NCBI GenBank assembly: GCA_013140575.1
Contig: JABFSN010000078.1
Span: forward strand, 1-46,679
Reading direction: 5' to 3'
Origin: Phycisphaerales bacterium
Lineage (GTDB): Bacteria > Planctomycetota > Phycisphaerae > UBA1845
Length of the DNA: 46,679 nucleotides
Shown: piece after piece, positions 1-46,679 of the stretch
Layout of the letters: the number at the start of each line of letters is the position of its first letter
How positions within the stretch are numbered: position 1 is the first letter of the stretch
The notes under the pieces: model-generated
The model's input: the letters and a program-made list of their open reading frames with translations, nothing else
Database searches by the model: none
Told to the model about the DNA's origin: nothing
Program-made: the position numbers and the translations under genes

Positions 1-2
1 CC

Positions 3-1250
3 CTGGAACAGGCCCGCGCCGAGCGGAAATACGTCGTTGCATTCGCGTACGGCAAGGACTGCGCCGATTGCGAGCGAATGGAAAAAGAAACGTTGATCGC
101 GCGGGACGTGCGCCCGTGGATCGACCTGATCGCGGTCACCGTTCGGTTCCATGATCAGGATCCCGCCGGTCGGGCGTTCACCGGAAAGTATCAACTGCAT
201 GACTTCCCCACGCTGTTGATTTTCGCCAATGACGGCCTGGAGCTCGGACGGATGCCCGGTTTCATCGACGGAAAGGACTTCCGCAGTCGCGTCGACGCCC
301 TTCTGGGCGAGGCCGACATTTTCAAAAGCGACCCCTGGGCGGGAACCGACGTCGTCACCGCCGCCGCCGACCGCGCCGGCAACTACATGCTTCAGTCGCG
401 TTACGAAGAAGCGCAGACGTGGTACGTCTGGTGCCTGCGGCATCGTGCCGCCCGGGCCCCGAATTTCCTGCGCCTGAACCTGCCGGCCATCGTGGACGGT
501 CTCGCCAGCCTCGCCGCCCGCTTCGAACCCGCGAAAGAGGCGCTGCTCAACGAAATCCACCGTGCCGAAAGGGACTCGCTCGACCCGCACAAGATGGAGG
601 CGTTCCCGTTCAACCTGATCAAGCTCGGCTATCTGGCCCTCGGTCAGGAGTCCAGAATCGTCGAGCACTACGACTTACTGGCCGCCGCGGCGCCCGGCAC
701 ATCCAAGCTCGAGGCCTTCGCCAAGTTCATTTTCGAGCCGTTGCTCAACGCCCACCGTTACAAGGAAATCGAGTGGTCCGTCGCCGACGAGCAGGACATG
801 GTCGTATTCATGGACGAGGCCCGTAATCTCCAGCGCCCCCCCGGCTATATTCACAAGGTTTTGGGCGCGCGCTACGAGGTTTTGATGGGTCTGGGTCGAT
901 ACGGCGGCGCCGCGGAAATGGCCACGGTGTGGCTTCGCTACGACAAGTCGTGGCAGACCTACCTCGCCCTGGCCGAAGCCGGGCTGCGCAGCGGCGCCGT
1001 TCACGACGACATCCCCGAACACGCCCGCGAGGCACGGGCCCTGTGTGCCGGCACCGACCCCCGGCCCTTCATTTGCCTCGCCCGCTATTTGAGAAGGGTC
1101 AATCCCGAAGACCGCGAGGCCATCGGCGTCCTTGAATCGGCCATGAGCTCCGTCGCCACCGACAAAGGCCGGCAGTCCATCGTGGACTGCCTGAACGAGT
1201 TCAAAGGCGCGCCGCCGAGCGCCAAGCCCGGGGAAAAGGAAAAGCACTGA
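3..1250 (+). CDS. Thioredoxin-fold protein with helical C-terminal region (5' partial)
   Basis: The reading frame is open from the left edge, so the start lies outside the window. The visible N-terminus looks like a thioredoxin fold: a beta strand (KYVVAFAYGKDC), a CADC redox-type CxxC motif encoded at 60-71, and the cis-proline motif FPTLL followed by a strand (LIFANDGLELGRMPGF). From about residue 120 onward the sequence is Ala- and Leu-rich and helical (NYMLQSRYEEAQTWYVWCLRHRA), which suggests TPR-like repeats, although no repeat is clear-cut. The family resembles thioredoxin-like proteins in which the fold is followed by a tetratricopeptide tail. The likely role is thiol-disulfide chemistry in the cell envelope; this is inference, because the signal peptide region is not visible. 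An ATG at 78 would leave out the CxxC and is an unlikely start. Confidence 0.75.
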   Translation: MEQARAERKYVVAFAYGKDCADCERMEKETLIARDVRPWIDLIAVTVRFHDQDPAGRAFTGKYQLHDFPTLLIFANDGLELGRMPGFIDGKDFRSRVDALLGEADIFKSDPWAGTDVVTAAADRAGNYMLQSRYEEAQTWYVWCLRHRAARAPNFLRLNLPAIVDGLASLAARFEPAKEALLNEIHRAERDSLDPHKMEAFPFNLIKLGYLALGQESRIVEHYDLLAAAAPGTSKLEAFAKFIFEPLLNAHRYKEIEWSVADEQDMVVFMDEARNLQRPPGYIHKVLGARYEVLMGLGRYGGAAEMATVWLRYDKSWQTYLALAEAGLRSGAVHDDIPEHAREARALCAGTDPRPFICLARYLRRVNPEDREAIGVLESAMSSVATDKGRQSIVDCLNEFKGAPPSAKPGEKEKH

Positions 1251-1340
1251 CCGTCGGGCGGGTCGGGTGCCCGGCCGCTTCAGCGTTGGCAGAGTCGATT
1301 CGCGGTCGCCCGGCGGCCAGTCCCAGCAAAGCGTCGCATC

Positions 1341-1556
1341 ATGGAATCCAATCGCGTTCGTGATAACTGCACCGTCCGCATCATTCGCGACGGCAAGGAC
1401 CGCCCCGACGATTCGGTCTGGAAAACCATGTCGGTCACCGAGCGCGTCGAAGCCGTCTGGACGCTGACCCGGCTGTGCATGGCCTGGAACACCGATCCCA
1501 ACCATGAACCCCGACTTCAGAGATCTGTTAGCCGAATTCAACGCCCAACGCGTTGA
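1341..1556 (+). CDS. Small protein paired with nucleotidyltransferase
   Basis: This is a 71-aa basic protein starting MESNRVRDNCTV and ending EPRLQRSVSRIQRPTR. The Arg-rich tail PRLQRSVxRIxR is one I recall from small uncharacterised proteins encoded directly before nucleotidyltransferases. The middle part (SVTERVEAVWTLTRLCMAW) is amphipathic and helical. The gene overlaps the next one by 53 bases in another frame, so the two are probably translated as a pair. No strong ribosome binding site is visible before the ATG. The function is unknown; an antitoxin- or adaptor-like role is possible by analogy with two-gene nucleotidyltransferase modules. Confidence 0.6.
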   Translation: MESNRVRDNCTVRIIRDGKDRPDDSVWKTMSVTERVEAVWTLTRLCMAWNTDPNHEPRLQRSVSRIQRPTR

Positions 1557-1950
1557 TTTCATCATCGTCGGCGCCCACGCCGTGGCCGCGCACGGCCATG
1601 TGCGGGCCACCAACGATTTCGACGTCTGGATTCGCCCGGACGCGGTCAATGCCTCCCGCGTGTTGCGGGCCCTTGGCGCCTTCGGCGCGCCGCTTCATGG
1701 CTTGTCGGTGACCGACTTGTCCCAGCCCGGTCTGATCTTTCAGATCGGCGTGCCCCCGTTGCGGATCGACATTCTCACCGCCATCGACGGGGTCGAGTTT
1801 GAAGACGCATGGCCCGCCCGCGTTCCCATGTCCTTCGCCGGCCAGCCCGCGACCGTCTTGTCCCGAGACCATTTGATTAAGAACAAGCGCGCCTCCGCCC
1901 GTTCCCAGGACTTGGCCGACATCGAGCGCCTGCTCGATTCCGGTCCTTGA
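1504..1950 (+). CDS. DUF6036-like nucleotidyltransferase
   Basis: The 148-aa protein carries the minimal nucleotidyltransferase pattern: FIIVGAHAVAAHGHVRATNDFDVWI near residues 18-40, with the two acidic metal ligands in DFD, and a later acidic strand (LRIDILTAIDGVEF). The C-terminus SRDHLIKNKRASARSQDLADIERL is typical of the family, in which the Lys and Arg residues and the final D-L-x-D-I-x-x-L helix are conserved. Members transfer a nucleotide to protein or RNA targets, and some act as toxins or antitoxins. The overlap with the preceding small gene supports a two-component unit. The substrate is unknown. Confidence 0.8.
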   Translation: MNPDFRDLLAEFNAQRVDFIIVGAHAVAAHGHVRATNDFDVWIRPDAVNASRVLRALGAFGAPLHGLSVTDLSQPGLIFQIGVPPLRIDILTAIDGVEFEDAWPARVPMSFAGQPATVLSRDHLIKNKRASARSQDLADIERLLDSGP

Positions 1951-2195
1951 ACTCGCCGTGCAAGCCACGTAGGGCGGGTTTCACTCGCCGATCCACTCCG
2001 CCCGGCAACGAGGGCGCGCCGTAACTAAGATCAATCGACTGACTCTAGTTTGACACGTTTTGTTAACTATATAATTGACAGCATGTTACGTCGGTTCCAG
2101 GAGTGCCGACGCGACTATCCCAGCGCGCTAAACCTCGCGTGGGCGGCATCCGGTGCGTGTCGCCGGCCCGCGTGGAATCGTCCTGAAATCCCCGT

Positions 2196-3110
2196 CTACC
2201 CGCTCAACCGTTTCCACAGGTACAGAAACACGACCGCCGACAACAACGCGATCAGATGCACGAAGTAGAACATCCACGGCCGGTCCTGCATTGGAATCGG
2301 CACGTTCATGCTGAACGCGCTGACCACCAGCGTCGGTACCATGATCGCGATGGTGATCACGTTCAGCCGCTTCATCAACACGTTGATGTTGTTGGCCACG
2401 ATCGACGCCCGCGCGTCCATCAGGCTGGCCAGGATGTTCGACGACATTTCCGACTGCCGCGCCAACTGATTGTTGTCGATGATCAGGTCATCGAGGATGT
2501 CCAGTTCGTCGTGCGAAAAACCGATCTTGACCGCTCCGTGCCGCAGCTTCTCCAGCAGGGCGCCGTTCGATTGCAGCGCGCTCACGTAATAGACCAGGCT
2601 CTTTTCCAGCGAGAACATCCCGATCAGGTGCTTGTTCTCCATCGACCGGTTGATTTCGCCCTGAATCTCGTCCGACACCCGGTTGATCGCCCGCAGGTGT
2701 TCGCGGAAGTGCACCACCGCCCGGGCCATCAACCGCAGCATGACCCCCGGCAGCGAATCGATCGGCTGACGGGGTCCGCCGTCAAACGGCGAGAATTCCT
2801 CCCCCACGATGATCCGCAGCCGGTCGGGGAACATGAACAACCCCGTCGACGCCACCCCGAACAGCAGTTGTTGATCGGACGAGTAGTTACGGGGCCGCTT
2901 GTAGATGATGGCCGTGTACTGCGGACCGAATTCAATGCGCGACAGCTCATCGGGGTCCAGCGCCGACGCCAGCGTGTGGTCGTCGATCTGCAACTCTTCG
3001 GTCAAAAACCGCCGCTCGCGGTCGTCCGGATTCACGTACACCACGATGGGGCCCTTGCCCTCCTCGCAGGCCGTGACCGCCCGATCCGAAATCTGAAACG
3101 ACTGCTTCAT
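2196..3110 (-). CDS. CorA-family divalent cation transporter
   Basis: This 304-aa protein has the CorA layout: a soluble N-terminal alpha/beta domain, a long helical stalk (about residues 130-240), and two C-terminal membrane helices (VITIAIMVPTLVVSAF and FYFVHLIALLSAVVFLYLW) ending in a basic tail. The loop signature is SMN rather than the usual GMN (VSAFSMNVPIP), which is a known kind of variation in CorA relatives. I chose the ATG at 3110 because GGGGAG lies just upstream; a longer reading frame begins at 3260 but its extra 50 residues run through a hairpin repeat and are not CorA-like. The product should sit in the inner membrane as a pentameric Mg2+/Co2+ or related metal channel. The gene stands alone. 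Confidence 0.85.
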   Translation of the reverse strand: MKQSFQISDRAVTACEEGKGPIVVYVNPDDRERRFLTEELQIDDHTLASALDPDELSRIEFGPQYTAIIYKRPRNYSSDQQLLFGVASTGLFMFPDRLRIIVGEEFSPFDGGPRQPIDSLPGVMLRLMARAVVHFREHLRAINRVSDEIQGEINRSMENKHLIGMFSLEKSLVYYVSALQSNGALLEKLRHGAVKIGFSHDELDILDDLIIDNNQLARQSEMSSNILASLMDARASIVANNINVLMKRLNVITIAIMVPTLVVSAFSMNVPIPMQDRPWMFYFVHLIALLSAVVFLYLWKRLSG

Positions 3111-3175
3111 CCACCGTCTCCCCGACGATTCGTCCGCCGCGCGTAGTGCCTCGCGGCACCTGATTTTTCGGGTGG

Positions 3176-3203
3176 CACGGGCAAGCGTACTCGCTTGCCC
3201 GTG
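3176..3203. repeat. Dispersed hairpin repeat, copy 1 (12-bp stem)
   Basis: CACGGGCAAGCG, loop TACT, then the exact complement CGCTTGCCCGTG, preceded by GGTGG. It is one of four 28-nt elements in the gene-free stretch 3111-3714 between the transporter and the Cys-rich protein. The rest of that stretch holds no gene that I can support. Confidence 0.8.
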
Positions 3204-3251
3204 GTCTCGCCCGCCGTACAGAGCCTTGATTTCATCGATGCTCGCACACCA

Positions 3252-3279
3252 CACGGACAACGGAGTACCGTTGTCCGTG
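3252..3279. repeat. Dispersed hairpin repeat, copy 2 (12-bp stem)
   Basis: CACGGACAACGG, loop AGTA, CCGTTGTCCGTG, followed by CCACC. The loop and flank are the reverse complement of copy 1, so this copy lies in the opposite orientation. The stem sequence differs from copy 1 but remains perfectly paired. Confidence 0.8.
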
Positions 3280-3477
3280 CCACCCGATCCAAAACGCTAG
3301 CTGCGACGAAGAACTAGTCTTTCGCGTGGCCCGGATGGCGCGTGGGCAGGATAACGGCTCGATCCGCGCGTGTCTGCCCTCCCCCGGTGAAATCAGGCGT
3401 GAACGGTTCCCGTCCGTACCACCGACGGTCGCCTGGACGATCAAATATCGTGCCGAATGCGGATGGGTAAAGGGTGG

Positions 3478-3505
3478 CACTGACAACGGTACTCCGTTGT
3501 CAGTG
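3478..3505. repeat. Dispersed hairpin repeat, copy 3 (12-bp stem)
   Basis: CACTGACAACGG, loop TACT, CCGTTGTCAGTG, preceded by GGTGG. The fourth pair is T-A here and G-C in copies 1 and 2, so both arms changed together. Confidence 0.8.
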
Positions 3506-3555
3506 CTCCGTCGGCGCGCATCTGCGTTTGCGCGAAAACGAGACGGATATGAAGG

Positions 3556-3583
3556 CACGGGCAAGCGTACGCGCCTGCCCGTG
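3556..3583. repeat. Dispersed hairpin repeat, copy 4 (one mismatch)
   Basis: CACGGGCAAGCG, loop TACG, CGCCTGCCCGTG, followed by CCATT. It has the left arm of copy 1, with one A-C mismatch in the stem. Confidence 0.7.
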
Positions 3584-3622
3584 CCATTCGAGAACTCAAC
3601 CGTATCGAGGCTTCAGCCCCTG

Positions 3623-3660
3623 CCATTGGAACCACGGACGCGGGTCCGGGGTTCCAATGG
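3623..3660. repeat. Long inverted repeat downstream of the Cys-rich gene
   Basis: CCATTGGAACC at 3623-3633 pairs perfectly with GGTTCCAATGG at 3650-3660, with a smaller CGGAC/GTCCG hairpin inside. It lies 55 bases past the stop of the minus-strand gene and could end its transcript, but no run of T follows in either direction. Confidence 0.5.
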
Positions 3661-3714
3661 AAACCGGCTTGAACCAGCCCGGCCAGCGGACGCCTGTGAC
3701 GTTCGCCCGGCCGA

Positions 3715-5109
3715 TTACGGATTCTGCGTGGCCGGGCAGGCACACACTTCCAACGCCGGGGTTCCGCTGGCACATCCGGGACCGTAGGCCAGGTTGGTCA
3801 CCATGCTGACGTCGGCGGCATCGACATCGCAGTCGCCGTCCACGTCGTAGGGAACCGTGCCGCGCAGCGGATGCCCCGACGCCGTTTCCACCAGCAACGC
3901 CAGTTCGATCGGCGTGTAGTCGCAAACGTCCACGCCGTTGTCCACGCCGTCGCCGTCGATGTCCCCGTCGCAGTCGTCCACCAGCCCGTCCTGATCGCAA
4001 TTGGGCTCGTTGGCCAGGTCCACGTCGCAGAACCCGTCGTTGTCGCAATCCTCCTGGTCGTTGCTGCAAACGCCCCCGGGTCCGCAATCCGCATCCTCCA
4101 GGCACAGCGTCGGGATTTCCGGATCGCCGTTCACGCACAACCCCAGCGCAGGTCCATTCGCGTGCGTCGGACAATTGTCACACACATCGCCCCGACCATC
4201 GCCGTCCGCGTCCGCCTGATCCGCGTTGTCCATGTTCGGACAGTTGTCGCACGCCGTCCCCACGCCGTCGCCGTCGCCCAGGCATTCACCGCCGCTGACC
4301 GCGCAAAGCCCGTTGCACTCGATGAATCCCCACGTCGACCCGATGCACTGTTGCTCGTCCTCCTGTCCGGGGTTGTAGCAATCGAAGAAATCGCAATGGT
4401 GTGCGCTGTCCGGCTCGCAGTTGTCGCAGGAATCCAGCACTCCATCGAGGTCTTCATCGTTTTCATTCGGATTCTTGAGCAACGCGTCGCAGCCCCCGAA
4501 CGGATCGGTCGTGCCGTGCCGGGCGGCGCAGGTGAAGCTGGTCTCGTTCTGGCACCAGGGATTTTCATCCCCGTCCGCTCCGTCCGGTTTGCAACACGCC
4601 ACCACGTCCGCGCAGTGCTCTTCCGCGCACAGCGCGCCGTTGGGATCGACCACCCCGCCCAACCCGGCGCAACAGGCCGTGTCCGCGTCTTCGCACTGCG
4701 TGCCGCCGGCCGACAGGCAGCAGGCAACCGTCTCGCCGCCGCACGACGAACCCGGCCCGCCCGGCGTTCCGCCGTCGGCAAGGCAGCACAGCCCGTCGGA
4801 CATGGTGCACGACCCGTCCGGCATGCAGCACCTTCGCATCCCCCAACAACACCCCGATGCCGCACATTGGCACTGCGGCGGCGCCGCGGGAGGCGGGCCG
4901 ATGACGACAACCGTTCCCGGTTTGGGCGGCTGCACGATCGGCCCTGGACACTGGTTCTGGTTTATGTTGATGCACGTGTTGTCCGCCTTGCAGCACCCAA
5001 TATCCTGCGTGCTCAAACACCACTGCGCCCTCGCCGGCGTGCTCCATCCGGCCGTCGTCACCGCCGCCGCCAGCGCCCATCCCCAACCACGTCGATTCAT
5101 CGCTGCCAT
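3715..5109 (-). CDS. Secreted Cys-rich protein with Asp-rich repeats and dockerin-like C-terminus
   Basis: The 464-aa precursor starts MAAMNRRGWGWALAAAVTTAG and has a signal peptide ending near ARAQW. The ATG at 5109 is preceded by GGAGG at good spacing; in-frame starts further upstream lack this. The first half is a series of CC...C units (CCLSAGGTQCEDADTACC, CCKPDG), which I recall from planctomycete surface proteins. The middle holds Asp-rich thrombospondin type 3-like repeats (NENDEDLDGVLDSCDNC, ADADGDGRGDVCDNC, DIDGDGVDNGVDVCD) that bind calcium in known families. The end, YDVDGDCDVDAADVSMV, resembles one dockerin type I EF-hand loop. It is probably extracellular and disulfide-rich, with a structural or adhesive role. 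No catalytic domain is visible. Confidence 0.8.
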   Translation of the reverse strand: MAAMNRRGWGWALAAAVTTAGWSTPARAQWCLSTQDIGCCKADNTCININQNQCPGPIVQPPKPGTVVVIGPPPAAPPQCQCAASGCCWGMRRCCMPDGSCTMSDGLCCLADGGTPGGPGSSCGGETVACCLSAGGTQCEDADTACCAGLGGVVDPNGALCAEEHCADVVACCKPDGADGDENPWCQNETSFTCAARHGTTDPFGGCDALLKNPNENDEDLDGVLDSCDNCEPDSAHHCDFFDCYNPGQEDEQQCIGSTWGFIECNGLCAVSGGECLGDGDGVGTACDNCPNMDNADQADADGDGRGDVCDNCPTHANGPALGLCVNGDPEIPTLCLEDADCGPGGVCSNDQEDCDNDGFCDVDLANEPNCDQDGLVDDCDGDIDGDGVDNGVDVCDYTPIELALLVETASGHPLRGTVPYDVDGDCDVDAADVSMVTNLAYGPGCASGTPALEVCACPATQNP

Positions 5110-5682
5110 GACCGGTCCTCCAAAAAAGAAGTGTTCCCTCCCGACCGCGCCGACCGACGCGGCCGCAAACCCGCCCGTCGCGCGCAAACGAACATCCACC
5201 GCGCGCCACGGGTTCATGAATCACGTTCGCCCATGCACGACGCGTGCTAGAAAGTGCCGGGCGGATCAATCGCCTAGGAAAACCACGAAACGCTTGTTCT
5301 CCGACGCAAGCGCCGCCGCAGGCCATCGATCGCCCCGCAACGCCGCAAGCATCGCCGCAGCGAATGGTGGGTGCCGCACTGGGCCGTGGCCGCCGGACGC
5401 GGCAAGGCGATGGGCGCCGCGCACGACCGATCGAGACCCGCCGCCGACCCTAGGGAATGGTTCGCCACAGGCCCCGGCACACCGCCTCGAAGCGCCCGCC
5501 GAAACACCCCGCCGTACTATCGTCCTATAATAGCGCCATTCACGGTCGCGTCCGCCGCTGATCTACTAAAATAAAAATTCCGTAGCGCGCTGCCGGAGTC
5601 ATTTAGGTGAAGGGTGAACGACATGGGGTCATCGACACCAATTTGGCGGGGGACCAATGGGCCAGTGCGCGGCATTTACGCG
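5110..5682. other. Gene-free stretch upstream of the Cys-rich gene
   Basis: I see no supportable gene here. The stretch holds the leader of the minus-strand Cys-rich gene and a short AT-rich patch at about 5518-5582 (ctataatagcg, taaaataaaaattcc) that could contain promoter elements on either strand. Short open frames across it have biased but meaningless composition. Confidence 0.5.
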
Positions 5683-7125
5683 TCACACGTCGAGGTCGGC
5701 CGACATGCCCAACGCCGCACGGTGTTTTCGCCGGATGGGATTGACCATGTCGCGGATGAATGCGTCCACCTGCTGCGGCGCCCGGCCGACGTACTGCCGC
5801 GCGTCCAGCGTCGCGGCGATGTCCACCTCGCGGAACGCGGGGTCGTCGGCCAGCCGGCCGAGCAGATCGTTGGGCAGCCCCTCGTCCTTGACCCGCCGGG
5901 CGGCCGATTGGGAATGGCGGCGGATGCGCTCGTGCAATTCCTGGCGATCGCCGCCTGCCTTGACCGCGGCCATCAGAATGTTTTCGGTGGCCATGAACGG
6001 CAGTTCCGCGTCCAGATGCGTACCGATGACCGCCGGATGCACCACCAGCCCGCGGACCACGTTGGTCACGATCCGCAACATGCCGTCGGTCGCCAGAAAC
6101 GATTCCGGTATGGTCAGGCGCTTGTTGGCCGAGTCGTCCAGCGTGCGTTCGAACCACTGCTCGGCCGCGGTCTGCAACGGCGAATTGGCCAGCGAGATGA
6201 CGAACCGGGCCAGACCGGTCGCCCGTTCGCAGCGCATGGGATTGCGTTTGTACGCCATGGCGCTGGACCCGACCTGCGCCGTTTCAAACGGTTCCTCGAT
6301 TTCCTTCAAATGAGCCAGCAAACGAACGTCATTGGCGAACTTGTGGACCGAAGCGGCCGTGCCCGCCAGCGTGTTGACGACCTGCGCGTCCACCTTGCGC
6401 GAATAGGTCTGCCCCGTGACCGGTTCGCACGCATCAAATCCGAACGCCCGCGCGACCGACTTTTCGACGGCGTCGACGGCCCGTTCATTGCCGTCGAACA
6501 GCTCCAGAAAACTGGCCTGCGTGCCGGTCGTGCCCTTGACGCCCCGGAATTTCAGATGGTCCAGCCGCCATTGCACCTCCTCGAAGTCGCGGACGAAGTC
6601 GTAACACCACAACACCGCCCGTTTTCCGACTGTGGTCAACTGCGCCGGCTGGAAATGGGTGTAGCCCAGCGTCGGCAGCGCCCGGTGCGTTCTTGCGAAC
6701 ACGGCCAGCGCGTCGATCACGTTCACCAGCCAGTCGCGGATCAACACCAGTGCGTCGCGCATGATGATCAGGTCCGCGTTGTCCACTATGTCCGCGCTGG
6801 TCGCGCCGAGGTGCAGGATGGGCCGCGCCGACGGCGCTTGGTCCGCGAACGCATGCAGGTGGGCCATCACGTCGTGGCGAAGGTCCTTCTCGTACCGCGC
6901 GGCCGCGGCGAAATCGATGCGCTCGGCGCCCTGTTTCAGGTCGGCGATTTGCCGGGCGGTGATTTTGAGCCCGGCCTTGCGTTCCGCGTCGGCCAGCGCG
7001 ATCCACAGCCGTCGCCAAATCGTGATCCGATGACGATCGCCGAACAGTCGGGCCATGGCTTCGGATGCGTTCCGGGCCACCAGGGGCGATTGATACCGTT
7101 CAAATGGATCGACGACGCGGCGCAT
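5683..7125 (-). CDS. purB: Adenylosuccinate lyase, eukaryote-like type
   Basis: The 480-aa enzyme of the fumarase/aspartase superfamily makes AMP from adenylosuccinate and AICAR from SAICAR in purine synthesis. The superfamily signature GSSAMAYKRNP is at residues 286-296 with the catalytic Ser, and the catalytic His is in YTHFQPAQLTTVGKR near residue 157. Several stretches (KFRGVKGTTGTQASF, WFERTLDDSANKR, ELPFMATENI) are very close to what I recall of human ADSL, and the length matches it; shorter bacterial PurB proteins are about 430-460 aa. I chose the ATG at 7125 (MRRVVDPFERY); an upstream extension to 7278 runs through hairpin repeats. The Shine-Dalgarno is weak (GGGAAACGG). The cytoplasmic enzyme should be a homotetramer. 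Confidence 0.93.
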   Translation of the reverse strand: MRRVVDPFERYQSPLVARNASEAMARLFGDRHRITIWRRLWIALADAERKAGLKITARQIADLKQGAERIDFAAAARYEKDLRHDVMAHLHAFADQAPSARPILHLGATSADIVDNADLIIMRDALVLIRDWLVNVIDALAVFARTHRALPTLGYTHFQPAQLTTVGKRAVLWCYDFVRDFEEVQWRLDHLKFRGVKGTTGTQASFLELFDGNERAVDAVEKSVARAFGFDACEPVTGQTYSRKVDAQVVNTLAGTAASVHKFANDVRLLAHLKEIEEPFETAQVGSSAMAYKRNPMRCERATGLARFVISLANSPLQTAAEQWFERTLDDSANKRLTIPESFLATDGMLRIVTNVVRGLVVHPAVIGTHLDAELPFMATENILMAAVKAGGDRQELHERIRRHSQSAARRVKDEGLPNDLLGRLADDPAFREVDIAATLDARQYVGRAPQQVDAFIRDMVNPIRRKHRAALGMSADLDV

Positions 7126-7173
7126 GATCCGTTTCCCGTTGGCCCAACCCACGACGGGTGGCACCGCTCGTGG

Positions 7174-7276
7174 CACAGGCATCCTGCCCGTGACTTCGCG
7201 GTGTACGCGTATCCCACCCACGCGAACATGGCCGGGACGGCCATGCCACCGGACATGGGCTGGAAGCCCGTGCCAC
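7174..7276. repeat. Three short hairpin repeats (8-bp stems, GGA/TCC loops)
   Basis: Three related elements follow each other: 7174-7192 (CACAGGCA, TCC, TGCCCGTG, one mismatch, GTGG before it), 7227-7245 (CATGGCCG, GGA, CGGCCATG, CCACC after it) and 7254-7272 (CATGGGCT, GGA, AGCCCGTG, CCAC after it, one wobble). They look like a shorter version of the elements at 3176-3583. They fill much of the gene-free stretch 7126-7437, which must also hold the promoters of the divergent purB and cyclophilin genes. A degenerate tggtgggcggtgcccaacctacg motif follows at about 7360. Confidence 0.7.
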
Positions 7277-7437
7277 AAGATCCGTCGCGCGCCGCCAGTT
7301 TACCGAACTGGACGCCGCCGACCAGCGGCGTAAGATTCGCCCATCGCGGCGCGGCTGCGGATGGTGGGCGGTGCCCAACCTACGCCCACGCCGCATCGAG
7401 CAGTAACGCAATGTCGGCGGGAAATTGGGAAACACGC

Positions 7438-8667
7438 ATGAATCACGGGTGTGCTGCGAATCGAACCTCCGCCGGTATCGTCGGCATTCGTCGATGGGGT
7501 CGGCGGAGCAGCCTGATGTTCATCCTGCTGCTGGCCGGTTGCATCGAGAACCCGCCCGTGCCGGTCGATCCGTTGGCCGTCAACGCCGGCGCCGACCGGT
7601 CGGCCACCATCGACGAATCATTGACGCTGACGGCTGCGGCGTCGGGTGGCACGGAGCCGTATCAGTATCGGTGGATGATTGACGATGTGCCGGCCGGCGA
7701 CGAGATCGGGGAGATTCCCGACAATCTGCAGGCCGAGATCGAAACGCTGCCGTTCATTACCGGGCGATACGTGTACCGCGTCGTCGTCACCGATGCCGTC
7801 GGGGCGACGGACGACGATTTTGTGGCCATTGATGTCGCGGCCACGTTCGAGGTGACCGTCAGCCGCGTCGACGACGGTCCGACGCCGCCGGGCACCAACG
7901 TGCCGGTGACGCTGGAGGCCGACGTCACCACGTCGCGGGCGGTGACCTACGCATGGCGTGTCACGCAGGGTTCGGGCGTGGCCATTGAAGACGAGACGTC
8001 ATCCGCAACCGGCGCGGTGGCGTGCGCTCCGGGCGAGGTGACCATTGAAGTCGAGGCGACCGACCAGTCCAACGGCGAGACCGCGGTCGGATCGATCACG
8101 TTTGATGTGGCGTCGGGCGATCGGCCGCGGGTGGCGATGACCATCGCATCGGACGCGGCGGGCGTGTCCGGTGAAGTAGTGTTCGAGCTATATTCCAATG
8201 CCGCGCCGCTGACGGTGGCCAATCTGTTGCAGTACATCGACGCGGGATTCTACGACGGCGTGTTGTGGCACCGCGTATCGCGCAGTCCGGACGAAACCCC
8301 GTTCGTCGTGCAGATGGGCGGTTTCACGCGCGACGGCGAGTTTTTGGCCGTGAAGGAGCCGCCATTCGATCCGGTGGCGGGCGAGCCGGACAACGGATTC
8401 AGCAATCTGCCGGGGACCATCGCCATGGCGTTGCGCGGCGGCGATCCTGATTCGGGAACCAGTCAGGTGTTCGTGAATCTGGCGGACAATTCGTTTCTCG
8501 ATCCGACGTTTACCGTCTTCGGCCAGGTGGTCGCGGGAATGGACATTTTAGAAGCCATGGCCCAACTGGAGACGGGATCGGCCGATCTCGACGTCGGCGG
8601 AACCCTGACCGAGGTGCCGACGACGGATGTGGTGATTGAACGGTTTACGTGCGCGTTCGGTCAATAA
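7438..8667 (+). CDS. Lipoprotein with PKD-like region and cyclophilin-type peptidyl-prolyl isomerase domain
   Basis: The 409-aa protein has a long basic N-terminus, a hydrophobic stretch and a lipobox (MFILLLAGC), so it should be lipid-anchored. Residues about 40-220 form two PKD/Ig-like beta domains (VNAGADRSATIDESLTLTA; GATDDDFVAIDVAATFEV). From about residue 225 a cyclophilin domain follows, with FYDGVLWHRV, FVVQMGG and GTIAMALRGGDPDSGTSQVFV...LDPTFTVFGQV, covering the Arg, Phe and Gln positions used for catalysis. It probably assists protein folding at the cell surface or in the periplasm. An alternative in-frame ATG lies at 7411. The gene is 28 bases upstream of prfB and may share its transcript. 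Confidence 0.85.
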   Translation: MNHGCAANRTSAGIVGIRRWGRRSSLMFILLLAGCIENPPVPVDPLAVNAGADRSATIDESLTLTAAASGGTEPYQYRWMIDDVPAGDEIGEIPDNLQAEIETLPFITGRYVYRVVVTDAVGATDDDFVAIDVAATFEVTVSRVDDGPTPPGTNVPVTLEADVTTSRAVTYAWRVTQGSGVAIEDETSSATGAVACAPGEVTIEVEATDQSNGETAVGSITFDVASGDRPRVAMTIASDAAGVSGEVVFELYSNAAPLTVANLLQYIDAGFYDGVLWHRVSRSPDETPFVVQMGGFTRDGEFLAVKEPPFDPVAGEPDNGFSNLPGTIAMALRGGDPDSGTSQVFVNLADNSFLDPTFTVFGQVVAGMDILEAMAQLETGSADLDVGGTLTEVPTTDVVIERFTCAFGQ

Positions 8668-8695
8668 CACCGGGCGCCATGAATGGAGTTGGTTG

Positions 8696-9821
<1,126 letters not shown>

Positions 9822-10177
9822 TGGCCGAACGCGGACGAGTTCTCGAGTGGCGACACATGCCACGGAACCCCGAACGCAATTCCGGGGCCGATCGTGAACG
9901 GGGTTACGTCTGTTGCGATTGGCGACGCCGGTTCCTCGCGGTGCGCCACTTGCGTGGCGGGTTCTGATCAACACGTCCGATCCGAAAATTAGGACGCGGT
10001 GGGCCAGGGGCACGACGCGAGTTGGTTCTCGCGACGATATAGGGCATTTTGAGGCCCGATAAGGCGTGAAAATTAAGTTGCCTTGGGCGCGTCCGGAATC
10101 ATAGAATTGAGGACAGGGGCGGATCGACCCGGGGCGGCTTCCGGAACGGGGGTCGTCCACGTCGGGGACGGGGGACG
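9822..10177. promoter_or_regulatory. Gene-free stretch with a possible promoter at 10078-10107
   Basis: No gene is supportable here. TTGCCT (10078-10083) and TAGAAT (10102-10107), 18 bases apart, form a plausible sigma70-type promoter for the gene starting at 10178. Several short GC-rich inverted repeats occur downstream of prfB, none followed by a T run. Confidence 0.35.
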
Positions 10178-10738
10178 ATGTACGCAAACTACCGAAGACA
10201 TCCGCTGCACCGGCTGTTCGCCGGATTGACCGAGGACGCGTTCTACGCCCAGGTGGGCGTGTGCGATCCGCGCGTGGTCGAGTACCTGGTCGTGCTTCTC
10301 CTTGAGTTCGTGCACGTCGATCGGCTTTACAAACTGCGCGACCCACGCGGCCGACGGATCGAATCGCTGACGGAGATGCTGTCCGTCGACCGGCGCGATC
10401 TTCAGGAACGGTCGGGCCTGACCGAGGGTGAACTGCATCGGTACCTGGGCGACTTTTCGTTATTTTGGAGCGGCGTTTTTCCCGAGGGGATGCGATACCA
10501 ACCGGGGGGCGTTCATCCGGATCGGTTGCTGGACGTGGTCGATCGGGGCAAGGAATCGTACGCCATCGCGTCGCGATTTCATGACGAGGATTCCGATCCG
10601 CCGGGGTCGCTGTTCAAGCGGCTGAGCGCGGAATTCGAGTTGTGCGTTCATGGTTTGGGGCTGGTGCGGCAGGGCTGGGAACGCCGCGAGCGGCGGGACG
10701 GCGGCACGCCCGGCGAGCGGGGCGAGCTGTTGTACTGA
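10178..10738 (+). CDS. Conserved hypothetical protein, 186 aa
   Basis: The soluble protein begins MYANYRRHPLHRLFAGLTEDAFY and has a mainly helical pattern. The segment HRYLGDFSLFWSGVFPEGM resembles one that I recall from uncharacterised bacterial proteins; no function is attached to it. No signal peptide or membrane helix is visible, and the C-terminus is rich in Arg and Gly. A possible promoter lies about 70 bases upstream. It stands alone between prfB and the tRNA gene on the same strand. I do not recognise a catalytic motif. Confidence 0.7.
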   Translation: MYANYRRHPLHRLFAGLTEDAFYAQVGVCDPRVVEYLVVLLLEFVHVDRLYKLRDPRGRRIESLTEMLSVDRRDLQERSGLTEGELHRYLGDFSLFWSGVFPEGMRYQPGGVHPDRLLDVVDRGKESYAIASRFHDEDSDPPGSLFKRLSAEFELCVHGLGLVRQGWERRERRDGGTPGERGELLY

Positions 10739-10895
10739 GTCGCGCAAGCGCTGCGGTCGGGACGAGGCCAGCAACTCGAACCGCGGACGCAAGCGAAGGC
10801 ACGAGCATTGCGGGCCGGATTTGACGCGCCCGGCGGACCTGTTACATTTCCATGCGGCACCCGGCGAACAGCAAAGCGCCGGCGATTGTACCGGA

Positions 10896-10968
10896 TCCCC
10901 GATAGCTCAATCGGTAGAGCGAGCGGCTGTTAACCGCTAGGTCGTAGGTTCGAGTCCTACTCGGGGAG
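10896..10968 (+). tRNA. tRNA-Asn (anticodon GTT)
   Basis: The full cloverleaf can be drawn: acceptor TCCCCGA/TCGGGGA, D arm GCTC/GAGC, anticodon stem AGCGG/CCGCT with loop CTGTTAA, and T arm GTAGG/CCTAC with loop TTCGAGT. The anticodon GTT reads Asn codons. Discriminator base G; CCA is not encoded. It sits at the left border of the accessory region. Confidence 0.96.
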
Positions 10969-11183
10969 ATCAACGATCGGTAGCGTATCTGGCGACCGAC
11001 GAGTTTACACGGGATTCCGGGCCAGAGAGCGGCCGGGGTCGTTCGCCTTAACGCGAGGATTGGCAGGGGTTTACGGATGCGGACGGAGCCGCCCGACCCG
11101 CGAGAGAGCGAGAATCAGAACCGGCCCGGCGCTGGCCGGACGCTCGGGAGCGGCTTTCGGCCCCCGCGCTCTCCGTTTCTCTC

Positions 11184-11228
11184 GTTAACAGCCGACCGTC
11201 CTGTTAACTCGCACCAGGCGGTTAACAG
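11184..11228. repeat. Three GTTAAC-centred repeats resembling the tRNA-Asn anticodon arm
   Basis: GTTAAC occurs at 11184, 11203 and 11221, spaced 19 and 18 bases. The first (GTTAACAGCCG) and third (GCGGTTAACAG) are exact 11-base reverse complements of parts of the tRNA-Asn anticodon arm. They may be recombination-site remnants or operators. The rest of 10969-11382 holds no gene that I can support. Confidence 0.4.
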
Positions 11229-11382
11229 AAAGAGACCGAGCCCGACCGGCCCCGGTTGCCTTCCGTCGCGGCATTGATACTTGCTCTCCGCGGTACGCTC
11301 GACATTCCGCCGGGGCGACGTAAACTGCGTGGGCTCACATGCGCGGTTTGATGCTGAAGCGCTCACGCACGAGAGAAGAATA

Positions 11383-11985
11383 GTGCCAGAGTCGATCATC
11401 TGCCCGATTCCGCCGTCGCCGGCGAAGGTTCTCGTCACCGGGGCCTTTCCCACAGGGAAAACTACCCTCTGCCGGCAACTCAAGAGCCTCCTCGAGCAGA
11501 ACGAAATCGCCGTGGCCCTCGTGAGCGAGGTACCTCGTCGTTGCCCTCTGCCACTGAATCGCGATCAAACCCCACTGGCTTCGGCGTGGCTCATCGGGGA
11601 GCAGATTCGTGCCGAGGCCGAAGCGGCGACGATCGGGACACCCGACGTGGTCGTTTGCGACCGCGGCCTACCGGACATTATCTCGCACACCTTTGTGCTG
11701 CGCGAGGATAATCCCAACTGGGCAGCGGCGATCGATCTGCTCGTGGAAATGTCCGTGTCATGGTGCCGAACGTACACCGCAGTCTGGTGGGCTCGGGCGG
11801 CTCCATGCCTTCCCATCGAAGCGGATGGAGTGAGGTTGGCCGACAAGGACTTCCAGCGCACGCCAGAATCTTCGCTGAAGCTCGCCCTTGGAATGCTCGG
11901 CATTGCTCATCAGGAGCTCCCGTCACAGACCAATGCACGCGTTTCGTTAATCGCCGATCGCATCCGCAGCCTGGTGCGACGCTGA
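11383..11985 (+). CDS. NadR/AAA_28-like P-loop NTPase
   Basis: The 200-aa protein, read from GTG at 11383 behind AGAGAAG, begins VPESIICPIPPSPAK. It has a Walker A GAFPTGKTT at residues 20-28, a hydrophobic strand ending in D (DVVVCDRGLPDI), and the lid-like segment LPIEADGVR...DFQRTPES that I associate with NadR-type and AAA_28 kinase-like ATPases. These are small soluble NTPases related to nucleotide and nucleoside kinases. It is the first of three tightly packed genes (13 bases to the next). A longer frame from TTG at 11281 adds residues with no family likeness. The substrate is unknown; it may make or prime a nucleotide or energise the partners. Confidence 0.75.
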   Translation: MPESIICPIPPSPAKVLVTGAFPTGKTTLCRQLKSLLEQNEIAVALVSEVPRRCPLPLNRDQTPLASAWLIGEQIRAEAEAATIGTPDVVVCDRGLPDIISHTFVLREDNPNWAAAIDLLVEMSVSWCRTYTAVWWARAAPCLPIEADGVRLADKDFQRTPESSLKLALGMLGIAHQELPSQTNARVSLIADRIRSLVRR

Positions 11986-11998
11986 TCAAAGGTACTCA

Positions 11999-12874
11999 AT
12001 GGCCATCATGTTACCGCTTCAGGCTGCCCTCGGCCGACCACCGCACGAAGCCACTGTCGCCGCCCGCATATGCTGCTACCATAACGAGCCTTACAGGAAG
12101 ATCGCTTGGCAGATTACCAATCGCTGCCATCTGCGATGTCCTTATTGTTTCACCCCCGAACGTGATTCTCGGGACCTGACATACGAGGCGTGTGTGCGCC
12201 TTCTGAACTCACTTCGGACGCTGTTTCCACATAAGGACAGACTGCTCTTTGCGGGCCGCGAGCCGCTCCTGCATGATTCGATTCTTAACGTTTTGTCACA
12301 TGCCAACACGCTCGGGTATCGCTGTTCACTCTCTACAAGCGGCGAGCTACTAAACGCGAACACCGTCGAGGAGCTTTGTAATCGCGGCCTGCAAAAGGTC
12401 AACGTAACCGTGAACGCTGCAGATTCCTCCGCTCACGCTGCCTCTCGGCCCGGTGGCCGCCTCGCACGAGTTCTGGACGGTATCCGCTTTGTTCGGGCTA
12501 CAGGGATGATCCTCAAAGTGAATGTAACGCTAGTGGACAAAGCAGCAACCGATTTAACTGACACACTACGTCTGCTCGCCGAACTCGACGTACGACGAGT
12601 GAGCGTTAGTTTCCTTCATCCGGCGGGACCGAAGCGCGGCATGGGCCCGGCATTCACACACGAAGCGCTTCACGCAATCCAAGCGGCCGCGTCTCGTGCC
12701 CAACTGCCCTTGGCCCACATTCATGTGATTGCGCCACCCGAGCACGGGCCGTGCTCCAACCACGACATGTGTCCAGCGAGCAGAGGTCTCGTAGCGGTTC
12801 TCCCCGATGGCACAATAACCCAATGTAACATATTTCCCTTTGCGTTCCCATCTCATGGAGTTCCCCATGAATAA
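11999..12874 (+). CDS. Radical SAM protein with C-terminal Cys cluster
   Basis: The 291-aa enzyme has the radical SAM CxxxCxxC motif as CHLRCPYC (C43, C47, C50) for the SAM-binding [4Fe-4S] cluster. The SAM-binding GGE motif appears as AGREPLL. A partial TIM barrel follows (KVNVTVNAAD; LKVNVTLVDK; RRVSVSFLHPAGPKRG). The C-terminus has C252, C258 and C276 in a pattern C...CPAS...LPDGTITQC, like a short SPASM or twitch domain that binds an auxiliary cluster. Such enzymes often modify peptides or proteins; others act on small molecules. AAAGG precedes the ATG. Its stop overlaps the start of the next gene, so the two are translationally coupled. Confidence 0.85.
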   Translation: MAIMLPLQAALGRPPHEATVAARICCYHNEPYRKIAWQITNRCHLRCPYCFTPERDSRDLTYEACVRLLNSLRTLFPHKDRLLFAGREPLLHDSILNVLSHANTLGYRCSLSTSGELLNANTVEELCNRGLQKVNVTVNAADSSAHAASRPGGRLARVLDGIRFVRATGMILKVNVTLVDKAATDLTDTLRLLAELDVRRVSVSFLHPAGPKRGMGPAFTHEALHAIQAAASRAQLPLAHIHVIAPPEHGPCSNHDMCPASRGLVAVLPDGTITQCNIFPFAFPSHGVPHE

Positions 12875-14906
12875 TCTTGATCGTTGGATTGCAACCATAG
12901 AGGAAATCGATTTTCTGCTTCCGCAGTGCGCATGCACGCTCGAGCGGTTCTATTCGCCTGTGCATGGCTTTCAGGCCAATCCCGAGGCTGGATCAACGAG
13001 CGCCATCAGCCATGCCATCTGCGTGGAAGCTTCCCTAGCCCTTGATGCCTCGGCCGGGCTTGATTACTTCTCCGATGCTGAACGGGTCCGGCAGCTCGAT
13101 CTCCTCATCCAGACGAAGCCGACGACTGGCAGAAACTCCACACATCCGGAGCGGCCTGTCGTCGAGTCATCACCATACGCCGCTAGTATTGTCCTTCCAG
13201 CATTGTCTGCTCTAAGTCCCTGGTCCAAGGACCTGCCTGATCCACTCTGCCGCCAGCTTGGCCTGCTGCTCGAACAGCTGAACAACGGGGCCACCGCCTA
13301 CGCAACCGTTGAGTACACCGGAGCCGTGGATGTACGGAGGCAGACACCGTTTCGGCATGCGTTGTTTCTGTACCGTCTGCGGCGAGCGTTCGCGGCGCTT
13401 GAAGCTTCCTGGCTGAAGGCCTTGTGCAAAGCGGCCGGACAAGGCGCACAAGTGGGCAAATTGCGCAAGGACCTGGGGCGACCGATAGAGCTGTTGAACA
13501 CAAAGCTGAAGGATGGTCTATACTATTTTCTTTCAATGTGCGACGCTATCCCAAACAACGAGGAGGACGCAGCTGAGTTGGGTTACTGTATATATGCCCT
13601 GCATCGATACACGAATTACAGAAACGATGTTGTTGCTGAGCACGCGTCGCACCTGGCCGCCAATACACTTTTCAAAGATGGTCGCGTTCCAAGGCTGCAG
13701 GTAGCGCTAAGAGACCCCATCCACAATATATCGGTATCGCCTATCGAGATTCTCACGCTCTTGTCCGTTCTACCTCATACACTGCGCACCTTCGACAGGG
13801 TCGCCAGCGCGTATCAGCGCGCGTATGACTGGGTTCGAGCTACGCAGCGGGCCGGTCTCTTTTCCGAGTCAGACGCTCCTGGCTGGATGGCTGAACCATG
13901 GCGCGGCGAGGGCAAGCCAGAGGCGTGGCTGAACGCCGGCGTGATTCAATTTCTCGTGGCATACCGCGCCCTACTGAGGCAAGTATGCGCAGAACGGGTG
14001 CTTGTTGAACTCAGAGCAGTCACGGCAAAGCCACAGCACTTATGGGATGATGTCATTGACTTCGATAGGTTCAAGGATGAGCTGGCGATCGGTTTTTTTG
14101 ACCCTATCCTGAAGGCTCTCGATCGCAGCGACGGCCTTCCGAAGAGCTCGATAATCCTCTATGGGCCGCCCGGTACGACGAAGACGTCGGTCGCTGCAGC
14201 TATCGCATGGAAGTTGAGATGGCCGTTCGTCGAAATTGGTCCCCACCTGTTTGCGGAAGATGGGGTTGAGGGGGTAATCCGAAAGGCGAAGACCGTATTC
14301 CGCAAACTAATGGTTTTGGAGAGATGCGTTATCTTGCTTGATGAGGTTGACGAGCTCGTACGGAGTCGAGACGCCGAGTACGAGAAGATTGGACGATTCA
14401 TCACTACGAGTGTTCTCCCGTGGCTTCAGCACCTGCGAAACAGGGCAAGACTGGTGCTGATCGTGGCCACAAACCACGTAGAGCGTTTCGATCCCGCGAT
14501 CAGGCGGCCGGGTCGGTTTGACTACGTTATTCCGATTGGCCCACCACGGCGTGCGGAACGGCGTGAGCGCCTAAAGTACTTCTCTCGGAAAGCTGGAATT
14601 GGAGACGAGAAACTGGCAACAGTTGTCGAGGACTTGGATCGTGCGATCGAGACCGCATGGAAGACCGAATGGCTGAAGACAAAGCTCGAGGGGGATCCGC
14701 CTGACCACGACATTGCCTGGCCGGCTACCATAGGGGAACTGAAATACCTGGTCGAGCACGCTGCTCGGGCCGGTGCGAGCAAAGAGACGGAGGCATTGGT
14801 TAATAGGGCGGCGCAGAACCCGCTGATTTCGCCGTCGGAGTGGACTCGGTTTGAGAAGGACACGATCCGCTACCGGTACCCGCCCCTTACGAGGGACGGT
14901 TATTAG
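12867..14906 (+). CDS. AAA+ ATPase with large helical N-terminal domain
   Basis: The 679-aa protein starts at the ATG at 12867 (MNNLDRWIATIEEIDFLL), behind GGAG, inside the last codons of the radical SAM gene. Residues 1 to about 400 are helical and repetitive (PYAASIVLPALSAL; GYCIYALHRYTNYRN; PEAWLNAGVIQFLVAYRALL), compatible with an alpha/alpha toroid like terpenoid cyclases, but I cannot assign a family. The C-terminal part is AAA+: Walker A GPPGTTKTS near residues 433-441 (the usual second Gly is Thr), Walker B VILLDEVDEL near 492, sensor 1 ATNH and RRPGRFDYVI. It may act as a remodelling partner of the modification enzyme. GC content is visibly lower than in the flanks. Confidence 0.85.
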   Translation: MNNLDRWIATIEEIDFLLPQCACTLERFYSPVHGFQANPEAGSTSAISHAICVEASLALDASAGLDYFSDAERVRQLDLLIQTKPTTGRNSTHPERPVVESSPYAASIVLPALSALSPWSKDLPDPLCRQLGLLLEQLNNGATAYATVEYTGAVDVRRQTPFRHALFLYRLRRAFAALEASWLKALCKAAGQGAQVGKLRKDLGRPIELLNTKLKDGLYYFLSMCDAIPNNEEDAAELGYCIYALHRYTNYRNDVVAEHASHLAANTLFKDGRVPRLQVALRDPIHNISVSPIEILTLLSVLPHTLRTFDRVASAYQRAYDWVRATQRAGLFSESDAPGWMAEPWRGEGKPEAWLNAGVIQFLVAYRALLRQVCAERVLVELRAVTAKPQHLWDDVIDFDRFKDELAIGFFDPILKALDRSDGLPKSSIILYGPPGTTKTSVAAAIAWKLRWPFVEIGPHLFAEDGVEGVIRKAKTVFRKLMVLERCVILLDEVDELVRSRDAEYEKIGRFITTSVLPWLQHLRNRARLVLIVATNHVERFDPAIRRPGRFDYVIPIGPPRRAERRERLKYFSRKAGIGDEKLATVVEDLDRAIETAWKTEWLKTKLEGDPPDHDIAWPATIGELKYLVEHAARAGASKETEALVNRAAQNPLISPSEWTRFEKDTIRYRYPPLTRDGY

Positions 14907-14957
14907 GGAGGCGGCAGGGGCAGTACGAGCATTCCATCACCACGGCCTCCACCAATC

Positions 14958-15050
14958 GGTTAACACTTCGCGTATATAACCAATAGGGGCCCGCACCCAC
15001 GGGCCAACTACCCGCCAGACGACACACCGGTCGCAAAGCGAAGGTCGTCG
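14958..15050 (+). promoter_or_regulatory. Candidate structured leader or recombination site, copy A
   Basis: It starts GGTTAACACTTCGCG and contains a hairpin GGCCCG-CACCCA-CGGGCC, then CGCCAGACGA and a second stem closing with GTCGTCG around a CGCAAAGCG mini-hairpin. It aligns nearly without gaps with copy B at 15525, and the first stem changes in both arms together. Only a short frame (ATG at 15102) follows this copy. It lies in the gene-free stretch 14907-15646. Confidence 0.45.
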
Positions 15051-15190
15051 TGGGCATCACCCGCGCCTGTCCCGAGGGCAGGCGAGCGGAGGTTCTGTGA
15101 TGGCCGTGCGACTCGGGGACTTCGTTCATACCGACCCGTGCGTTTCCAAATCATCGGGCAAAGACTGGTGCCCGTGAAAAGTAAACAGGA

Positions 15191-15214
15191 GCTGCCGCAC
15201 CCGCGTGCGGCAGC
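15191..15214. terminator. Perfect 10-bp hairpin, possible terminator
   Basis: GCTGCCGCAC, loop CCGC, GTGCGGCAGC. It is strong but lacks a following T run, so factor-independent termination is doubtful. It lies between the AAA+ gene and the recombinase operon. Confidence 0.35.
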
Positions 15215-15524
15215 GCCAATCCGTGCGTTACCGCGATCCCACATCTTTTCGGCCTTTCCGCTGGGCGGTCAGCAGGCTGGCTGTCCAGCAACCCGGCCTG
15301 TGGTTATCCCGCTGTTCGACAGGTTTTTGGGTGCAGAGGCAAAAGGTTTTTCAAATGAATACCCTCCTCTGGCAAAACCCCCGTGATGGATGAATCCGAT
15401 GCCGCAGGCACGGTGCGTGCGGCAATCGCCCTTCACGTCGGGTTCTTACGTGCGATTCGGCGAACCGACACCGATATTCGTCCTCGGCGTTCTGCCGTTG
15501 TAGTCGGCCAACCTGGAACCAGCC

Positions 15525-15622
15525 GGTTAACGGCTCGCGTATGTATCTCAATAGAGGCTTGTGCTGTCAAGCCTACCACTCGCCGGACGATTCGCTGGCC
15601 GCAGGGCGGAAGCCGTCGTCGG
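15525..15622 (+). promoter_or_regulatory. Candidate structured leader or recombination site, copy B
   Basis: It starts GGTTAACGGCTCGCG and contains the hairpin GGCTTG-TGCTGT-CAAGCC, then CGCCGGACGA and an outer stem around CGCAGGGCG, matching the architecture of copy A. It ends 25 bases before the first gene of the recombinase operon, where it could be a 5' leader or a binding site for the recombinase. Confidence 0.5.
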
Positions 15623-15646
15623 TATTGCCTCTTTGGAGCGATCCCG

Positions 15647-15928
15647 ATGGCCACGCGCCGCGACCTGTTCGATCCTGCCGATCCCGCCGACCTCCAACCT
15701 GAGCAGCGGCTGACCGAAGTTGCGGCGATTCTCGCGGCGGGTGTGATTCACATGCGCGAGCGGCGGGTGGCCACCGCGCCCAACGTCCGGCCGTGCCGGA
15801 ATGGGCGCGGAACGGACGAATCGGCCATGCGCCGGACGGCGGCATCGACGTCGAAGATTTCTCCGGAATCCGGCGAGATTCGCCTTGAGCTTTCCGACGA
15901 GCGTAGCCCTGATGGCCAGTGTGGTTAA
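15647..15928 (+). CDS. Small protein, first gene of the recombinase operon
   Basis: The 93-aa protein begins MATRRDLFDPADPADLQPEQR and continues LTEVAAILAAGVIHMRERR. The motif of Asp-Pro repeats followed by an EQRxxEVAAILAAGVxxxRxR helix is one I recall from small proteins encoded before DUF2924 genes in planctomycetes and some proteobacteria. GGAG lies eight bases upstream. After about residue 45 the sequence is low in recognisable structure (RNGRGTDESAMRRTAA). The function is unknown; the operon position suggests an accessory role in recombination. Confidence 0.7.
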   Translation: MATRRDLFDPADPADLQPEQRLTEVAAILAAGVIHMRERRVATAPNVRPCRNGRGTDESAMRRTAASTSKISPESGEIRLELSDERSPDGQCG

Positions 15929-15962
15929 CGCCTTGCGAGAGCGAGGGTTACGGAGAAGACGC

Positions 15963-16511
15963 ATGGCGCTGGAAATCGGCAAACAGATCGCGGTCCTCAA
16001 GCAAATGACCGTCCGGGAGCTGCGCGAGAAGTACGAGGAGGTCTTCGGCGAGCCGACGCGGGCCGGAAACCGGGACTTCCTGTTCAAGCGGATCGCGTGG
16101 CGGATTCAGTCGCTGGCCGAGGGCGACCTTTCGGAACGGGCACGACGGCGGGCGGATTTGCTGGCCCGCGATGCCGACCTGCGGACGACCGCCCCACGGA
16201 CGCCGATGGCTGCGACCAGCGACGACGGCGTACGAGACGCGAATCCGGCGGCGTCGCTTGCCGACGGGCGCATTCCGCCTCCGGGGACGGTCCTGACGCG
16301 CGTCTATCGCGGCCAGGCGTACCACGTTGTCGTCCGCCACGACGGGTTTGAATACGACGGCCAGATATTCCGGTCGCTGAGCGCCATCGCCAAACTGATT
16401 ACCGGCTCGCACTGGAACGGGTTGTTGTTTTTCAAGATCGCCAAGCCGAAGGCGGGCCGAGCCGCGAATATCACCAGCCCGAAGCGGCGGCAGGAGGCGA
16501 CGCATGGGTAG
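15963..16511 (+). CDS. DUF2924 domain protein
   Basis: The 182-aa protein begins MALEIGKQIAVLKQMTVRE behind GGAGAAG, 34 bases after the previous stop. It shows the DUF2924 hallmarks: LREKYEEVFGEPTRAGNRDFLFKRIAWRIQ, ERARRRADLLARDADLR, then RIPPPGTVLTRVYRGQAYHV, and the end FRSLSAIAKLITGSHWNGLLFF. The last part resembles a small DNA-binding fold also seen in recombinase-linked proteins. DUF2924 genes commonly precede serine recombinases, and this one overlaps the recombinase start by eight bases. The role is unknown; it probably modulates or targets the recombinase. An alternative start is the ATG at 15912. Confidence 0.88.
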   Translation: MALEIGKQIAVLKQMTVRELREKYEEVFGEPTRAGNRDFLFKRIAWRIQSLAEGDLSERARRRADLLARDADLRTTAPRTPMAATSDDGVRDANPAASLADGRIPPPGTVLTRVYRGQAYHVVVRHDGFEYDGQIFRSLSAIAKLITGSHWNGLLFFKIAKPKAGRAANITSPKRRQEATHG

Positions 16512-18066
16512 GAAACGCATCCATGCCGACGCGCCGCCGAAGCAGATTCGATGCGCGATCTACACGCGCAAAAGCACCGAGGAGGGGCTTCAACAGGATT
16601 TCAATACTCTCGACGCCCAGCGCGAGTCGGGCGAGTCCTACGTGGCGAGTCAGAAAGCAGAAGGATGGGTCTGCCTGCCGGACCGCTACGACGACGGCGG
16701 ATACACCGGGGGGAACATGGAGCGCCCGGCGCTTCAGCGGCTGATGGCCGACATCGACGCCGGGAGGATCGACTGCGTGGTGGTCTACAAGGTCGACCGC
16801 CTCAGCCGGTCCCTGATGGACTTCTCCCGGATGATGGAGGCGTTCGATGGGCACAAGGTCTCGTTTGTTTCCGTCACTCAGCATTTCAATACAACCCATT
16901 CGATGGGCCGGTTGACGCTGAACATCCTTCTGTCCTTCGCCCAGTTCGAGCGCGAGATTATCAGCGAACGGACGCGGGACAAGATCGCGGCCGCCCGCCG
17001 CAAGGGCAAGTGGATGGGCGGCAAGCCGCTGCTGGGCTACGACCTGCTGGTCACACCGGGCGGGTGCAAGCTCATCGTCAACGAGGACGAGGCCGCCCGC
17101 GTTCGCGCGATTTTCGAGCTGTACCTCGAATACGAGCGGATCGCGCCGGTGCTCCAAGAACTCGATCGCCGCGAGTGGCGGACCAAGGCGTGGACGACGC
17201 GCAAGGGAACGCCGTGCGGCGGCAAGCCGTTCGACAAGGTCACGTTGTTCCGGTTGCTCACCAACCCGATCTACCTCGGCAAGGTGCGGCACCGGGAGAA
17301 CCTCTACGACGGCGAACACGACGCCATTGTCAACGAGGCGCTGTGGCGGCGCGTCCAAGCCGTTCTCCAGCGAAACGGCCGCACCGGCGGCGGCGCAGTG
17401 AAGAACAAGTACGGCGCGTTGCTGAAGGGGCTGTTGCGGTGCGTTCCTTGCGACTGCGCGATGGTCCACTCGACCTCGTCGAAGGGGCCGAAGCGGTACA
17501 GGTATTACGTCTGCACGAAGGCCCAGAAGCGCGGGTGGTACACGTGCCCTTCGAAGTCCGTGCCCGCCGGCGAGTTGGAGCGGTTCGTCGTCGATCAGAT
17601 TCGCGGGATCGGGAGCGACCCGAGCGTCCTTGCGGAGACCATCCGGCAGGTGCGGACGCAGAGCCAGAAAGCGATCGCCGAACTCGAACGCGAGAAGAAC
17701 ACTCTCGAGCGCGACGTTACACGGAAGAGCAATGCGCTGAAGCAGCAACTCGCTGCACGGGCGGACGCGAACGGATCGGACGTGGCTGGTCGGCGCGACG
17801 AACTTCGCCGGCTGGAGACTCGGCTTACCGGGGTGCGCGAGCGGCAGGTTGCACTCAGCCGCGAACTGGTCGATGAGCGGGAAGTCGTCCAGGCCCTTTC
17901 GCTGTTCGACCCGGTCTGGGATTCGCTGACGCCGCACGAGCAGGCGCGGATCGTGCGGTTGCTGGTCGAGCGCGTCGATTACGACGGCGATAGCAGCTCG
18001 GTGGCCGTCACGTTTCGGCCCACGGGCATCAAGGCGTTGGCCGAGGAAGCGGAGAACGCGGCATGA
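16504..18066 (+). CDS. Large serine recombinase
   Basis: The 520-aa protein has a resolvase catalytic domain (IRCAIYTRKSTEEGLQQ with nucleophile S24; VVYKVDRLSRSLMD with the catalytic Arg residues; ILLSFAQFEREIISERTRDKI), a recombinase domain (GKWMGGKPLLGYDL; LFRLLTNPIYLGKVRHRENLYDG), a zinc ribbon (LRCVPCDCAMVHSTS...YYVCTKAQKRGWYTC) and a coiled coil (about residues 390-460). This is the layout of large serine integrases, which cut and rejoin two short sites with a 2-bp overlap. It is the core of a four-gene operon with overlapping ends, and may have mobilised this island. Activity appears intact at sequence level. Confidence 0.93.
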   Translation: MGRKRIHADAPPKQIRCAIYTRKSTEEGLQQDFNTLDAQRESGESYVASQKAEGWVCLPDRYDDGGYTGGNMERPALQRLMADIDAGRIDCVVVYKVDRLSRSLMDFSRMMEAFDGHKVSFVSVTQHFNTTHSMGRLTLNILLSFAQFEREIISERTRDKIAAARRKGKWMGGKPLLGYDLLVTPGGCKLIVNEDEAARVRAIFELYLEYERIAPVLQELDRREWRTKAWTTRKGTPCGGKPFDKVTLFRLLTNPIYLGKVRHRENLYDGEHDAIVNEALWRRVQAVLQRNGRTGGGAVKNKYGALLKGLLRCVPCDCAMVHSTSSKGPKRYRYYVCTKAQKRGWYTCPSKSVPAGELERFVVDQIRGIGSDPSVLAETIRQVRTQSQKAIAELEREKNTLERDVTRKSNALKQQLAARADANGSDVAGRRDELRRLETRLTGVRERQVALSRELVDEREVVQALSLFDPVWDSLTPHEQARIVRLLVERVDYDGDSSSVAVTFRPTGIKALAEEAENAA

Positions 18067-18503
18067 ACATGGTGGTGGCCGAGGAACTTGGCGGACGGAT
18101 CACGACCCGGAGCACGATTCACTTCGCCCGGGCGCGCCGAGGGCGGAAGGAACTCCGTCGTGGCGAGGCACCGCCGCCACCGGCGCCGCCCGCCTACGGT
18201 CGCGTGCCGCGGATCGCGAGGTTGATGGCATTGGCGATCCGGATGCAGACGCTCGTCGGCGCCGGCGAGGTCAGCGACTACGCCGAGCTTGCCCGCCTCG
18301 GCCACGTCACCCGTGCCCGCGTCACGCAGATCATGAACCTCCTGTGCCTGGCCCCGGACATACAGGAGGATATCCTGTTCCTGCCGCCGATCGAGTCCGG
18401 CCGCGACCCGATCCGCGAGCTGCAACTCCGGCCCATCACGATGGTGCCCGACTGGCGGAAACAGCGGCGGATGTGGCGGGAGATTCTGAAACCTGCTCGT
18501 TAG
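18063..18503 (+). CDS. Recombinase-associated HTH protein
   Basis: The 146-aa protein shares an ATGA overlap with the recombinase stop. After a basic N-terminus and a Pro-rich linker (APPPPAPPAYGR) it reads VPRIARLMALAIRMQTLVGAGEV, then a helix-turn-helix DYAELARLGHVTRARVTQIMNLLCLAPDIQEDILFLP. This HTH is like those in the ParB/RepB group. I recall such proteins immediately downstream of serine recombinases that follow DUF2924 genes. It probably acts in DNA binding, as a directionality factor or an operon regulator. The 164 bases after it hold only the next gene's leader. Confidence 0.75.
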   Translation: MNMVVAEELGGRITTRSTIHFARARRGRKELRRGEAPPPPAPPAYGRVPRIARLMALAIRMQTLVGAGEVSDYAELARLGHVTRARVTQIMNLLCLAPDIQEDILFLPPIESGRDPIRELQLRPITMVPDWRKQRRMWREILKPAR

Positions 18504-18667
18504 TCCTGCCAGCGGCAAATCACAAGATGTTGTGTTAACCGGGTGGTCTGGCCTCAAAGCCTGGTAGCAGTTATGCTCAACGGTAAGGTCGTCGCGTGCG
18601 GCATGCTTGCCGTATGAACGCGCCGGGCTCCGCGGCGGCGGTAAGGGGCCGGCACGGAGTACCACCG

Positions 18668-19861
18668 TTGAGCGCGTTCAATCTGAGACGCTTTAGTAAT
18701 CCGGAGTGCCTGCGCGCCATACATCCTCGGCACTTGGTCACGTTCCTACGCCCGTTCGAGAATTTTCTCACAAATCGGGGACTTTCTCTACCCGCTGAAC
18801 CTTCGGCGGAGTCAATCGACTACGACACGCTGATTGGCATCCTGATGGACCCCGGGACCGACACGCCGCGCGAAATGGTCGATGCGTTGTATTACGTGCA
18901 TGAAATGTCGACAGACGAGGGAATGGACGCACTAATCGATGCGGCCGCTGCAGCTTCGCTGGAGCTCGCAGTACATCCAGATCAATCACCAGCCGATCTG
19001 GCCTTGCAGGTGTGGGCACTGAGCCCCGACCTCGTGCAGGAAAAGCACGCCGAGCAGTTCGTCAGCAGTCGCCGATCGTTCGATTACTACCAGAGCAAGG
19101 CTCTGCGACGGCCGAAGTTCGAATCCCCGTCGAGAGATGTTCTCGATTCGCTGGAGTGCGATCTGAATGACTGGTTCGAGAAAAAGCACCGCGGATGCGA
19201 CCCCCGTGTTTTTCCGTTCCCCAAAGATGATGGAGTCTGGTTCTTGATCAGGCACGGGTCTCCGTATCGACGCGAGGGCGTACTTCGCAACGGCAAGCCG
19301 GAGGGTGTGCATTTCCGGCCCCTGAAATTCGACGTATTGATCTATGATCCGCGCATCGGTGAGATCCGCATTAACGCGGGATCGGTGGGTGAGAAGTCTC
19401 TTTATCGCGAGCAGTTTGGCAAGCACCTGTTTGGCGATCCCGACTACTTCCCCGACGTCAACAAATACGATCTGGAACCGCTTCGGCGCGACGGCAAGAC
19501 CTCCCTGGTCTGCGTGGATGTTCCGGGCATGGAGTGGGTGCGGCTCAAGGAAATCCACTTCTTCCGAGGAGGTGCGTATGGCGAAATCGAAATCCGAAAG
19601 GCGAGTGACGTTTTCGCTGCCTACATGCAGCGAGGTCATGAGCTGCCGAAACAACCGCGAATCCTCCTCGCGGTGTTCGAAGTCAAGTTTGAGGACGACC
19701 GGCGCCCTCGCTCGGTCACGATCAAGCCCCGCAATGTCGCAAAGTACACACGCGACGCCGACGGCGCGATGATCGAAGAATGGCTGACAAAACGAGGGTT
19801 TATCCGATCACCGGAGCACGCCGCCGATGCAACACCCGGGCAGGCTTTGGCTAGCGCTTGA
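18668..19861 (+). CDS. Conserved protein of unknown function, first of an overlapping pair
   Basis: Read from TTG at 18668 behind GGAG, the 397-aa protein begins (M)SAFNLRRFSNPECLRAIHPRH. That opening, xFxLRRFSNPExLRxI, is familiar to me from uncharacterised bacterial proteins. It is soluble; the middle has an EIRINAGSVGEKSLYREQFGKHLFGD segment and the C-terminal part (ILLAVFEVKFEDDRRPRSVTIKPRN) looks like a beta-rich domain. An in-frame ATG at 18614 would add low-complexity residues. It overlaps the next gene by 35 bases. No catalytic motif is recognised. Confidence 0.75.
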   Translation: MSAFNLRRFSNPECLRAIHPRHLVTFLRPFENFLTNRGLSLPAEPSAESIDYDTLIGILMDPGTDTPREMVDALYYVHEMSTDEGMDALIDAAAAASLELAVHPDQSPADLALQVWALSPDLVQEKHAEQFVSSRRSFDYYQSKALRRPKFESPSRDVLDSLECDLNDWFEKKHRGCDPRVFPFPKDDGVWFLIRHGSPYRREGVLRNGKPEGVHFRPLKFDVLIYDPRIGEIRINAGSVGEKSLYREQFGKHLFGDPDYFPDVNKYDLEPLRRDGKTSLVCVDVPGMEWVRLKEIHFFRGGAYGEIEIRKASDVFAAYMQRGHELPKQPRILLAVFEVKFEDDRRPRSVTIKPRNVAKYTRDADGAMIEEWLTKRGFIRSPEHAADATPGQALASA

Positions 19862-21062
19862 ACACATTCCCGGGCTTTCCGCGGTTCGTGCCGAGTGGAG
19901 ACAATGGCTTGGCGATGAGTTGGCTTGGGCCGAAGCGCACGTGCTGCGACCTACAGGAGAACTGGCGACAGTCTATCCGTCGGTTCACGGCGAACCGTAC
20001 CACATCATTGACCACGGCGGAGGACGATTTAGGGGGGTGCATTCGGACGGCGCACCGTCCCTCGACCTATCGACTTCGGACGTCACCATTCTGCGGATCG
20101 ATGTCGTTAGATTGGCTCAGCATCTCTGCGATGCATTTGGGTTCCGGCCGGATTCGTTTGTGGATTCCGGTGTTTCTGGCTGTTACCGAATCGGCACGGC
20201 ACGAGTCACCGCGAAAACCTGCTGCCCCGTGACCTTGGTGGTCCGGCACGACGACTCCATGCTGCATGATTCGATAACACAGGTCATCGCGCAGGCCGCC
20301 GGCCCGTTTGTCATCATGACGCCTGGGACAATCGTCGACAGAGCGCTGACCCGCGTCCTCGGCAATCGGCATGGTTGTCATCTGCCGCTGAGTGAGGCCC
20401 TTCAGGGAACCGCGAGCGGGCTTGGAGAGATTTCACCAGCGGGTACAGCTATTCTCGAGGCGTTCCGACGATTGGTGCGTACGCTGGACTCGGCGACAAA
20501 TATAGAAGAGCCGTACCTCTTTCAACGCCGTGGGGAGGTGTGGACGCTCCGGTTCAATGGCGGGTCCGTTCTTCAACTGCCCCACTCCAAATCGAGCGGC
20601 CTTGCATACATTCACGAAGCGATTCAAAAACCGGGAATCGCGCTCGACGTCGTACACCTCGATTCGGTGATTGCCTTGGCCGCTGCCGTTCCCAGACCGG
20701 GATCGGCCGGGGAAGTGCTCGGCAAGGCCGACATTGCCCGCTACCGGGGGTTGTACGAATCGACAGAGGCCGAGCTTGACGAGGCGAAGCGGTTCTCCGA
20801 CGTGGGAAAGATCGAGCAGTTGCAAGCGCGGCTGGATGCGTTCACCCGAAATATCCACGAAGCGACAGGTCTCAAGAATCATCTCAGAATCGCTGCGGAC
20901 GACGTCGAGCGATTGCGAAAGAAGGTCGGAATGGCGATTTGGCGTGCCAGGACGGCCGTCAGGGCCAAGGACGCCGCTTTCGGTCGACACCTTCAGGCAA
21001 ACGTAAGATCCGGTCGGGAAATAGTTTACGTCGCAGAACCAAGCCCAGATTGGCTGACCTGA
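19827..21062 (+). CDS. Conserved protein of unknown function, second of an overlapping pair
   Basis: The 411-aa protein begins MQHPGRLWLALEHIPGLSAV. The last third (EVWTLRFNGGSVLQLPHSKSSGLAYIHEAIQKPG, then EAKRFSDVGKIEQLQARLDAFTRNIHEATGL and VRAKDAAFGRHLQANVRSGREIVYVAEP) matches a C-terminal module that I recall from actinobacterial regulators and ATPases: a small beta-helical domain with a conserved xGxxxxLxxSKGLxYL motif, a coiled coil, and an RAIxxI..L..HL..xvxTGxxCxYxP end. The N-terminal part is unfamiliar. It overlaps the gene before it and likely works with it. A DNA-binding or sensory role is inferred. Confidence 0.75.
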   Translation: MQHPGRLWLALEHIPGLSAVRAEWRQWLGDELAWAEAHVLRPTGELATVYPSVHGEPYHIIDHGGGRFRGVHSDGAPSLDLSTSDVTILRIDVVRLAQHLCDAFGFRPDSFVDSGVSGCYRIGTARVTAKTCCPVTLVVRHDDSMLHDSITQVIAQAAGPFVIMTPGTIVDRALTRVLGNRHGCHLPLSEALQGTASGLGEISPAGTAILEAFRRLVRTLDSATNIEEPYLFQRRGEVWTLRFNGGSVLQLPHSKSSGLAYIHEAIQKPGIALDVVHLDSVIALAAAVPRPGSAGEVLGKADIARYRGLYESTEAELDEAKRFSDVGKIEQLQARLDAFTRNIHEATGLKNHLRIAADDVERLRKKVGMAIWRARTAVRAKDAAFGRHLQANVRSGREIVYVAEPSPDWLT

Positions 21063-21068
21063 GAAACT

Positions 21069-21085
21069 GCCACGCGCCGCGTGGC
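21069..21085. terminator. Hairpin just past the two-gene unit
   Basis: GCCACGC, loop GCC, GCGTGGC, seven bases after the stop of the preceding gene. There is no T run, so confidence as an intrinsic terminator is low. Confidence 0.35.
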
Positions 21086-21150
21086 GCCGCCACGCCGGAA
21101 GTGACGCCCTGGCAGTAGCAGCGTAGCTCGGCGCCTCCATCACATGGTCC

Positions 21151-21193
21151 GTCCCCCGGAAGAAACAACATCCGGGCCCGCTGCCCGGGGGAC
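21151..21193. repeat. Inverted repeat upstream of the 21218 gene
   Basis: GTCCCCCGG at 21151-21159 pairs with CCGGGGGAC at 21185-21193, with CGGGCCCG nested inside. It lies within the leader of the next gene and could be a regulatory structure. Confidence 0.4.
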
Positions 21194-21217
21194 GACGAAC
21201 AGCGAAAGGGCTCGGGA

Positions 21218-21553
21218 ATGTACACTGCTAGCGTTAAATCACAGCTTTCGGGAACGCGCCACCGGCTTGTCGAGAGGATGCAGGAGTTGGGCTTCGGGCG
21301 GATTGAGGCGCTTCTGGTTCGCGCCTGCGAACCGGTTCTCGACCCACCCCCGAAGGTGACGCGCGAGGTCAAATTCGGCGCGGAGAACGGCGCGAGGCCG
21401 GAGCAGAATCTCCGCGACTTCGTCCTCAAGTCCCAGGTGATCGAGCTGTTCGACGAGTTCGATCGCATTGGCGACGGCGTCATCGACGTCTTGACCGTGA
21501 AGCACGGTCTCCCCTTCAGCATGAACGTGAACCAGACGGCGGGCGCGCGGTAG
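21218..21553 (+). CDS. Hypothetical protein, 111 aa
   Basis: The protein begins MYTASVKSQLSGTRHRLVERM and contains GFGRIEALLVRACEPVLDPPPKVTREVKFGAENGARPE, followed by a helical part (NLRDFVLKSQVIELFDEFDRI) and a strand-rich end (VIDVLTVKHGLPFSMNVNQ). It has no membrane helix and no known motif. It is the first of the phage-like gene series and lies upstream of the sigma-like gene. The reading frame is clean and its codon use resembles its neighbours. The function is unknown. Confidence 0.6.
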   Translation: MYTASVKSQLSGTRHRLVERMQELGFGRIEALLVRACEPVLDPPPKVTREVKFGAENGARPEQNLRDFVLKSQVIELFDEFDRIGDGVIDVLTVKHGLPFSMNVNQTAGAR

Positions 21554-21634
21554 CGCTCCCGCAGAAAAAACCAACCGCACGAACGGCGGCCGCACGGCGG
21601 AGCCATCGTGGGTGCCAGGACATCGGCAACCCGC

Positions 21635-21654
21635 GGCGGCTCCGCCTCGTTTTT
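21635..21654 (+). terminator. Possible intrinsic terminator
   Basis: GGCG, loop GCTC, CGCC followed by TCGTTTTT. The stem is short but the T run is real. A wider GTGGGTGCC...GGCACCCAC inverted repeat (about 21608-21679) encloses it. It would separate the 21218 gene from the sigma-like gene. Confidence 0.4.
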
Positions 21655-21708
21655 CGCGCCATGCCGATCGGCACCCACCACTCCCCGCCGGCCGCGAGGA
21701 GGATTTCC

Positions 21709-22287
21709 TTGGGTGCCAAGTCGAGACTTGGAATCAGCGAGTACGTTGCGAAGCTCATCAGAATCAAGGCCGAAGGGCTGGTGGGCCATTTCGGCTTTAC
21801 CCGTTCGGACGCCGACGACATCGAAAGTGAGTTGACGCTGCACGTTCAGTCGCGAATGACGGAGTTCAATCCCCGCCGCGCCGGGGTGGACACCTTTGCC
21901 AGCCGGATCGTCGACCGCAAGGTCGTCTCCATAATCCGGCACCGCACTGCCGCGCGCCGTGACTACCGCCGGATCCGTTCCATTGATGACGCAGCCGGGG
22001 ACGACGAGCGTATGCTAAACGCTGCGCTCGTGGTTGAAGGAACACCATCTGATCTGGCCATCGATCTGGCAGAGGCCATCGGAACCTTGGATTCCGATTC
22101 GTGGCGGTTTTGCGACGCATTAGTGACGGCCGGCTCGATCGCCGAAGCCGGGCGCCGGCTGGGACTCACGCGCGGCGCTGCCCGCGCGCGCGTGACGATT
22201 CTTCGTAAACGGTTCGCCGATGCCGGAATCGGCATCTACGTGGATGATGAAACAACCGAATCGCGCGGCGCGGGCGTATGTAATTGA
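21709..22287 (+). CDS. Sigma-70/ECF-like regulator of the phage-like module
   Basis: I chose the TTG at 21709 because GAGGAGGA lies five bases upstream; the upstream ATG at 21661 has no such site. The 192-aa protein has a region 2-like segment (HFGFTRSDADDIESELTLHVQSRM...TFASRIVDRKVVSIIRHRTAARRDYRR) and a region 4-like helix-turn-helix (DALVTAGSIAEAGRRLGLTRGAARARVTILRKRFADAGI). Phage-borne sigma-like proteins can redirect RNA polymerase to late or element genes. No anti-sigma partner is visible. The assignment rests on pattern and layout, not a strong motif. Confidence 0.6.
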   Translation: MGAKSRLGISEYVAKLIRIKAEGLVGHFGFTRSDADDIESELTLHVQSRMTEFNPRRAGVDTFASRIVDRKVVSIIRHRTAARRDYRRIRSIDDAAGDDERMLNAALVVEGTPSDLAIDLAEAIGTLDSDSWRFCDALVTAGSIAEAGRRLGLTRGAARARVTILRKRFADAGIGIYVDDETTESRGAGVCN

Positions 22288-22317
22288 TAGGACGGTCTCT
22301 CAATGAGGAAACTCAAT

Positions 22318-22632
22318 ATGCAACAGGTGATATATCGCTTCACCTTCGACGAATCGCTTTCGATGAGCGATGTCGAAGCGACGCTTCATCTTGCAATCGT
22401 CGGGGCCGAAAGTCTTCACGGTGAATCCACCGTGCGCATGGACGGGGCCTACTCGATCAACGAGGACCGGCGGGTCATCGTCGTTGACGGCCGCAACGAA
22501 ATCGGGCGATGCATTTGCCAGATATTCACCGGCTACCTGACGCGTGAATTCGGAGGCGACAGGTTCAGCGTCCGCGCCATTGCCTCGGCCCGGGCCGCTC
22601 GATTGCAGGCGCCTGCGGCGATCTCGGCATGA
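22318..22632 (+). CDS. Small conserved phage-module protein
   Basis: The 104-aa protein begins MQQVIYRFTFDESLSMSDVEAT behind GAGGA; a start at the ATG at 22303 would place that site inside the gene. It has the form of a compact alpha/beta domain (TLHLAIVGAESLHGESTVRMDGAYSINEDRRVIVVDGRNEIGRCICQIFTGYLTREFG). I recall similar small proteins in planctomycete mobile elements, all uncharacterised. Its stop overlaps the primase start (ATGA), so the two are coupled. A role in replication is inferred from position. Confidence 0.6.
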   Translation: MQQVIYRFTFDESLSMSDVEATLHLAIVGAESLHGESTVRMDGAYSINEDRRVIVVDGRNEIGRCICQIFTGYLTREFGGDRFSVRAIASARAARLQAPAAISA

Positions 22633-24692
22633 GCGACCCGGTGACGCAATTTCTCCCGCTCCTCAAGGGCGTGCGCCCGACCGGACCCAATCAGTGGATG
22701 GCATGCTGTCCGGCCCATCCGGACCAGCATCCCAGTCTGTCGATCTCCCGAGGTGAAGACGGACGGTTGCTGGCCCGGTGCCATACCGGTTGCGCGTACG
22801 ACTCGATCCTGTCAGCGGTCGGGTGGAAGCCGGCGGACTCCTTCCCCGGCAGGCAGGCGGCGTCGCAGCGGCCCACTAACCGAAACAAATCGCAGAACGG
22901 CGCCGCGTTCCCGTCTGAAACAGCGGCAATGGCGCACCTTGTCCACAATCTGGGGGGCAATTGTGCGGGTACCTGGGCGTATCAGGACGCCGCAGGCGAT
23001 GAAGTCTTCCGGATCGTGCGACTCGACGGCTGCCGGGGGGCGAAACCGAAACAGTACCGCCCACTGCGACGGTCGATCGACGGCTGGCACATCGGCGATC
23101 CGCCGGGGCTGCTGCCGCTCTACGGCCTGCCCGAGTTGGCCGGGGCATCCACGATATGGGTTTGCGAGGGCGAGAAATGCGTCGAGATTCTTCGAGACCT
23201 GGGTCTGATGGCCACCACCAACGCCCACGGCGCCCTGGCGAGCGACCGAACCGACTGGACGCCCCTTGCCGACAAGCGCGTGGTCGTGTGCCCGGATCAT
23301 GATGCCGCAGGCGATAGGCACACCAAGGGCGTCCTCGAAAACCTGGGCCGCCTGTCTTCCGTCCCGACGATCAATATCGTGCGACTTCCCGTCACGAATG
23401 AAGGTGACGACATCGAGCAATTCGTGGAGGCGCGGCGGGCAAGTGGCGTTTCCGGCGACGACATCCGCCGTGAGCTCGAGCATCTCGCGGATGCTGCGCC
23501 GTTCAAGGCTTCAACTGAGGAGCTGGTGATCGTGAGACTCTCCGACGTAACGCCCGAAATTCAGCCCTATATGTGGGAAGGGCGAATCCCCTCCGCATCA
23601 TGTACGCTGCTCGGCGGCCGGCAGAGTGGAACGAAAAACCTGTTCGCCTACGACCTGATGGCCCGCGTGACGACTGGATCGCCGTGGCCTGACGACCGAA
23701 CCGGGCCCGGGCGCAGGCCGGCTAGCACGATCCTGCTGGAGGCCGAGGAACACCTCGAATCGTCGATCGTTCCGCGCCTGGCGGCCGCGGGGGCCGACCT
23801 ATCCCGGGTTCATTTCATCAAGGGCGCCCCCACCGACAATCCCGACCGGACCCGACTGATCAGTATTCAGCGCGACGTGGAGGGCATTGAACGGCTGGCC
23901 GGGCGATTGGGCGACGTGGCCCTCGTCGTTGTGTCGCCGATCACGAGCTATCTGGGCAGCGTGGAACAGAACAGTAACGAGCAGGTTCGCAACGAAATCC
24001 TTCACCCGCTCAAGACCCTGGCCGAGACCGTCGGATGCGCGGTGCTGATCATCAAACATCCCAACAAGGATTGGCGGAACAACGAACCGCTGGAGCGCAT
24101 CGGCGGTTCGGCGGCGTGGACCGAGGCGATGCGCTGCGTGGTGTTCATCGGCAACGATCCTGACGAACCCCTCGAGGAGAAAAACCCCCGCCGCTGCGCG
24201 ATGTGGATCAAGTTCTCGATCGGACTGACTCCCGATCCGCTGTCGTGGAAGATCTTCGTCGCGGACTCAGGAGCCCCGACCATCCGCTACCTGTCCGACC
24301 CAGTCAATTTCAGCGCCAGTGAAATGCTCGTCGGGAAGCGCCGGAACGAGGAGCGCAAATCGAAACGTGAATTCGCTGCCGAGTGGATCGCCGAGACCCT
24401 GGCCGATAGTCCGATGACCGCGGCCGCGCTCAATGACGCGGCGATGACCGCGGTGGAGGAAGATCGCCAGTTCAGCATGGACGCGTTCGAGCGGGCGCGA
24501 AAGGACATGCGAGACGCGAGACGCCTGGTGTTTGAGCGCAAGCCTGGGATTGACCCGGCGGAGTGGTGGTACTGGCTCGCCGACAAGGCGGCACCCGACT
24601 GGTTCGTCGTTGAAGGCGGTGCCGGAGCAACTTCCGCAAACGACCCACGCGCGCGCGTAGACCCCCAGACATGCGGAACATGCGGAAGTTGA
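22629..24692 (+). CDS. Primase (zinc finger plus TOPRIM) fused to RecA-like helicase domain
   Basis: The 687-aa protein begins with a CHC2-like zinc finger (CCPAHPDQHPSLSI...LARCHTGC, residues 26-55). A TOPRIM domain follows: the Glu motif WVCEGEKCVEIL near residue 180 and the acidic motif VVCPDHDAAGD near 224. From about residue 320 comes an AAA_25/RepA-like ATPase: SCTLLGGRQSGTKNLFAYDLMARV, a Walker B-type VALVVVSPITSYLG, and HPNKDWRNNEPLERIGGSAAWTEAMRCVVFI. Its P-loop is atypical (GGRQSGTKN in place of GxxxxGKS). Phages and plasmids use such proteins to prime and unwind at their own origin. The iteron cluster at the gene's end supports that. The C-terminal end CGTCGS overlaps the first repeats. 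Confidence 0.88.
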   Translation: MSDPVTQFLPLLKGVRPTGPNQWMACCPAHPDQHPSLSISRGEDGRLLARCHTGCAYDSILSAVGWKPADSFPGRQAASQRPTNRNKSQNGAAFPSETAAMAHLVHNLGGNCAGTWAYQDAAGDEVFRIVRLDGCRGAKPKQYRPLRRSIDGWHIGDPPGLLPLYGLPELAGASTIWVCEGEKCVEILRDLGLMATTNAHGALASDRTDWTPLADKRVVVCPDHDAAGDRHTKGVLENLGRLSSVPTINIVRLPVTNEGDDIEQFVEARRASGVSGDDIRRELEHLADAAPFKASTEELVIVRLSDVTPEIQPYMWEGRIPSASCTLLGGRQSGTKNLFAYDLMARVTTGSPWPDDRTGPGRRPASTILLEAEEHLESSIVPRLAAAGADLSRVHFIKGAPTDNPDRTRLISIQRDVEGIERLAGRLGDVALVVVSPITSYLGSVEQNSNEQVRNEILHPLKTLAETVGCAVLIIKHPNKDWRNNEPLERIGGSAAWTEAMRCVVFIGNDPDEPLEEKNPRRCAMWIKFSIGLTPDPLSWKIFVADSGAPTIRYLSDPVNFSASEMLVGKRRNEERKSKREFAAEWIAETLADSPMTAAALNDAAMTAVEEDRQFSMDAFERARKDMRDARRLVFERKPGIDPAEWWYWLADKAAPDWFVVEGGAGATSANDPRARVDPQTCGTCGS

Positions 24693-24847
24693 AGCGTTGA
24701 AAATGATTCAAAGGCCCAAGACACAGGTGATGCGGAACATGGGGAAGATGCGGAAGTTGATTCCTGAGGCGCCAGCCATGTTCCGCATGTTCCGCATCTG
24801 TGGGACCCCACGCGCGCGCGAGGAAGTTGCCGGAGTGCGGAAGTTGA
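24628..24847. repeat. Iteron-like cluster, candidate replication origin
   Basis: The 9-base unit ATGCGGAAC/G recurs in groups: two units at 24671, three at 24730 (the middle one ATGGGGAAG), two inverted at about 24778-24797, single units at 24836 (TGCGGAAG) and inverted at 24631 (CTTCCGCA). Two CCCACGCGCGCGCG blocks (24644 and 24807) bracket the centre. The array begins in the last codons of the primase gene and continues into the gene-free stretch 24693-25092. Directly repeated short units beside a primase/helicase gene are typical of phage and plasmid origins. Confidence 0.6.
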
Positions 24848-25092
24848 CCGCCGTGCCATCGGCCATCCGAGCCGCATTTGGTTGCTACGACGTTCACCAA
24901 GACCGGAGGCACCCGCTGCGTCCGAATTCCGACGCGTTTGCGGGCCACCCCAGCGTTTGCGGCGGGACGCGTTGCGGGTGCGTTCGGGTTGGGGCGGCAA
25001 CTCGACTACGTCGGGCGCCAACCGTTGCGACGTGGGCGAACGGGGCGCGTTGGGGGCGAAAGTCGGGGCGGTAGATAGCAAGCGGTAGTGAT

Positions 25093-26517
25093 ATGGCGGC
25101 GGCGGTGAAAACCCGGAAACGACCGACGGTGAGACCGGAGTTTGTGCGGTTGGTCTCGCTCTCCCGGATCATTCCCTGTCCGGAAAACAAGCAACTCTAC
25201 CGGCTGGTCGATCCCCGCGACCCGGACATACAGGCCCTGGCCGAGAGCATCCGCGAACACGGCGTCCGCGAGCCGCTGGTCATTACCGAGGACGGCTACC
25301 TCCTGTCCGGCCACCGCCGGCGGGTAGCGGCGAAGCTCGCAGGATTGACACGGGTGCCTTGCCGGATCGAGCCCATCCGATATGGCGAGGCGTCGACCGA
25401 CGAGATTGTGCAACTGCTGCGTGAACACAACCGGCAGCGGGTCAAATCCCTGGACGAGATGCTCCGCGAGGAGGTCGTATCGGCCGATCCCGATCTGGCC
25501 CATGTCCGGCTGTTGGAACATCGCCGGGACCGGTCGGACATGTCCGACCGGCCGTCGTCGACCGTTGAAATGTCCGGCCGGAAGGGCCGAAAGCGTATCA
25601 GCGAACAGAAACGGGCCATGACCGAGGCCGTAATGGCGGCCATCGGGGAACGCCGCGAATACTGGCCGCTGTCCGATCGACAGATTCACTACGTGCTGCT
25701 CAATGATCCTCCCCTGCGCAACGTCACGCGACCGGACTCCCGGTATGCCAACGACCGGGCCAGCTACGGCGACCTGTGCGACCTGCTGACCCGCGCCCGG
25801 TTGACTGGGGAGATTGTTTGGCGCGCGATCGGCGACGAGACCCGGCCCACCACGCAATGGCGCTGCCACGCCCATGCGCAGGCGTTCATTCACGAGCAAG
25901 TTGACGAACTGTTCCGAAATTATGCCCGCGACCTCCAACGCACGCAGCCCAACCACATAGAGATCGTGGCCGAGAAGCTGACGGTGCGGAACATCGTCGA
26001 GCGCGTCGCATCGCGGTTTTGCCTGCCGGTGACCATCGGTCGCGGCTATTGTTCGATTACCCCTCGCTACGACATGGCCCAGCGCTTCCGCCGGAGCGGC
26101 AAGGAGCGCCTGATCGTGCTGATTCTCAGCGACTTCGACCCGGACGGCGAGGCGATCGCCGAGTCGTTTGCCCGCTCTATGCGCGACGACTTCGACGTTG
26201 TCGAGTTGGTACCGGTGAAGGTGGCCCTGACCGCCGAGCAGGTAACCCGGCTGGGACTTCGGTCCGGGATGCAGGCCAAGCGCGGCTCGGCGCAGTACCG
26301 CAAGTTCGCACGCCAACACGGTACGAACGTCTACGAACTGGAGGCCGTGCCGCCCGACGTGCTCCAGCAACTGCTCACCGAGGCCATCGACGCCGTGCTC
26401 GATGTGGAGGCCTTGAACGGCGAAATCGACGCGGAAAAAAAGGACGCGGCGTTTCTGGAAGAAGCCAGGCAGCGTGCGTGCCTGGCGCTGGGCGAGATGA
26501 GAGGAGAGATAACGTGA
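25093..26517 (+). CDS. ParB-like N-terminal domain fused to TOPRIM-type C-terminal domain
   Basis: The 474-aa protein opens with a basic tail and a ParB/Srx-type domain (VRLVSLSRIIPCPENKQLYR; LAESIREHGVREPLVITEDGYLLSGHRRRVAAKLAGLTRVPC). After a linker, ERREYWPLSDRQIHYVLLNDPPLRN begins a second module that I associate with large phage proteins, ending in a TOPRIM-like strand LIVLILSDFDPDGEAIAESFARS near residue 341. The DxD pattern suggests metal binding. Such fusions occur in actinobacterial and planctomycete prophages. A nicking or DNA-partition role is inferred. The stop overlaps the start of the next gene. The upstream ribosome site is weak. Confidence 0.75.
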   Translation: MAAAVKTRKRPTVRPEFVRLVSLSRIIPCPENKQLYRLVDPRDPDIQALAESIREHGVREPLVITEDGYLLSGHRRRVAAKLAGLTRVPCRIEPIRYGEASTDEIVQLLREHNRQRVKSLDEMLREEVVSADPDLAHVRLLEHRRDRSDMSDRPSSTVEMSGRKGRKRISEQKRAMTEAVMAAIGERREYWPLSDRQIHYVLLNDPPLRNVTRPDSRYANDRASYGDLCDLLTRARLTGEIVWRAIGDETRPTTQWRCHAHAQAFIHEQVDELFRNYARDLQRTQPNHIEIVAEKLTVRNIVERVASRFCLPVTIGRGYCSITPRYDMAQRFRRSGKERLIVLILSDFDPDGEAIAESFARSMRDDFDVVELVPVKVALTAEQVTRLGLRSGMQAKRGSAQYRKFARQHGTNVYELEAVPPDVLQQLLTEAIDAVLDVEALNGEIDAEKKDAAFLEEARQRACLALGEMRGEIT

Positions 26518-27866
26518 ACATTGAAATGATCCCCATTGGAGCGATCACAGAGTACGACCGGAACCCGAGGCTGAATGACGCCGCGGTCGGGCCGGTGGCG
26601 GAGTCGATCCGGTCGTTCGGCTTCAAGGTGCCGGTCATTGTTGATGGCGAGAACGTGCTGGTGGCCGGTCACACGCGGGTCAAGGCGGCGCGGCAACTCG
26701 GAATGACGGAAGTGCCGGCCGTACGCGCCGACGATCTGACGCCGGAGCAGATTCGGGCCTTTCGCATCGCGGATAACCAACTGCACCAGCTGTCCGACTG
26801 GAACGTGGAGCAACTGGCGGTTGAGCTGGGCGAACTGCAAGGCATGGACTTCAATCTCGATGTGTTGGGCTTCAGCGAGGACGAGTTGGCCAAGTTCCTC
26901 GACCCGGGCGTCCAGGACGGGTTATGCGATCCGGACGCCATTCCCGAGCCGCCGGATGCCGCGATCACCCAGCCGGGTGATCTGTGGATTCTCGGCGACC
27001 ACAGGCTGCTCTGCGGCGACAGCGCGTCTGCCCAAGACGTGGACCGGCTACTCGGCGGTCAGCCCGTTCATCTGATCAACACGGATCCGCCCTACAACGT
27101 CAAAGTCGAGCCGCGGAGCAACACGGCCATTGCGGCGGGAATGAGTTCGTTCAGCAATCCCGACGCCCATCTCCACCACCAGAAGTTCGACCAGGCCCGC
27201 GGCGTAGCCGACCCTACGAAAGCGCGGGCCAAGATGCGCCCCAAGGACCGGCCGTTGATGAACGACTACGTGACCGACGCGGAATTCGACCAACTGCTGG
27301 ACGCGTGGTTCGGCAACATGGCTCGCGTGCTGCAACCGGGGCGGTCGTTCTACATCTGGGGCGGCTACGCCAATTTGGGCAATTACCCGCCGTTTCTGAA
27401 GAAGCACGGGCTGTATTTCAGTCAGGGCATCGTATGGGACAAGCAGCATCCGGTACTGACGCGCAAGGACTACATGGGCGCGTTTGAAATCGCGTTCTAC
27501 GGGTGGCGCGAGGGCGCGGCGCATCACTTCCTCGGCCCGAACAATGCCACCGACCTCTGGCACGTCAAGAAGATCCCGCCGCAGCAAATGGAGCATCTAA
27601 CGGCCAAGCCCGCGGAACTGGCCGTGCGGGCGATTCAGTACTCGTCGCGTGCGGGCGAAAACGTGCTCGACCTGTTCGGCGGGTCGGGATCGACGCTGAT
27701 CGCGTGCGAGCAGACGGGACGGCGGGCGTTTCTGATGGAACTCGACGCGCTCTATTGCGACGTGATTGTCGACCGCTACCAGCGCTTCACCGGCAAGCCT
27801 GCGGTTCTGGAGCGCACGAGCGAGTCACCAATTCCGATGAAGCCTCGCGAGGAGGCCATGCGATGA
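26514..27866 (+). CDS. ParB-like domain fused to beta-class DNA methyltransferase
   Basis: Read from GTG at 26514 behind GAGGAGAG, the 450-aa protein begins (M)NIEMIPIGAITEYDRNPR and carries a ParB-like domain (ESIRSFGFKVPVIVDGENVLVAGHTRVKAARQLGM). From about residue 165 it is a DNA methyltransferase: catalytic DPPY (INTDPPYNVKVE, near residue 191) comes before the SAM-binding ENVLDLFGGSGSTLIACE (near 382), the beta-class order for N6-adenine or N4-cytosine methylation. ParB-methylase fusions are common in phages and protect DNA from host restriction or mark sites for the element. No cognate restriction enzyme is adjacent. The GTGA overlap couples it to the previous gene. Confidence 0.9.
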   Translation: MNIEMIPIGAITEYDRNPRLNDAAVGPVAESIRSFGFKVPVIVDGENVLVAGHTRVKAARQLGMTEVPAVRADDLTPEQIRAFRIADNQLHQLSDWNVEQLAVELGELQGMDFNLDVLGFSEDELAKFLDPGVQDGLCDPDAIPEPPDAAITQPGDLWILGDHRLLCGDSASAQDVDRLLGGQPVHLINTDPPYNVKVEPRSNTAIAAGMSSFSNPDAHLHHQKFDQARGVADPTKARAKMRPKDRPLMNDYVTDAEFDQLLDAWFGNMARVLQPGRSFYIWGGYANLGNYPPFLKKHGLYFSQGIVWDKQHPVLTRKDYMGAFEIAFYGWREGAAHHFLGPNNATDLWHVKKIPPQQMEHLTAKPAELAVRAIQYSSRAGENVLDLFGGSGSTLIACEQTGRRAFLMELDALYCDVIVDRYQRFTGKPAVLERTSESPIPMKPREEAMR

Positions 27867-27946
27867 CGTGCGTTGGGACTGTCCTGCCGGAGAGACGCCC
27901 CGGACATTGCCGAGGCGTTTGGGGAGGGCGTGAAATGTGGGGCGCG

Positions 27947-28783
27947 CTATCCGTTGAACGCGAACAGGCCGCGATCAGTCTTGGTGAAGCGCGCGTCTTT
28001 GCCTTTGGTGTTGGCCTCGCGCATCATGGCGGCGTACAAGGTCGCGTGCGGCGTCTTGCCGTTCGGGCTGGTCCAGAGGCCCTTGGCGGCCATCTCGGCG
28101 ATCAGGTCTTGGGCCCGCATGGGCTTGCCGGCGCTCTTCAGGACTTGCGCAGCGGCGTCCAGGGCGCTGACGCGCTTGGGCTTCTGGCCGGTCGCCGTTT
28201 TGATCTTCGGATCGCCTTTCGGTTTGCGCTCGCTTTTGGCATTCTTCGGGTTCTCGCTCGATCGCTTCTTCGTGGCATTCTTCTTCGGCATGTCATTCTC
28301 CTTGTCTGTGGTCTCAGTCTCCGATGGGCGACACGCGTCGCCCTCTACGCCCGCATCCGGGCCTTCGTCGTCCGATTGGTCGGCGCTTTCGTTCGCGCAG
28401 TGCTCCGCCCAGCACGCCTGGCACAGCGGTTTGCCCATGTGCGTCAGGGCCACGTGCATGCCGCACCCCGGCGTCGCACATCGATTCGGATCGTATTGCG
28501 GCCCGGCGTCGTCGGCCGTTTCGGACTGGGCCTCCGCCGTCGGTCCGCCGGTCTTTGCCGCCGTTGGCTCGCCGGTCTCCGCCGCCGTCGGTGCTCCGGC
28601 TTCCGCTGTGCCGACTTCGCACCGCAGGCGCTGGGCGCTCTTGATGCGGACCTTGCGGTGGGTCGAGACGTTGGTCCCGTCCCAACCTCCGAACCGGCTC
28701 GCCGCATCGATGCGCACCCGCGCGAGCTGGCCGCTGACCTTGGCGCAATAGGTGCCGCCAATCTGCACCTTGTCTTTTTTCAT
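27947..28783 (-). CDS. HARE-HTH protein with central Cys motif
   Basis: The 278-aa protein starts MKKDKVQIGGTYCAKVSGQL behind GAGGAG (ATG at 28783). Residues 1-55 form a small beta-rich domain. A low-complexity Ala/Thr/Glu stretch follows, then a Cys-rich motif RCATPGCGMHV...GKPLCQACWAEHC, probably zinc-binding. A Lys-rich linker leads to a HARE-HTH winged helix at the C-terminus (ALDAAAQVLKSAGKPMRAQDLIAEMAAKGLWTSPNGKTPHATLYAAMMRE...RFTKTDRGLFAF). HARE-HTH domains read DNA, in some cases its modified bases. It is the first of two minus-strand genes facing the methyltransferase, so a role with methylated DNA is possible. Confidence 0.8.
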   Translation of the reverse strand: MKKDKVQIGGTYCAKVSGQLARVRIDAASRFGGWDGTNVSTHRKVRIKSAQRLRCEVGTAEAGAPTAAETGEPTAAKTGGPTAEAQSETADDAGPQYDPNRCATPGCGMHVALTHMGKPLCQACWAEHCANESADQSDDEGPDAGVEGDACRPSETETTDKENDMPKKNATKKRSSENPKNAKSERKPKGDPKIKTATGQKPKRVSALDAAAQVLKSAGKPMRAQDLIAEMAAKGLWTSPNGKTPHATLYAAMMREANTKGKDARFTKTDRGLFAFNG

Positions 28784-28849
28784 GCAATACTCCTCGTTCC
28801 AAAGCTCATGCTCGGCCGCGCCTACGCGACGCGGCGTTGTGGACATCGG

Positions 28850-29059
28850 TCAATCGCGTGCGGGCACGAACAGTTCGCCGGCCTCCCAGACCTCGCGGCC
28901 GAATTGGGTCTGGACCACGTAGGACCAGGCCCCGACGCCGCTGCGCCGGTGGGTGCAGACCCGTACGATGCGGCCCGGCTCGGCGTCTTCAATGGAGACC
29001 ACGGTCGTGCCCGGCGTCAGTCGCCGGTTGGCCCGGGTCGTTTCGTCGATCTTCAACAT
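28850..29059 (-). CDS. Small protein, 69 aa
   Basis: The ATG at 29059 follows AAGGAG, and the product begins MLKIDETTRANRRLTPGTTVVS and ends EVWEAGELFVPARD. The pattern of short strands (TTVVSIEDAEPGRIVRVCTHRR; AWSYVVQTQFGREVW) suggests a small SH3-like beta barrel, as in other small phage or regulatory proteins. It is 66 bases upstream of the HARE-HTH gene on the same strand and probably in one transcript with it. The 215 bases upstream separate it from the divergent zinc-ribbon gene and should hold both promoters. The function is unknown. Confidence 0.6.
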   Translation of the reverse strand: MLKIDETTRANRRLTPGTTVVSIEDAEPGRIVRVCTHRRSGVGAWSYVVQTQFGREVWEAGELFVPARD

Positions 29060-29274
29060 CGTTGGCTCCTTCGCGTTGGGTACGCCCCATGCGTACAACG
29101 CCATGAGGGCGATTCCGCCAAACACAATCAAGGCCGATTCCGAAGAACCGCGGCGAATTCCGCAGATTCTTTTCGCGGCGATTACGGTGACGGTTCGATG
29201 CATTCAGTGCGTCGCATGCCGTCCGGTGTCCGTTCAATGCACGCGTCCACCGTGCAGTCACGGAGGAGGGCGGC

Positions 29275-29487
29275 ATGATCATCGACGCCACGCATGCGAC
29301 GCCGTCGGGCCGAGCTCGCCGCACGCTGGAGACGGTCGTCTTCGAGCGCCCGCGCTGTCCGAAGTGCGACGGCGTGCGTCTGCGAAAATTCCGCAGCATT
29401 CGCGATCAGGGCGACGGCTCGTCGCTGGCGTGGGTCCGATGCGAGAACGCGGCGTGCGGACATCGGTTCCGCGTGCTACGCGAGTGA
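29275..29487 (+). CDS. Small zinc-ribbon protein, 70 aa
   Basis: A strong GGAGGAGG site precedes the ATG. The product begins MIIDATHATPSGRARRTLETVV and contains RCPKCDGVRLRKFRSIRDQGDGSSLAWVRCENAACGHRFRVLRE, with two Cys pairs (CPKC and CENAAC) in the spacing of a zinc ribbon. Small zinc ribbons of this kind are frequent in phage genomes between replication and packaging genes and may bind nucleic acid. It lies 72 bases before the HNH gene. Confidence 0.7.
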   Translation: MIIDATHATPSGRARRTLETVVFERPRCPKCDGVRLRKFRSIRDQGDGSSLAWVRCENAACGHRFRVLRE

Positions 29488-29559
29488 CGGCACAGTGGTT
29501 CCAGCGGTTGGAACGAAACTGGATGATCATGGCTACGATGCACGCGATGGGAGGTTGCG

Positions 29560-29958
29560 ATGCCGACGATGCCCAAACAGCACCGACCACGAACGTTGCA
29601 GGCGCCGCCGGGCGTGGGACGGCCATCTGCCACGCGGCGCGGGTACGGGGCGCGATGGCAGCGATGGCGACGGCTGGTACTTCGGGAACGCATCTGGTGC
29701 GCCGACCCGTTCGGTCATCACGAGTCGGACGGCAGGCGACTTGTGATCGCCGAGCACGTGGACCACATCGTTCCGCTGGCGGACGGCGGCGCGAATGACG
29801 CGTCGAACCTGCAATGCTTGTGCGCGACGTGCCATGCGCGGAAGACGGTCTTTCACGACGGCGGGTTCGGCAGAGCGCGGCGACGCATGACGACGACTGT
29901 GCAGTGCGTGGTAAGAGGACCACAGAGACAAGAGACAGAGGCTCAAGAGCATGTGTGA
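29560..29958 (+). CDS. HNH endonuclease
   Basis: The 132-aa protein begins MPTMPKQHRPRTLQAPPGVG behind GGGAGG. It holds the HNH nuclease core: RYGARWQRWRRLVLRERIWCADPFG..., VAEHVDHIVPLADGGANDASNLQCLCATCHARKT, with the DHI histidine, the central NLQ asparagine and CATCH cysteines. Such nucleases sit next to terminase genes in many tailed phages, where they help cut DNA for packaging. Here it is 380 bases upstream of the small terminase gene on the same strand. The start of the frame overlaps no other supported gene. Confidence 0.9.
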   Translation: MPTMPKQHRPRTLQAPPGVGRPSATRRGYGARWQRWRRLVLRERIWCADPFGHHESDGRRLVIAEHVDHIVPLADGGANDASNLQCLCATCHARKTVFHDGGFGRARRRMTTTVQCVVRGPQRQETEAQEHV

Positions 29959-30339
29959 CAGAGGCGTTTCGCAATGTCGCATCGTGGTTAAGAGCGCGGT
30001 GATCGAATGCAAGATCGATGGAATAGCGATAATGCAGAGAACCGCATTCTTTTGGCAGAATGGAGCAAAGCGTGCCTCTCTACCTCTATGACAGTGTAGT
30101 GCCTGTGCGTGGCACCTACCAGGGCCGGTCGAAAAGCTGGGGAGAATTGCGATAGACCACGCGTCCACCGTCACGCGAAAATTCGAGGGTTTTGGCATAG
30201 GGGGGTGGGGGTCAAAATGGCCCTTTTTGGGCTGAAAACGCGGTTTTTGAGGCGTGAAGCGCCGCTCGGAGCCGGAAATGGCCCGGAAACCGGGCCGATC
30301 GGGGCCGGCGAACGCGGGCGGCGGGGAGGATGACAGGTC
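29959..30339. other. Gene-free stretch between HNH and terminase, candidate packaging site
   Basis: No gene is supported in 381 bases. The right part contains a G-rich run (30199-30213, ggggggtggggg), an almost palindromic patch (30217-30240, AAAATGGCCC...GGGCTGAAAA) and a GGCCCGG-AAA-CCGGGCC hairpin (about 30280-30297). Cos or pac sites commonly lie in just this place, beside the small terminase gene. Confidence 0.4.
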
Positions 30340-30831
30340 ATGGGTAAACGCGGCCCCAAACCGACGCCGACGGCGGTCCTGAAGCTCCGCGGCAGCACGC
30401 TGGTGTCGCGGCGGCGGGAGGCGTCGGAAGTGCGTGGTCCCGATGGAATCCCGGACTGTCCGGACTGGCTCGACGATGAGGCCAAACTGGCTTGGGACGA
30501 GGTCGTCCCCATGCTCGACGGCATGGGCGTGTTGAAGCGCATCGACGGCAAGGCCCTGGCCCGCTACTGCCGCACCTGGTCGCGGTGGCGGAAGGCCGAA
30601 CAGTTCATCGAGTCCAAGGGCGAGGTCTATCCGCTTCGCGACGATTCAGGCAAGGTCAAATGCTTCATGCCCTGGCCGCAGGTCGCGATCGCCAACAAAT
30701 TGGCGCAGCAACTCACGAAGTTGGAAACCGAGTTCGGCATGACACCCAGCGCCCGGGCGCGGATTCAGATTCCGGTCTCCGACGTGGGGACCATGAACAG
30801 CGCCAAGAGCCGGTTCTTCGAGGCCGGGTAG
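30340..30831 (+). CDS. Phage terminase small subunit, P27 family
   Basis: The 163-aa protein starts MGKRGPKPTPTAVLKLRGST, the P27-family opening. It continues with PDCPDWLDDEAKLAWDEVVPMLDGMGVLKRIDGKALARYCRTWSRWRKAEQFI and ends with a helical part and TPSARARIQIP, as in this family. The small subunit recognises the packaging site and loads the large subunit. The large-subunit gene follows ten bases downstream. The frame is intact, and GGGAGG lies upstream of the ATG. Confidence 0.92.
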   Translation: MGKRGPKPTPTAVLKLRGSTLVSRRREASEVRGPDGIPDCPDWLDDEAKLAWDEVVPMLDGMGVLKRIDGKALARYCRTWSRWRKAEQFIESKGEVYPLRDDSGKVKCFMPWPQVAIANKLAQQLTKLETEFGMTPSARARIQIPVSDVGTMNSAKSRFFEAG

Positions 30832-30841
30832 CGATCTCGCC

Positions 30842-32476
30842 GTGACGGTCGACGGAAAGCGGGACATGTCCGACTCTTGCACGAGCACGGCACCGGCGAC
30901 AACGATTCCCGGCTACGATCCATTCGCCACCGCCGGCGACTGCCACTTCGACGAATCCGCCGCTCAACGGGCGGTGGACTTCTTCCACGAGTGCCTGACG
31001 TTCACGGCGGGCGAATGGCGCGGCCAACCATTCATACTTCAGCCGTGGCAGGAGGCGATCGTCCGCCATCTCTTTGGCTGGAAGCGACCTGACGGTCGAC
31101 GGCGCTACCGCGAGGCGTTCATCTATGTTCCCCGGAAAAATGGAAAAAGTGAGCTTTGCGGCGGTCTCGGCAACCTGCTGATCTTCGCCGATCACGAGCC
31201 GGGGGCGCAGGTCTATTGCGCCGCGGCCGATCGCGAGCAGGCCCGGCTGGTGTTCAACGCCGCCAGGACGATGGTAGTGGCCGAGCCGGAGATGGCGGCG
31301 CGAGCCAAGGTGTACACGCATGCCATCGTGTACGAGGCCTGCGGATGCGTGCTGAAAGTGATCAGCGCCGAGGCCTACAGCAAGCACGGGATCAACGCAC
31401 ATGGCATCATCGTGGACGAACTGCACGCCCAGCCCAATCGCGATCTGGTCGATGTCCTGACCACCTCGACCGGCGCCCGCCGTCAGCCGCTGATCGTGCA
31501 CATCACCACGGCCGACTTCGATCGCGAGTCGATCTGCAACGAGAAATACGATTACGCCCGCAAAGTACGCGACGGCGTGATTATCGATTCCGCATTTCTG
31601 CCGGTCATTTACGAGGCCACCAATGAGGACGACTGGCGAAGTCCCGACGTCTGGCGGCGGGTCAATCCCAACCTGGGTGTCTCGGTCAGCATGGAATATC
31701 TCGAACGCGAGTGCCGCAAGGCCCAGGACACGCCGAGCTATGAGAATACCTTCAAACGGTTGCACCTGAACATCCGCACGCAGCAGGACATCCGCTGGCT
31801 CTCGCTCGAATCCTGGGACGCGTGCGACGGAACACCGATCGACGAGACGGAACTCGAGGGCAAGCTCTGCTTCGCTGGTCTTGATCTATCGACCACCACC
31901 GACCTGAGCGCTCTGGTCCTGGCGTTTCCCGATGATGACGGAAGCGTGACGTTACTGCCGCAGTTCTGGGTGCCGGCCGACAACGCCGTGAAACGCGAAC
32001 GTCGCGATCGCGTGCCCTATCAGACTTGGGCGCGTCAGGGTTTCATCGAGATGACGCCCGGCAACGTCATCGACTACCAGCGCATCCGCGGACGCTTCAA
32101 GGAACTGCACGAGCGGTTCGCGATCCGCGAGATCGCGGTGGACCGCTGGAACGCCACGCAGCTCATCACCGAGCTTTCCGACGCCGGCCACCGCGTCGTC
32201 CCCTTCGGCCAGGGTTTTAAAGACATGACCGCCCCGACCAAGGAGCTGGAGAAGCTGGTGATCAGTGCCACACTCCGGCACGGCGGAAATCCGGTCCTGC
32301 GCTGGATGGCCAGCCACATCTCCGTCGAAACCGACGCGGCAGGGAATCTCAAACCCTCGAAGAAGAAATCCACCGACCGCATCGACGGCCTGGTCGCGGC
32401 CATCATGGCCCTCGGCCGCCTCCAGCTCCACAACCGCAACTGGAAGCCGGGCGTCAAGGTCCTCTGGCAGGATTGA
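30842..32476 (+). CDS. Phage terminase large subunit
   Basis: The 544-aa protein (GTG at 30842; an internal ATG at 30866 has a better ribosome site) has the ATPase motor: Walker A YVPRKNGKSELCGG near residue 96 and Walker B GIIVDELHAQ near 190. The nuclease half follows, with acidic residues in AGLDLSTTTDLSALVLAF, IAVDRWNATQLI and RIDGLVAAIMALGRL, as in the RNase H-like fold of this family. It pumps DNA into preformed heads and cuts it. No portal, capsid, protease or tail genes follow, which is unusual, since a portal gene normally comes next. Confidence 0.93.
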   Translation: MTVDGKRDMSDSCTSTAPATTIPGYDPFATAGDCHFDESAAQRAVDFFHECLTFTAGEWRGQPFILQPWQEAIVRHLFGWKRPDGRRRYREAFIYVPRKNGKSELCGGLGNLLIFADHEPGAQVYCAAADREQARLVFNAARTMVVAEPEMAARAKVYTHAIVYEACGCVLKVISAEAYSKHGINAHGIIVDELHAQPNRDLVDVLTTSTGARRQPLIVHITTADFDRESICNEKYDYARKVRDGVIIDSAFLPVIYEATNEDDWRSPDVWRRVNPNLGVSVSMEYLERECRKAQDTPSYENTFKRLHLNIRTQQDIRWLSLESWDACDGTPIDETELEGKLCFAGLDLSTTTDLSALVLAFPDDDGSVTLLPQFWVPADNAVKRERRDRVPYQTWARQGFIEMTPGNVIDYQRIRGRFKELHERFAIREIAVDRWNATQLITELSDAGHRVVPFGQGFKDMTAPTKELEKLVISATLRHGGNPVLRWMASHISVETDAAGNLKPSKKKSTDRIDGLVAAIMALGRLQLHNRNWKPGVKVLWQD

Positions 32477-32571
32477 CCATCCTCCGACCCTGCCGTGCGG
32501 CCCAGCCGATCTCCGACGCCGGCCGGGCGTAACTCGGTCCTGACCGGCGATGGCGCGCCGCAGGCCGCCAC

Positions 32572-32920
32572 CCCATCTTCTGCACGCTCCGCGGCCGGCC
32601 GATGTCCGACGCCTACGTCCGTGTCATGCTCAAGCGCCTCGCCGCCCGCGCCGGGATCGACAAACGCGTCCACGCCCACCCTTGACCAACGACCGACGCT
32701 TCGCGTCGAAGAGCCGGGGGGTACCCGGCGTCGTTCGTCAAGGGCCGGCGGCTTCCGCCACACCCACGCCGCCCAACTCCGCGCCGAGGGCGTGGACATC
32801 GCCATCATCTCCCGCCAACTGGGACACGCCTCCATCACTACCACCGCCCGCTACCTTGACCACCTCGCGCCGAGGGCGGTGATTGAAATCATCCATGCGA
32901 GGCATTGGGCTGCAATGTGA
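32572..32920 (+). pseudogene. Tyrosine recombinase (XerC-like) C-terminal fragment, frameshifted
   Basis: The fragment reads PIFCTLRGRPMSDAYVRVML then KRLAARAGIDKRVHAH in one frame, meets a stop at 32683, and resumes in another frame as GFRHTHAAQLRAEGVDIAI followed by ISRQLGHASITTTARYLDHLA. It carries the H-x-x-R (RHTH) and the catalytic Tyr (RYLDH) of the tyrosine integrase C-terminus, with the His of LGHAS. The N-terminal part and the first catalytic Arg are missing. Removing the 70 bases 32680-32749 restores ...VHAH-GFRHTH..., the normal family sequence. So an insertion broke a gene that was already short. It lies at the right edge of the phage-like module, where an integrase would be expected. 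Confidence 0.8.
32680..32743. mobile_element. 64-nt palindromic insertion in the integrase fragment
   Basis: CCTTGACCAACGAC (32680-32693) pairs with GTCGTTCGTCAAGG (32730-32743) with one mismatch. Inside are two further hairpins, CGACGC/GCGTCG and GCCGGG/CCCGGC, giving a cloverleaf-like fold. It splits a conserved His-Gly/Phe-Arg-His motif exactly, so it is an insertion, possibly a REP-type or miniature element. Confidence 0.7.
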
Positions 32921-33081
32921 AGATAGGCTGTTTGTGCGGTGTATCGCAAGTACGGGGTCTTAGCGCCTCACCCGATTCGATTGCGTGGTTGACTTGGTTC
33001 ACGCGCAGATAGCGGCCCGGTGCCGCACGAATTCACCGGCCAACTATCGAGGACGTGGTTAACGATGTGTGGCGGCACTTC

Positions 33082-34314
33082 TTACGCGATCCTACAACCG
33101 TCCTTGTTCCGGCCGCTCGCTTGAATCTCGTCCAGATCCTGCGGCCAAAGCATCTCGCGTTTGCCCTCGGGATTACGGAAGTTCATGCCCAGCGCGCAGC
33201 CAAAGCCGTAGCTGTTGTAGAGCGCGATGGCACGCTGGTGCTCCCTCGCGGTGCGGCAGCGCAGGATGGCGTAGTAGAGCATCATCTTGGCGGCGTTCTG
33301 ACCCGCCTCGGCCGGGGTCATCTCGGACCAATCTTTGGGTACACCGGCGGAGTAAATGACTTCGCCGACTTTCTCCATGAACCAAAACGTCATTCCGAAA
33401 GCGGCGGCGACCAGTGCCTCCTTGGACCAACGTAGTGTAACCCGCCATTCCGTCGGGCCGACCCGCTCCATTGAATCGGCTGGGGCCGGCGGGGCGGCAG
33501 CCTCCACGTGCAGAAACTTCCTGCCGTCCCTATGCTCAAAGCGGAATCGACGAGGCAAGGGCCAGCGGGCCGGCAGGATGCTGATCCGCACCGCCTGCCG
33601 ACTTCCTCCCCAGCCCATGGTGATCCGATCGGGGAAATAAGCGACCTCGCCAACGCGCAAGCCGCGCCGCGCACGGGCGAAATGCTTATCCAACTGGGAC
33701 CGCAGCCGATCCGGCTGGCAGAAATAGGACTTCACCTCGGCAACCCCCGCGACGACAATCGATCGATTCGACTTTGGTGAACGGCGCTCGGCCAGAATGT
33801 GCAGGTCGCCTCCCTTGGCGAAACCTGCCCCCCGCGACGCGGACGCCCAGACCGCGTCGCCAACGTAGAGCCGGGCTTCGCGCGGGACGCGTTTCTCACG
33901 TTGCATCTTTCGCAAAATGTGCAGGCAAGGTTCCACCGCAAGAATCTCCGTGATCGCGCCTTTGAAGCAGTTGACCATGTGGCTGTAAATGAAGGCGATC
34001 ACCGAAGTAGTCTCGTCGTCGGTCAACCGTTTGCTCCGCAGCGCGGCCGGAATGTCGCCGGCATCTTCGTACGGACCGTCACTCAGGAAACGCAGGAACA
34101 ACGGAGCGCGGCCGTCCTCGTGAATGCGACCGATGGCAGCCGCAAGCGCATGGCGGAAGATGGCCAGTGCGGAACGGCCGTCATGGAAGGTTGCTCCGTG
34201 CTTCAGCCCTGCGCGCAGCGCCGCATGAACGTCCTGCGCCAGTGCGTCCTCGAGCAAATCGAATCCGACCGTCTTGGCAAGAGCAGGCCCGATGGTGCCG
34301 GTTATCGCACTCAT
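33082..34314 (-). CDS. Hypothetical protein with possible PD-(D/E)XK nuclease fold
   Basis: The 410-aa protein begins MSAITGTIGPALAKTVGFDL behind AGGGAG. The middle region reads RLYVGDAVWASASRGAGFAKGGDLHILAER...IVVAGVAEVKSYFCQPDRLRSQLDKHFARAR. The acidic residue in GGDL, a hydrophobic strand and E-V-K (AEVKSY) fit the D...ExK core of PD-(D/E)XK nucleases, and the following Gln/Arg helix is also common there. The ends are unfamiliar. It is a lone gene between the phage-like remnant and a small hypothetical gene. A DNA-cleaving or restriction-like role is inferred and would need structural support. Confidence 0.6.
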   Translation of the reverse strand: MSAITGTIGPALAKTVGFDLLEDALAQDVHAALRAGLKHGATFHDGRSALAIFRHALAAAIGRIHEDGRAPLFLRFLSDGPYEDAGDIPAALRSKRLTDDETTSVIAFIYSHMVNCFKGAITEILAVEPCLHILRKMQREKRVPREARLYVGDAVWASASRGAGFAKGGDLHILAERRSPKSNRSIVVAGVAEVKSYFCQPDRLRSQLDKHFARARRGLRVGEVAYFPDRITMGWGGSRQAVRISILPARWPLPRRFRFEHRDGRKFLHVEAAAPPAPADSMERVGPTEWRVTLRWSKEALVAAAFGMTFWFMEKVGEVIYSAGVPKDWSEMTPAEAGQNAAKMMLYYAILRCRTAREHQRAIALYNSYGFGCALGMNFRNPEGKREMLWPQDLDEIQASGRNKDGCRIA

Positions 34315-34454
34315 GTTCTCCCTTCACAACCTGTTGAACGTGGCGCTTCGCCGTTTAATCCGTGCCACCATGCTCCAACGGCACGATTGAGTCGATCGGA
34401 TCCGAATTCTCGCGCAGACCAGATTGGTTGTCCATTGATTACACGCGTGGTTGA

Positions 34455-35048
34455 TTGAAATTGTTGAACGGAATCGCAGTCTCTCAGCCGCGGAAACAGC
34501 AACGAACAATCTCCGTGGCGTTGGGCGGGACTTGCTTCAATGGGTCCGCAGCGGATCACCCGCGGCAACATCTAATCGCCGCCGCCGGGCCGAACCGCCT
34601 CCACCGGCCCAACGCCGACGGCCTCGCCGTCGACGCGACCGCGTCCGCCGAGGTACACCGGCCGCTGCGCAGACCGATCTGCGGCCTGACGGGCGAGGAG
34701 ATTCGCTTCTTCACCGACGGCTACGCCTGCCCGATCGGCAAGTTCACCGTGAAGCTGCAGACCTACAACCGTCGCGCGACCAACGTCACGGTTCGGCCGC
34801 CCGTCCCGACTGCGGGTGGCACCGACGCGCCGCCCGCTCCGGTTCCGCGCGACGATTGGCCGCTCTGGGCCAAGACGATCGCCCGCCTCGCGACCCCCAA
34901 GGACCGCGGCGTCAACGACACCATCGCCCGCACCATCCGCCCCGTCGGCGGCGACGCTTTCGAGAATTGGTTCCTCGCCCTCACTGGCCACCCCTGCAAC
35001 GGCGATGGCCAGCCGGAGCGGTTCAACGCCTCAAACTTCTTTAATTGA
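34455..35048 (+). CDS. Hypothetical protein, C-terminal half of a known planctomycete type
   Basis: The frame is open from TTG at 34455 (no ATG with a ribosome site is clear), giving up to 197 aa. Only the second half looks real: RRPICGLTGEEIRFFTDGYACPIGKFTV, then DDWPLWAKTIARLATPKDRGVNDTIARTI, RPVGGDAFENWFLALTGHPC and NASNFFN. Segments like WPLWAxxxAxLxxxxDRGVxDTxxRxIxxxGG occur in small proteins that I recall from planctomycete mobile elements. The first 90 residues have a low-complexity, Arg/Ala/Pro-rich composition, so the true start may be internal, or the 5' end may be decayed. Confidence 0.5.
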   Translation: MKLLNGIAVSQPRKQQRTISVALGGTCFNGSAADHPRQHLIAAAGPNRLHRPNADGLAVDATASAEVHRPLRRPICGLTGEEIRFFTDGYACPIGKFTVKLQTYNRRATNVTVRPPVPTAGGTDAPPAPVPRDDWPLWAKTIARLATPKDRGVNDTIARTIRPVGGDAFENWFLALTGHPCNGDGQPERFNASNFFN

Positions 35049-35427
35049 CTTGGCTCGGCTACCGGATGATCGCGTAATCCGCTCAACGCGAGGAGCAATC
35101 ACGACGCTGTAAGTGCCTTGATATAAACAGCTTACGTCGGTGACTTACGTCGATAACGGGTGTGCGAAGTGGCGGACATCGCGTTTACACTGAAGATTCC
35201 GTTTTTTTCTGGACTGATTCGTCAACGGTGGCTATTCTGCGCGACTCGCCTTCCTGTCGAACGGATATGCAACTGAGACCGGTCGGGAGCTCACCGACCC
35301 GTCGCGGACCAGCACACAGGGTCTTCCTGACTGTCGGCACGATGTGCCACGGTTTTCAGAGTCGCACGGCTGACGGATCGGCCTTGATCCCCGCGCACGG
35401 ACGGCGCCTTGGCGCAGGGGCCCGATT
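35049..35427. other. Gene-free stretch upstream of the sigma54-type activator
   Basis: No gene is supported. A GTCGGCACGATGTGCC patch at about 35334 looks like a -24/-12 promoter at first, but the spacing between GG and GC is two bases too short. The left part (about 35100-35215) is AT-richer than its surroundings and may hold the activator's promoter. Confidence 0.4.
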
Positions 35428-36876
35428 GTGTCGTGTGGTTACCTTTTGACCGCGGACCCGCAGACGGCGGAACTCACGGCGAGCGTCGTGCGGGCGTTGG
35501 AGCGATTGGGCGCGACTGTCGAGCGCGATCCGGGCGTCCATCCAAGCGGCTTTCCGTGCGTGATCGTCAGCACACCGAGCCGCGCGCTGACGATGTGCAT
35601 GCGAGCCCGCAGTCGAACGGCGGGACGCCGCCTGGTGGTGGTCGGTGGTGCGGACTGGCAACGCCTAGACCTGGAGACCACCACGGAGTTGCTTCGGGCG
35701 GGCGCCGACGAGGTGCTGCCCTGGGACGACGGTCCCGGCGCGGAAGCGGCCGCGTCGCTGCTCGATCGCTGGAGTCAGATTGAGACCGAGCTTCACCACC
35801 CGCGCGTGCTGAAGAGGCTCGTGGGCCGCAGCCCGGCCTGGCAACGATCGCTCCGCGAGGTCGTGGAGGCGGCGTTGTACAGCCAGGATTCGGTGCTGTT
35901 AACCGGCGAGACTGGAACGGGCAAGGAGCTCCTGGCGCAACTGTTGCACACCTTGGATCCGCGCAAGCCGAAGCGCGACCTGATCGTCGTCGATTGCACC
36001 ACGCTCTCCCGGGAGCTGTCGGGAAGCGAGTTGTTCGGACACGAGCGCGGGGCGTTCACCGGAGCGTTGTCCAGCCGGGACGGCGCCGTGGGGCTTGCCG
36101 ACGGGGGAACTCTGTTCCTCGACGAGATTGGCGAACTGCCGCCGGAGCTTCAATCGCGGCTCCTGCGCGTGCTTCAGGAGAAGGCCTACAAGCGCGTGGG
36201 CGACGATTCGTGGCGACGATCGGACTTTCGTCTGGTCTGTGCCACCAATCGAGACCTGGCCGCCGAGGTTGGCGCCGGCCGTTTTCGTCGTGATCTCTAT
36301 CATCGCGTCGCAGGGGTCACCTGCCATGCGCCGCCTCTTCGTGATCGGCAGGAGGACATTCAACCTCTTGCCGAACACTTCGTCGCGGAAGCGTGCCACG
36401 ATCGTTCTGGTACGCGAATCTCGGAAGCCCTCCTCTCCTACCTTCGGGCGCGCGACTATCCCGGCAACGTGCGCCAACTCCGGCAGTTGGCCGGCGCGCT
36501 CGTGCGGCGACACGTGGGCCGCGGTCCCTTCACGCTCGGAGACCTTCCCCATGACGAACTCGAACAGTTGATCGCGGCTCCGGTGGTGGGGGCGTGGCGC
36601 AACGGTCTCATGGAATCGATGGTTCGAGCCGCCTTGGCCGACCACGCACGTTTGCAGGATATCGGTCGTGCCGCCGAGGACGCCGCCATACGGATGGCCA
36701 TTCAGGAGAGCGGCTCGGTTCGTGCGGCCGCGGCGAAGCTGCAGGTTTCGGAACGGACGATTCAACTCCGGCGGGCGGGGGCGAGAGTTGATGTTGATAA
36801 CGAATCGGCCGATTCGACGGTTGAGGTCGCGGCGCCGGTGGGCGCGCCGGGGAACGGCCGCACACTACCCAATTAA
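35428..36876 (+). CDS. Sigma54-dependent activator (NtrC family)
   Basis: The 482-aa protein from GTG at 35428 begins (M)SCGYLLTADPQTAELTASVV. Residues 1-110 look like a receiver domain without the phosphorylated Asp (CVIVSTPSRAL where V-V-D would be). The AAA+ sigma54 domain follows: Walker A LLTGETGTGKELLA near residue 160, GSELFGHERGAFTGALSS with the GAFTGA loop intact near 208, Walker B GGTLFLDEIGELPPELQ, and DYPGNVRQLRQLAGAL. The C-terminus has a Fis-like HTH (AIRMAIQESGSVRAAAAKLQVSERTIQLRR). It should open promoters with RpoN. No sensor kinase is adjacent. The last four bases overlap the convergent amidohydrolase gene. Confidence 0.9.
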   Translation: MSCGYLLTADPQTAELTASVVRALERLGATVERDPGVHPSGFPCVIVSTPSRALTMCMRARSRTAGRRLVVVGGADWQRLDLETTTELLRAGADEVLPWDDGPGAEAAASLLDRWSQIETELHHPRVLKRLVGRSPAWQRSLREVVEAALYSQDSVLLTGETGTGKELLAQLLHTLDPRKPKRDLIVVDCTTLSRELSGSELFGHERGAFTGALSSRDGAVGLADGGTLFLDEIGELPPELQSRLLRVLQEKAYKRVGDDSWRRSDFRLVCATNRDLAAEVGAGRFRRDLYHRVAGVTCHAPPLRDRQEDIQPLAEHFVAEACHDRSGTRISEALLSYLRARDYPGNVRQLRQLAGALVRRHVGRGPFTLGDLPHDELEQLIAAPVVGAWRNGLMESMVRAALADHARLQDIGRAAEDAAIRMAIQESGSVRAAAAKLQVSERTIQLRRAGARVDVDNESADSTVEVAAPVGAPGNGRTLPN

Positions 36877-37733
36877 CGCGCGGTCACGGATTGCAGAGTG
36901 GATCGCGGTTGGTTCCACGGGCCCGCGCGAACGCGCCGAATTCGTTCCCGCGGCGGCGGCTGGTGAGGGTGCGGCGCGGTCCCGGCGGGCAGGCGAAAGA
37001 GGCGGGCGGCGTTTTCGTACTCGATCAGCCGGCGCGCGGCCGGCGATATTCTCAGTGCCCGCACCTTGGCCAGTTCGACGCCGGCATGCAACCACGGACC
37101 GTCGGAACCGAACAGCACCTTGTGGGGCCCGGCGCGATCGACGGCCTCTGCCAGGAGATCAAAGCGGCGCACGGCCGATGTGTCCGTGAATACGTTTCGA
37201 TGGCTGGCGAGAATGTCGATGAAATTGCGTTGCGCCCGCCATTCGTCGGCGAAGCTGCCGAGGTGCGGAATGATAAACGGGACAGTTGGGTATTGCGGGG
37301 CAAAGAGCGAGACGGATTCGACTTCGCCCATGACGTCGTAAAGGACCGGAAGCCCGTGGCGCTGGGCCGAATCGCAGATTTCACGCGTGATGCGACCGTC
37401 GTAACGGTGGCATTTGATGCCCCGAAAGCCATGCACGGTCGCCGCCCGATGGACCATCGCGTCGATGCGCCCGCGGTCGCGCATGGCGTGAACGAACGCC
37501 AGTCCGGAGAGCCGCGCGGGATCGGAGGCCACGATTCCCGCGACGGCCTCGTTTGCCCGGGCGTAGTCGAAATGAAACGCCGCGAAGACGATGGTATGGG
37601 TGATCCCGGCGTCGCGGGCGCGGCGCAGATGTTCCGACACCGGGGCATCCGTGTCCCACGGGCCGGTGAACCCCTCGCCGGGGCCCGCGTGACAGTGGCA
37701 GTCAATGACAGGCAGTGGCATCGACGGATTCAT
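36873..37733 (-). CDS. Amidohydrolase 2-family metal-dependent hydrolase
   Basis: The 286-aa protein begins MNPSMPLPVIDCHCHAGPGEG, with the HxH metal-binding motif of TIM-barrel amidohydrolases (DCHCHAG). Further pieces fit: TIVFAAFHFDY, GFRGIKCHRYDGRIT (the second metal-side residue), LPVLYDVMGE, IIPHLGSFADEWRAQRNFIDI, NVFTDTSAVRRFDLL, and KVLFGSDGPWLHAGVELAKV with the conserved Asp. These enzymes act as decarboxylases or hydrolases on aromatic or cyclic substrates. The basic tail after residue 250 is not family-like. The gene overlaps the sigma54 activator at the 3' end and is read in the opposite direction. Confidence 0.85.
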   Translation of the reverse strand: MNPSMPLPVIDCHCHAGPGEGFTGPWDTDAPVSEHLRRARDAGITHTIVFAAFHFDYARANEAVAGIVASDPARLSGLAFVHAMRDRGRIDAMVHRAATVHGFRGIKCHRYDGRITREICDSAQRHGLPVLYDVMGEVESVSLFAPQYPTVPFIIPHLGSFADEWRAQRNFIDILASHRNVFTDTSAVRRFDLLAEAVDRAGPHKVLFGSDGPWLHAGVELAKVRALRISPAARRLIEYENAARLFRLPAGTAPHPHQPPPRERIRRVRAGPWNQPRSTLQSVTAR

Positions 37734-37883
37734 CGTTCGAGCCTCGCGGGTCGAACCGGCGACAGGCGAGTGGTGGCAGCCGGTTCGAGCTTGTCCGCCG
37801 ACGGCTCAGCCGGTCCGTCGCATTGCACCGCCGTCGGAAGCGCATCCCAGTAGGCTCCATGATTGGCGTCCCATCTCCGGCGT

Positions 37884-37906
37884 CACGGGCAGGATGCCCG
37901 TGCCAC
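37884..37906. repeat. Short hairpin repeat (8-bp stem, GGA loop, CCAC flank)
   Basis: CACGGGCA, GGA, TGCCCGTG, then CCAC: a perfect copy of the elements found at 7174-7276, in the spacer between the amidohydrolase and the surface-protein cluster. Confidence 0.75.
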
Positions 37907-37981
37907 GGTGCCTATCGGGATAGACTCCACACCAACTCACGCAAGGCATACGGTTATGGAGCGCCCGCCCCACGTAGGCCG

Positions 37982-38995
37982 CTAGTACCCGGCCGCCCAT
38001 TCATTTGCCGGGTCCTGGGCCGCATCCGGATCACCATCGCCGAATCCGTCCCCGGCGTCGGGCTCGGCCTGGCCGCTCCCGTCGTCATCACCGTCGAAGT
38101 CCGGCGGAACCGCATCGTCCGCGGCCGGCTGCGACGGGAAGGGCGTGGTCGCTCCATCCGGGGCCGCCGAGGTTCCACCGGGCGCGCCCGACGACGCGTC
38201 CGCCGCGGCCGATGGTGGTGTCGATGGACTCGCAGGTTTGAGCGCATCTTGCATCCGAGACAGATCCGCAGGCGCGATGACACCGGTTACCGGCAGCCCG
38301 TTGAGCAGTTGCCAGCGGGCGAGCGCGCCGATGAACGTCGGACTTCCGGGCGGACACATCGGGCAACCGATGATGCGGGCAATGCGCGAGGTGTTGGGCG
38401 CCCATCGGAAGCGCATTCCGGAACGCCGGTTGAGCCATCGGATTCGGGCCAGCCGTCGAGCCGCGGCCCGCTGTCGGGCTTGCATGACGCGCCAACGCCA
38501 GTGGATCGGGTTTGGTCGGCCGCCCGCCCCGTAACGACCAACCGGCGGAGCGCCGACGGGGCGACGGTGGATCGGGCGACCGTAGGCGGTGCGGCCGTAG
38601 ACCGGACGGTTGTAGACCGTGCGTCCGTAGGCCGGTTGTCTGTAGACCGGACGTCGGAACACCGGACGTCCATAGGCTGGGGGGCGGTGGACGGTGCGGC
38701 CGTAGACCGGCGGACGGTAGACCGGGCGGCGGTAGATTGTTCGACGGAAACCACCGGGGGCGGGGCGGACATAACCCCGTCGAACTTCGGATTCCGGAAA
38801 CTCCTCCGCGAACTCCGAGTCGTTGGCGACGGAATTCCACATGTCGCCGGCGTCCATTCCGCCGGGCGGCATCTGCGGCGCACACCGACATTGACGCCGG
38901 CACCGACAAGCGCCGGGCGAAGGGCACCGGCATGCCGTCGAGCAACCGCACGCACCGACCTGACCCGTTTGGAAGTACGACATCGAGGCTGTCAT
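37982..38995 (-). CDS. Cys-rich N-terminus plus RPVYGR-type repeat protein
   Basis: The 337-aa protein begins MTASMSYFQTGQVGACGCST (ATG at 38995 after GGAG). A Cys-rich part follows (ACRCPSPGACRCRRQCRCAPQ). Residues about 80-145 are a tandem series of five-residue units such as RRPVYRPPVYGRTVHRPPAY and GRPVFRRPVYRQPAYGRTVY, strongly basic and Tyr/Pro-rich. A segment (PTFIGALARWQLLNGLPVTGVI) resembles a peptidoglycan-binding-1-like helix. The C-terminus is an acidic Asp/Gly/Pro tail. It is the last gene of four minus-strand genes. I see no classical signal peptide. A structural or surface role is inferred. Confidence 0.7.
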   Translation of the reverse strand: MTASMSYFQTGQVGACGCSTACRCPSPGACRCRRQCRCAPQMPPGGMDAGDMWNSVANDSEFAEEFPESEVRRGYVRPAPGGFRRTIYRRPVYRPPVYGRTVHRPPAYGRPVFRRPVYRQPAYGRTVYNRPVYGRTAYGRPIHRRPVGAPPVGRYGAGGRPNPIHWRWRVMQARQRAAARRLARIRWLNRRSGMRFRWAPNTSRIARIIGCPMCPPGSPTFIGALARWQLLNGLPVTGVIAPADLSRMQDALKPASPSTPPSAAADASSGAPGGTSAAPDGATTPFPSQPAADDAVPPDFDGDDDGSGQAEPDAGDGFGDGDPDAAQDPANEWAAGY

Positions 38996-39250
38996 GGCAT
39001 TCTCCACGGCGCCGCTACGGCGAAACGCCGGCGGCGCGAGCTCTGTTTGGATCGAAAAGGCGTATCGTGTCGATTCACCCTGAACTTCGAGCGGATCCGT
39101 CGGGGAGAACCCCGTTGCACCGCTTCGAAGACCGCTCCCTCACGCTTCCGGCTCCCTCCCGTTCAGGCTCCCGCATTGGTCGCCTTCACCCGTCAGGGCT
39201 CGGAAAGAGCCGGACTCCGGCTCGAGGCTTCGGGTGCGATCGAGCACCGG

Positions 39251-40894
39251 TTATGCGCTCATGGCGCCCATCTGGGCGGCCCGGCGACGCCGGATCAGGT
39301 CCGACGGCTGCGCCGCCAGCATTCCCGGCGGTTGAATACGTACGTCGTCAATGGTCAGGTCGACGCCGGTCACGATTCGATAACTGTGCACGTAGCTTTC
39401 GATTTCCGGCCGCCAGAACGTGAGCCACAGGGCCGCGAGCAGGGAGTTATTGACCTGGCTCCACGGAAGGTAGCGGATGGTAAGGAGCAGCTTCTCGCCG
39501 TAGTCGGCCAGATCGCGATAGTGACGAATGGTCGTGTCGTTCCACCCCATCGTGTTCCGCAGCGTCTCCATGTGCGGCATCCAGGCCTCGGGATAGGGCA
39601 CGCCCGGACGGCCGCCGAGGAACTCGCGCATCTCCGGTCGGGCGAGCAGCCACTGTTGGACGAGCATTTCGGCCCGGGCGGTGCTGGGCAGGTCGCCGAA
39701 TTGATTGTGGGCGCCCTCGGCCAGCGTGAGGTGGAGATCGCGAATCGCGTTGAGGATGGGGAACGCGTTGGCGTTCATGGTGGTGTTCATCGCGGTCCGG
39801 TAGTAGCGATCCGCCAGTTGCAGGAGGCGGTGGAAAGCCTCGACGAAACTCGAGCGCGAATCGGCCGGCACGAGCGGCGGAACGGCCCGGCCGTCGAGCT
39901 TCAGCCCGTAATGATGATCGTATTCGTAGGCCCGGCGGACGACGGTCAGACGATCCTGTTCTCGCTGGATGTAGCCCCAGAAGATGTTGTTGAGCGGACG
40001 CAGTGGCGACAGGTCGCAGCGGGTCAGCGGATCGGGTCCGACGGGGCGGCGGTTCTGAAAGCGCAGGCTGAGGGCGTTTAATCCCTGAACCAACATGCCC
40101 TGCTCAATCCAGTAGGACCAGATGAGCTCCAGCATCGGCGGGCAGCGCAGCTTGGAACGGAGAATTCCGGTGCAGTTGCCGGATCCGAGGCCGTATTCCT
40201 TGATGGGAACGTCCTGCTGATTCCCGCGAAGTTGCTGCATGAACGTGAGGACTTGGTCGAGATCCTCGGACCCAGCGCTCACTCCCCCGCGAGCACGTTT
40301 TATCGCTTCTGCGTCACCCGACATTGTGCAGCAAGTTCCCGCGTTTGATTGTGGTGGATCGAACAGCCGGTCCACGAGCGCTCGCAGGAGACACAAGTCG
40401 ACCGATTGCGGGCTGAAACGCCGCTCAATCTCCGCTCTGCTGCACTCCGTCATCAAGAGTGGGCTGTACGACACCGCAGCGGCCGTGGACTCGAAGGAAG
40501 GTTCTGGACGAGAAGCCCGCTCCAGATCCTCTTTCACAAGGAACTCCCGCCTCGGCTTTCGTTTCGCCGGGCCGTTGCAGCAATCTTCCAGCAACGCCGC
40601 TTGACAGGCGACGAAAATATCGGCGGCCTCGCGGATCTGCTCGTATGCAATCGAGCCGCGGAATTGAAAGTGATCCGCACCGAGCTCGCTTTTCACATGG
40701 TCGCGTCCGTCTTGGAGGCGTGGCGAGAGTGCGGAAGCGTCATCAGTGCAGAAAATGGACGTGATGAAATTCGAGAAATGCGGATACGCCAGCGAGTTCG
40801 TGGCCGCACGGACGGCCTCGAAGAAGACCGTGAAGGCGTCGGAATCGGGCGGCGGCACCGGCGGTTGCAGTTGAACGGTAGTAACGGTTGCCAT
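39251..40894 (-). CDS. Conserved hypothetical protein, 547 aa
   Basis: It begins MATVTTVQLQPPVPPPDSDAF. It has a conserved central region: LRPLNNIFWGYIQREQDRLTVVRRAYEYDHHYGLKLDGRAVPPL, then LADRYYRT and ILNAIRDLHLTLAEGAHNQFGDLPSTARAEMLVQQWLLARPEM, then YRDLADYGEKLLLTIRYLPW and EIESYVHSYRIVTGVDLTIDDVRIQPPG. I recall sequences like the IFWGYIQ...EYDHHYGL and AHNQFGDLPxTARxEML motifs in uncharacterised proteins of cyanobacteria and other bacteria. No enzyme motif is apparent. It is encoded 51 bases downstream of the metallopeptidase candidate in the same direction. The product looks soluble. Confidence 0.75.
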   Translation of the reverse strand: MATVTTVQLQPPVPPPDSDAFTVFFEAVRAATNSLAYPHFSNFITSIFCTDDASALSPRLQDGRDHVKSELGADHFQFRGSIAYEQIREAADIFVACQAALLEDCCNGPAKRKPRREFLVKEDLERASRPEPSFESTAAAVSYSPLLMTECSRAEIERRFSPQSVDLCLLRALVDRLFDPPQSNAGTCCTMSGDAEAIKRARGGVSAGSEDLDQVLTFMQQLRGNQQDVPIKEYGLGSGNCTGILRSKLRCPPMLELIWSYWIEQGMLVQGLNALSLRFQNRRPVGPDPLTRCDLSPLRPLNNIFWGYIQREQDRLTVVRRAYEYDHHYGLKLDGRAVPPLVPADSRSSFVEAFHRLLQLADRYYRTAMNTTMNANAFPILNAIRDLHLTLAEGAHNQFGDLPSTARAEMLVQQWLLARPEMREFLGGRPGVPYPEAWMPHMETLRNTMGWNDTTIRHYRDLADYGEKLLLTIRYLPWSQVNNSLLAALWLTFWRPEIESYVHSYRIVTGVDLTIDDVRIQPPGMLAAQPSDLIRRRRAAQMGAMSA

Positions 40895-40945
40895 GAAATC
40901 TTCCCTTCTCTCTATGACTTCGCGCGCACCCTCCGAAGACCGGCC

Positions 40946-42256
40946 TTAACCGGCCAGGGCGAACGGGCGCGGCTCGTGTTGCATCCCTCGAACATGCGAC
41001 GCCCGCACGGTGTCGCGTAATGCCCAGTAGCGGAGCAGGCGGCGGAGCAGGCCGGCTTCGGCGGACGCGCCGACCACGCCGTCGCATCGCGCCTGCCCGA
41101 CCACGGCGAGGGCTACGGTCGGCGCCAACCGCGCAAAGACGTCGTCGCCCCGACGATGGGCGGTCCACAGCCGTCTCAGTTGCGCCGGCGAACGATCGGA
41201 CAACGGAAACGCATCGCCCAGCCGGGCGCCGCCCAATCGAAGCGGCCGAAAGTCCAGAATGCGGCGGACGAACGCCGGCAGCGTCGCGTCCAGCTCCCGC
41301 AAGAGCGGGGCGTGGGCCACGCGATTCGAATCCAGCGGATAAAAGGATTCCCAGATCGCCGCGAGGCGGTCCCACTGCGGATCGGGGAACATCGCCTTTC
41401 CAAACGCGGCGCTGAGCTTCACCCGAATCCAGGGCGTCGGGTGGGGATCATCGAGGATCAGCCGCGTGACGAAGGGGGCCGGGAGGCTGACCACGCCCAT
41501 CAACCCCATCGTGGCCGCGACGCCGATGCGGGCCACGCTCCAGAAGTCCGCGATGATCTCGGAAATCCAACGCTGGAAGCACAACCAGGCGTCGCGGGAT
41601 CGCCCCGCCTGCGCCGCGGTCTTTCCGAGCGCTGCGTGCAGCGGGCCCACCAGATCGAGCAGTTCGGCCCCCTGGTGACCCACCTCGTGGACCAGTGAGC
41701 CCGCGATGGCCGTGCCGATCATCCGCTCGCGGGGCACGCGGATGATGGCCACGGGCGAAACTCCACCGCCCGGCAGACGCGTGCGAATGCGACGAATGGC
41801 CGCCCCCGCGCCGCGATCCAGGTGGCAGATCAGGGGCGGAACGTCGAGCGGATTGCCGGGCAGCGCGAGCGCGTCGGCCGCGGCGGCATCCAGCCCGGCG
41901 ATCAAGTCGCCGTAGCCGTGCTGGCTGCGTTCGGCGAGTGCATCGGCGAAGACGTCGAACTGGGTGATGACGGATAAGAATCGCAACCGAATGGAGGTGA
42001 AACGCCGTTGAGCTTCGGCGGGCGACGCCTGAACTCCGGCGGGCGAACTCAACCACCGTAGAAACCCGTGCACCGCGGCGCGAAGCGATCGGCGTCCGCG
42101 CGACAGCAGGGTCTCGATGGCGGTTTGCGCCGCGATGGTCGGGGCCGCGGCAACCACCATCGGAAGCGTCAGGGCGAACGGCCGCATCTCCCGAAGCCGT
42201 TCCAGCAACGCCCGTGCTTCGCACTCGAGCAATCGCACGGCGTAGGCACGGAGCAT
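40946..42256 (-). CDS. Putative zinc metallopeptidase (HEVGH)
   Basis: The 436-aa protein begins MLRAYAVRLLECEARALLER behind AAGGAA. It holds a metalloprotease-type site: GTAIAGSLVHEVGHQGAELLDLVG near residue 190, the HExxH motif of zincins, and SEIIADFWSVARIG about 45 residues later, whose Glu could be the third ligand. The N-terminal region (LALTLPMVVAAAPTIAAQTAIETLLSRGRRSL) and C-terminal region are helical. It lies between the hypothetical 547-aa gene and the Gly-rich gene, suggesting that it processes or anchors a cluster product. No signal peptide is visible. The metallopeptidase assignment is motif-based only. Confidence 0.65.
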   Translation of the reverse strand: MLRAYAVRLLECEARALLERLREMRPFALTLPMVVAAAPTIAAQTAIETLLSRGRRSLRAAVHGFLRWLSSPAGVQASPAEAQRRFTSIRLRFLSVITQFDVFADALAERSQHGYGDLIAGLDAAAADALALPGNPLDVPPLICHLDRGAGAAIRRIRTRLPGGGVSPVAIIRVPRERMIGTAIAGSLVHEVGHQGAELLDLVGPLHAALGKTAAQAGRSRDAWLCFQRWISEIIADFWSVARIGVAATMGLMGVVSLPAPFVTRLILDDPHPTPWIRVKLSAAFGKAMFPDPQWDRLAAIWESFYPLDSNRVAHAPLLRELDATLPAFVRRILDFRPLRLGGARLGDAFPLSDRSPAQLRRLWTAHRRGDDVFARLAPTVALAVVGQARCDGVVGASAEAGLLRRLLRYWALRDTVRASHVRGMQHEPRPFALAG

Positions 42257-42319
42257 GGCGGGTTTCCTTCCACACGCAGAAACGCCGACCGGAACGCCCG
42301 ATCGGAAACGACGTACGGG

Positions 42320-43399
42320 TTAGTGAACGTTCAGGACGATGATGTTGCGACCACGGCGCACCCAACGACCCGCCGCGGAATGCGGACGTCGAACACCGGG
42401 GCGTCGAGGCGCGCGGCCCGGTCCGGTCGGGTAACCGCGGCCGGCCGGCGACGGCTGGAACGGGAAGGCTGGAGGCGGGGCGTTGATGCCCGCGGTCACA
42501 CCCGTGGTGGCCTGACCGCCCAACTGCCCGCCGAGATCGACGTTCCAACCACCGGGGGACCGAACATGCAGACCGCCCGCGGCGCCGCCCATCGCCTGGC
42601 TGCCGGCGGAACCACTTCCCGAGAAACCGCCGAGGACGGCGCTGGCGACACTCGGAAGCAGGCGCCCGGCGATCGAGCCGATGGTGGACAGAATTTCTTC
42701 CTGGGCAAACACCTCGCCCTCGGGTAGTTCGTTGAGCTCACGGGCGGAGTCGATGCCCATCCGAATAATGCGGCGGGCGACGTCGAACTCCTGGTCCTCC
42801 TGGGACAGGCCGGCGGTTTCGCCCAACGCTCCGGCGGCCGCGCCGCCCAGCGCGGTGCCCAAAGCGCCTCCGATGACCGTACCTGCGCCGGGAATCACGC
42901 TGCCGACCACACCTCCAAGTGCTCCTCCCAGCGTGGGGAGGGCGGTCTTTGCCACCTTTTTGAGCACCCCGCCGAGCGTTCTGCCGAGCCCGGATCGGGC
43001 GAAGCGCCGAAAGCCGCGGCCCGCGCGACGAAGAAATCGACCCAAAAACTGGTCGAGTTCTTGCTCGGTACCGACGCTCAGAAGTTCCGCTGCCAGATTG
43101 AACTCCTCTTCCGGGTTTACCTCGCCGGTGTAGGGGTTGATAAGCTCCCCGACGCCAACCGACGCCATCTCGCCGAAGGCCGCTGCTTCGCCAAAGGGCT
43201 GGGTTTCGCCCTCGGCCGCGGTCTCGCCGTAGAGGCCCGCTTCGCCGTAGAGTCCGACTTCGCCGTAGGGACCTGCTTCGCCGTACGGTCCGGTCTCGAC
43301 CTGGCCGTAGCCTCCCTCGAACTGCGGGGCGGCTTCGTAGAATTCAGGGGACATTGGTCCGGCCTCCATGAATTGTTGTGTGCGGTCGGTTTGGTGCAT
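42320..43399 (-). CDS. Gly-rich hydrophobic protein of unknown function with basic tail
   Basis: The 359-aa product begins MHQTDRTQQFMEAGPMSPEF (ATG at 43399 after AAGGAG). The first 80 residues contain tandem YGE units (PYGEAGPYGEVGLYGEAGLY). Next is EFNLAAELLSVGTEQELDQFLGRFLRRAGRGFRRF, then a Gly/Ala-rich segment with GxxxG patterns (TLGGALGGVVGSVIPGAGTVIGG), then LSQEDQEFDVARRIIRMGIDSA, and a Pro-rich tail ending GRWVRRGRNIIVLNVH. I recall proteins with this AELLSVxxExELxxFLGxLxRR...GGALGG...EFDVARR...GRWxRRGRxIxxL layout in many bacteria, none characterised. It is the first gene of the four-gene cluster. The GxxxG stretch could be a membrane insertion or assembly segment. Confidence 0.75.
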   Translation of the reverse strand: MHQTDRTQQFMEAGPMSPEFYEAAPQFEGGYGQVETGPYGEAGPYGEVGLYGEAGLYGETAAEGETQPFGEAAAFGEMASVGVGELINPYTGEVNPEEEFNLAAELLSVGTEQELDQFLGRFLRRAGRGFRRFARSGLGRTLGGVLKKVAKTALPTLGGALGGVVGSVIPGAGTVIGGALGTALGGAAAGALGETAGLSQEDQEFDVARRIIRMGIDSARELNELPEGEVFAQEEILSTIGSIAGRLLPSVASAVLGGFSGSGSAGSQAMGGAAGGLHVRSPGGWNVDLGGQLGGQATTGVTAGINAPPPAFPFQPSPAGRGYPTGPGRAPRRPGVRRPHSAAGRWVRRGRNIIVLNVH

Positions 43400-43724
43400 G
43401 ACGAACTCCTTTGGGTATTGTGAGTGCGAGACAGTCAACGCTGGACTGATAAGCAAGCCGCGTGCCAGGCGTTACCGGCGTTGGCTGGCACAAACCAAGG
43501 GCGGGGGGCGCAGTGTATTGCGCAATTCGACGCCGGAGCCCGAAGCGATGTTCGTAGATCATGGACGCCGCGCGGGTGCGGGAGTCGGGACCCAGCATGT
43601 CGGGGAGTCGGTGATTGGGTGAGAACGACTCAACTCCGTCGGAGTTTGACGCTCAACGCGCTGCCCGACGGATGAGCCCGTTGCCCATTCGTCCAATCGA
43701 CTGGGGAACCAAGCGTTGTTCTGA

Positions 43725-44002
43725 CTGCGGTTCGACGCGGCCGACGATATCGCCGGCGACGCGGCCGACGCGCTGCTCCCCGACGTGCCCGATCGCCACT
43801 TCCGCACCGATCTGCCGGGAGTGTTTCCTTCTCGGGCCCGGTTCTACTCGCCGCACCTGGCCGATTCCTGACGCCGGACCCCGACGAATCCGCCCTCCCC
43901 GCGGCCACCGCCCTGGCGCTCAACGCCGCGAACGTGGGGGTGCTGCTGACCGCGTTCGACGCCCCCACTCCGAACCGGCTTTGGCCGTCTCATTCGGAGT
44001 AG
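43725..44002 (+). pseudogene. Possible decayed coding remnant
   Basis: Two adjacent frames read like protein: LRFDAADDIAGDAADALLPD...RARFYSPHLADS to a stop, then shifted by one base TPDPDESALPAATALALNAANVGVLLTAFDAP to a stop at 44000. One base change in length would join them. I cannot name the family. It lies within 43400-44229, where no intact gene is supported. Confidence 0.25.
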
Positions 44003-44229
44003 GGAACGCTACGCGAAACGGGTGTCTCTCCCCGGCGCGAGACATTTTGTTCGAGGAGGGTGGCGTTCCCTCTAGTTCCACCGCCCTAAAGCCCAGATTC
44101 TACGATGGGTCTCGGCTGCGTACCAGACTGGATGCGTCAGGCTCAAAGCCCTGCCGGCCAGGCCAATCACCCGCAAGGCGGTCAGCGGGATGCTGCGGCG
44201 CTTGCGGTGGCGCCGTGGAGAGGCGGTGC

Positions 44230-44547
44230 TCAGACGCCGGTACCTGGAACGACCGAGACCCGGGCCATGAACAGCCGCATGGCCTCGCGGCGCTCGTCCG
44301 GCGTCAGGCCCGCGGCATCGAGCAGGTGGTTCCAGTTGTTCCGCAGGTCAGTAAGGCTCTGCACGCCGGAGAAACCCACGCCTCCGGCCTTGCGGACGTA
44401 CACGAGGTCCTCGGATTCGCTCACGGTGATTTCGGCGATGGCCGGGTCGGTCAACGTCTCGCCAAGCACATAGCCCACGATGGCCGCCATGAACGGCGAC
44501 ATCTCGGTGAAGCGGTCGGGATGGAGCTTCTGGGCCAGCGTGGTCAT
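44230..44547 (-). CDS. Small conserved hypothetical protein, 105 aa
   Basis: It begins MTTLAQKLHPDRFTEMSPFMAAIVGYVLGETLTDPAIAEI and continues TVSESEDLVYVRKAGGVGFSGVQSLTDLRNNWNHLLDAAGLTPDERREAMRLFMARV. The pattern of a helix with MAAIVGYVLGExxTDPAIAEI, a short sheet, and a LTxxExxxAxxLxxxRV end is one I recall from small planctomycete proteins on mobile or plasmid-like DNA. No ribosome binding site is obvious. It stands alone upstream of decayed sequence. The function is unknown. Confidence 0.65.
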   Translation of the reverse strand: MTTLAQKLHPDRFTEMSPFMAAIVGYVLGETLTDPAIAEITVSESEDLVYVRKAGGVGFSGVQSLTDLRNNWNHLLDAAGLTPDERREAMRLFMARVSVVPGTGV

Positions 44548-44702
44548 GGCAGAGTCTCGAATCAGCTTCGTCGTTATAGCGGCTAATCAGTAGCTGGCAA
44601 AGAATGCGGCCGATTCCTCCGGGTTGTGGCCGCGGCGGTCGTGGAGCTTCGTCGTGGATGGCTCGCGGTATGGCCGATTCTTATCATTCAACTCAGGTCT
44701 CG

Positions 44703-46556
44703 CTAACCAGCTTTTGCTTCGACTAATCGCAGCGGGGCGGGATCAGCCTTTATGTCGTGCGATTCGATGCACGGCCCCCGGCGGCTCCAGCCATCCAGTT
44801 CAACCATCAGAGTTCTCTGAGATGACGAAGAGGGCCTGAGCTTTCTTGCGAGAAGACTCCCGAATCGAGCGTCGTGAGTGGATACGAGCATCTGTCGCCT
44901 ATCCTTCGCACGGCGCAGCAGGTCGATAACGCCCAACAGGTTGATGTCGTCAAGGCTTTGGAGCGGATCGTCCAGCATCGCCGCGCTAAGCGGCGGGCTC
45001 GCGATGCCCAGGTTGAGCGAGAGAAAAACCGCCACCGCGAGCGCATTGACCTGGGAGCTCGAAAGCACTGCGGCCGGGTGCTCACAATCTTTGCTCTCGA
45101 TCGGGTCCGTGACGACCGTTGACAGATGCCCCTTGCCTCGGGCTATCCGAGACAGAAACGTCACGATTCGAAAAGCGGGGTGAGGGTCAATCCTCGCGTA
45201 GATGCTTTGGAGGAGCGGGCTGATCTCGCCGAGCCGCTGTTCAACAACCAGCGAAGAGGTTTCACGGAGCGCCTCAATTACGGTTTGCGCCCGCTCGCCG
45301 GTCTTGTTCCGAGCCGTTATGGCTAAATCGCGCTCCGAGAGGTCTCGTTTGAGCTTGTCGGCTTCGGCCTTGAGCTCGGCTACAGTCGCGGACGCCGAAG
45401 CCTGCGCAAGCCGAAGTGCCAGCGATTCGCCCGTTTTCTGAAGCTGCACAAGCGCGTTAAACGCTTCGTCCGCAGCCGCGATGGCGATTGCGATGCGCGC
45501 TTCGGAATTCTCATTGCCGGTGCCCGGCAAGTCCAGCTCGGCCATTCTCTTCGTAACTGAGTCGCGCACGGCTTGAATGCTTGCTATCTGCTGCTCCGCG
45601 GATCGAAGCGCAAGCTCGCAATCTGCCAGGCTTTTCTCCCGCGCGGAGAGCGAAGCCAGAAGACTGGCGAGTGCCTCCGGCTGCGTATTAGACGCGGCTT
45701 GACCAGAACTGGCCTTGGCCAGAGCCTCAAGCCGTTGTTGTGTCGCCGCCATGTCATAGCGCTGAGCGCAAACGGGGCAATGATCGCCTAGCTGTTGAAG
45801 CGCCATGATGGCCAGCGCCCTCAGCTGCTCGGTCTTCTCCTGGAGCGCCGCTTGCTGTTGTCGCATTTCGGCCAGCCGGTTTTGCTCAGCCGTAACGAGC
45901 TGCTGGGCGCCGTCCACGTTTTTCTTCGATTCGTCCCGAGCCTTGCGAAGCATCACTAAATCGGGAGGTTGCGTGACCGATCCCGATGAAAACTCGGCGG
46001 CTAATCCTCTTAACGCGGTTAGTCTTCGCTCGGTCGAGCGACGGAGCGCGTCAAGCTCCTTGATGGCGCCGTCGATGGCAAGGGAAGCCTCTCTTGCCTC
46101 CGGTGCCGTCCTTTGAGTCTTAAGATTCTGCTCTCCGAGCCCTGACCACCATGCGTCCCATTCGACAGCAGTAATCGTTCCAATCGACTGGGCTGCTTGG
46201 GCTTGAAGCGCGGATAACCGCGCCTCGATGAGTGCCAACCGGTCTCGCAAAGTACGCGCTTCGTCCACGTGCTGATTGGTCGTAGTCGTCCATCCCTTCT
46301 TCTGGCGCTCCAAACTCGCTTGGAGTTCCGTAACCCGGCCGGCTCCGACGAGCTCACTCACTGCGGAGAACCGATCTTGATCCGAAGCAGCCTCGACGAA
46401 CTGGCGGATTAGGTCTTGTTGTAGATAGACACTCCGGGTCAGCACGGTGGCAAGAGCCTCTGCGGGGTCAGACGCATTCGCGGCGTCCGGCCACAAGAGT
46501 TCAAGGATCTTGCCTTCGGCTGCAGGGCCCTGGCTTTGGCCCGCCGAATCCTCTAA
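44703..46556 (-). pseudogene. Rad50/SbcC-like ATPase, 5' end cut by IS insertion
   Basis: The frame is open for 617 codons from the IS junction (46556) to the stop at 44703. It carries a long coiled coil (QKKGWTTTTNQHVDEARTLRDRL, LDALRRSTERRLTALRGLAAEF), a zinc-hook-like CPVC (LGDHCPVCAQRYDMA), and the C-terminal ABC half: signature LSSSQVNALAVAVFLSLNLG, Walker B AAMLDDPLQSLDD and the H-loop LVSTHDARF. The Walker A half, normally at the N-terminus, is missing. The IS end begins exactly at 46557, so the gene was disrupted there. Relatives act in DNA end processing and in several anti-phage systems. Loss of the ATP-binding N-terminus should abolish function unless it lies beyond the IS. Confidence 0.75.
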
Positions 46557-46679
46557 GGGCCTATCCCAAAAACAGTTTCGACGCCTGAAAGGTAATGCAG
46601 GCCAGGGTCATATGCAGCAAGCCCAGATAATTCTCCGGTTTCTTCTCCCAGCGAATCAGAATGCGTCGAAATCGGTTCA
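46557..46679 (-). mobile_element. IS5-like insertion sequence, right part
   Basis: The end GGGCCTATCCCAAAA, next to TAA (46554-46556), resembles IS5-family terminal repeats and a TNA target. The window ends inside the element, so the other end and the target duplication cannot be checked. Confidence 0.65.
46561..46679 (-). CDS. IS5-like transposase, C-terminal part (partial at window edge)
   Basis: On the minus strand the last codons read NRFRRILIRWEKKPENYLGL then LHMTLACITFQASKLFLG and stop at 46561. The pattern RRxRRILIRWEKKxENYLxLLHxACxxI is typical of the C-terminus of IS5-family DDE transposases. The catalytic DDE residues lie beyond the window. Confidence 0.8.
   Translation of the reverse strand, partial: NRFRRILIRWEKKPENYLGLLHMTLACITFQASKLFLG

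Follow-up and report, generated by a model that had tools for sequence, protein, structure and literature searches.

In the RADAR system, the AAA+ protein RdrA acts with a nucleotide-converting enzyme (PMC9994260), a precedent for the locus analysed here, in which the gene of an AAA+ ATPase lies next to those of candidate nucleotide-modifying enzymes and AAA+ control of nucleotide conversion is proposed by analogy. The locus, referred to as the cassette, lies within a window of 46,679 nucleotides, the whole stretch of Phycisphaerales DNA that was analysed. It differs from RADAR in that it has no RdrB adenosine deaminase and two enzymes instead of one, an AAA_28 NTPase and a radical SAM protein, while its AAA+ protein is VCP-like with another N-terminal domain, as judged against RdrA via the PADLOC scan only. 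The pVip/SAND viperins likewise combine a radical SAM enzyme with a nucleotide-kinase-like neighbour, but the radical SAM enzyme of the cassette is nearer to MoaA, AhbD and PqqE, likely has an auxiliary cluster and is accompanied by an AAA+ partner. With MoaA and the twitch-SPASM enzymes BlsE, PqqE and AhbD it shares the core domain and the C-terminal cysteine pattern, although its scores are far below the cut-offs and the cofactor pathway genes are absent nearby. The IetA protein of IetAS matches the AAA domain of the cassette (PADLOC 6e-19; NCBIfam 58.7 bits), but this score is far under the IetA cut-off of 510, IetA lacks the N-terminal domain of the cassette protein, and a Pfam search of the ORFs at 11-20 kb revealed no S8 protease IetS; a true IetA-IetS pair is present in R. 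leguminosarum. With scores under the cut-offs and no IetS protease, the cassette was rejected both as a viperin and as an IetAS system, and PADLOC returned no defence family match that would name it.

The cassette consists of three ORFs in the same direction, with active-site motifs intact in all three proteins. The features of the region are as follows.

10896..10968, + strand, tRNA-Asn (GTT), found by ARAGORN
10929-10942, - strand, ACC-N3-CGGTTAAC site in the anticodon arm of tRNA-Asn, found by pattern search
11213..11226, + strand, att-like repeat flanking the cassette on its left side, ACCAGGCGGTTAAC, pattern search
11383..11985, + strand, P-loop NTPase, AAA_28/thymidylate-kinase-like, 200 aa, GTG start, Pfam AAA_28 5e-8
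11999..12874, + strand, radical SAM enzyme, MoaA-like, 291 aa, Pfam Radical_SAM 1.7e-19
12867..14906, + strand, AAA+ ATPase of the VCP/CDC48 type, 679 aa, ATG start, Pfam AAA 4e-24
14951..14964, + strand, att-like repeat flanking the cassette on its right side, ACCAATCGGTTAAC, pattern search
15518..15531, + strand, att-like repeat, ACCAGCCGGTTAAC, pattern search
15801..16511, + strand, DUF2924 protein of the recombinase module, Pfam 1.7e-43
16504..18066, + strand, large serine recombinase, Pfam Resolvase 3.3e-37, Recombinase 3.2e-13, Zn_ribbon_recom 1e-14
18063..18503, + strand, small recombinase-associated protein, PHROG 14161 'recombinase' 5e-19
18534..18547, - strand, att-like repeat past the recombinase module, ACCACCCGGTTAAC, pattern search, proposed right end of the element

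A gap of 13 nt separates the NTPase gene, for which an alternative upstream TTG start at 11281 is possible, from the radical SAM gene, and the latter is overlapped by the AAA+ gene by 8 nt. The tight packing noted in the first-pass annotation was thus reproduced by the ORF coordinates and Pfam matches, as was the position of the genes beside a tRNA gene and a serine recombinase operon (15801-18503). Its claim of a low GC content was retained in part: the radical SAM and AAA+ genes (56.7% and 56.5%) are below the window value of 63.3%, while the NTPase gene, at 62.0%, is not GC-poor, and the contrast drawn with prfB was too large, since the single 67% line used for it overstates a gene whose overall GC is 60.8%. 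At third positions the values were 70.6% (NTPase), 57.5% (radical SAM) and 62.5% (AAA+), as compared with 77-85% in most neighbours.

The repeats and the absence from relatives are far stronger arguments than GC for the acquisition of this DNA, which was also suggested in that annotation. Five of the six copies of ACC-N3-CGGTTAAC in the whole genome fall within 7.6 kb, and a rough Poisson estimate for the four copies outside the tRNA in that interval is 5e-11; those at 14951 and 15518 additionally have TCGCGTATRTA in common. Exact copies of the site in eight relatives all read ACCTAGCGGTTAAC, the tRNA-Asn form, and no AAA+ match at E<=1e-25 was obtained in 59 relatives. In genomes of the same family, the 3' ~43 bp of tRNA-Asn are duplicated 1-4 kb downstream, duplications that, as sequence evidence, mark this gene as an integration hotspot. 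A classical attR built of tRNA sequence was rejected because the window contains no second tRNA 3' end. The locus combines a recombinase with candidate site repeats at a tRNA gene, the arrangement by which tRNA-targeted integrative elements are recognized in sequence. From its location between tRNA-Asn and the recombinase, the bracketing repeats and the lack of an AAA+ match in these relatives, the cassette DNA is judged to be acquired, and we propose that it is cargo of a tRNA-Asn integrative element of ~7.6 kb with limits at 10929-18547.

The NTPase, of the NadR/thymidylate-kinase-like type, carries a P-loop (GAFPTGKT) and a DR motif, scores 33.7 bits against AAA_28 (PF13521; gathering score 27) and matches PHROG 2107 'thymidylate kinase' over residues 14-196 (2.4e-10). 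The radical SAM enzyme presents the CxxxCxxC core common to all radical SAM enzymes (CHLRCPYC, residues 43-50), an AGREP motif and three C-terminal cysteines (252, 258 and 276), which likely point to an auxiliary cluster; cysteines of this type are also found in peptide- and cofactor-modifying enzymes. Its nearest NCBIfam models are AhbD, NirJ, PqqE and MoaA, every score lying far below the family cut-off (for MoaA, GTP 3',8-cyclase, TIGR02666, 65.3 bits against 284), and its relatives of solved structure are GDGT/MAS synthase, MoaA, BlsE and PqqE. These matches agree with the earlier assignment of a kinase-like NTPase paired with a radical SAM enzyme, and the viperin score of 54.7 bits (NF038283, cut-off 180), together with the additional cysteines, bears out its view, given there for the C-terminus, that the enzyme is not viperin-like. 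The thymidylate kinase likeness of the NTPase, and the presence of the nucleotide-acting MoaA and BlsE among the relatives of the radical SAM enzyme, are in keeping with a nucleotide substrate; the two enzymes probably alter nucleotides.

The AAA+ protein has the Walker A (GPPGTTKT), Walker B (VILLDEVDE), sensor 1 (VATNH) and arginine finger region (RRPGRFD) motifs of the VCP/CDC48 type. Pfam AAA covers only residues ~429-557, while the helical N-terminal part, residues 1-~420, matched no Pfam family and no PDB sequence and contained no detectable internal repeats, in agreement with the difficulty of placing this half in the first-pass annotation. Leave-one-out HMM profiles showed that the N-terminal domain also occurs in AAA+ proteins from prophages and from Rhizobium, Sinorhizobium and Parabacteroides; the window protein was recovered at E 6e-7, as compared with no better than 0.5 for shuffled sequences, and neither FtsH nor true IetA matched the domain. 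This homology is independent of the AAA domain. A planctomycete protein (G020) gave a leave-one-out E of 41 and is linked by a weak pairwise N-terminal match (0.001) and by its AAA region. Two others (G058 and G155) were left out, as their likeness to the family extends to the AAA domain but could not be demonstrated for the N-terminal one, and two more candidates, H1 and H3, proved to be FtsH and IetAS. The AAA+ protein belongs to an undescribed family, for which a literature search of partial coverage returned no published description. The structure of residues 1-400, whose prediction had been called for, was approached through a relative: the window model was discarded (pLDDT 34.5), while that of a 22%-identical prophage relative, of medium confidence (mean pLDDT 52.7), resembled an alpha/alpha-toroid. 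With VIA-align it matched complement C3d at Z 13-14 over ~250 residues (rmsd ~4), the best 50 rows shown being the complement/alpha-2-macroglobulin group, whose thioester domain it resembles in fold only; Foldseek gave no E below 0.02 and BFVD no significant match. On this model, we propose that the N-terminal half of the window protein may have an alpha/alpha-toroid fold.

The exact trio was not found beyond the window locus among the sequences searched. The annotation had treated the three genes as a cassette and named their being rarely neighbours elsewhere as evidence to the contrary, which, within the reach of the search, is what was found, so that they do not form a conserved trio; the argument for co-function is therefore confined to the packing and the overlap. 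The recurrent part is the AAA+ protein, N-terminal domain included; its partner enzymes are exchangeable and mostly nucleotide-related. In Rhizobium and Sinorhizobium the partner is a DUF4406 protein, and the same two-gene set was detected by a motif pattern search on three IMG/VR viral contigs, in two of which phage genes adjoin it, as judged by reading. The Parabacteroides relative is accompanied by a double ThyX and a HIT protein, and the planctomycete relative, an AAA-led match, by a nucleotidyltransferase-radical SAM fusion and an AEP-like protein, a set that probably belongs to the same partner range. Matches of the NTPase in other Planctomycetota never adjoined the radical SAM type of the cassette, and AAA_28 pairs with a different radical SAM protein in Nostoc and Gluconobacter. 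When viral sequences were scanned with the AAA+ and radical SAM proteins of the cassette, there were zero matches. An alignment-based scan returned generic AAA+ proteins. A sample of 644 Bacteroidota and Bacillota genomes gave none at 1e-45, a result that shows little because 2-3 candidates were scored per genome.

The occurrence of AAA+ relatives with other nucleotide enzymes, some of them on phages, suggests an uncharacterised defence system. Our preferred reading, which we hold tentatively and at somewhat short of an even chance, is that the cargo of the tRNA-Asn element is a RADAR-like conflict system in which the AAA+ protein, as sensor/motor, controls a nucleotide-modifying kinase-radical SAM pair. 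The element would bring its own serine-recombinase module and a cassette coding for a mobile, probably anti-phage, conflict system. We infer that sensing would fall to the AAA+ core, whose toroid-like N-terminal domain may detect a trigger or dock the partners and whose ATPase ring would control them; the NTPase would then add phosphate to a nucleoside or nucleotide, the MoaA-like enzyme would rearrange or modify the phosphorylated product, and activation would poison or deplete the nucleotide pool. The defence or signalling role raised in the first-pass annotation is kept as a possibility, defence being what we infer. A broader version, which we consider somewhat unlikely, is a mobile immune class in which a single AAA+ core, its sensor an alpha/alpha-toroid, takes plug-in nucleotide-altering enzymes, so that one trigger would lead to many chemistries. 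The enzyme sets so read are kinase with radical SAM (window), DUF4406 with a phosphotransferase-like protein, ThyX with HIT, and nucleotidyltransferase-radical SAM with the AEP-like protein.

The cassette might instead mature a peptide, protein or cofactor, with an auxiliary-cluster radical SAM enzyme modifying a precursor and the AAA+ protein unfolding or remodelling the substrate. Protein remodelling is the usual role of VCP-like AAA+ proteins, and both the C-terminal cysteines and the nearest NCBIfam models, SPASM/twitch maturases and AhbD/NirJ/PqqE, fit this explanation, but a RiPP precursor search of the flanking DNA gave no small ORF that was convincing, a kinase-like NTPase is unusual in such cassettes and the AAA+ relatives adjoin nucleotide enzymes and not maturases, so we regard it as unlikely. 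A pathway that makes a natural product or signal from a nucleoside, carried as cargo with no defence role, would agree with the similarity to the cytosylglucuronate decarboxylase BlsE and with the Nostoc and Gluconobacter kinase-radical SAM pairs, which occur with an exonuclease and an aldo/keto reductase. This appears rather improbable, given that the element has no transporter or additional biosynthetic gene, that an AAA+ protein is an unusual partner for such a pathway and that AAA+ systems of the same type occur on viral contigs.

It is quite improbable that the cassette is no functional unit and that its genes, unrelated to one another, gathered at an integration hotspot by accretion, as the single direction, short spacing and overlap, the att-like repeats that bracket the three genes jointly and the pairing of AAA_28 with another radical SAM protein elsewhere all argue against it, even though the exact trio was found at this locus only, the family has a hotspot at tRNA-Asn and the GC of the first gene is unlike that of the other two. 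A viperin-type system, in which the radical SAM reaction would yield a chain-terminating ddh-nucleotide from a triphosphate supplied by the NTPase, would account for the adjoining nucleotide kinase, the match of PADLOC pVip models to the radical SAM core (6e-18) and the FAG-x-EP motif, which resembles viperin FAGGEP. It is nevertheless highly improbable, as the NCBIfam viperin score is under those of AhbD, NirJ and MoaA, the enzyme has extra C-terminal cysteines and MoaA serves as an outgroup to the viperins (PMC10732462).

If the RADAR-like reading is true, nucleotide-pool immunity of this type would also be served by a second AAA+ family with exchangeable enzymes, including radical SAM chemistry other than that of viperin, and new modified nucleotides would be predicted from a small system. 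The att-like repeats, in turn, provide a handle on the movement of cargo through tRNA-Asn in Planctomycetota.

We found all three open reading frames as claimed in the first-pass annotation of the window, which lies on contig C140 of a 5.05 Mb genome that is planctomycete-like judging from its genes, and their order and packing, with a gap of 13 nt and then an overlap of 8 nt, suggest a single transcription unit:

11383-11985, +, NTPase (Pfam AAA_28)
11999-12874, +, radical SAM enzyme (Pfam Radical_SAM)
12867-14906, +, AAA+ protein (Pfam AAA, confined to residues 429-557)

Catalytic motifs were complete in all three proteins, and the first ~420 residues of the AAA+ protein gave no match in Pfam or PDB sequence searches. 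The low GC content also claimed was confirmed for the second and third genes, more clearly at third codon positions, and was not borne out for the first.

The pattern ACC-N3-CGGTTAAC occurs as exact copies at these window positions:

10929, -, in the tRNA-Asn anticodon arm
11213
14951
15518
18534, -

With one mismatch allowed, the window holds 6 sites against 0.61 expected, a number reached in 0 of 100 shuffles, and five of the six exact copies in a whole-genome count lie in it, while the reversed pattern, used as control, has 4 copies genome-wide. The clustering is real, although the rough Poisson value of 5e-11 is optimistic because the pattern was picked after sequence inspection. Sites 11213 and 14951 flank precisely the cassette genes and nothing else, and those at tRNA-Asn and 18534 flank the cassette plus the DUF2924-serine recombinase-small protein module, whose recombinase presumably acts on these sites. 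In eight same-family genomes all exact copies read ACCTAGCGGTTAAC, the tRNA-Asn form, and most fall on tRNA-Asn matches or partial tRNA copies. Since the ~43 bp 3' half of tRNA-Asn is duplicated 1-4 kb downstream in relatives (G1058:C40, G1047:C56 and G1072:C46), this gene is, judged from sequence, an integration hotspot in the family; small elements were also seen there in same-family genomes. From the clustering and bracketing of sites, the hotspot, and the lack of any AAA+ match at E<=1e-25 in 59 other relatives, we conclude that the cassette genes are cargo of a small integrative element.

Downstream of the serine-recombinase element, window 22629-32917 is phage-like and is probably a second, decayed element:

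22629, primase/helicase
25093, ParB-like
30340, terminase small subunit
30842, terminase large subunit
32495, tyrosine integrase fragment

At 28001-29000, the AT skew is strong (-0.375) over ~1 kb, unlike the remaining window.

The NTPase matched a thymidylate-kinase PHROG over its full length. Similar NTPases with an RCPfPi-x2-x-T motif occur on Nostoc and Gluconobacter plasmids (L069 3759-5567, L070 3272-6517), where the accompanying radical SAM enzymes belong to a separate family and share 48% identity; the Nostoc AAA_28 NTPase directly follows the radical SAM gene, and the Gluconobacter set, downstream of DUF3800, has an additional 3'-5' exonuclease and aldo/keto reductase. At L089 1506-5890, a window-type NTPase and an AOR-like gene are convergent, and upstream there is a radical SAM protein (by eye). 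For the window radical SAM enzyme, the nearest models (MoaA, AhbD, NirJ, PqqE) all scored far under family cut-offs, as viperin also scored under its own, and the positions of Cys 252, 258 and 276 point to an auxiliary cluster. Among 245 other Planctomycetota genomes, no close relative was found at 1e-20 save one partial match (30% identity).

Rhizobium beringeri, Sinorhizobium meliloti and Parabacteroides distasonis carry AAA+ relatives, as do three IMG/VR contigs and one other planctomycete (G020), whose membership rests only on a pairwise N-terminal match (0.001) and the AAA region; rarity statements are weak because just a few candidates were scored in each genome of the phylum samples. 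Profiles built with the tested group left out recovered the N-terminal domains of the window (E 6e-7), Parabacteroides (1e-7) and the DUF4406 group (best 4.5e-7), against 0.5 or worse for shuffled sequences. An alpha/alpha-toroid fold for this domain is a promising lead rather than an established finding, because the VIA-align Z values of 12.4-14 are attainable by chance with helical models, Foldseek gave no significant E-values, and the window protein is 22% identical to the viral homologue modelled (pLDDT 70-85 across much of residues 145-330; mean 52.7, pTM 0.58), whose 50 best VIA-align rows were exclusively complement/alpha-2-macroglobulin thioester-domain regions. In planctomycetes, two AAA+ proteins, each ~967 aa (L042 2122-6518, L043 6492-9900), have a related AAA domain but no demonstrable N-terminal relation; one adjoins an alpha/beta hydrolase as well as genes for Tn7-like transposition (by eye), the other a Fic protein.

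Judged by family, most partners of the AAA+ relatives are nucleotide enzymes:

L074 675-4809, L075 316-4800 and L076 1060-5286, viral contigs, AAA+ and DUF4406-extension protein
L032 4472-8765, P. distasonis plasmid, tandem genes for a double ThyX, a toroid-type AAA+ protein and a HIT protein
L041 4175-7012, G020, behind the AAA+ gene, nucleotidyltransferase-radical SAM fusion (698 aa) and AEP-like protein

In the DUF4406 set, also present on Rhizobium and Sinorhizobium plasmids, the DUF4406 protein has a ~450-residue extension, either fused to it or separate; the DUF4406 part of L074, under Pfam detection, was assigned by similarity to its counterparts in this set. The extension matched no Pfam family, and its end (GLTSH-ADVVRKA-IPA) resembles PEP-utilising phosphotransferase by eye only. 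By reading, the neighbours of the L075 pair are ORFs resembling terminase, DNA methylase and primase genes; tail-like ORFs lie near the L074 pair. The Parabacteroides set is a candidate system of its own. FRG-like and transposase-like ORFs were seen by eye close to the G020 set in L041.

Gene content, motifs, mobile setting and an AAA+ family with varying partners are the demonstrated part of a proposed mechanism in which the kinase first and the radical SAM enzyme second would act on one nucleotide, with the N-terminal AAA+ domain sensing. AAA+ control over nucleotide modification, as proposed here, is known in RADAR, where RdrA and RdrB turn (d)ATP into (d)ITP upon infection (PMC9994260). 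By this analogy the AAA+ protein would control the modification, and the outcome may be toxic to phage or host.
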